Origin: Paludibacter sp.
Lineage (GTDB): Bacteria > Bacteroidota > Bacteroidia > Bacteroidales > Paludibacteraceae
Direction: 5' to 3'
DNA length: 34,321 bases
NCBI GenBank assembly: GCA_028691965.1
Contig: JAQUYE010000028.1
Location: forward strand, 1-34,321
Below the pieces are notes generated by a model that was not told the origin of the DNA, did not search any database, and saw only the letters and a list, made by a program, of their open reading frames with translations. The stretch's first letter is position 1, and each line of letters opens with the position of its first letter. Position numbers and translations under genes: made by a program. Below are positions 1 to 34,321 of this stretch, piece by piece.

Positions 1-3000
1 CATCGGGCCCATTTGTAGTCGTTGCACAAAACAACAATCAGTTTACGGTTGTTGGGTATTCACCCACAGGCAACAACACTTCCAATGTACTACCTCCAAT
101 GCTGCTGTCGATGATCGATTTAATTGAAAACTCAGAAGGCGAAATAAATCTGCACAAGCAAAAATCACTTACAGCGACCGTTGTAGTTGAACCTTTACTT
201 GATTCAAAAGGAATCCAACTCAATCAATATCATCACGAAAATATGGGTGGTTGTCCTACAGGCTGTGTAGCAACTGCATTTGCACAAATAATGGCATTTC
301 ATCAATATCCCGATAAAGGGGTTGGTTCGCATTGCTATGTTCATCCTAGGTTTGGCGAACTTTGCGCCGATTTTGAGAACACAAGCTATAACTGGATAAA
401 TCCGACCGATGAGGATTATAAAAAGCTATCCACGCACCTGGCCATTGCAATGGATATGAACTTTTGCGGAGGCATGTACGGCAGTGCCCCTTCAGCAGGC
501 AACTACCTGAGTACACTTCAAAAGTATTTCAATTACTTCGTTATAAAGGAGAACTCGACCATAAAAAACGAATTAGACCAGGGCAGGCCGGTGTACATCG
601 AGTTGCAGGGTGATCCAACCGGTCATGCGGCTGTAGTGGATGGATACGACAATGATGGATGGTATCATATTAATTTTGGCTGGGGTGGTGCATACAATGG
701 CTATTATCCTTTGTTTAACAAGTTAAAAATTGATGCAGATGCTTATACCTTTAGCACGTATGTAGAACCAACCTATATATGGAAAGAAGCTTCGTATGTC
801 AACCCCACTGATTCACTGGTGTTAGTGAAATTACAATCCGCTTTCCATGGATCAACCGGCTGGGACCTTAGCACACCGGTATATGGATGGGATAATGTGG
901 AGGTATTAAATGGCAGAGTTGTACAACTTTATATAGAAAATCAGGATTATACTACTACCTGCTCTATTCCGGATGAAATTGCACTTCTTACGGAATTGCG
1001 TGAACTAACAATAATGGCCTATCTGACGGGAGAGCTTACTACAGAAATAACCAATCTTACTAATCTTAAATCAATAAAAATATTCAATTTAGATTATTAC
1101 GATCCCAACTTTAGTTTCCAGCTAACTCCTGAAATAGGCAATTGGAGCAAGATGGAGGTCTTGAAAATTGCAAATCCGAAAGGCACGATTCCCTCATCTA
1201 TCGGCGATTTAGTGGAATTGAACTACCTTGATTTAAACTGGGGTCAGCTTTCAGGAGAATTACCTGTTGAGATTGGCAACTTACTAAAGTTACGCTCACT
1301 TGAGTTAAACAACAATGAGCTTTCAGGCTCTATTCCTTCATCACTCGGTGCTTTAACCAACCTGGAAACACTTGACCTCTCCTCGAATCAGTTCTCGGCT
1401 ATTGAAGACGGAAACTGGAATTGTCCGAAAATAGACTGGCTCTTGCTATCAAACAATCATCTGGAAGGCACTTTACCGGAATCGTTTAAGTCGATGATAA
1501 ATCTAAGGAGATTAGCAATTGACAATAATAAAATTTCATCTCTGCCTGAAGGTATTGGCTTTTTAAATAAGCTCGAGTCAATTCGTCTTGAAAACAATCT
1601 AATCGAATCCATCCCTTCCTCCTGGGCAAATCTTATCAATCTGAACAGTATCTATGCCGCTAATAATAAACTATCTTCGTTACCCGACGACTTCAGTGGC
1701 TGGATAAAACTACATACATTTGACCTACACGCTAATAAGCTGACCGAATTTCCGGCTTCCTTATGTTTACTACCCAAAATTCAAAAAATAGATTTACATG
1801 ATAATTGTATCACTGAATTTCCCGTCAATATTCATTCACTTTCGGAGACTATTGAAGAGTTGTACCTTCAGAACAATGCACTACACGATGATATTCCGTT
1901 ACGTTTATTATCCGACACAACAATTAAGTATCTGAATCTGGATGCTAATCAATTTGTATTTCAACATATCCCGCAATCGGAAAAGCTAAGAAATCCGGCA
2001 GGATCATCCTCGGACGTTAAGCTGATTAAGAATAGGATCAAGGTGATGATGGGCGATACGATAACACTGGATATCAAAGCTCTGTATCCCTACGCTCAAG
2101 CGAACGATGCATATTTCTGGTCAGTTTACCCCGATAATATTTCGGAAAGTTATCCGTATAAACTGGAAGCACAAGGAATAAACGAAAGTAGTACTCTTCA
2201 GGTAATTATCGACGAAACTACGCTTAACACACAGTATTATTGTAAAATTTTCAATGCTGAGAGCCCTAGCTGCTTTTACCATATCTATTATGATGGCAAG
2301 TGGGAAACAATTACCCGCCCGGTACTGATGGATATAAACACTGAGCCCATCACCTTTGAATTAGCAACTGAAATAGAAATTTTAGCCGGGCAATATCCAG
2401 GCAAAAGAGTTGTAGAGTCGGTAAGTATCGCTAATAAAATAATTGAAGACAAAACGGTTACGCTGGTAGCTCCTGTACGAACCAGAGGACTTATTTACTG
2501 GCAGATTTCGGCCGACGGGAACACATGGCATGACGCATCAACAACAATGAGTGAGTCGGAATTGAAAGCGAATATTGTCAGCGCAGACAGTAAGAAACTT
2601 ATAGTATCTCCTAAAACAGCAGCACTTTACAGGTGTAAGATTATAGATACAAACTGCGAACCGCTATACAGCGACACACTAAAAATACAACCCTTCGGAA
2701 CTGTGCTGGTGGATGAAGTTGTTAATGTAACCAAGGGCTCATGTACTATAACTACAGATAGTATAGAAGTAACAATCCCGGCTAATCTCCACGATAAGGA
2801 TTTTAGAATCACTATTGTAAAAATGGACAATCCCCCGTCAGCTCCCGATTCAGTCATCATGGGCGGCGTATATGATGTGCGATTAAGTTTCGGTGATGAA
2901 TTTGCGTTGCCTTTACTTATCAAGATGAAAGTGACCGACAAGAAGAGCATTACCGACTTAACAATTGATCGATTCAAGGCCGTGTACTTCGACGAAGAGA

Positions 3001-5033
3001 GCAACTCGTGGATAAACTATAAGAAGGCCCATTTCAGCGTACGCGACAGTATGCTGGTTTTTGAAACCGATCACCTTACAAAATTATCGTATTGGACCGA
3101 TCCCATTGATTGGCTATCGGGTTATACTGACTGGTTTAAATTAGGAAACATCCAGGTAATCTATCGCGACTCTGATGTGGTTACAATGAATTCTACCTAT
3201 AATAAACATCAAAAAGCTCAACCCTGGCATATAGCCGGATATCCTTTGTTTGTACAGGATGCAGCCTACTATCTTAGTGAAGTAATGACTGCATTTAAGT
3301 CGAAATATAAATTAGCTGTTCCTGACGGCGTGTTTACCATCTACATTAAAAATAATGCTGATTATGGTAATGTGGGGATAATGGGAATGATTGATGGTTA
3401 TCTTACCATACACCGTGCAATTGACGGTCCGGAAAAACTGCGAAGCCTGATAGCACATGAGTTTATGCATTATACACAGGACGAATATGTTTTAGCCCAA
3501 TCGGGGAATACCTTTTGGCTTGAAGCTACAGCTCACCTGACCGACAGAATGATATGGGATGAAAACACATTATCTCCCAGCGAGTCGGAACTATATTTAC
3601 TGGAAGCCAGACAGGGTGATAATTCTATTCTGGATTTTCTAAGCAACTCGTGGGACTATTGGGACAAGTCGTTTGTTACACAAAACAAATACGGAAACAT
3701 TCAATATTGTTATCTGGCAGGCACTTTCTTACATTATATGAGGAGTTTCAGGCCCGATACTACCAAACTGAAACCTGAAATTCTTTTGAAGGAGACTGAT
3801 TACTCTTTATCATGGAGAGAGTACCTTAACAGCTATATCAAAAAACACTTAAAATCAACTATTGGTGATGAATATGAGAGTTTTGTAAAATATTGTATTG
3901 AGGGATCAAATAGTAATTTCACCTTACTTGGTGAGGGCGATCTAAAACCCTATTCTTATTTAATGTTGAATTCATATTCTTCCACAAAAGACGCTGCTTT
4001 TACGTCCTTGTTAAACTATAACTTTCCTTTTTCTCCGGCTGAATATCAAAAGAAGGATACTACATTAACGCTCCAACTTCCCTATTTATCATCCCAACTT
4101 GTACTATTGCACAACAATGGGACAGAGCAGCCAATAGCGATTAACTATAAGCGCCTCCACGAAGTAAACAAAGAAAACAGAATCTATTATGGTAAATATA
4201 ATCCTGTTAATAAACAAATGCAATTGGTTGACATTACCGATTCTACTACTTACACTCTATTAATTGAAGAAAACAACAGTAGTAATAAAGAGTATGCCAA
4301 CATTGCGTTTCTACTTCTTATCAATAAGCAAAATCCGGCGATATATAATTTCTTCTCTGATTTCAATGCGAAATTTGAATTAAGTGCAAGTCCCTTGCTC
4401 AACATTAAAGATGTGGCATTGGTAAGAATATCAACTAATCCAATTCATTCATACAGCGATGGCACAAAGAGACAGTTTATAATCAGCGGCGACCTGGATA
4501 TGTCGAAACTGAATACAGGTTTACAATACAAGAAACTGTACTTTCATAGTAATAAAACCGGGAACACTGATTCGACCTATACCGTTAAGGCTACCTTCGG
4601 ATACGTCTTATCAGAACCACAAAAAATAAATGATCTTGCCGGTGAATGGCAGTTTGATATTGAACAAATTATTGAATATGATTTCAACAACGCAATATTA
4701 CATATTGACCATAAATTAGTACATACCTCTCGAATCCAGGAATACATGGAGCTACCTTCAAAGATTATCAAACCATCCCGAATCGAGAGGATCACTGAAG
4801 ATAGGCAAAAAGTTACGCTCCATAATATCCGGAATTTCACTCCTGTTCAACTGCCTATATATGGCGATGTAGTACATTTTTCAACAAAAAACACAGCAGA
4901 AACCATGTCGATCGTAGATAAGGTTTCACATACCTTCAGGACAATTGAAGGACGTGATGAAACATACTATTATAAGAGTACTGATTATTCACAGGAGGAT
5001 ATTATAGTAGAGGTGTATTTACACTACAAATAA
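1..5033 (+). CDS. Giant secreted C10 cysteine peptidase / LRR / gluzincin-like protein, 5' end outside the window
   Basis: The reading frame is open from base 3, so the gene begins upstream of the window; the Met codon at 99 is internal. Codons 3-98 match the propeptide end of the downstream paralogue (FVVVAQ...FTVVGYS). Numbering from Met99: the C10 peptidase domain has catalytic Cys56 in TGCVATAFAQIM, His176 in GHAAVVDGYD and the NFGWGG motif. Plant-type leucine-rich repeats span about 290-620, then Ig-like and ZU5-like segments, then a zinc-protease motif HEFMH at 1120-1124 with Glu1142 eighteen residues on (WLEA), as in gluzincins. Two proteolytic centres in one chain are therefore predicted. 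No sortase motif or recognisable type IX sorting domain is seen at the C-terminus (ends VEVYLHYK). Function is inferred: an extracellular or surface protease; substrate unknown. Confidence 0.9.
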   Translation, partial: SGPFVVVAQNNNQFTVVGYSPTGNNTSNVLPPMLLSMIDLIENSEGEINLHKQKSLTATVVVEPLLDSKGIQLNQYHHENMGGCPTGCVATAFAQIMAFHQYPDKGVGSHCYVHPRFGELCADFENTSYNWINPTDEDYKKLSTHLAIAMDMNFCGGMYGSAPSAGNYLSTLQKYFNYFVIKENSTIKNELDQGRPVYIELQGDPTGHAAVVDGYDNDGWYHINFGWGGAYNGYYPLFNKLKIDADAYTFSTYVEPTYIWKEASYVNPTDSLVLVKLQSAFHGSTGWDLSTPVYGWDNVEVLNGRVVQLYIENQDYTTTCSIPDEIALLTELRELTIMAYLTGELTTEITNLTNLKSIKIFNLDYYDPNFSFQLTPEIGNWSKMEVLKIANPKGTIPSSIGDLVELNYLDLNWGQLSGELPVEIGNLLKLRSLELNNNELSGSIPSSLGALTNLETLDLSSNQFSAIEDGNWNCPKIDWLLLSNNHLEGTLPESFKSMINLRRLAIDNNKISSLPEGIGFLNKLESIRLENNLIESIPSSWANLINLNSIYAANNKLSSLPDDFSGWIKLHTFDLHANKLTEFPASLCLLPKIQKIDLHDNCITEFPVNIHSLSETIEELYLQNNALHDDIPLRLLSDTTIKYLNLDANQFVFQHIPQSEKLRNPAGSSSDVKLIKNRIKVMMGDTITLDIKALYPYAQANDAYFWSVYPDNISESYPYKLEAQGINESSTLQVIIDETTLNTQYYCKIFNAESPSCFYHIYYDGKWETITRPVLMDINTEPITFELATEIEILAGQYPGKRVVESVSIANKIIEDKTVTLVAPVRTRGLIYWQISADGNTWHDASTTMSESELKANIVSADSKKLIVSPKTAALYRCKIIDTNCEPLYSDTLKIQPFGTVLVDEVVNVTKGSCTITTDSIEVTIPANLHDKDFRITIVKMDNPPSAPDSVIMGGVYDVRLSFGDEFALPLLIKMKVTDKKSITDLTIDRFKAVYFDEESNSWINYKKAHFSVRDSMLVFETDHLTKLSYWTDPIDWLSGYTDWFKLGNIQVIYRDSDVVTMNSTYNKHQKAQPWHIAGYPLFVQDAAYYLSEVMTAFKSKYKLAVPDGVFTIYIKNNADYGNVGIMGMIDGYLTIHRAIDGPEKLRSLIAHEFMHYTQDEYVLAQSGNTFWLEATAHLTDRMIWDENTLSPSESELYLLEARQGDNSILDFLSNSWDYWDKSFVTQNKYGNIQYCYLAGTFLHYMRSFRPDTTKLKPEILLKETDYSLSWREYLNSYIKKHLKSTIGDEYESFVKYCIEGSNSNFTLLGEGDLKPYSYLMLNSYSSTKDAAFTSLLNYNFPFSPAEYQKKDTTLTLQLPYLSSQLVLLHNNGTEQPIAINYKRLHEVNKENRIYYGKYNPVNKQMQLVDITDSTTYTLLIEENNSSNKEYANIAFLLLINKQNPAIYNFFSDFNAKFELSASPLLNIKDVALVRISTNPIHSYSDGTKRQFIISGDLDMSKLNTGLQYKKLYFHSNKTGNTDSTYTVKATFGYVLSEPQKINDLAGEWQFDIEQIIEYDFNNAILHIDHKLVHTSRIQEYMELPSKIIKPSRIERITEDRQKVTLHNIRNFTPVQLPIYGDVVHFSTKNTAETMSIVDKVSHTFRTIEGRDETYYYKSTDYSQEDIIVEVYLHYK

Positions 5034-5175
5034 AACCTGAATAACGGCGAGCTCAACTATGCTATACTGGTTTTATTAGTACTATAACAAACGTGAACGA
5101 AGAAAAAAAAGTTGTTACACAACTCAGAATAAAACTGACAAGTTGAAGAATGATAAACCATTAAACTCAACACAC

Positions 5176-8100
5176 ATGAAACGATATTGTAGATCATCAA
5201 TAGGGTTCCGGTTTGTCGCTTGTGTTGTAACACTACTTGCCCTTCATGCAGGCATTGCATTAAAGGCACAAGCTCCCGATGCTGAGGGAGCAAGGCAAGT
5301 TGCAACCTCCTTTTTCGGAGCGAGGAACCCGCAACAAGTAAAAGCTAACACAAGGGCAGGCCATACTTTATCACCAATTTATGTTTCAGCTGATACGGTG
5401 CAGGCTCCGGTTTTTGTATTCCAGAATAACCAAAGCGGATTCGTTGTAGTGAGTCAACATGGCAGCGACTTTGCGGTAGTGGGATACTCGACTGATGGTA
5501 GGTTAGACCCTGAAAACATGCCTCCCCAGCTGAGTGCACTACTTCACTTTTACGAAGATTCGGTAGTGAGTGTTAGTCAGCAACCCCTGCCAGCCGCCAC
5601 TCCGGTAATGACTCCCCTGCTCAACGAAGCCGGCATAAGCTTAAACCAGTTCAATCACGAAAACGTGGGTGGGTGTCCCACGGGTTGTGTAGCTACTGCC
5701 TTTGCCCAGATTATGGCTTATTACAAGTATCCATCCCGCGGTAACGGTTCGCATTGCTACACCGATCCGCAGTACGGTGAGCTGTGTGCCGATTTTGGAA
5801 ATACAAACTACAACTGGAACACTCCTACCTACGCCGACTACGAACTACTTTCGTATCATGTGGGTATAGCCATCGATATGAACTATTGTAAAGATGCTGA
5901 CGGTAGTTCGCCGGCTAAATTTGGTTACGAACGTGCCATCGGAGAATATTTTAACTATTACATCAACAGAGGCACAACCGAATCATTCTATATCGTAAAT
6001 GAAATAAACAACCGCCGACCTGTGTATGCCGAGTTACCGGGAGATCCGGGTCACGCAGTTGTAATCGACGGATACGATACAGATGGCTTTTTTCATCTTA
6101 ACTTTGGCTGGGGTGGCAGTCATAATGGTTACTTTGCGTTGAATACAAATTCACGAATGAATGTGGGCTACGAATTCGGGACAAATGTAAGCAGTGTGGT
6201 ATGTATGACACCTACTCCGCTTAAAACCAACGAGCAGGATTCGCTTGCACTGGTAGCTGATCACAACGGACTGAACGGTACCACCGGCTGGGAATTGACA
6301 AAACCGGTATTTACATGGACAGGAGTACTGGTGATGAACGAGCGGGTAATACGCTTACGACTCAACAATACCGTTTATAGCACCTACAAGGGAGTGATTG
6401 CTCCTGAAATCGGGAACCTTAGTGAATTGACTGAGTTGAATTTACTGGGACAGTTCGACGGTGAACTGCCTGCTTCCATTGCCAATTTATCAAAACTAAA
6501 AACACTGTCGATTGCAGCCGGTGCCGGAACCTTTAAAGCCGTTCTGCCAGCAAACATCGGGAATCTTACCAGGCTTGAACGACTGTCGATACCCTATGTT
6601 ATTGAAGGTGAACTCCCGTCGTCAATTGGAAGTTTAACTGAATTACGAGAGCTAAATCTCAGTTCGGGAAAGCTAACAGGTGCACTGCCTGCCGAATTGG
6701 GTAATCTTACCAAGCTTGAAAATCTGAATTTATACAGAAACCAGCTAAGCGGTAGTTTGCCGGCTTCCATTGGCAACCTGACTCAACTTTCCGGGTTAGA
6801 TGTAGCTGAAAATCAACTTAGCGGCTCCATACCGACCGGCATCGGACAGCTTACCAAACTGACTACCTTAGGGTTGAGCAATAACAAACTGACCGGCCCT
6901 ATCCCCTCTTCGATAGGCAACCTTACTCAATTAACGGTATTACTACTGAATAACAATGCGTTGACGGGAGCTATCCCTGCTGAAATCGGTAATTGTGTAA
7001 ACATTAAAAACCTCGGACTCTCCGAAAACCAGTTAGAGGGAGCTGTCCCTGCAGGTATAGGAATGCTTTCGGCAGTTGAAAGTCTGAATATTAGTAAGAA
7101 CAAACTCACCTCACTCCCCAACGAAATCGGACGATTAAAAAACGTAAAAGAACTCTATGTGAATTCGAACAGGTTGAGTTCGCTCCCCGATTCTTTGTCG
7201 GAGCTCCCACTATTAACCAACATTAGTGCATCCAACAATTTAATTGACTCGCTTCCCGATAATTTTGGGAACTGGAGCCAGCTTCAGAGTGTAGGGCTGG
7301 CAAATAACAAGCTGCGTATCTTCCCCGATCAGTTATGTTATGCCCCGAATCTAAAGGTGCTGGATTTTAAGAATAATCGTATTGAAGCATTACCTGCATC
7401 TGTCGATTTGCTCTCTTCCTCTATTGAATACTTTTCGATCGATAGTAATTTTGTGAGCGGACCTATCCCTGCCGTTCTGATGGAGAATCCGAACTTACTC
7501 TCCAACCTGCGGTTCAACCGGTTTATGTTTGAAGATATACCCACTCCGAATCCTACATTGTATAACGGCATTGGCAATCAGCGCCCGGTTACTTTATCGA
7601 AGCGAATTATCAACGTTGGAATGGGCGATACGGTTCAACTGGACATACGAACCCTGGCACCCTTCACCCTTGAAGGGAATGAGTATTACTGGTATTCAGT
7701 GAATCAGAAAAAGAATGTAAGCACTACTTCCAATCCGATACTGGAGATAGTGATTGATGAAAAAACCCTCAACAACAGGTATTACTGTAATATTACAAAT
7801 CCAACTTCACCCGAATACAAGTATATATCCGGCAGCTACAATGTTATGCTTCCCTGCCTGAGTGCACTCACAACCGACACCCTGAGCTTCCGGCTAGCTA
7901 CCGACGAAGAACTACTTGCCGAACATTATACCGACAGCTACGTGGTTTCCAGCAACAACCTTCCTCAGAAAACCGTCGAAAACCGTATTGTTACCCTGGT
8001 GCCCCCGCTAAAAGTACGGGGGACTGTTCAATGGCAGGCTTCGGCAGATGGAACCAGCTGGCACGACTTATCTGCTTCCATGTCGCAAAACGACCTGAAA

Positions 8101-10536
8101 GCAAACTTTATAAGCGTAGAACAACAGGAACTGGTACTTTCGCCAAAAACACCGGCCTATTACCGTTGTAGCGTACACGACATTAACTGTGAGCCGCTGT
8201 ATAGCGACACGATCAAAGTAAACCCCTTCGGAGAAGTGCTCTACGATGAAACGGTGAATGTAAGCGGGGAAAAAATGACCATCAGTGTTGATAGCCTGGA
8301 GGTGACATTACCTAAAGGAATACATGATAAGGAATTCCGGCTTACCATCACCAAACTGGATAATCCGCCGGCTCCGCCTGATGGTGTTAAGTTGATGAGC
8401 TCCTATGATGTTACGGTGAGCTTTGCCGAAACATTCGACATTCCACTGGTTATTAAGCTTAAAAACATCGATAAAACACTCTTCGACAATCGGAATATTC
8501 ACAATTACCGGGCAGTGTACTTAGATGAACGAACACAGCAGTGGGTGAATTTCGAGAACAGCTATGTGAGTTTATTAGACACCACCATGGTGTTTGAAAC
8601 CAATCACCTTACAGTTATTTCGGTTGGATGGTGGGACGAATGGGCAGGATATGATAAAGGATATGAACGCAATAACATCCGTGTTTTCTACAAAAGCGAC
8701 AGAGAAGCGTGGATGAACACTACCTACGGTAAACAACAAACACCACAATACTGGCATGTAACAGGTATCCCGACACTGGTACAAGATGTTACAGAATACC
8801 TGGAAGAAGTACGCACAATATTTAAAGCAGCTAACTTTTCAGTTCCCGAAACCTTTACTGTTTACATAAAGGATATGGATGATGCTGATGGTGTAGTGGG
8901 TGTTTCAGGGATGATAAATGATTACCTTACCATTAACACCTTAACAGAGAACCCACTTGACCTGCGTAGCCTACTTGCACACGAGTACATGCACTACACC
9001 CAGGGAAAGCATATATCCCCTGATCCCGGTAATATATTTTGGATGGAGGCTAACGGGCATTTGACCGATCGTATAGTATGGGATACCTCCATTGTACCGG
9101 TTAGTGAGTCGGAGCAGTACCTGCTGAAAGGAAGAACTGCCAGCAACTCGATCTACAACTTCCTTGCCGACTCGTGGGATAGCTGGGATATGGCTTTGGC
9201 AACACAGAATCTATTTGGAAACGTTGATTATTGCTATTTGGCAGGAACTTTTCTGCACTACATGCGTAGCTATTCGGAGGCAGAATCAAAACTGGATCCA
9301 TTTAAGCTTTTAAAAGAGGTAGCCACCTGGGATGGTGCCAGTTGGCGACAGTACTTAAGTAACTACATAGCTTTTTCGATGAATTCGCTGATTGGTGATG
9401 AATACGAGAATTATGTGAAATTTATCCTCAGTGGCGAAGAACCAAATTTCACCATATTGAATACAAGCGGCAATCCATTCAGCGGATTGATAAAGCATTC
9501 AGGCGTTGAAAATGATGGAGTGTTTGCCAGAAGAATCAACTACAGCTTCAACTCGGATATAGTAGAGCCACAGAAAGATACCATTGATGCAACCATCCCT
9601 TATTTAGCATCGAAAGTACAACTGCTTTACAACTCTAATCCTGACAAAGCAGCCTTTGTGTCGTTCAAACGATTGGACAGAGCATCGGGTTATCAACATA
9701 AAATTTACCTTGGGAGGTATAATTCGAAGTTGAAAAAGGTTGAATACACCGACTTGTCTGATTCTACCTCCTACAATTTTATGATAGAAGCAAACACTCC
9801 GACCTCAAAAGCAGAGCTCCAAAACATCTGCTTCCTGCTTTTAATCAACAAGAACAATCCGACAGGGAGCGCAGAGAAAGATTTCGACGCCTTATTTGAA
9901 CTAACAGCTATGCCGGTAATTGACATCGAGTACCTCAAAAGCGGGTATATCGCCGGTGGGAATGGCAGCAACCTGGGTGTTCACACCGACAACAAAGGAA
10001 ATATTACCAATTTCGTGTTATACTCCTATGCTGAATCTCCGGGAGCAAAAGTGAGTTCTGACAGGGTTATATTAAACGATTCTTCGTATCTGGTAACTAC
10101 CAATTACAGTAAGACCGATACCTACGAGTTTGATGACGGAACAACGGTTTATAAACATACGAACGTTTCGGAAGGCACACTAACCATTAGATATAATTTC
10201 TATGCAGGCACCTTAAAAATAGTCAACAAAAGTAAGTATACTGCAAGTGTAACAACGCCAACCCGTGTAAATACCCTGAATTTAGTTAGTACCGGTGAGC
10301 AGATATTACAGGTGAGCAAATTCAATAATTATCAGATCCACAATAAGGAAACCTGGTTTACAACCAAAAACAGCTCCCAAACGCAGGAGGTAGTCGATTT
10401 TATGTCGCAGAAAGGGACATCTACCTACTATAACTGGGATACCGGAGAGCCCTATGAACCTCAACACTCAGAAATAGTGAGTACACAGTACGAAAACGGT
10501 GATATAATTTTAATGCTTTTGTTTAAAAACAGATAA
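5176..10536 (+). CDS. Giant secreted C10 cysteine peptidase / LRR / gluzincin-like protein (full-length paralogue)
   Basis: A 1786-residue paralogue of the preceding gene, 142 bp downstream. I start it at ATG 5176, which begins a signal peptide (MKRY...hydrophobic...LKAQA); an in-frame TTG at 5143 would only add a polar leader. Order: signal peptide; Spi-type propeptide (about 30-140); C10 peptidase with Cys171 (TGCVATA), His293 (GHAVVIDGYD) and NFGWGG; about 15 leucine-rich repeats (about 405-780, of the type LSGSIPxxIGNLTxL); Ig-like and ZU5-like regions; HEYMH at 1269-1273 with Glu1291 as likely third zinc ligand. Both catalytic sets and their spacing are kept in both paralogues, which argues that both sites matter. 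It ends 4 bp from the stop of the convergent UspA gene. The cognate C10 inhibitor seen in some C10 loci was not found. Confidence 0.92.
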   Translation: MKRYCRSSIGFRFVACVVTLLALHAGIALKAQAPDAEGARQVATSFFGARNPQQVKANTRAGHTLSPIYVSADTVQAPVFVFQNNQSGFVVVSQHGSDFAVVGYSTDGRLDPENMPPQLSALLHFYEDSVVSVSQQPLPAATPVMTPLLNEAGISLNQFNHENVGGCPTGCVATAFAQIMAYYKYPSRGNGSHCYTDPQYGELCADFGNTNYNWNTPTYADYELLSYHVGIAIDMNYCKDADGSSPAKFGYERAIGEYFNYYINRGTTESFYIVNEINNRRPVYAELPGDPGHAVVIDGYDTDGFFHLNFGWGGSHNGYFALNTNSRMNVGYEFGTNVSSVVCMTPTPLKTNEQDSLALVADHNGLNGTTGWELTKPVFTWTGVLVMNERVIRLRLNNTVYSTYKGVIAPEIGNLSELTELNLLGQFDGELPASIANLSKLKTLSIAAGAGTFKAVLPANIGNLTRLERLSIPYVIEGELPSSIGSLTELRELNLSSGKLTGALPAELGNLTKLENLNLYRNQLSGSLPASIGNLTQLSGLDVAENQLSGSIPTGIGQLTKLTTLGLSNNKLTGPIPSSIGNLTQLTVLLLNNNALTGAIPAEIGNCVNIKNLGLSENQLEGAVPAGIGMLSAVESLNISKNKLTSLPNEIGRLKNVKELYVNSNRLSSLPDSLSELPLLTNISASNNLIDSLPDNFGNWSQLQSVGLANNKLRIFPDQLCYAPNLKVLDFKNNRIEALPASVDLLSSSIEYFSIDSNFVSGPIPAVLMENPNLLSNLRFNRFMFEDIPTPNPTLYNGIGNQRPVTLSKRIINVGMGDTVQLDIRTLAPFTLEGNEYYWYSVNQKKNVSTTSNPILEIVIDEKTLNNRYYCNITNPTSPEYKYISGSYNVMLPCLSALTTDTLSFRLATDEELLAEHYTDSYVVSSNNLPQKTVENRIVTLVPPLKVRGTVQWQASADGTSWHDLSASMSQNDLKANFISVEQQELVLSPKTPAYYRCSVHDINCEPLYSDTIKVNPFGEVLYDETVNVSGEKMTISVDSLEVTLPKGIHDKEFRLTITKLDNPPAPPDGVKLMSSYDVTVSFAETFDIPLVIKLKNIDKTLFDNRNIHNYRAVYLDERTQQWVNFENSYVSLLDTTMVFETNHLTVISVGWWDEWAGYDKGYERNNIRVFYKSDREAWMNTTYGKQQTPQYWHVTGIPTLVQDVTEYLEEVRTIFKAANFSVPETFTVYIKDMDDADGVVGVSGMINDYLTINTLTENPLDLRSLLAHEYMHYTQGKHISPDPGNIFWMEANGHLTDRIVWDTSIVPVSESEQYLLKGRTASNSIYNFLADSWDSWDMALATQNLFGNVDYCYLAGTFLHYMRSYSEAESKLDPFKLLKEVATWDGASWRQYLSNYIAFSMNSLIGDEYENYVKFILSGEEPNFTILNTSGNPFSGLIKHSGVENDGVFARRINYSFNSDIVEPQKDTIDATIPYLASKVQLLYNSNPDKAAFVSFKRLDRASGYQHKIYLGRYNSKLKKVEYTDLSDSTSYNFMIEANTPTSKAELQNICFLLLINKNNPTGSAEKDFDALFELTAMPVIDIEYLKSGYIAGGNGSNLGVHTDNKGNITNFVLYSYAESPGAKVSSDRVILNDSSYLVTTNYSKTDTYEFDDGTTVYKHTNVSEGTLTIRYNFYAGTLKIVNKSKYTASVTTPTRVNTLNLVSTGEQILQVSKFNNYQIHNKETWFTTKNSSQTQEVVDFMSQKGTSTYYNWDTGEPYEPQHSEIVSTQYENGDIILMLLFKNR

Positions 10537-10540
10537 AGGA

Positions 10541-11467
10541 TTAATTAAACAGTGCTGAAAAGAAGCTTGTAAATTTCTTTTGGTCTTTCACTATCATCAA
10601 TGGGACGTTCTTGTCTTCGTCGGCAAGCTTCTCGGATACGCTATCGGTGATTAACATGGCGAAACTCGATTTCATACTGGTGCCACTAATTACCAGGTCG
10701 AAGGAATTCTTCTTAGCATAATCATAGATTGACTGTGCCTCGTCGCCTTTTGCATTCACGCTGAAAGCAAATGGAATGTCGGTTGACACCTTGAACTTTT
10801 CAATAAACCTGCGATAGCTTTTTTCAATCACCGGACTTAAACGTGCCTTTACTTTTTGCATGTTCTTTGAGTCAACCACCGGAAAATAATTGTACGGCAG
10901 TTTGTAAACATGATGCAATTCGTAGCTTTCGGCAGCACCCTGCTCTTTTAGATAGGCAGCTGCCTGTAAAGCAACTACTGATGGTTGTGCGAAATTGGTA
11001 CGAACTAAGATCTTATTAAAGTGTAAGGGCGACGTTTCGGTAACCAGTAATACAGTGCCGGGTATAAGGCCGATAATCTTCTTCCCTACTCCTCCTTTGC
11101 CTTCAAAGTCGATTTTCTTACCCAATACAGTTAGGTCTATTTTGTTTTTATCGGCATGTCGTACGATATGTTCTATGGTATGTCCTTCTTCAAGCACCAG
11201 TTCAGGCTGAACAGCCGAACCGTCAAAAAGTGCATTCATCCTTTCGCTCAGGTCTTCCGTGATCGACTCTTTCAGCGAGTTCACCTTATCGTCGGAAAAA
11301 AGCTCCGACAACTCTTCGGGATACTCGTAGCTGTCCATCACATGTATAAATTTTACAACAGTTGATTGAAAAGTATCGGCCAGAAAACGGGCATAACGCA
11401 TGAGGTAGTCATCCATTTCCGTCAAATCGAGGCATACCAGCAGTTTTTCAAATTTTAATGTATTCAT
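10541..11467 (-). CDS. Tandem-domain universal stress protein (UspA family)
   Basis: 308 residues forming two Usp domains (about 1-145 and 148-295). Each begins with the typical first strand (KLLVCLDLTE; KILVRTNFAQ) and ends with a DLxVxG-type strand (IDLTVLGKK; FDLVISGTS). The classical G-x2-G-x9-G(S/T) ATP loop is not clear in either half, so nucleotide binding is uncertain. Its ATG overlaps the stop of the BCCT transporter gene by 4 nt (ATGA), so the two are almost certainly cotranscribed and translationally coupled. By analogy with TeaD, the Usp protein encoded with the ectoine TRAP transporter TeaABC, it may tune the transporter; that role is inferred. The stop is 4 bp from the stop of the convergent protease gene. 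Confidence 0.85.
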   Translation of the reverse strand: MNTLKFEKLLVCLDLTEMDDYLMRYARFLADTFQSTVVKFIHVMDSYEYPEELSELFSDDKVNSLKESITEDLSERMNALFDGSAVQPELVLEEGHTIEHIVRHADKNKIDLTVLGKKIDFEGKGGVGKKIIGLIPGTVLLVTETSPLHFNKILVRTNFAQPSVVALQAAAYLKEQGAAESYELHHVYKLPYNYFPVVDSKNMQKVKARLSPVIEKSYRRFIEKFKVSTDIPFAFSVNAKGDEAQSIYDYAKKNSFDLVISGTSMKSSFAMLITDSVSEKLADEDKNVPLMIVKDQKKFTSFFSALFN

Positions 11468-13083
11468 AATGATTGTTTTTTTTCTTTTTTACTGATCATT
11501 TCTCCAATAATCTCCTGATAGGTCTTACGTTCCTGCTTCTGACTATATTTCAACACCTTATCGTATTCCTGAGTTAGTCCCTTGTGCAAGCTGTAGGCCA
11601 TCACCAGCAAGATAATTGTAAATGGCAAACCTGTAATAATCGAAGCAGTTTGCAGTGCAACGAGTCCGCCTCCGAGCAACAACACAGCTGCTACTCCTCC
11701 CTCGGTGAGTGCCCAGAAAATACGTTGAGCAACCGGTGCATCGAGTTTTCCCCCGGCAGTAAGACTATCCACTACCAACGAACCTGAGTCGGATGAGGTA
11801 ACGAAGAAACTGATTACGAGGATTACACCAAGTAGCGACATAAACGACGACCACGGGAATTGTTCGAGCAACACAAACAAAGAGGTGGCGACATTCTCCT
11901 GTGCCGCAGTTCCGATATCACCGATATTATTTAACTCAAGAAAGAGCGCTGAACCTCCGAAGGCTGAAAGCCAGAAGAACGTTAACAGAGTAGGTACAAC
12001 GAGTACTCCGAGAACAAACTGTCTAAGTGTTCTTCCCCTTGATATACGGGCAATAAACATCCCTACAAAAGGCGACCAGCTAATCCACCATGCCCAGTAA
12101 AAAACGGTCCACCCCTTTTGCCAATCCGTTTGAGCATAGGTTTCGGTCCAGAAACTCAGCACAAAGAAATCCTGAAAGTAGGCACCGGCATTCTGAACGA
12201 AAGAACCAAAAATAAAGAGTGTTGGTCCGACAATAATCATAAACAAGAGGAAGAAAGCTGCCAGAATGATGTTAAGCTGACTAAGCCGCTTTACCCCTCC
12301 ACTTAATCCGGCTACCACCGATCCGGTAGCTGCAAGGGTGATGAGGATGATAAGAATTACCTGAACAGTAACACTGTCGGGTACATTAAAAAGATAATTC
12401 AATCCGGCATTTACCTGTTTCACTCCTAAGCCCAGCGAAGTAGCCAACCCAAACAAAGTGGCTACCACCGCTAATACATTGATCATTTTACCCAACTTAC
12501 CATTAACACGTTCGCCGATTAAGGGGTAAAAAACTGAACTGATGGTGAGAGGTAATTTCTTGTTGAAGGTAAAAAAGGCCAACGACATCCCTACCAGCGC
12601 ATATACTCCCCAGGCGTGAAAGCCCCAATGCAGGAAGGTGAACTTCATTGAGTTTTGTGCAGCTTCGACCGACTCGGCAGTACCTATGGGGGGATTCATG
12701 TAGTGGAGGACCGGCTCGCCCACACTCCAGAATAGAATACCAATTCCCATCCCGGCACTGAATAACATGGCAAACCACGAAAGTGTTTTAAATTCAGGTC
12801 GTGCCGTACGTCCTCCTAACCGAATCTCCCCAAACTTGCTTAAGGCAATATACAGCGAGAAAATAAGGAAAACATTCATTCCCAACACAAAAAACCAACC
12901 TCCGTATTCTGAAATACGATCCTGAATGTTTATGAAAATGTTTTCCATGGGCTTCCCGACAATCAGGGTAATGGCAATAAACAAAACAATAATGATTGAT
13001 GCAGGCCAGAATACCCAATGGTCGATTTCAAAGTACTTACTCCATTTCGATGGTGTTTTTTCAACCGGGTTGTTTTCTTTCAT
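11464..13083 (-). CDS. BCCT-family betaine/carnitine/choline transporter
   Basis: 539 residues with about 12 membrane segments. BCCT hallmarks: the glycine stretch GMGIGILFWSVGEP (from about 111), the segment HWGFHAWGVYAL with aromatic-box Trp/Tyr, and the signature FYWAWWISWSPFVG (about 328-341) followed by FIARISRGR. The Thr-Ser pair in FVTSSDSGS (about 427) matches the Na2 site of BetP, so sodium-coupled uptake of a compatible solute such as glycine betaine is most likely; the exact substrate cannot be read. The C-terminal tail is short and charged (KKEKKQSL), unlike the long osmosensing tail of BetP. First gene of an operon with the Usp gene; divergent from a porin that could be its outer-membrane counterpart. 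Confidence 0.93.
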   Translation of the reverse strand: MKENNPVEKTPSKWSKYFEIDHWVFWPASIIIVLFIAITLIVGKPMENIFINIQDRISEYGGWFFVLGMNVFLIFSLYIALSKFGEIRLGGRTARPEFKTLSWFAMLFSAGMGIGILFWSVGEPVLHYMNPPIGTAESVEAAQNSMKFTFLHWGFHAWGVYALVGMSLAFFTFNKKLPLTISSVFYPLIGERVNGKLGKMINVLAVVATLFGLATSLGLGVKQVNAGLNYLFNVPDSVTVQVILIILITLAATGSVVAGLSGGVKRLSQLNIILAAFFLLFMIIVGPTLFIFGSFVQNAGAYFQDFFVLSFWTETYAQTDWQKGWTVFYWAWWISWSPFVGMFIARISRGRTLRQFVLGVLVVPTLLTFFWLSAFGGSALFLELNNIGDIGTAAQENVATSLFVLLEQFPWSSFMSLLGVILVISFFVTSSDSGSLVVDSLTAGGKLDAPVAQRIFWALTEGGVAAVLLLGGGLVALQTASIITGLPFTIILLVMAYSLHKGLTQEYDKVLKYSQKQERKTYQEIIGEMISKKEKKQSL

Positions 13084-13170
13084 ATTATACTCTTTTTATT
13101 ACTACTAACACGCTTACTACTGGCAGTTTATCTCAAATAAATGCAGTAAATCAATAAATTAACAGACCTG

Positions 13171-13178
13171 CAAATATA
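13171..13178 (-). promoter_or_regulatory. -7 promoter box for the BCCT-usp operon
   Basis: The minus strand reads TATATTTG, an exact match to the Bacteroidota TAnnTTTG box, about 88 bp before the transporter ATG. No good TTTG element is seen at the -33 position, so this is a half-match. Confidence 0.5.
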
Positions 13179-13242
13179 GTCATAAAGCCTAAAAAGAACA
13201 GTGCATTTAATAAATTGAAGCTATAATTTGTGAATATTTTTG

Positions 13243-13250
13243 TATTTTTG
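13243..13250 (+). promoter_or_regulatory. -7 promoter box for the porin gene
   Basis: TATTTTTG fits TAnnTTTG and lies 31 bp before the porin ATG. A TTTG at 13227-13230 is only 12 bp upstream, too close for a standard -33 element. AT-rich context. Confidence 0.45.
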
Positions 13251-13281
13251 AAGTTCAAGTAATGATTTAAAATTTGCAAAT

Positions 13282-14556
13282 ATGAAGAAGGCTCTGCTCT
13301 TTACACTACTGATTTCGTTGCTAAGCTATACAGTGTATGCCGGCGAAGGATCCGACAATTATGTAAAACTGGGAGGCGCATTTCGCTTAAACTTAGTAAG
13401 TACCGGCTACGAACAGCCTTCAACAGCTACCAATACCTATGCTACCCTCGATACCTGGCGACTGAATGTGGATGCGAAATACAGTGGTGTGCGACTCGAC
13501 TTCGAATACCGCTTTTATCCGACCTTTAACACGCACTTTATTCACCATGGTTATCTGGGTTACGACATTAATCCTTCGCTGAACGTACAGCTTGGTGTTA
13601 CGCAGGTGCCTTTTGGTAACCTTAGCTACAATTCGCACAGCTGGTGGTTTCTGATTCCGTATTACCTGGGACTGGAAGATGATTACGACATGGGACTCAA
13701 GTTTACCTGGCTGCCTACCGATCGCCTCGACATACGGGCTGCTTACTTCCGACAAGCGGAACCGGCCGGTCCTTCGTATGGCAATGCCAGCTTTGGTGGC
13801 CCTGCTGCCGGTACGTATTCGTACAATGTTATTCCCGATGAGGAGGGCGTTTTATCAGCCTCTGGCGCTACTGCTTCCATCCGTGAAATGAATCAATTCA
13901 ACCTACGCTTAGCTTATCTGCTTTTTGAAGGAACTACAATAGGTGTATCGGGACAGGTAAAAGGGCTCTATAATTCGGTTCTGCAGGAAATAACCTACGG
14001 TCATGCACTGGCTGCACATGTGAACAGCAATTTCTCGAACTTCAACCTGAAACTGCAGTACACTACTTATGATTATAAGGCAAAAGATGATGCCGGTGCC
14101 TGGCTAAGCCGGGTACAGATGGGAGCTTACGGTGACCCCTACTATAATGATGGTGTGGCATCAAGGGCTGATGTAGTAACTGCCGGATTGTCGTATACCA
14201 TTCCAGTGAACTTAGGACCGGTTTCAGCTGTTTTACCGTATGTAAATTATTCATTGATGATGAAAAAAGGGAATTACGAACATCAGGGTGAATACCTGCC
14301 CTTTACCAATTCGGTAATGGTGGTACCCGGAGTGATGTTGACAGCAGGAAAAATTTATACCTATATTGATTTGGCTATGGGAAAGAATCAACCCTGGCTT
14401 ACCGATAGTTTTGGAATGGGACTGGGCAAAGGACATAGTTATACGGATCAGCCGGCCGACTATTACTATAATACGGGAAAAGCCGGTATGGCTGTCCCCC
14501 TCGACAAAGTAAAATGGAATTATCGGTTCAATATCAATATCGGGTATTATTTTTAA
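13282..14556 (+). CDS. Outer-membrane beta-barrel porin-like protein
   Basis: 424 residues. An N-terminal signal peptide (MKKALLFTLLISLLSYTVYA, cleavage near AYA-GEG) precedes a protein made of alternating amphipathic strands and closes with a barrel-type aromatic end (INIGYYF). The segment LNVQLGVTQVPFGN resembles the strand-and-turn of phosphate-selective-porin-like proteins, but the family is not certain. Divergent from the BCCT-usp operon across a 198-bp promoter region, so it may supply solute across the outer membrane; alternatively it belongs with the metal regulator that begins 31 bp downstream. Substrate unknown. Confidence 0.8.
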   Translation: MKKALLFTLLISLLSYTVYAGEGSDNYVKLGGAFRLNLVSTGYEQPSTATNTYATLDTWRLNVDAKYSGVRLDFEYRFYPTFNTHFIHHGYLGYDINPSLNVQLGVTQVPFGNLSYNSHSWWFLIPYYLGLEDDYDMGLKFTWLPTDRLDIRAAYFRQAEPAGPSYGNASFGGPAAGTYSYNVIPDEEGVLSASGATASIREMNQFNLRLAYLLFEGTTIGVSGQVKGLYNSVLQEITYGHALAAHVNSNFSNFNLKLQYTTYDYKAKDDAGAWLSRVQMGAYGDPYYNDGVASRADVVTAGLSYTIPVNLGPVSAVLPYVNYSLMMKKGNYEHQGEYLPFTNSVMVVPGVMLTAGKIYTYIDLAMGKNQPWLTDSFGMGLGKGHSYTDQPADYYYNTGKAGMAVPLDKVKWNYRFNINIGYYF

Positions 14557-14587
14557 AAGAAGTTGAAGTCCATATAGCTGAATCGGC

Positions 14588-15148
14588 ATGAAAGTGTATA
14601 TCAAAAACATGGTGTGTAACCGCTGCATTATGGTAGTGAAGAGTGAGTTTGAAAAGCTGGGCTTCACTCCCACCGACATTACCCTGGGCGAAGTGACCCT
14701 TGATAAGGAGCTTACTACCTTCCAAAAGGAGCTGCTTGCGAAAGAACTGCTGGAACTGGGCTTTGAAGTAATAGATGATAAGAAAAGCAGAATTATTGAG
14801 AAGATAAAAAACACCATCATCGATTTAGTGCATTATCAGGACAACGACAGTAAATCCAACCTTTCGGAGCTGTTGAGTTCAACCCTGCAACACGATTATT
14901 CCTACTTGTCGAATCTGTTTTCGGAAGTTGAGGGAACCACTATTGAGAAGTACTTTATAGCTCAAAAGATTGAAAAGGTAAAAGAACTGCTGGTGTACGA
15001 TGAATTGTCGCTGAGTGAAATAGCTTTTCGTATGAACTACTCCAGCGTAGCCTACCTAAGCAACCAATTTAAAAAGGTGACGGGACTTACTCCCAGTCAT
15101 TTCAGGGAAATTAAGGAAGAAAAGCGAAAACCCCTCGACAAGGTATAA
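14588..15148 (+). CDS. HMA-like CxxC / AraC-HTH fusion regulator, probably copper-responsive
   Basis: 186 residues. The N-terminus (1-65) looks like a divergent heavy-metal-associated fold: strand KVYIKNM, then Cys10-x-x-Cys13 (VCNRC), a helix and a second strand-helix unit. Residues about 105-180 form an AraC-type double helix-turn-helix (LSLSEIAFRMNYSSVAYLS, then FKKVTGLTPSHFR). Unlike classical AraC proteins it has no cupin-type sensor, so the CxxC domain is the likely sensor. It lies 84 bp upstream of a copper-type P1B ATPase on the same strand, which suggests it binds Cu(I) and controls that gene. Sensor function is inferred from the fusion and the neighbour; the domains are visible in the sequence. 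Confidence 0.85.
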   Translation: MKVYIKNMVCNRCIMVVKSEFEKLGFTPTDITLGEVTLDKELTTFQKELLAKELLELGFEVIDDKKSRIIEKIKNTIIDLVHYQDNDSKSNLSELLSSTLQHDYSYLSNLFSEVEGTTIEKYFIAQKIEKVKELLVYDELSLSEIAFRMNYSSVAYLSNQFKKVTGLTPSHFREIKEEKRKPLDKV

Positions 15149-15200
15149 ATCTTACAATTCATTTCCATAATTCTGCAACAACCCGACTAAGAACTATTGC

Positions 15201-15227
15201 CATCTTTGCATTGTTAATTTAAACAAT
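15201..15227 (+). promoter_or_regulatory. Putative copA promoter -7 box and overlapping dyad
   Basis: CATCTTTG (15201-15208) is one mismatch from TAnnTTTG. Just downstream, ATTGTT (15210-15215) and AACAAT (15222-15227) form a perfect 6-bp inverted repeat with a 6-bp spacer, placed between the box and the ATPase ATG at 15233. It is a plausible operator, but short and AT-rich. Confidence 0.35.
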
Positions 15228-15232
15228 TGAAT

Positions 15233-17542
15233 ATGGCAACAACTAATCAACCAAAATTCACTTACCAGGCTCCGGTAGGTGCTAAAAATAATTCCCGCGA
15301 ATTTACGCTCGATAGCAAAGTCAGATCGGCCGATGGCAGGTCGACAGTAACCGACACCTTCCCGGTACTGGGGATGTCGTGCGCTTCGTGTGCAGCGAAT
15401 GCTGAACGTAGCGTGAAACAGCTGGATGGCGTTGTGAAAGCAGCGGTAAATTTTGCTACCGGTTATCTTACCGTGGAGTATATCCCTGAATACCAAAACA
15501 GCACAAAGATTCAAAAGGCTGTGCAGTCGGCCGGCTATGATTTACTCGTTGAAGAGGAAAACACGCAGCAGGATACACTGGAAGCCATCCACGAAAAGAA
15601 ATTCAGGTCACTGAAATACAAAACTACCTGGGCCATCCTGCTCTCCCTGCCGGTAGTAGTTATAGGCATGTTCTTTATGGATATGCCCTATGCCAATCCG
15701 ATTATGTGGTTACTCTCTACCCCTGTTGTGGTATGGCTGGGCCGGGATTTCTTTATAAATGCCTGGAAACAGGCACGCCATCGCTCGGCTACCATGGATA
15801 CTCTTGTGGCCCTGAGTACCGGTATCGCCTACCTGTTTAGTGTATTTAATATTGTATATGCCGACTTCTGGCACGAACGAGGGTTACACGCCCATGTATA
15901 TTTTGAAGCTGCTGCTGTCATAATCGCTTTTATTCTGCTTGGAAAACTTCTGGAAGAAAAGGCAAAAGGTAATACGTCGACAGCGTTGAAGAAGTTAATG
16001 GGACTGCAACCAAATTATGTTGTGGTGATACAGAACGATGGCACTGAAAAGCGAGTGGCCATCGATACTGTTAAGGTAGGTGATGAGATTCTGGTGAAAC
16101 CGGGTGAGAAAATAGCGGTCGACGGCAAACTTACCCTCGGCAGTTCGTATGTGGATGAAAGCATGCTGAGTGGTGAACCGGTGCCGGTGTTAAAACAAAA
16201 GGGTAACAAGGTATTTGCCGGCACCATTAATCAGAAAGGAAGTTTCCAGTTCAGGGCAGTAAAGGTGGGCAAGGAAACCATGTTGGCTCATATTATTAAA
16301 ACGGTACAGGATGCACAGGGCAGCAGAGCTCCTGTTCAGAAATTAGTGGATAAGATTGCGGGTATCTTTGTCCCGGTGGTGATGGGAATTTCAATCCTTA
16401 CCTTTATGTTGTGGGTTATTCTGGGTGGCGAAACCGGCGTGGTGCAGGGATTGATGGCAGCCGTTACGGTACTGGTAATTGCTTGTCCCTGTGCATTAGG
16501 ACTGGCCACTCCTACTGCTATCATGGTGGGAGTTGGCAAAGCAGCCGAAAAAGGTATCCTTATTAAAGATGCTGAGAGTCTGGAAGTAACTAAAAACGTA
16601 ACAGCAGTAGTATTGGATAAGACTGGTACAATCACCGAAGGAAAGCCGGAACTTACTGCTATCGAATGGCTCAACGCAGATGACAGTCCGAAATCTATCC
16701 TTGCCGGTATCGAGAAATTATCGGAGCATCCCCTGGCTGAAGCAGTGGTAAAGCATTTTGAAGAACTGGAAACACAGGCCTTGTCGGACTTTACCAGCAT
16801 TACCGGAAAAGGAGCCACCGCTACCTGTAACAACGAAAGCTATTTTGTAGGAAATGCTTCTCTACTGGCCGACCATAATATTTCGATAGCAGCACAGCTC
16901 CAAACGAAAGCAGAAGAATGGAGCAAACTCGCCCACACTGTTGTTTGGTTTGCAGATAGCCATCAGGCACTGTGTGTTATTGCCATCGCCGATCAGGTGA
17001 AAGATACTTCGGCGACAGCTATTCGTCAATTGCAGAAAATGGGTATAGAACTGTACATGCTTACCGGAGATGCCGAATCGACAGCCAGTGCTATTGCTGA
17101 GCAGACAGGTATCCGCCATTATAAAGCAGGACTATTACCACAGCACAAGGCTGAGTTTGTAAAAGAGTTACAGCGACAGGGCCACCTGGTTGCAATGGTG
17201 GGCGATGGCATCAACGACAGCACTGCACTGGCTACAGCGGATGTGAGTATAGCAATGGGACAAGGAAGTGATATAGCAATGGATGTTGCTAAAATGACCA
17301 TCATCTCGTCGGATCTTACCAAAATACCACTGGCAATACGGTTGTCAAAGCATACCGTAGCCACCATCCGGCAGAATCTGTTCTGGGCATTTATTTACAA
17401 TGTGATAGGGATTCCTGTTGCGGCAGGTATACTCTTTCCGATCAACGGATTTTTACTCAACCCGATGATTGCCGGTGCGGCAATGGCGCTTAGTAGTGTG
17501 AGTGTGGTAAGTAATAGCCTGCGACTGAAATGGAAGAAATAA
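15233..17542 (+). CDS. copA: Copper-exporting P1B-type ATPase
   Basis: 769 residues from ATG 15233 (an in-frame TTG two codons earlier is less likely). A 42-residue leader precedes one HMA domain with the metal site GMSCASC (Cys50, Cys53). Then come membrane helices, the actuator loop SGEP, the transmembrane Cys418-Pro-Cys420 motif (CPCALGLATPT), the phosphorylation site DKTGT (Asp462), the HP motif SEHPLAEA of P1B ATPases, and the hinge GDGIND. The YN pair in helix 7 (WAFIYNVIG) and MxxSS in helix 8 (AMALSSVSVVSN) complete the P1B-1 signature, specific for Cu(I)/Ag(I). The role is cytosolic copper efflux. The HMA-AraC regulator sits just upstream; a shared bidirectional terminator follows the stop. 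Confidence 0.96.
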   Translation: MATTNQPKFTYQAPVGAKNNSREFTLDSKVRSADGRSTVTDTFPVLGMSCASCAANAERSVKQLDGVVKAAVNFATGYLTVEYIPEYQNSTKIQKAVQSAGYDLLVEEENTQQDTLEAIHEKKFRSLKYKTTWAILLSLPVVVIGMFFMDMPYANPIMWLLSTPVVVWLGRDFFINAWKQARHRSATMDTLVALSTGIAYLFSVFNIVYADFWHERGLHAHVYFEAAAVIIAFILLGKLLEEKAKGNTSTALKKLMGLQPNYVVVIQNDGTEKRVAIDTVKVGDEILVKPGEKIAVDGKLTLGSSYVDESMLSGEPVPVLKQKGNKVFAGTINQKGSFQFRAVKVGKETMLAHIIKTVQDAQGSRAPVQKLVDKIAGIFVPVVMGISILTFMLWVILGGETGVVQGLMAAVTVLVIACPCALGLATPTAIMVGVGKAAEKGILIKDAESLEVTKNVTAVVLDKTGTITEGKPELTAIEWLNADDSPKSILAGIEKLSEHPLAEAVVKHFEELETQALSDFTSITGKGATATCNNESYFVGNASLLADHNISIAAQLQTKAEEWSKLAHTVVWFADSHQALCVIAIADQVKDTSATAIRQLQKMGIELYMLTGDAESTASAIAEQTGIRHYKAGLLPQHKAEFVKELQRQGHLVAMVGDGINDSTALATADVSIAMGQGSDIAMDVAKMTIISSDLTKIPLAIRLSKHTVATIRQNLFWAFIYNVIGIPVAAGILFPINGFLLNPMIAGAAMALSSVSVVSNSLRLKWKK

Positions 17543-17545
17543 AAC

Positions 17546-17578
17546 AAAAAAGGCGAACTGGTAAGGTTCGCCTTTTTT
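17546..17578. terminator. Bidirectional Rho-independent terminator
   Basis: Perfect 13-bp arms at 17546-17558 and 17566-17578 with a 7-nt loop: A6-GGCGAAC pairs with GTTCGCC-T6. The A and T runs make it work in both directions, between the convergent copA and yebC genes. Confidence 0.92.
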
Positions 17579-17594
17579 AAACTATCAGTGGTCG

Positions 17595-18308
17595 TTAGTC
17601 GACCATATTATGGAATACGTTCTGAACGTCTTCGTCGTCTTCAATCTTATCAAGGAGCTTCTGAACCTGCGCTTTCTGCTCTTCGTTCAGTTCCTTCATA
17701 TCGTTGGGGATTCGTTCAAATTCAGCTGAGTGTATCTCGAAACCATTCTCTTCCAGGTATTTCTGGATAGAAGAGTACGACTGAAACTCACCGTATAGAA
17801 CGATGTCGCCTTCATCTTCTCCTAATTCATCAACTCCGTAGTCGATTAACTCCAGCTCGAGATCTTCGAGCGAAACCCCTTCTTTCGGAGAAATTTTAAA
17901 TACACATTTGTGGTCAAAAAGAAACTGCAACGAACCGGTAGTACCTAATGACCCACCATAACGGTTAAAGTAACTGCGTACGTTTGCAACAGTGCGGGTA
18001 GGATTATCGGTGGCTGTTTCAACCACTATGGCAATACCATTGGGCCCGTATCCTTCGTACACCATTTCCTTGTAATCGGCTTCATCTTTTGATGTAGCTT
18101 TTTTTACTGCCCTTTCTACATTCTCCTTGGGCATATTTTCCTTTTTCGATTGCTGGATAAGCACACGCAGACGGGGATTCGTTTCCGGATCCGGACCAGC
18201 TTCGCGTGCAGCAATCGTAATCTGCTTTCCAAGTTTGGTAAACACCCGGGCCATATTTCCCCAGCGTTTCATTTTGGTTGCCTTGCGGTATTCAAATGCT
18301 CTTCCCAT
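17595..18308 (-). CDS. yebC: YebC/TACO1-family protein
   Basis: 237 residues, begun at ATG 18308, which gives the MGRAFEYRKATKMKRWGNMARVF start usual in Bacteroidota; an upstream extension to 18347 would run through the terminator hairpin and is rejected. Family features: the KLGKQITIAAREAGPDPETNPRLR block, the conserved KENMPKENVERAVKKA helix, YEGYGPNGIAIVVE, and a C-terminal acidic domain. YebC proteins were long annotated as transcription regulators; recent work links members to ribosome function at proline stretches. Located downstream of the infC-rpmI-rplT operon but separated from it by a terminator, so probably transcribed at least partly on its own. Confidence 0.95.
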   Translation of the reverse strand: MGRAFEYRKATKMKRWGNMARVFTKLGKQITIAAREAGPDPETNPRLRVLIQQSKKENMPKENVERAVKKATSKDEADYKEMVYEGYGPNGIAIVVETATDNPTRTVANVRSYFNRYGGSLGTTGSLQFLFDHKCVFKISPKEGVSLEDLELELIDYGVDELGEDEGDIVLYGEFQSYSSIQKYLEENGFEIHSAEFERIPNDMKELNEEQKAQVQKLLDKIEDDEDVQNVFHNMVD

Positions 18309-18323
18309 AAGAATTTTGATTAA

Positions 18324-18354
18324 AAAAAGGGGTTGAAAGCTCAACACCCTTTTT
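18324..18354 (-). terminator. Terminator after rplT
   Basis: The plus-strand arms (A5-GGGGTTGA and TCAACACCC-T5) pair with a single bulge around a 4-nt loop. Read on the minus strand it comes about 22 nt after the rplT stop and ends in a T run, as a Rho-independent terminator should. The + strand copy is also T-rich. Confidence 0.8.
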
Positions 18355-18375
18355 AGTTATGTACTATCCTTACGC

Positions 18376-18726
18376 TTATGCGTTTTTAGCTTTTAACACG
18401 ATGGCTTTGAATGCTTCAGGGTGGTTCATGGCTAAGTCGGCCAACACCTTACGATTCATTTCAATACCAGCTTTGTGAAGGGCTCCCATCAATTTTGAAT
18501 AGGAATAACCTTCCAACCGTGCAGCTGCGTTAATACGCTGAATCCAAAGTGCACGGAAATTGCGTTTTTTGTTTTTACGATCGCGGTAAGCATACTGCAA
18601 CCCTTTTTCCCAGGTATTTTTTGCAACGGTCCATACATTACGACGACCTCCGAAATAGCCCCTGGTAAGGCTTAAAATTCTTTTTCTTCTTTTACGTGAA
18701 GCAACGTGGTTTACTGATCTTGGCAT
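18376..18726 (-). CDS. rplT: 50S ribosomal protein L20
   Basis: 116 residues, normal length. Begins [20 protein letters not shown] and contains the family block [31 protein letters not shown] followed by [17 protein letters not shown]20 helps assemble the early 50S subunit on 23S rRNA. Last gene of infC-rpmI-rplT; a hairpin terminator follows. A 111-nt spacer containing an inverted repeat separates it from rpmI, longer than needed for simple coupling. In other bacteria L20 represses its own operon by binding the mRNA; whether that happens here is not shown. Confidence 0.98.
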
Positions 18727-18759
18727 AATTAAAAATGATTTGTGAATGTCAGCGCTCCT

Positions 18760-18800
18760 GTTCTAAGGAAACTTAAAGCTGAAGTCATTCTGTTTAGAAC
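18760..18800 (-). promoter_or_regulatory. Inverted repeat in the rpmI-rplT spacer
   Basis: GTTCTAA (18760-18766) and TTAGAAC (18794-18800) are perfect 7-bp arms separated by 27 nt, within the transcribed spacer upstream of rplT. There is no T run, so it is not a terminator. It could be an mRNA stem acting in L20 control or in processing; this is inferred from position only. Confidence 0.35.
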
Positions 18801-18837
18801 TGAAAAGAAATCAATGATACTAAAAGAATTCTGTTGA

Positions 18838-19032
18838 TTACACGCAAAGCATGTGTTTCACGTTCTTCTCATCCACTTTAGCTACAAGGCCGGTCTGGGT
18901 AAGATTGCGTTTCTGCTTTGTTGTTTTCTTAGTCAGAATGTGACTTTTAAATGCATGTTTTCTCTTGATTTTTCCTGTTCCGGTAAGGGCGAACCTCTTT
19001 TTGGCACCGGAGTTAGTCTTCATTTTTGGCAT
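18838..19032 (-). CDS. rpmI: 50S ribosomal protein L35
   Basis: 64 residues, the usual length. Begins [20 protein letters not shown], continues [22 protein letters not shown] and ends with the family-type tail [12 protein letters not shown]. Very basic, as expected for an rRNA-binding protein. Lies between infC (59 nt upstream) and rplT in the conserved order for this operon. Confidence 0.97.
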
Positions 19033-19091
19033 TTGTTGATACTTTTTATTTAGTTGTTATCTGTGTTCTGTCCCTCAACGGGAGAGATTTT

Positions 19092-19649
19092 TTACTTTGT
19101 TTTTTTAGGAGATATGGTAATAATCATACGCTTACCTTCCAGTTGTGGCAACTGTTCCGGTTTTCCCAAATCTTCCAGTTCCTGAGCAAAACGCGCTAAT
19201 AAGGTTTCTCCTTGTCCCTTGAAGAGAATGGAGCGTCCTTTAAAGAAAACATAGGCTTTCACTTTAAAGCCGTCTTTAAGAAATTCCTGCGCATGCTTCA
19301 GCTTGAAATTGAAATCGTGATCATCAGTCTGAGGTCCGAAACGTATTTCTTTTACAACCACCTTTGTAGAATTAGCCTTTTTCTCTTTTTCACGCTTCTT
19401 CTGGTGATACAGGAATTTCTGATAGTCCATGATTTTACAAACAGGCGGCTCTGCACTTGGTGAGATTTCTACCAAATCCAATTCCAGGCTGTCTGCAATT
19501 CTAATGGCTTCTCCGATGGGGTATACGCCATTTTCAACATTGTCCCCAACCAGCCGGACTTCGTCAACACCCTTTATCTTTTCATTAATTCGATTGGGCA
19601 TTTCTCTTACCGGCGCTCTGCGCTGTCTGATAACCAATTGTTTAGCTAT
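19092..19649 (-). CDS. infC: Translation initiation factor IF-3, apparent AUA start
   Basis: 185 residues if translation starts at the ATA codon 19649-19647. IF-3 features: [22 protein letters not shown] at the N-domain, [38 protein letters not shown] in the C-domain, and [12 protein letters not shown] at the end. No in-frame ATG exists before the conserved region except an internal one (residue 13 of the TTG form). A TTG at 19637 is possible but lies 21 nt from the only Shine-Dalgarno sequence, AGGAGG (19664-19659), whereas ATA lies 9 nt from it and gives a start [11 protein letters not shown], as in relatives. A non-canonical start fits IF-3 autoregulation, known for the AUU start of E. coli infC. 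thrS is not immediately upstream. Confidence 0.9.
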
Positions 19650-19658
19650 TGCTTGTTT

Positions 19659-19664
19659 CCTCCT
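19659..19664 (-). promoter_or_regulatory. Strong Shine-Dalgarno deciding the infC start
   Basis: The minus strand reads AGGAGG, a perfect anti-16S match and unusual in this AT-rich, Bacteroidota-like sequence. It ends 9 nt before the ATA codon and 21 nt before the alternative TTG, so it favours the ATA start. Confidence 0.75.
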
Positions 19665-19710
19665 ATATTTAATTAGTACTTAAAGAAATTTATTTCACGT
19701 TTTCAGCCCG

Positions 19711-19718
19711 CAAATATA
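19711..19718 (-). promoter_or_regulatory. -7 promoter box for infC operon
   Basis: The minus strand reads TATATTTG (TAnnTTTG), about 62 bp before the ATA start. Upstream DNA is extremely AT-rich without a clear TTG element. Confidence 0.5.
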
Positions 19719-19756
19719 CGTAATTATTTTTAATTATTAAATAGCTGCGCCATAAT

Positions 19757-19788
19757 TTTGGGATACGTACTATTTTTTACTACATTTG
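19757..19788 (+). promoter_or_regulatory. Consensus Bacteroidota promoter for aminopeptidase P
   Basis: TTTG (19757-19760), 20 bp, then TACATTTG (19781-19788): a full match to TTTG-N19-21-TAnnTTTG. The expected transcript start near 19795 precedes the ATG at 19810, and rules out the in-frame TTG at 19786 as start codon. Confidence 0.75.
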
Positions 19789-19809
19789 CCTTATAAAATT
19801 GACAATGAT

Positions 19810-21588
19810 ATGAATACGATTCAACAACGATTGAGTGTTTTGCGTGATGCAATGAAAAAAAACGGGGTAGCTGCATGCATTATCCCGGGTACAGATCCTC
19901 ACGCCAGTGAATATATTGCCGACTACTGGAAAGAACGTGAATGGATCAGTGGATTCGACGGTTCGGCCGGCACTGCTGTGGTTAGTTTGGATGCTGCCGG
20001 GGTGTGGACTGATTCACGCTATTTCTTACAGGCTGCTGATCAGTTAAAAGATACGGGCTTTAAATTAATGAAGATGGGCCTACCCGAAACTCCCGACATA
20101 CTCCCCTGGCTTGCTCAGGAACTGAAACCGGGCGAGAAGGTGGCTGTTAATCCGCAGATGTTTTCGCTGAATGCCTACGCTTCGATGGAAAAGGAATTAA
20201 GCATGAACGGTCTTCAACTGGTGGCTATCGACATCCCGGGCAGTGCATGGACGGATCGGACGCCTCTGCCTACCGACCCGTTCTTTGTGTTCTCTACCGA
20301 AAGTGCGGGACAATCATGCACTGATAAAATTAAAGCTGTTCGTCGCGAAATGCAAAAAGCCCATGCTGATGTGTTTGTGATGAGTGCTCTCGACGATATT
20401 GCCTGGTTGTTTAATATACGTGGCCGCGACGTTGATTATAATCCTGTGGTAATTGCCTATGCTGTTCTCGACGAAAAAACCTGTACGCTGTATGTCGACG
20501 GGGCTAAACTGACTCCTGAGACCTCTGCCTACCTGGAAGGAGAGAAAGTAACTGTTAAACCTTACCTCGACATATACACAGAGCTGAAGGCTATTGCTCT
20601 GCAGAAGAAGGTGATGGTGGATGGCGCTAAACTGAACCAGGCCTTGCTGGAGGCTATTCCGGCCAGCTGTCAGAAAATCAACCAGATGTCGCCTGTCTTC
20701 AAATTAAAGAGTATTAAAAACGAGGTTGAATTAGCAGGTATCCGAAAAGCAATGCTCAAAGACGGAGTTGCTCTTACCCGCTTTTTCATGTGGCTGGAAG
20801 CTAATGTGGCAACCGGAACGCTCTCGGAAGTAAGTATCGCTGAAAGGCTGGCTTCTTTCCGCAAGGATCAGGGTGATTTCTTTGGTGAAAGCTTTGGTAC
20901 TATTGCCGGTTTCGCCGGCCACGGTGCTATTGTGCATTACCGTGCTGATGCGTCGTCGGATGCTACACTTACAACCGACAATATATTGCTGCTCGATTCG
21001 GGGGGACAATACCTTCAGGGTACCACCGACATTACCCGCACTGTTACGCTTGGAAACACTACTGCGCAGCAGAAAACCGACTTTACCCTGGTATTGAAGG
21101 GCCATATTGGAATTGCGACCGTTAAATTCCCGGTGGGCACGCGCGGTTCACAACTCGACATTCTGGCACGTAAGGCGATGTGGGACCTGGGTATTAATTA
21201 TGGTCACGGCACCGGTCATGGTATCGGTCACTTCCTGAATGTACACGAAGGTCCGCAAAACATCCGGATGGATGAGAATCCAACCACACTTCAGCCGGGG
21301 ATGATTATATCGAACGAACCGGGGCTTTACCGTTCGGATGAGTATGGTATCCGGATTGAAAATCTTATCCGCGTATGTGAGGGAGTGAAAACTGAATTCG
21401 GACAATTCTACGAATTTGAAACCCTTACCCTCTTCCCTATCGATAAGAATTTAATTGACAAGTCAATGCTTACCGAACAGGAAATCAGCTGGGTGAACGA
21501 CTACCACCGCCTGGTATACGAACAATTGGAATCACTGCTTAGCCCTACTGAAAAAGAATGGTTACGCGAAAAAACCAGTGCGCTTTAA
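19810..21588 (+). CDS. Xaa-Pro aminopeptidase (aminopeptidase P, M24B)
   Basis: 592 residues from ATG 19810. Three-domain form of about 600 residues, like the eukaryotic cytosolic enzyme rather than the 440-residue E. coli PepP: a first creatinase-like domain (PGTDPHASEYIADYWKERE..GFDGSAGTAVV), a second, and a C-terminal pita-bread domain. All metal-ligand segments are present: Asp396 (LLLDSGG), Asp407 (TTDITRT, spacing 11), the GHGTGHGIGH stretch (466-474) with the ligand His, and Glu in NEPGLY and in GIRIENL. It removes N-terminal residues that precede proline, probably in the cytoplasm since no signal peptide is seen. Divergent from infC; followed by a palindromic terminator. Confidence 0.95.
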   Translation: MNTIQQRLSVLRDAMKKNGVAACIIPGTDPHASEYIADYWKEREWISGFDGSAGTAVVSLDAAGVWTDSRYFLQAADQLKDTGFKLMKMGLPETPDILPWLAQELKPGEKVAVNPQMFSLNAYASMEKELSMNGLQLVAIDIPGSAWTDRTPLPTDPFFVFSTESAGQSCTDKIKAVRREMQKAHADVFVMSALDDIAWLFNIRGRDVDYNPVVIAYAVLDEKTCTLYVDGAKLTPETSAYLEGEKVTVKPYLDIYTELKAIALQKKVMVDGAKLNQALLEAIPASCQKINQMSPVFKLKSIKNEVELAGIRKAMLKDGVALTRFFMWLEANVATGTLSEVSIAERLASFRKDQGDFFGESFGTIAGFAGHGAIVHYRADASSDATLTTDNILLLDSGGQYLQGTTDITRTVTLGNTTAQQKTDFTLVLKGHIGIATVKFPVGTRGSQLDILARKAMWDLGINYGHGTGHGIGHFLNVHEGPQNIRMDENPTTLQPGMIISNEPGLYRSDEYGIRIENLIRVCEGVKTEFGQFYEFETLTLFPIDKNLIDKSMLTEQEISWVNDYHRLVYEQLESLLSPTEKEWLREKTSAL

Positions 21589-21611
21589 GCTGATGCTAAG
21601 TAAATAAACAT

Positions 21612-21645
21612 AACAGCCCTGAGATGAATTCATCTCAGGGCTGTT
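21612..21645. terminator. Perfect palindromic hairpin between convergent genes
   Basis: A perfect 34-bp palindrome (17-bp arms, beginning AACAGCCCTGAGATG and centred on GAATTC) lies 23 bp after the aminopeptidase stop and 38 bp from the stop of the convergent flavoprotein gene. T runs on either side are short, so termination is likely but not canonical. Confidence 0.7.
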
Positions 21646-21683
21646 GATTTATTGACCTGCTTAGGGTTTTCCTTTATCTGATT

Positions 21684-22850
21684 TCAGAGTCCGGGTAGTC
21701 GCGGTATCTTACCGGTCTTGGTCCATTTCTGGTACCATCCCCACCCTTTCTTCATCCAGTGACCTACCACAGGCATCGGAATAATATATTCCTTATGAAT
21801 ATCCCGGTATACATAGGCTGCTCCATCGCCGGTATCCATCACACACAGGATACTGATGTGCTCGTGATAATTTTGAAAATCAGAACCACCGGTTTCGGTC
21901 TGCAGTATATTATGCGCTGCAAATCGTCCCATTATTTCTGCCAAATGCCCCTGCTTAGCAACAAAGTCAGTTCCCTCAAGTCCGGCAGAATCACCTACAG
22001 CCCACACATTGTCAGAACCGATAACTTTGCAGTATTTATCTATGTGGATAAAACCGGCTTCTGTCAACGGAAGATCTGATTGTTTGAAAACAGATGATCC
22101 TGTACCGGCAGAGATGAACATGGTAAGGTCGGAAGTTAATTTGGAATTATCCTCAAACACAACTCCATCAGCTTCAAACTGTACTATCTTTTTCCCTAAA
22201 TGTTGGTGAAGGTTTCTTTTTGCAAAGAGCTTTCCCATCATTTTCAGGGCACCCTTCCCCATACGGGCACCGGGCTGTTCCATGGGAGCAAAGAAATTCA
22301 GTTCAAATTTGTCGCGCAGGCCTTTTTTACGCAGGTAATGATCGATATTAAAGATCAATTCAAAACCCGGTCCGCCCCGTACAGCCGATTTATCTTTCGG
22401 ATTTCCCCCGAAACCGATAGCTATTTTACCTTCGCCCTTCTTAACCAATGCCTGGAAAGCATCACGAAACGCAAGGTTTCCTTCGGGAGCACCACATATC
22501 GTAAAGGTATGGTCTACTCCTTTGGGTTGTAGCTTATCTGCCCCGATTGCGACTACCAGGTAATCGTAATCGAGCACCTGGTGTTGTAGCTCTACTTTAT
22601 TTTCAGCAGTCCGAATGGAAACAACCTTATCAATCACCAATCGGAACGGAAAGGCTTTCTGAATCTTTTGCAAGGGCAGCTTGACATTCTTGAACTGAAT
22701 GCCATCCGTGGGTATCCAGATAGAAATCGGATACAGATACAGGTAATCGCGGTTTGAAACCAGCGTAACCTCAAAGCTTTTGCTTTTCTGCAAAGCGATA
22801 GCAGCTTCGACTCCGGCAAATCCGCCTCCTAAGACCAATACCTTTTTCAT
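21684..22850 (-). CDS. SQR-like FAD-dependent oxidoreductase
   Basis: 388 residues from ATG 22850 (an upstream in-frame TTG is less likely). A dinucleotide-binding GGGFAG at 8-13 starts an FAD fold; the second Rossmann segment, TSDLTMFISAGT and the FAD motif VWAVGDSAGL follow, as in the sulfide:quinone oxidoreductase / type II NADH dehydrogenase superfamily. Cysteines lie at 119 (TICGAPEG), 274 and 336 (SILCVMDTGDG). The mid-protein active-site Cys of classical SQR appears replaced within RGGPGFELIF. The C-terminus (WMKKGWGWYQKW) is amphipathic and could dock on the membrane. It starts 12 nt after the CoA-disulfide reductase gene, so a role in sulfide or persulfide oxidation is plausible; quinone reduction is unproven. 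Confidence 0.82.
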   Translation of the reverse strand: MKKVLVLGGGFAGVEAAIALQKSKSFEVTLVSNRDYLYLYPISIWIPTDGIQFKNVKLPLQKIQKAFPFRLVIDKVVSIRTAENKVELQHQVLDYDYLVVAIGADKLQPKGVDHTFTICGAPEGNLAFRDAFQALVKKGEGKIAIGFGGNPKDKSAVRGGPGFELIFNIDHYLRKKGLRDKFELNFFAPMEQPGARMGKGALKMMGKLFAKRNLHQHLGKKIVQFEADGVVFEDNSKLTSDLTMFISAGTGSSVFKQSDLPLTEAGFIHIDKYCKVIGSDNVWAVGDSAGLEGTDFVAKQGHLAEIMGRFAAHNILQTETGGSDFQNYHEHISILCVMDTGDGAAYVYRDIHKEYIIPMPVVGHWMKKGWGWYQKWTKTGKIPRLPGL

Positions 22851-22862
22851 AAGCAATTATAA

Positions 22863-24869
22863 TTAAGAGCGACGCATCATCATGTGCATTAAACCGCCAC
22901 CATTAGTTACATTAGTGAAACCAAAATGTTGCAGTACACGCTGAGCATAGGCCGATCGGGCACCACTGGCACAATAGAGGGTAATTTCACGATCCTTAGC
23001 TCCCAGTTCGTCGATGCGGTTTTGAAGTTCATCCAGCGATATATTTATTGCATCAGGATAGGCTCCAGAGCGAAACTCCTCGGGAGTACGCACATCAACC
23101 ACCAGGGGAGAATTTGTGTCGGCAACCACTTCTTGTGACGAGGCTGTTGCTTCTTCGTTCGCCACTTCAGCGTCCAGCCTTTTCTCTTCAACCGGAAGCA
23201 GTTCGAGTCGCAGGTGATCAAAACCAACAGCCTGCTGGTGGCGTTGCAGTGAAATATGTCCCCCTGACACATTGAATACCTTATCGATACCGGCACCCTT
23301 AATCATTCGCAAAGCCTGATGACCTTTCTTTCCGGTTTCGTCATATACCAGAATCATCCTGTTACGGGGAAGTGCATGCAAATTAGCCGGCAACATCTCA
23401 AGCGGTACATTATACGACCCCTCAATATTGGTTTTATCGAAGGCGAACACATCGCGAACGTCGATGATTAGTGGTTGGTGTTCTTTTACAAATTCATCCA
23501 GCTCAGTAACTGTGATGGCAGGACTATAAGCACTTGTACGGTTTTCGGCAGCATAGGCAGCCATGTTCATTGCATCATTGGCAGTACCAATAGGAGGAGA
23601 ATATGCAAAATCAATATCTGCTACATCGTGAATGGTAAGCTTTGAAGCTACAGCAGTTGCGATAACATCCAATCGCTTGTCAGCGCCTTTGTATCCGGCA
23701 GTTTGTCCCCCCAGGATGCGTCCGGTTTCACGATCATACACCAACATGACAGTCACGTTTTCTGCTCCGGGATAATACGAAGTGTGATGTTCCTTGTGAA
23801 CTACCACAGCATCGGCAGGAATGCCGGCGGCACGTGCCTGTTTCAACGATAATCCTGTAATTCCGGCTACAGCTTCAAACACGCGTACTACTGAAGTACC
23901 CATAGAACCCTTGTAGGCATGTTGTCCGCCTAATGCATTCTCAGCAGCTATACGTCCCTGGCGGTTAGCAGGACCGGCCAGCGGGATACGAACCTTTTTA
24001 TTCATCACCCGGTGTTCAATCTCAACCATGTCACCCGCTGCATAAATCGACGGGTCGGAAGTCTGCATGTATTCGTTTACCAGCAAGCCACCCGCTTCTC
24101 CCAATTCGAGTCCTGCATCTTTTGCCAGTTGCAATGTCGGACGAACTCCAATGGAAAGCAACACCATATCAGCTTTCAACACCTGACCATTATCCAGTTT
24201 TACAGTACTGTGACCTATTTCGGTAACACCTTTACCAGTATGAACGTTCACGCCGTACGAAAGCATTTCAGTTTCAATGAATCCTGCAGTTTCAGGCTCC
24301 ATAAGCGCCATCACGTGAGGCATCATCTCCACCACACTCACCATGATTCCACGCTTGGTCAACGCTTCAACCATTTCAAGGCCGATAAATCCACCTCCCA
24401 CAACAACAGCATGTTGCGGTTCTTCCTCATCGATAAAACGGGCAATAGAATCCATATCTTCCAGTGTCCACAGGGTAAAGACATGTTCTTGTTTAGCACC
24501 GGGAAGATCGGGAGTAATGGGCCTGCCCCCCTGAGCCAGAATTAATTTTGTATAGTCGAAGGTAGTCAGTTCACCACTACGTACATCACGTGTAGTTACC
24601 CGTTTATTGTCACGATCCAGTATCGTCACCATTGTATGAGTGTGAACCTCTACATTGTATTGTTCGTTAAAACTTTCGGGACTTTGCAGGATTAGCTTCG
24701 AACGGCTTTTAATGTCGCCACCAATATAATAGGGCAATCCGCAATTTGCAAACGAAATATCCGGACCTGCTTCCAGCAGGGTGATTTGAGCATCAGGAGA
24801 CAGGCGGCGGGCTTTGGCGGCTGCCGTTGCTCCGGCAGCCACACCGCCTACAATAAGAATCTTTTCCAT
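22863..24869 (-). CDS. CoA-disulfide reductase with two C-terminal rhodanese domains
   Basis: 668 residues from ATG 24869. FAD motif GGVAAG (8-13); redox-active Cys43 in SFANCGLPYYIGG, the same position as in Staphylococcus aureus CoADR; a second nucleotide site VVVGGGFIGLE; FAD motif IYAAGD; and the C-terminal YSPPIGTANDAMN block of the family. Two rhodanese modules follow. The first (about 450-545) has Asp510 (VYDETGKKG) where the catalytic Cys should be and is probably non-catalytic; the second keeps Cys633 (YCASGARSAY). Such enzymes reduce CoA disulfide, CoA persulfide or polysulfide with NAD(P)H. The middle gene of a three-gene thiol redox operon. Confidence 0.93.
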   Translation of the reverse strand: MEKILIVGGVAAGATAAAKARRLSPDAQITLLEAGPDISFANCGLPYYIGGDIKSRSKLILQSPESFNEQYNVEVHTHTMVTILDRDNKRVTTRDVRSGELTTFDYTKLILAQGGRPITPDLPGAKQEHVFTLWTLEDMDSIARFIDEEEPQHAVVVGGGFIGLEMVEALTKRGIMVSVVEMMPHVMALMEPETAGFIETEMLSYGVNVHTGKGVTEIGHSTVKLDNGQVLKADMVLLSIGVRPTLQLAKDAGLELGEAGGLLVNEYMQTSDPSIYAAGDMVEIEHRVMNKKVRIPLAGPANRQGRIAAENALGGQHAYKGSMGTSVVRVFEAVAGITGLSLKQARAAGIPADAVVVHKEHHTSYYPGAENVTVMLVYDRETGRILGGQTAGYKGADKRLDVIATAVASKLTIHDVADIDFAYSPPIGTANDAMNMAAYAAENRTSAYSPAITVTELDEFVKEHQPLIIDVRDVFAFDKTNIEGSYNVPLEMLPANLHALPRNRMILVYDETGKKGHQALRMIKGAGIDKVFNVSGGHISLQRHQQAVGFDHLRLELLPVEEKRLDAEVANEEATASSQEVVADTNSPLVVDVRTPEEFRSGAYPDAINISLDELQNRIDELGAKDREITLYCASGARSAYAQRVLQHFGFTNVTNGGGLMHMMMRRS

Positions 24870-24921
24870 TGTAGATTGAATCAAAAAAAACTAATTATTA
24901 AAAACAGTATGTATTTATTTC

Positions 24922-26190
24922 TCACATTTCTTTGCTGATAGTCATTGCAGCAACAGTACCATCAGCAACAGCTGTAGTAATCTGCCGGTACTTTTTACTT
25001 ACAATATCACCGATGGCAAATACATCGGGTAAGGAGGTGCGACGGTCTTCGTCGGTTTTAATATATCCCCATTGATCCAGCTCCGGCACTACCGAACCCA
25101 GCACTGAGGTATTGGCTTTAAACCCAATGAACACAAAAACACCATCGGCATCCAGTTCGAACAACTCCTTTGTTTTCAGGTTTTCCAGAGTGGCAACCAT
25201 CTTATCGGCCCGTTTCTCAAACTTGCGTGGTTCATGAGAGTAAAGAACCGAAATCCTGTCGTTCGCTTTCAAATGTTCAATAGCCGTCTGATTAGCTGTC
25301 AGCGCATCAAACTGATGTACCATAGTCACCTTGCTGGCAAATTTAGTGATAAAGAGCGCCTCTTCGACTGCAGAGTTTCCACCGCCTATTACAATTACTT
25401 CCTTATCAACATAATATTTCGCATCACAGGTAGCACAATAGGAAATTCCCTTCCCTTTGAATTCATTTTCTCCGGGAGCATTCATTGTATTGGGAGAAGT
25501 ACCAGTACTGATAATAATTTTTTTAGCACGGATAGTTTCCAGCTGATCAATAACTATTTCCTTTTTAACCAGATCCACAGAACTTACATCCACGGCTACT
25601 TTAAAATCGATTCCTGTTTGCTTAGTCTGCTCACTCATGTAATGAGCCAGCATATATCCATTCTGAGGTTGGTCGAAACCCGGATAATTTGAAACCTGAT
25701 GAGTGATACCCATATAACCACCCGGAAGTGCCGGATCGATTATAACGGTGTTAATCTTTGCCTGACCAAGGTACAATCCGGCAGTGAGTCCGGCAGGACC
25801 GGCTCCGAGAATAGCTACATCGTATTCTGAAATCACAGGTTTCATCCGTGATTTGATCGTCTTCACTTCCTCTGGACTTATCATTTTATCCAGGCGATCC
25901 ATGATTTCGGACTTCTTTATTCCACCACTTATCGTATCCAGTATTTGTTGTCCGTTGTCGAAAAACAATAAGGTGGGTGAAGAACTTACACCTAATTGAG
26001 CAGCCAGTTCACGGTTTCCCTGACGGAATATCTTCAGAAATTTAATCTTCTCACCATAGAGTTCGGCCATTGACTCAAACTTAGGAGCCAACGCTTCACA
26101 GGGAGGACATTCAGTTGAATAAAAGTCCAGGACTACCTTTCCTCCTTCTAACACTTCTTTTGGGAAGTCTGATGCATTAATTTCTTTCAT
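24922..26190 (-). CDS. Thioredoxin-thioredoxin reductase fusion
   Basis: 422 residues from ATG 26190; the longer reading frame upstream crosses the promoter and is rejected. Residues 1-105 form a thioredoxin fold whose active site is Cys28-Pro-Pro-Cys31 (STECPPCEAL) instead of WCGPC, with the cis-proline in SSSPTLLFF. Residues 121-422 are a low-Mr thioredoxin reductase: FAD motif GAGPAG (129-134), redox pair Cys252-Ala-Thr-Cys255, NAD(P)-binding GGGNSAVEEA, and the C-terminal FAD motif FAIGDI. The fused domain order is thioredoxin first, opposite to the mycobacterial fusion. The product would pass electrons from NAD(P)H to its own dithiol domain and on to unknown partners. First gene of the operon, driven by a consensus promoter. 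Confidence 0.93.
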   Translation of the reverse strand: MKEINASDFPKEVLEGGKVVLDFYSTECPPCEALAPKFESMAELYGEKIKFLKIFRQGNRELAAQLGVSSSPTLLFFDNGQQILDTISGGIKKSEIMDRLDKMISPEEVKTIKSRMKPVISEYDVAILGAGPAGLTAGLYLGQAKINTVIIDPALPGGYMGITHQVSNYPGFDQPQNGYMLAHYMSEQTKQTGIDFKVAVDVSSVDLVKKEIVIDQLETIRAKKIIISTGTSPNTMNAPGENEFKGKGISYCATCDAKYYVDKEVIVIGGGNSAVEEALFITKFASKVTMVHQFDALTANQTAIEHLKANDRISVLYSHEPRKFEKRADKMVATLENLKTKELFELDADGVFVFIGFKANTSVLGSVVPELDQWGYIKTDEDRRTSLPDVFAIGDIVSKKYRQITTAVADGTVAAMTISKEM

Positions 26191-26234
26191 ATGTGTATTC
26201 TTTCGTTGTCGATGTTTGGTTCGATTTGACACTG

Positions 26235-26264
26235 CAAAAGTACTGCTTTTTTTAGTATACGCAA
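26235..26264 (-). promoter_or_regulatory. Consensus promoter for thioredoxin/CoADR operon
   Basis: On the minus strand TTG (26264-26262), a 19-bp spacer, then TACTTTTG (26242-26235): a full Bacteroidota consensus. The predicted transcript start lies about 38 bp before the ATG at 26190. Confidence 0.7.
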
Positions 26265-26288
26265 TATATGTACATACATTCATATATT
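26263..26288. promoter_or_regulatory. Inverted repeat at the -33 region, possible operator
   Basis: AATATATG (26263-26270) and CATATATT (26281-26288) are perfect 8-bp arms with a 10-bp spacer. The left arm overlaps the TTG element of the redox operon promoter, where a bound regulator would affect transcription. The repeat is AT-only apart from one G/C pair, so chance is possible. Confidence 0.4.
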
Positions 26289-26392
26289 AAAAAGAGTTAA
26301 GCATTGCATATTAGTATTCACATGGCAGAAAACTCCAACTTCAAGCACTAATTAAGAGCAAGCTAACCTGCCCGGAATACAATAAAAAGAAG

Positions 26393-26400
26393 TATATTTG
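26393..26400 (+). promoter_or_regulatory. -7 promoter box for J-domain/HIRAN genes
   Basis: TATATTTG matches TAnnTTTG and lies 40 bp before the ATG at 26441. It leaves almost no leader for the in-frame TTG at 26417, supporting the ATG as start. No clear -33 element. Confidence 0.55.
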
Positions 26401-26440
26401 CACCTATCCCATCGGATTGAACCGAAAAACTCAGCCTGCT

Positions 26441-27250
26441 ATGTTAGACCAGACATTAGAGAATAAAATATTACGGCAGCAGCTTGACCAGCTCAGGAAA
26501 GACTTTGCAACAAAGTATGAAGAGCGAAATCATATGCTACTCTACGAAGAGCCACTGTTGAATTCAATCTACCTTACTACGGTAGGAACGATGCAATTCC
26601 GTGTATTTACGCTGAGAGGTGACTTAGCCATCCTGGAAGAAAAGATTCGGCTTGGCCAGATCGACTTTAACAGAAATGTACAACCCGACTGGTCTCAGAT
26701 TGAAGCGACAGTTAAAGAACAATTTCAGGACTATCAGCACAAAGTCAATAAGGAGGCCAACCGACTGGCCGCTGCTAAAGAAGTACTTAAATCCGATTTT
26801 TTATCTTCTGAAGAAACTGCTCAACTTAAAGAAACCTATAAAATATTAGTCAAACGTTTGCATCCGGATTTGAATCCGAATCAATCAGATGCAGATAAAG
26901 AGTTGTTCGTGAGCGTACAGGCTGCCTATAATCATAGTAACCTTACTGCCCTTACAGAGGCATTATTGTATCTTAATGGCAGAACAGAACAGGCTCCTGT
27001 AGTGGAAAGCAGTGATATACACCAGCAAGTTGATCATCTGTCAGCAATGAATGCTGACCTGCAGAAGAAAATAGATACACTTAACGATAGTTTTCCATTT
27101 AACTTTCGCGAGCTGCTTGACGACGAAAGATGGATAGAGAAGCAACAAGAGCAGTACCAATTACAAATTACCAGTCTGGAAACTGAACTCACTCAAAAAA
27201 ATGAATACCTATTATTATTAATGTCATGGAAACCGGAATTACTCCATTAA
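26441..27250 (+). CDS. J-domain-like protein with flanking coiled coils
   Basis: 269 residues from ATG 26441. The centre holds a J-domain: helix II TYKILVKRLHPDLNP with the His141-Pro-Asp143 motif that stimulates Hsp70, then SDADKELFVSVQAAYNHSN as helix III. Charged helical regions rich in Gln, Glu and Lys lie on both sides (1-110, and 195-269) and look like coiled coils. No glycine/phenylalanine region, zinc finger or membrane segment, so it is not a DnaJ proper but a dedicated co-chaperone of unknown client. Its last 25 nt overlap the HIRAN gene, implying tight coupling with it. Confidence 0.8.
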   Translation: MLDQTLENKILRQQLDQLRKDFATKYEERNHMLLYEEPLLNSIYLTTVGTMQFRVFTLRGDLAILEEKIRLGQIDFNRNVQPDWSQIEATVKEQFQDYQHKVNKEANRLAAAKEVLKSDFLSSEETAQLKETYKILVKRLHPDLNPNQSDADKELFVSVQAAYNHSNLTALTEALLYLNGRTEQAPVVESSDIHQQVDHLSAMNADLQKKIDTLNDSFPFNFRELLDDERWIEKQQEQYQLQITSLETELTQKNEYLLLLMSWKPELLH

Positions 27251-27615
27251 CTCCCGAACTATTAGCCCTTATCGGAAATGGTGGTGTCACAGCCCTGGCT
27301 CCCTTCAGTCGTGAAATTTATCTTTTAAGTATTGTTGTTGCCGGTACCAGCTTTTGTGAGACAATCGGCGAGTTAGAACCTCAACTGGTAGAGGGTACGG
27401 CCCTCCGCATGATTCGTCAGCCGGATAATAACTATGATGACCAGGCAATTGGTATTTTTTATAATACAACTCGTGTCGGATGGGTTCCTATGGAGGAGAA
27501 TCCTGTTATATCAAGGTTGATGGATGCAGGAAAAGCTTTTTTCTGCAGAATAGAGTCCACCTCCCGTAAAGGGAAGTGGGTAAAAATAAAAGCAGCCGTT
27601 TATATGGTCGAATAG
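27226..27615 (+). CDS. Stand-alone HIRAN-domain protein
   Basis: 129 residues. A HIRAN domain fills residues about 30-125: VAGTSFCE at the first strand, LRMIRQPDNNYDDQAIGIFY (the REPxNxyDxxAI-type core), RVGWVPMEENPVISRLMDAG, and a final strand. In eukaryotic HLTF this domain grips 3' single-stranded DNA ends, fused to a helicase; here it stands alone. It overlaps the J-domain gene by 25 nt in another frame, so the two are cotranslated and may act together, for example in recruiting Hsp70 to a DNA-bound complex (inference). Stop lies 10 bp from the stop of the convergent radical SAM gene. Confidence 0.82.
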   Translation: METGITPLTPELLALIGNGGVTALAPFSREIYLLSIVVAGTSFCETIGELEPQLVEGTALRMIRQPDNNYDDQAIGIFYNTTRVGWVPMEENPVISRLMDAGKAFFCRIESTSRKGKWVKIKAAVYMVE

Positions 27616-27625
27616 TAATTAGTCC

Positions 27626-28924
27626 TTAACTAAAATAGTAAGAGGCTCCAAGTGATAGCAACTCGTTCACCGGCCGGCAATCGGGAGAATGAACACTTCC
27701 CCATTTATTTTTTGCAACAGAAGCACAACCTCCTCCACAAGCAAGTGCCAGTTCACAACTACGACATTGTTCGATCGTTGTAACATCTCTGCTCTGCCAG
27801 TCTTCAATAAGCTCATTACGTCGGGTTACTTCCGGGAAAAAGGTACCCAACTCCTCCCCCTGTTTTCCAACGGTTGCAGTACAGGAGTAGATTGTGCCGG
27901 TATAATCGAATGCCCATTCGGTTTTGCAGGCCGGACAGGAATCAAATAATGGAGTGGGTAATGCTCCGTTTTCTTTAATATACTTTGAAATAGAAAAAGC
28001 CGGCTTGTAAAACTCTGCAATATGAGGATGCACTTTTAACAGTTCATACAAGTAACGATACAGACTTGCCCGATCAAAAAGCCGATCGGGACTGCTGTTG
28101 CAAACATGCAATTCATAATTTCGTCCAAGTTGCGTTTTAAAGAGTGGTGACTGAGTCCATCCTTTTTCAATTGCAAAGCTTGCCATTGATGCCAGGTTAT
28201 CAATATTATCTTTATCCACAACCATGCGAAGGTTAATTTCTATACCTGCTGCCATACAGGCATCAATGCCTTCTACAATTCGTTGGAAAGTAGGCAGCTT
28301 TCCATGCATATAGCGACGTTGATCATGAATTTCGGCAGTCCCGTCCAGCGTTACCTGTATTTCGCGAACAGAAGCTTTCTTTAATAAATCAATATACGAA
28401 GTAAGCGTATACCCGTTAGTAACAAAGGCCAGGTCGAGCCCTGACTCATTTGCTTTATCAATTAAATAGGCAATCAACATACGCTGGCGATCACCCGGCA
28501 TCAGGGGTTCACCTCCGAAAACGGTGATGTATTTCTTTCTGCCTGCAAATTCTTTGTTGATATATGCAAAAAAGGCATCAATAACAGCCTCCGACAATTG
28601 TTGCTTAACTGGCTCGTAACCTTCCTGATAACAATAGGTACAGGCAAAGTTACAGGAGTAGTTTGGCACAAAAAACAATTGAACTTCATCTTCTTCACGC
28701 TTTTCCTGAAAATCAAGATATGCATACTTAAGTGCCTTTTTTTCCTTTTCAGGATCAACAAGGTAACCACGTGAAGCAAACTCCCCTTGCGGATCTTCTT
28801 CCTTTTTCAACAACTCCATTTCATCGGCCGACAAGATATCAGCTGATTTATAAAGAGGATTCACAACAAAGAATTCGTCGGAGTCGGTGATAGGCACCAG
28901 TATGTTGTGCTTGGATAATGACAT
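27626..28924 (-). CDS. Radical SAM/SPASM peptide-maturase-like enzyme
   Basis: 432 residues. Residues 1-80 form an N-terminal region of unknown fold. The radical SAM cluster motif is Cys91-x3-Cys95-x2-Cys98 (CNFACTYCYQEGY), followed by the glycine-rich FGGEPLM and a TIM-barrel segment. The C-terminus is a complete seven-Cys SPASM domain: C-x9-G-x4-C (in ACKTEWAFDYTGTIYSC), then C-x2-C-x5-C-x3-C (CRSCELALACGGGC), then a last Cys (SPDC). SPASM enzymes of this type modify ribosomal peptides or act as sulfatase maturases; no sulfatase gene is present, so peptide modification is preferred. It starts 9 nt after the outer-membrane protein gene, in the same operon as a Cys-rich small peptide. Confidence 0.92.
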   Translation of the reverse strand: MSLSKHNILVPITDSDEFFVVNPLYKSADILSADEMELLKKEEDPQGEFASRGYLVDPEKEKKALKYAYLDFQEKREEDEVQLFFVPNYSCNFACTYCYQEGYEPVKQQLSEAVIDAFFAYINKEFAGRKKYITVFGGEPLMPGDRQRMLIAYLIDKANESGLDLAFVTNGYTLTSYIDLLKKASVREIQVTLDGTAEIHDQRRYMHGKLPTFQRIVEGIDACMAAGIEINLRMVVDKDNIDNLASMASFAIEKGWTQSPLFKTQLGRNYELHVCNSSPDRLFDRASLYRYLYELLKVHPHIAEFYKPAFSISKYIKENGALPTPLFDSCPACKTEWAFDYTGTIYSCTATVGKQGEELGTFFPEVTRRNELIEDWQSRDVTTIEQCRSCELALACGGGCASVAKNKWGSVHSPDCRPVNELLSLGASYYFS

Positions 28925-28933
28925 ATAATTAAT

Positions 28934-30169
28934 TTAAAATACGTAACCTATGTTCAGTGACAATGGCACCTTAACGGCATCATTGGTTGGAAAAATATTC
29001 CCGTTAGAATAATGCCCGATTTTCAGCTCGGCATTATAACGACGATCTTCTCCGAAAAAGATTCCTGCTCCCATGTTATCCATAAAGGTGAACTTCTCAC
29101 CGGTATCAAAACCATCAATAATCGTTTTAGAAATAAACGTTGGCGCAGCTACAGTGTAATAGAAATAGGCATCGAATAAATCTGTATGCAGAAAATTGAG
29201 ACGGAAAACCGGGAAGATGGATAAGGTAAAGAAATTCTCACGTGCTAATTGTGTATCGTTATGAAGACCGGTAGTTTGCCACACCGAGGCATTGACACCC
29301 CAATCGAGTGCGAAAAACTTCTCACTGTGAAACACATTTCGCTGGTAATTAAGTGACAGTCCCTGACGCACATGAGCCATCCCGCCCCAGAATATCGGGA
29401 AATACTTGTTCGACACCAGATTATTCACACCATATCCCAGTACATTGCTGGTAAAGCCCAGTTGAAGCCATTGCTTGGGATGAATCATACCTATGTCGGC
29501 AGTTTTCTTCAATTGTTTTTCAGTATAGGGTACAAACTGGTACGAGAATCCTCCACCAACAAACGACGTATAGGGTTGATTGTGTTTCTCGGATGCCGGA
29601 GAATAATTACCTACCAACTGCAAAGCCCACTTTTTAGTTAAATGGTATTTTAATCCCGCTCCAAACAGAAAAGTTCCGAAGTTCTTATCTTTTACAACAG
29701 CGTTTCCCTGATGATCCTTAAAACCGGCCCGAGTGATAATGCCAAGTCCTCCCTCACCATAGACCGAGAATTTATCTCCGAGAGGCAACCTGGCTTTCAT
29801 AGTGAAACCACCCACATTCGTCCATACCGAACGGAGTTGTTCTTCTCCCCCCTCTGAATATGCATACTTTACCCAGGATACCGGGTGCATATAGGTTATC
29901 TGTGCCGCAATATAATCATTGAAATTGTATCCCCACAGTACCAGTCTTACTGCTGTATGGGGAACAGTAACTCCTACCAGGTTATACCCGGGCTCCAGTT
30001 GTTCAGCACCGAAAGGATAATTAATGGATCCAAGGGTGACTTCAAAATAGGAACGCTGTAGAAGTAGTGGAATCTGTGAACGTTCGTCCTGAGCTAAAAG
30101 AGTTTGGGATGCTAATAAAAAGAATACAGGTAATAAGGCAAGAATCAGTACTTGTTTTGCAGGTTTCAT
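28934..30169 (-). CDS. Double-barrel outer-membrane protein with PagL-like C-terminal half
   Basis: 411 residues with a signal peptide ending near LLAQD. The sequence looks like two barrels in tandem. The N-terminal half (about 35-215) resembles a small OmpA-type barrel with strands such as FSVYGEGGLGIITRAG and WALQLVGNYSP. The C-terminal half (about 225-411) resembles the lipid A 3-O-deacylase PagL/acyloxyacyl hydrolase barrels, with the active-site strand IGHYSNGNIFPTND (His386, Ser388) and end NIGYVF. The position of the third catalytic residue (Glu140 of Pseudomonas PagL) is Lys400, so activity is doubtful. Sits between the Cys-rich peptide and the radical SAM gene, so a role in export or surface attachment of the product is possible but unproven. 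Confidence 0.8.
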   Translation of the reverse strand: MKPAKQVLILALLPVFFLLASQTLLAQDERSQIPLLLQRSYFEVTLGSINYPFGAEQLEPGYNLVGVTVPHTAVRLVLWGYNFNDYIAAQITYMHPVSWVKYAYSEGGEEQLRSVWTNVGGFTMKARLPLGDKFSVYGEGGLGIITRAGFKDHQGNAVVKDKNFGTFLFGAGLKYHLTKKWALQLVGNYSPASEKHNQPYTSFVGGGFSYQFVPYTEKQLKKTADIGMIHPKQWLQLGFTSNVLGYGVNNLVSNKYFPIFWGGMAHVRQGLSLNYQRNVFHSEKFFALDWGVNASVWQTTGLHNDTQLARENFFTLSIFPVFRLNFLHTDLFDAYFYYTVAAPTFISKTIIDGFDTGEKFTFMDNMGAGIFFGEDRRYNAELKIGHYSNGNIFPTNDAVKVPLSLNIGYVF

Positions 30170-30212
30170 TGAATAGTAATTGTATATAATATTATATAGT
30201 ATACAGGCCTAT

Positions 30213-30245
30213 AAAAACAAACCCCACCGACATACGCCGGCAGGG
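30213..30245 (-). terminator. Hairpin terminator/attenuator after the Cys-rich peptide
   Basis: On the minus strand a 10-bp stem (with G-U pairs), CCCTGCCGGC / GTCGGTGGGG, closes a 4-nt loop and runs into TTTGTTTTT. It begins 18 nt after the peptide stop and lies 43 bp before the outer-membrane protein start, so it would reduce downstream expression relative to the peptide. Confidence 0.75.
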
Positions 30246-30262
30246 AATGAGGTTGATGATAG

Positions 30263-30364
30263 TTAGTCGTGACAACCAGCTACCACTGTTGAAACTTTAG
30301 CGCAACACTGTGCGAGTTGTTTCGAACTGTTGCATCCGCAACTCTGATTTACTACACTTCTCAT
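30263..30364 (-). CDS. Small cysteine-rich peptide, candidate RiPP precursor or metal-binding peptide
   Basis: A 33-residue open reading frame from ATG 30364. It begins MRSVVNQSCGCNSSKQ and holds five cysteines at 9, 11, 20, 21 and 31, plus a C-terminal Cys-His-Asp. I do not recognise the family. Support for a gene: it begins 26 nt after the methyltransferase stop on the same strand, ends just before a Rho-independent-type hairpin, and lies upstream of a SPASM radical SAM gene, the usual place for a precursor of a modified peptide. No strong Shine-Dalgarno (AT-rich leader, as common in Bacteroidota). No signal peptide. It could be a leaderless precursor, a thiol-rich metal(loid) chelator, or chance; the CGC and CC pairs would suit As(III) or Cu(I). 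Confidence 0.6.
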   Translation of the reverse strand: MRSVVNQSCGCNSSKQLAQCCAKVSTVVAGCHD

Positions 30365-30390
30365 ATGATATAATTTTGAATGAATAGTTC

Positions 30391-31017
30391 TTATTTTTCT
30401 CCTGAAATGGTAAAACTGGCTACTTCAGCCTTTCCTTTTGGATAAGGTTTTGACTCCTCAAAGATACGTATATTACGGAAACCAGCCTCTTCGAGCATTG
30501 TTAAATACTCGGCGCGTGTTACGGCTCCGGCCCAACATTCGGCAACTGCTACCGGATCGGTACGATATTCTTCCGAAATTGGTGATGTAGCGTAAATATC
30601 ACTTACCACAAAGCGTCCACCGGGTACAAGTACACGGTAAACTTCTTTCCATACAGCTGGTTTATCAGTTGCATGATTGATTGTACAGTTTGAAATCAGG
30701 CAATTCACCGAATCCGCATCCAGTGGTAACTGTTCTAATTCTGCTTGTAAAATCTTAGCATTCGTAACTTCAAATTTTGCAAGATTAGCAGTGGCCTTTG
30801 AAATCATCCCTTCCGAAATATCTACACCATATACAAATCCTGTATCGCCTACCTCATCGGCCAGTTTTATAACATCAGTTCCGCGGCCGCTACCCAGATC
30901 AACACAAACCTCACCTGCTTGTGGTTTGGCGTAATTGATTGCCCCTCCGCAGGAAAGGCAACAGCTGGTTTCGCTCAGGTTAGTATAGCGTTCATTGATG
31001 GCTGAGGATCGTTGCAT
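30391..31017 (-). CDS. ArsM-like SAM-dependent methyltransferase
   Basis: 208 residues. Class I methyltransferase: motif I VCVDLGSGRGTD (37-48), acidic loop GVDISEGM (64-71), VLVPGGRFVVSD (129-140). It carries the arsenite methyltransferase cysteine pair: Cys111 in LISNCTINHATDK and Cys161 in AECWAGA, exactly 50 residues apart, as Cys174 and Cys224 in the Cyanidioschyzon ArsM. Extra cysteines sit at the N-terminus (19, 20, 23). It is shorter than typical ArsM (about 260-400) and lacks the C-terminal domain. It could methylate As(III) or a related soft metalloid, or a thiol. First gene of the cluster with the Cys-rich peptide; divergent from the membrane AraC regulator. Confidence 0.88.
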   Translation of the reverse strand: MQRSSAINERYTNLSETSCCLSCGGAINYAKPQAGEVCVDLGSGRGTDVIKLADEVGDTGFVYGVDISEGMISKATANLAKFEVTNAKILQAELEQLPLDADSVNCLISNCTINHATDKPAVWKEVYRVLVPGGRFVVSDIYATSPISEEYRTDPVAVAECWAGAVTRAEYLTMLEEAGFRNIRIFEESKPYPKGKAEVASFTISGEK

Positions 31018-31042
31018 ACTCTATATTACATTTATTAAGATG

Positions 31043-31050
31043 CAAAGATA
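31043..31050 (-). promoter_or_regulatory. -7 promoter box for methyltransferase/peptide transcript
   Basis: The minus strand reads TATCTTTG, an exact TAnnTTTG, 26 bp before the methyltransferase ATG. No clear -33 element. Confidence 0.55.
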
Positions 31051-31111
31051 CACAAAATCAAAAAAGCTGTTGATATTATAAAGTGTATTTTCAGTTGAAC
31101 AGTATATTTCT

Positions 31112-31119
31112 TATCTTTG
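31112..31119 (+). promoter_or_regulatory. -7 promoter box for the membrane AraC gene
   Basis: TATCTTTG, identical to the box of the divergent methyltransferase, 31 bp before ATG 31150. It overlaps the in-frame TTG at 31117, which therefore cannot be the start codon. Confidence 0.55.
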
Positions 31120-31149
31120 TTGAACTATAAAACATTCCAGAAGCAACTT

Positions 31150-32232
31150 ATGATTATACTGTTGTGGATAGGTATCACTCAGAGTCTCTTTGCTGCCATC
31201 TTGATGTTTACCAAGAAGGAGAATTCACTGCCGGATAAGATTTTATCCGGATTGCTTACACTACTTGCAATTGAGTTTACTACCTGTCTTGTGGATTATC
31301 AACTTTTTTCCATTCCACTTCTATCCAGTTCCTTTTTACTTTTAAACCCGGCTCTTTATATTTATATACGATCACTGACACAAGGTGATTTTAGTCTCCG
31401 CTATATCCAATTATTGCATCTGTTGCCCTTTGTCGGTTTTGAAATCTATGCTTACATCAGCAAAGAACCACTGGCACTCGATAACTATTTTGTACGTGAC
31501 GAACAATTCATATACCGAATTATCTTTGGTGCAGCCAATCTGATTTCATGGTCGATTTACAATCCTTTAAGCCTGATTCTGGTTCACCGTCATAGAATGA
31601 ACCTGCGAAACGAACAATCGCACATTGAAAAAAACGACAAGCTGGGATGGGTATTGTTTATAACTATTTTCTATGTAGTATATTGTCTTCTTGCTATTCT
31701 TTCAGCAAGTCTTGTGTTTTTCGGATCACACCCGCTTACTTCCCATTTCTTCAATTATTCCGTTCTCCTGGTAATGATTTTGATTATGAGTGCTTACGGG
31801 CAGCGTCAACAGAAGGTACCAGTCACCCTCCTTAAAAAACGAACAGCTGTCAGTTATCAAAATTCCCTGTTAAGTGATGAAAACAAGCAAAACATAGCTG
31901 AACAACTCATCCATTATACTGAGCAAAATAAGCTATGGCTCAATCTGGACCTGAACATGGATGCCCTGTCGACAGCTCTTAAAGTTCCCAAGTATCAGCT
32001 CACCGAAGTATTAAATACTCAACTTGGCAGAAACTTTTTTCAGTTTATCAATCAGTACAGAGTGGAAGCTGTAAAAGAAATGCTTGCCAACCCAACTATT
32101 AATTACTCAATAGAAGCAATCGGTTACGAATGTGGTTTTGCAAGCAAATCGGCCTTTTATACTGTTTTCAAACAAATGACCCGGCAAACTCCCACAGAAT
32201 ACAGACAAAAAACTGCTCCAAAGTCCAAATAG
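31150..32232 (+). CDS. Membrane-embedded AraC-family regulator
   Basis: 360 residues from ATG 31150, chosen because the promoter box covers the earlier TTG. About seven hydrophobic segments fill residues 1-225 (IGITQSLFAAILMFTKK, ILSGLLTLLAIEF, ..., VLLVMILIMSAYGQ), followed by a linker and a C-terminal AraC double helix-turn-helix (about 260-355: NMDALSTALKVPKYQLTEVLN, SIEAIGYECGFASKSAFYTVF). Such 7-helix AraC proteins are common in Bacteroidota and are thought to sense an envelope signal while bound to the membrane. It lies directly upstream of the barrel and exporter genes and divergent from the methyltransferase cluster, so either may be its target. Confidence 0.9.
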   Translation: MIILLWIGITQSLFAAILMFTKKENSLPDKILSGLLTLLAIEFTTCLVDYQLFSIPLLSSSFLLLNPALYIYIRSLTQGDFSLRYIQLLHLLPFVGFEIYAYISKEPLALDNYFVRDEQFIYRIIFGAANLISWSIYNPLSLILVHRHRMNLRNEQSHIEKNDKLGWVLFITIFYVVYCLLAILSASLVFFGSHPLTSHFFNYSVLLVMILIMSAYGQRQQKVPVTLLKKRTAVSYQNSLLSDENKQNIAEQLIHYTEQNKLWLNLDLNMDALSTALKVPKYQLTEVLNTQLGRNFFQFINQYRVEAVKEMLANPTINYSIEAIGYECGFASKSAFYTVFKQMTRQTPTEYRQKTAPKSK

Positions 32233-32252
32233 GTGACAAACGCTCTTCAGGT

Positions 32253-32299
32253 TTTAAAATCAGGACAACATCTAGTTGTGTCGACTTTAAAATCAGGAC
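32253..32299 (+). promoter_or_regulatory. Two 14-bp direct repeats, 33 bp apart
   Basis: TTTAAAATCAGGAC occurs at 32253-32266 and again at 32286-32299, spaced by 33 bp (about three helical turns, same DNA face). They lie between the AraC regulator and the barrel gene. AraC-family proteins bind direct repeats, so these are candidate operators of the neighbouring regulator. Confidence 0.55.
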
Positions 32300-32317
32300 T
32301 TTTGTGTTCTACAAAAG
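32299..32317. promoter_or_regulatory. Inverted repeat upstream of the barrel gene
   Basis: CTTTTGT (32299-32305) and ACAAAAG (32311-32317) form perfect 7-bp arms with a 5-bp spacer, 22 bp before ATG 32340. A smaller dyad (ACAAC-N5-GTTGT, 32265-32279) follows the first direct repeat in the same way, so each 33-bp unit is a repeat plus a dyad. Confidence 0.4.
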
Positions 32318-32339
32318 AAGTAACATTACATTAAAAAAT

Positions 32340-33671
32340 ATGAAACAAGCATTCATACTAACAGTAGTGTTACTTATTACCAGTACAGGTATTTCTGCTT
32401 TCGATACTGTGGCGACTGAAGCTGAAAAAAGTTCAACGGCTCTATCAGGTTATGCAAGAGCTTCAGCCTGGGGAGGTGGAAGTGCTTTCCCGATGACTTC
32501 CCTCTTTGCCGAAATTTCATTACAAAGCGAAATTACCTTTAGTAAGGTATATGCAGAAACCGATATCCGACTGCGTAAAGGGTATAGGTTCGGAGAAGAA
32601 GAGCAGCTCATTGACATTAATAAGTTAGTAGTGGGTTATAGTGGTAAGCTGGCAGATATTCGGCTGGGATATCAGGATGTTGCCTGGGGGCGGACTGATG
32701 GATTTAATCCTACTAACTACCTGCAATCATACGACTACTTCTACCTGACTGCTGAACCCGACGATCAGTCTGACCCAAACCTGGCTTTACGGACCCGCTT
32801 CCGACTTTCAGCCTACACTGAACTGGATCTGGCAGTAATGCCCTTTTATCTGCCCTCGGTATACAGGTACGAGTTATTTGATTTAGGAGAAAACGTCACT
32901 TTTACCGAACCGCACTTTCCGGAGCCAACGCTTGACAACGGTAGTATTGCCGCCCGACTTAATTTCGACTTCCCTGCAGTAGGAGCGTCTGTTTCGGCAT
33001 TTCGTGGCTATGATCCTTACCATGGATTCCGGGTAAAAGATATCGATTGGGCCACAGGTACTCCGCGCATCACCAACCAGGCCGCAAGTTATCAAAAAAC
33101 CAGTGTGGGTGCCGACCTGGCTATTCCTTTACCTAATATTATTATTAAGGCTGAAGCAGCATGGAATAGTACCGACAATCCTGAAAATGCAATGCATATT
33201 CCGAATAGTTATTGGATGTATGTGGGTGGCATCGAAGCGAACCCGGGTTCCACAACTCTAATTGTGAACTATATTGGTTATTGCAATCCGAATTTCACCT
33301 CCCTGCAGATTCCACAACCGAACGACCCCATGAATCCCATGCCACAACCAGCTTATGCAATGGCACTGATCGATTACGAAAACCGACTCTTCAACCGTCG
33401 TATTTTTCATCAACAGGAGAAATTCAATCACGCTGCATCGCTTTCACTACTCCGCAACTTCAGCTACGATGCCTGGCAGGCACAACTTACTACTTATTAC
33501 GACATCACTTCCGGGGAGTTAATGATTCGACCGGTTCTTAAATGGAACGTCAATGACCAGCTAAGTCTGACCGCCGGAGGAAACTATATGTACGGCAAAT
33601 CAGGCACTTTGTTTGACTATAGCTCATCGGTAATGAACGGAGCTTTTCTGGAATTCAGAGTAAAATTTTAA
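32340..33671 (+). CDS. Outer-membrane barrel protein partnered with an MMPL exporter
   Basis: 443 residues from ATG 32340, which opens a signal peptide (MKQAFILTVVLLITSTGISA); the longer frame from 32130 overlaps the AraC gene and is rejected. The mature chain is strand-rich with segments such as ITFSKVYAETDIRLRKGYRF, LADIRLGYQDVAWGRTDGFN and a terminal barrel strand FLEFRVKF. The GRTDGFNPTNY element is like that of DUF1302-type outer-membrane proteins often encoded beside RND/MMPL transporters. The MMPL gene starts 11 nt after its stop, so it is likely the outer-membrane partner. Substrate unknown. Confidence 0.82.
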   Translation: MKQAFILTVVLLITSTGISAFDTVATEAEKSSTALSGYARASAWGGGSAFPMTSLFAEISLQSEITFSKVYAETDIRLRKGYRFGEEEQLIDINKLVVGYSGKLADIRLGYQDVAWGRTDGFNPTNYLQSYDYFYLTAEPDDQSDPNLALRTRFRLSAYTELDLAVMPFYLPSVYRYELFDLGENVTFTEPHFPEPTLDNGSIAARLNFDFPAVGASVSAFRGYDPYHGFRVKDIDWATGTPRITNQAASYQKTSVGADLAIPLPNIIIKAEAAWNSTDNPENAMHIPNSYWMYVGGIEANPGSTTLIVNYIGYCNPNFTSLQIPQPNDPMNPMPQPAYAMALIDYENRLFNRRIFHQQEKFNHAASLSLLRNFSYDAWQAQLTTYYDITSGELMIRPVLKWNVNDQLSLTAGGNYMYGKSGTLFDYSSSVMNGAFLEFRVKF

Positions 33672-33682
33672 GTAACACAACT

Positions 33683-34321
33683 ATGAAAACACAGCCAATA
33701 ACCAGCTTCGCTCTACGATACCGCATACCGATACTCCTTATCAGCGGATTGATTTTATTGGCTGCAATCATACCCTTGTTGCAGATTAGCGTTAATTCGG
33801 ACCTGGAATCGTACATGCCCGACACAATGCAATCTAAACAAAATAACCGGCTCATCAGTAAGCACTTTACAACCAGCGAGAACCTGCTTATAACAGTAGA
33901 AGCTCCCGATATCCTGGCAACAAACACACTCGAAAGGCTGGAAGCAATAAGCATGGGTTTGGAATCACTGCCTTTTGTTACGCGGGTACATTCGCTGTTT
34001 CAAACCCGGAACATCCATTCAGAAGATGGTTTTATGCAAGTAGACCCGGTTATTCCGTTTATTCCTGAAACTGAAGAAGATCGTGACACCTTACGAAATG
34101 AACTCCTCAGCAATGACCTGGCAGTCGGACTGGTGGTTTCAGAAGACTTTCACCATGCTCTTATACTACTCGACCTGCAGAGGGATACTACCGACAGCAA
34201 TGCTGATGCGCAAATGCTCCGGCAAGTAATTAATAATCAACTTGAATTCTATCGAGCATTGTTGGGTTTGCTCTACCTGCCTTCATTGTTGATAGATCTG
34301 ACTCTAACACAGATATTGTTT
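33683..34321 (+). CDS. MMPL/RND-family transporter, N-terminal part (continues beyond the window)
   Basis: The first 213 codons of a gene that runs off the window end, so it is partial. One transmembrane helix at about 14-36 (IPILLISGLILLAAIIPLLQ) is followed by a periplasmic domain (SVNSDLESYMPDT, FVTRVHSLFQT) and a segment LLGLLYLPSLLIDLTL that corresponds to the usual GLPYIRxxI stretch before helix 2. These features fit the HpnN/MMPL branch of RND transporters, which export lipids or hydrophobic compounds using the proton gradient. It begins 11 nt after the barrel gene, in one operon. The GDD/relay residues are outside the window. Confidence 0.85.
   Translation, partial: MKTQPITSFALRYRIPILLISGLILLAAIIPLLQISVNSDLESYMPDTMQSKQNNRLISKHFTTSENLLITVEAPDILATNTLERLEAISMGLESLPFVTRVHSLFQTRNIHSEDGFMQVDPVIPFIPETEEDRDTLRNELLSNDLAVGLVVSEDFHHALILLDLQRDTTDSNADAQMLRQVINNQLEFYRALLGLLYLPSLLIDLTLTQILF

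Follow-up and report, generated by a model that had tools for sequence, protein, structure and literature searches.

A conserved bacterial gene module joining a short cysteine-containing peptide to a radical SAM enzyme, an ArsM-type methyltransferase and a thioredoxin–thioredoxin reductase fusion

A methyltransferase, a short peptide, a radical SAM enzyme and a thioredoxin–thioredoxin reductase fusion constitute a conserved module, a copy of which lies in a 34,321-nucleotide stretch of Paludibacter sp. DNA (the whole of the DNA analysed, referred to as the window). The 33-residue micro-ORF of the module is a genuine gene, far beyond chance, and the core of the encoded peptide is under strong purifying selection. 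That the peptide is accompanied by a radical SAM enzyme, an ArsM-type methyltransferase and a thioredoxin reductase of its own suggests a chemistry of thiols or metalloids that is based on a peptide and has not been described before. Three chemistries are joined here (a SPASM maturase, a three-cysteine ArsM site and a private thioredoxin reductase) in a combination that was not met in the literature searched, and their study would offer a handle on the handling of reactive sulfur or metalloids in anaerobic, sulfide-rich bacteria. The fixed core positions and the two enzymes make the module directly testable.

Gene organization

The four reading frames in which an earlier note on this DNA had seen a cluster (methyltransferase, micro-ORF, outer-membrane protein and radical SAM enzyme) are all open and lie on the minus strand, and the gaps between them are as small as had been described (26, 93 and 9 nt). 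The features of the region are as follows.

31117..32232, plus strand: AraC-type regulator, divergent from the methyltransferase gene (Pfam HTH_18)
31043..31050, minus strand: TATCTTTG, a possible but weak Bacteroidetes −7 box, 25 nt upstream of the start codon of the methyltransferase gene
30391..31017, minus strand: ArsM-type SAM-dependent methyltransferase, 208 residues (Pfam Methyltransf_31, Foldseek, conserved cysteines)
30263..30364, minus strand: precursor-type peptide, 33 residues with five cysteines, C-terminal core AQCCAKVSTVVAGCHD (kept in 78/80 loci; pN/pS 0.13)
30222..30245, minus strand: terminator-like hairpin (10-pair stem) followed by a T run, directly 3′ of the peptide gene
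28934..30169, minus strand: outer-membrane protein, 411 residues, with an OMP_b-brl region and a PagL region (Pfam); a local addition
27626..28924, minus strand: putative radical SAM/SPASM peptide maturase, 432 residues (Pfam Radical_SAM, CxxxCxxC, SPASM cysteines, similarity to 5wgg/5why)
24922..26190, minus strand: thioredoxin–thioredoxin reductase fusion, 422 residues, a core member (Pfam Thioredoxin and Pyr_redox_2; 77/81 loci)
22863..24884, minus strand: CoA-disulfide-reductase-like protein with a rhodanese-type C-terminal part, a recurrent neighbour (TIGR03385)
21684..22856, minus strand: sulfide:quinone-reductase-like FAD protein, a recurrent neighbour (NF049943, TIGR03169)

Counting both strands, the window contains 38 copies of the pattern TAnnTTTG, which we take to be the Bacteroidetes −7 consensus, and TATCTTTG is thus a weak candidate for such a box. 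Two genes on the opposite strand separate the radical SAM gene from the fusion in the window. The AraC-type regulator has strong relatives in only two of the 81 loci compared (L002 and L027). No Rfam match and no tRNA were found within the window.

Conservation of the precursor peptide

The loci compared are those of the 80 best relatives of the radical SAM enzyme (71 from Bacteroidota, seven from Spirochaetota and two unassigned) together with the window, giving 81. Many uncultured bacteria carry the module. A peptide of 31–39 residues is encoded upstream of the radical SAM gene in 78 of the 80 relatives; in the remaining two genomes it adjoins a methyltransferase copy located elsewhere. All 78 peptides end in a core of the form AQCCAK-x-S-x4-GCHD with the stop codon straight after GCHD, and 12 of the 16 core positions are invariant, including eight residues other than cysteine (A, Q, A, K, S, G, H and D), the codons of which vary. 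The leader is rich in lysine and variable in length, whereas the core is fixed. Among 77 distinct cores pN/pS is 0.13 in frame, compared with 1.7 and 1.1 when the frame is shifted, a control limited to the 22 and 29 sequences that have no stops in the respective frames. Both the conserved cysteine spacing and the synonymous bias that had been proposed as a check of the micro-ORF are present. Its description as a five-cysteine peptide holds for the window, but only three cysteines (the CC pair and the last) are common to the family, the first two of the window peptide being a feature of its clade. None of the family models matched the peptide at or above its cut-off, and literature searches, which included strings of the core motif and covered subscription journals only in small part, returned no paper on it.

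Of the 58 loci in which the sequence after the peptide gene is long enough to hold one, 18 have a terminator-like hairpin similar to that in the window (0.25 expected from shuffled sequences) and 40 do not. Such a hairpin fits the expectation for a peptide that is made in excess of the enzymes.

Co-inheritance and neighbouring genes

The micro-ORF, the methyltransferase and the radical SAM enzyme had been proposed to be a linked set, and neither a loss of the micro-ORF nor a constant separation of these genes, either of which was named as evidence against that proposal, is what the loci show: the short precursor gene stands beside its maturase, as in RiPP systems, in 78 of 80 loci, and in the other two it accompanies the relocated methyltransferase. 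In a sample of 395 Bacteroidota genomes the methyltransferase, the radical SAM enzyme and the fusion (at ≥55% identity) occur in exactly the same six, adjacent in each case. These six represent five genera and five families, and the overlap is less independent than it appears because the genomes are related, two sharing a genus. Four further radical SAM enzymes in this sample (28–32% identity) are not accompanied by the peptide. The pairwise distances of the three proteins are correlated over 67 loci (Spearman coefficients of 0.77–0.81).

The set differs from that first proposed in two members. The PagL-like outer-membrane protein does not belong to it and was rejected as a core member, being present in only two of the 81 loci, namely the window and L001. 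The thioredoxin–thioredoxin reductase fusion, which the earlier note did not include, is found in 77 of the 81 and starts 1–2 kb past the radical SAM start in 74; it was not found in the genome of locus L058 at E ≤ 1 × 10−100. Matches (tblastn, E ≤ 1 × 10−5) to the CoA-disulfide-reductase-like protein occur at 60 of 81 loci, some of which may be to FAD reductases of other kinds, and tblastn matches to the sulfide:quinone-reductase-like protein at 23 of 81; the former scores 434 bits with TIGR03385 and the latter 91 bits with NF049943 and 95 bits with TIGR03169, all below the respective cut-offs.

The operon neighbours scanned (115 of the 260 proteins listed, all from loci L003–L047) fall into 67 families, of which the 25 commonest include thioredoxins (25 proteins), DUF1847 (16), rhodaneses (11) and DUF302 (8); none of the remaining 42 families matches more than one of the 115. 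Leader proteases and exporters are absent from the 25 commonest families. An arsenic resistance operon was considered and rejected, as no arsenic family is among these 25 either. A plasmid origin was likewise set aside, since a tblastn search of plasmids with the radical SAM enzyme gave 180 records, all below 60% identity and the best at 27–30%, with no close copy. One table in PMC10352776 lists no radical SAM-only region for two Paludibacteraceae genomes.

Enzymes of the module

The radical SAM enzyme has the CxxxCxxC motif (Cys91, Cys95 and Cys98) in all 81 sequences. The SPASM region, which had been described as having an intact set of seven cysteines, contains eight, of which Cys330, Cys348, Cys387, Cys390, Cys396, Cys400 and Cys416 are present in 81/81 sequences and Cys333 in 79/81. 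The best family scores, with CefB (NF038107; 143 bits, cut-off 600) and TIGR04463 (142 bits, cut-off 525), lie below the curated cut-offs, and assignment as an equivalog of either family was rejected. The closest solved structures, by both sequence and fold, are those of a thioether-forming maturase (5wgg/5why), a similarity that suggests membership of the peptide-maturase group and possibly the formation of a cysteine thioether. The predicted structure has three strands followed by three helices at residues 8–68, which is the order of a leader-binding RRE domain; no Pfam RRE-type model matched this region and no PqqD homologue was detected in the enzyme by Pfam. Model confidence is low in the SPASM region, with pLDDT values below 50 for residues 386–417.

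The methyltransferase matches Pfam Methyltransf_31 (102 bits) and scores 187 bits with the NCBIfam arsenite methyltransferase model NF008823, below its curated cut-off of 263. Its top 13 Foldseek matches are all ArsM or AS3MT chains. Cys23, Cys111 and Cys161 are conserved in 73/73 sequences and align with Cys72, Cys174 and Cys224 of CmArsM, which a passage of PMC3877260 identifies as the As(III)-binding cysteines. The arsenite-type cysteine pair noticed earlier is thus real and is accompanied by the third arsenic-binding cysteine; methylation of As(III) is a candidate activity. A CxC or CC pair is also found in the methyltransferase tail at 39 of 73 loci and in the peptide leader at 26, with both at one locus and neither at seven. 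On the tree the pair changes six times in the tail and three times in the leader, and the apparent exchange is essentially a change in one clade without statistical weight (pair test, p = 1); it was rejected as evidence of contact between the two proteins and is a lead only.

Both CxxC motifs of the fusion (Cys28/Cys31 and Cys252/Cys255) are present in 75/75 sequences. The score with TIGR01292 (302 bits) is below the cut-off of 343, and the redox motifs together with the Thioredoxin and Pyr_redox_2 domains are those expected of a thioredoxin reductase.

Proposed function and alternatives

The make-up of the set, the joint inheritance of its genes, the invariance of the core and the identity of the active-site residues are established, and from them we infer any reaction of the module. 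A RiPP-type thiol peptide that the radical SAM enzyme modifies and the fusion keeps reduced, and that works together with methyl transfer of the ArsM type in the redox chemistry of sulfur or metalloids, is, on balance, the probable product. The four genes would make and maintain this peptide. The radical SAM enzyme would recognize the leader and modify the core, most likely through a link between at least one of its three cysteines and a residue nearby, and the fusion, with its own thioredoxin, may keep the cysteines of the peptide and of the methyltransferase reduced. The three-cysteine site of the methyltransferase could act on a soft acceptor bound to thiols, with a metalloid presented by the peptide and a thiol of the peptide itself about equally plausible. 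The near-invariance of the core, together with a recurrent neighbourhood of thioredoxins, rhodaneses, CoA-disulfide-reductase-like proteins, DUF302 and DUF1847, makes it probable that the product is retained inside the cell for redox chemistry of sulfur or metalloids and is not a secreted antibiotic. Few near-invariant peptides made by radical SAM systems are known, and these usually serve as cofactors or in housekeeping roles and not as antibiotics.

A more specific form of this reading is a metalloid-handling RiPP in bacteria that may be without glutathione. The modified peptide would be the dedicated thiol ligand and carrier of the ArsM-type enzyme, its three cysteines binding a metalloid (As, Se, Te or Sb) that is methylated there and recycled by the thioredoxin reductase. 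This form gains weight from the conservation of all three As(III)-binding cysteines and loses it through the lack of recurrent arsenic genes nearby, and is rather unlikely. The same lack, among the 25 commonest neighbour families, counts against an unmodified three-cysteine carrier of the metallothionein or phytochelatin kind that would supply the ArsM-type enzyme with As(III) or a different soft metalloid while the radical SAM enzyme has another substrate. The three invariant peptide cysteines and their three counterparts in the methyltransferase would suit such a carrier, as would the cysteine pair found in either the tail or the leader and seldom in both, which resembles a thiol pair passed between partners. 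However, that exchange carries no statistical weight, and the radical SAM enzyme belongs to a peptide-maturase group and shows as tight a conservation with the peptide as does the methyltransferase, so that an unmodified carrier is unlikely.

An ordinary RiPP, cross-linked by the radical SAM enzyme, methylated by the methyltransferase and exported by general machinery to act outside the cell as an antimicrobial or a signal, is improbable. Adjacent genes for a precursor, a radical SAM enzyme and a methyltransferase are a common RiPP layout, and the window operon does include an outer-membrane protein, but this protein is local, an exporter and a protease are absent from the 25 commonest neighbour families and a dedicated thioredoxin reductase would be unusual. 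Antimicrobial cores usually vary, whereas this one is nearly invariant over two phyla. The invariance also bears on the suggestion that the micro-ORF is not a product but a regulatory leader peptide sensing cysteine supply by attenuation at its Cys codons. Tandem Cys codons and a following hairpin (in the window and at 18 of 58 loci) would be expected of an attenuator; however, selection on Cys codons alone was rejected as the main reading because the eight other core residues are invariant too, while their codons vary. The ORF moreover lies between operon genes rather than at the front, stays with the methyltransferase where the operon is split and lacks the hairpin at 40 of 58 loci with room, making attenuation highly improbable.

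Comparison with known systems

The methyltransferase resembles ArsM/AS3MT enzymes in its fold (CmArsM, 4fr0; TM score 0.82 over the query), in having all three As(III)-binding cysteines and, in 39 of 73 cases, in the cysteine pair of the C-terminal tail. It differs in its length of about 208 residues, the C-terminal part of CmArsM having no equivalent in it, in its partnership with a peptide and a radical SAM enzyme and in falling under the NF008823 cut-off.

The SCIFF precursor is conserved across many species, and the maturases of SCIFF and the ranthipeptides, including that in 5wgg/5why (which we take to be CteB, the maturase of SCIFF), share with the module enzyme the fold, the cysteine layout and an adjoining short cysteine-containing precursor kept across many species. 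The similarity in sequence is low (49 bits, 16–18% identity), the precursor differs and we know of no ArsM-type partner or thioredoxin reductase in CteB/SCIFF-type systems. CefB (NF038107) and TIGR04463 are also maturases of cysteine-rich peptides, but the module enzyme is a member of neither family. In outline the module is also like those for PQQ and mycofactocin, which are peptide-derived redox cofactors, in that a near-invariant C-terminal core is modified by a SPASM radical SAM enzyme; in contrast to these, its core is rich in thiols, and an ArsM-type enzyme and a thioredoxin reductase take the place of the dehydrogenases.

Gene set

The earlier note placed four open reading frames on one strand of the window, and all four are present at the positions claimed, on the minus strand, with gaps of 26, 93 and 9 nt between them. 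The features are as follows.

31017-30391 (-), ArsM-type methyltransferase, 208 aa
30364-30263 (-), Cys peptide, 33 aa
30245-30222 (-), terminator-like hairpin after the peptide gene
30169-28934 (-), outer-membrane protein, 411 aa
28924-27626 (-), SPASM radical SAM protein (rSAM), 432 aa
26190-24922 (-), thioredoxin-thioredoxin reductase fusion, 422 aa (domain matches and locus comparison)

A search of genome contigs with rSAM found 190 relatives. The 80 best matches (57-78% identity; Bacteroidota 71, Spirochaetota seven, unassigned two) were retained, giving 81 loci with the window. The methyltransferase is found by tblastn in 76 of the 81, the window included; three of the others (L032, L060 and L078) lie too close to a contig end and two (L067 and L071) are split modules. 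The fusion is present at 77 loci, starting 1-2 kb past the rSAM start in 74, and is encoded elsewhere in the genome for three of the remaining four; at E ≤ 1e-100, none was found in the genome of the fourth, L058. The outer-membrane protein, which had been counted as part of the set, is present only in the window and L001 and is not a core member. DnaJ-like and HIRAN-domain genes on the plus strand (26417-27615) separate rSAM from the fusion in the window, and tblastn found neither at the other 80 loci.

One assembly (KR4_bin-0449) carries a module copy at each of two loci, L040 and L075, and some genomes or bins may contain two copies. The window also encodes, divergently from the methyltransferase, an AraC-type regulator followed by a 443-aa protein (31117-33671); among the 81 loci, close relatives of the two occur only at L002 and L027. 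Positions 99-10536 encode two neighboring proteins of very large size (1644 and 1797 aa) that, by eye, contain leucine-rich-repeat-like stretches and resemble each other in layout.

Conservation of the peptide

The micro-ORF in the window encodes MRSVVNQSCGCNSSKQLAQCCAKVSTVVAGCHD. An ORF of 31-39 aa with the C-terminal core A-Q-C-C-A-K-x-S-x-x-x-x-G-C-H-D-stop lies upstream of rSAM at 78 of the 80 loci; 12 of the 16 core positions are invariant, while their codons vary freely. The alignment across relatives proposed in the earlier note bears out the gene, with the spacing of the three core cysteines identical in 78/78 peptides and a bias toward synonymous change (pS 0.79, pN 0.11, ratio 0.13; 77 distinct cores, 2926 pairs). 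In the shifted frames the ratio is 1.7 and 1.1, calculated from stop-free sequences only (22 and 29). The two loci without an upstream peptide are the split modules, whose genomes encode a methyltransferase of 67-68% identity elsewhere, adjoined by the peptide (in the L071 genome about 10 kb from rSAM on the same contig); thus, the assemblies of all 80 loci contain the peptide. The split-module genomes also carry a second methyltransferase (L121 and L122; open frame 282-296 aa, 34-35% identity), possibly an ordinary ArsM, and no peptide-like ORF was found at these two loci. The peptide matched no Pfam or NCBIfam model at or above cut-off, and a literature search, mostly of papers outside subscription, found no account of it.

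Co-inheritance

Among 395 sampled genomes of Bacteroidota, rSAM (≥56% identity), the methyltransferase (≥58%) and the fusion (E ≤ 1e-120) occur in the identical six, which span five genera and five families. The three genes lie close together on one strand in each, with the fusion preceding the methyltransferase in two genomes of one genus (G047 and G393). Weaker matches comprise four to rSAM (28-32%), at whose loci the peptide was sought and is absent, and one to the methyltransferase (43%). Of 60 genomes closely related to that of the window, 24 contain rSAM, and the distances of the three proteins are correlated (Spearman 0.77-0.81, 67 loci).

Methyltransferase and radical SAM enzyme

The first 13 fold matches of the methyltransferase model (pLDDT 89.4) are ArsM/AS3MT chains, with a TM score of 0.82 over the query for CmArsM (4fr0). 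Cys23, Cys111 and Cys161, present in 73/73 sequences, align with CmArsM Cys72, Cys174 and Cys224, which are described as As-binding sites (PMC3877260). Cys20 and Cys38 are also present in 73/73 and Cys19 in 72/73. For the human enzyme, reductants are reported to act through reduction of a disulfide between the enzyme's own cysteines (PMC5410354), a mechanism in which the fusion could have a part.

A CXC or CC pair occurs in the methyltransferase tail at 39 of 73 loci and in the peptide leader at 26, in both at one (L023) and in neither at seven. This would fit one thiol pair performing the same hand-over from either protein. The pattern carries no statistical weight, since most of it goes back to a single change when placed on the tree, in a Paludibacter-like clade at whose base L023 and L022 fall.

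The CXXXCXXC and SPASM cysteines of rSAM are conserved. Its top family scores (CefB and TIGR04463) are both far under cut-off, and the nearest solved structures (5wgg/5why) are titled as thioether bond formation in sactipeptides. Its model has a mean pLDDT of 75.5, with the SPASM part poor. No Pfam match covers the first 70 residues, modeled as three strands and then three helices, which we take to be the order of a leader-binding domain.

Gene neighborhood

Neighbors share the rSAM orientation in 31/31 DUF1847-like, 29/29 DUF302-like, 20/23 DUF6132-like and 172/179 thioredoxin-containing cases, each cluster being named from one representative. Among the 115 of 260 operon-type neighbors scanned, all from loci L003-L047, families include thioredoxin (25), DUF1847 (16), rhodanese (11), Pyr_redox_2 (nine), DUF302 (eight), YgaP (four) and OsmC (two); in the window, CoA-disulfide-reductase-like and sulfide:quinone-reductase-like genes lie 3' of the fusion. 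The setting of the module is one of sulfur and thiol-redox genes.

The peptide stop lies 2-14 nt from the rSAM start at 20 loci. Of the 58 loci where 35 nt or more is available after the peptide, 18 have a terminator-like hairpin there, against 0.25 expected for shuffled sequences. Upstream of the methyltransferase, 25 loci have a divergent gene, in every case on the opposite strand (e.g. at L010, 4539-4967, minus strand), for a protein of about 142 aa that contains a zinc ribbon of the IS1595 transposase type and is perhaps a transposase-derived regulator.

Proposed function

Most likely, rSAM would modify the peptide's constant core, the fusion would hold thiols in the reduced state and the ArsM-type enzyme would methylate a soft acceptor bound through thiol, either part of the peptide or carried by it; we infer each of these reactions. 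The gene set, its co-inheritance, the core invariance and the active-site residues are observed directly. The nearly invariant core and the neighboring genes argue for an intracellular, cofactor-like product. Such a module is alike in kind to known rSAM peptide systems. A RiPP that handles a metalloid, which we consider improbable, would if true be a larger step beyond them.
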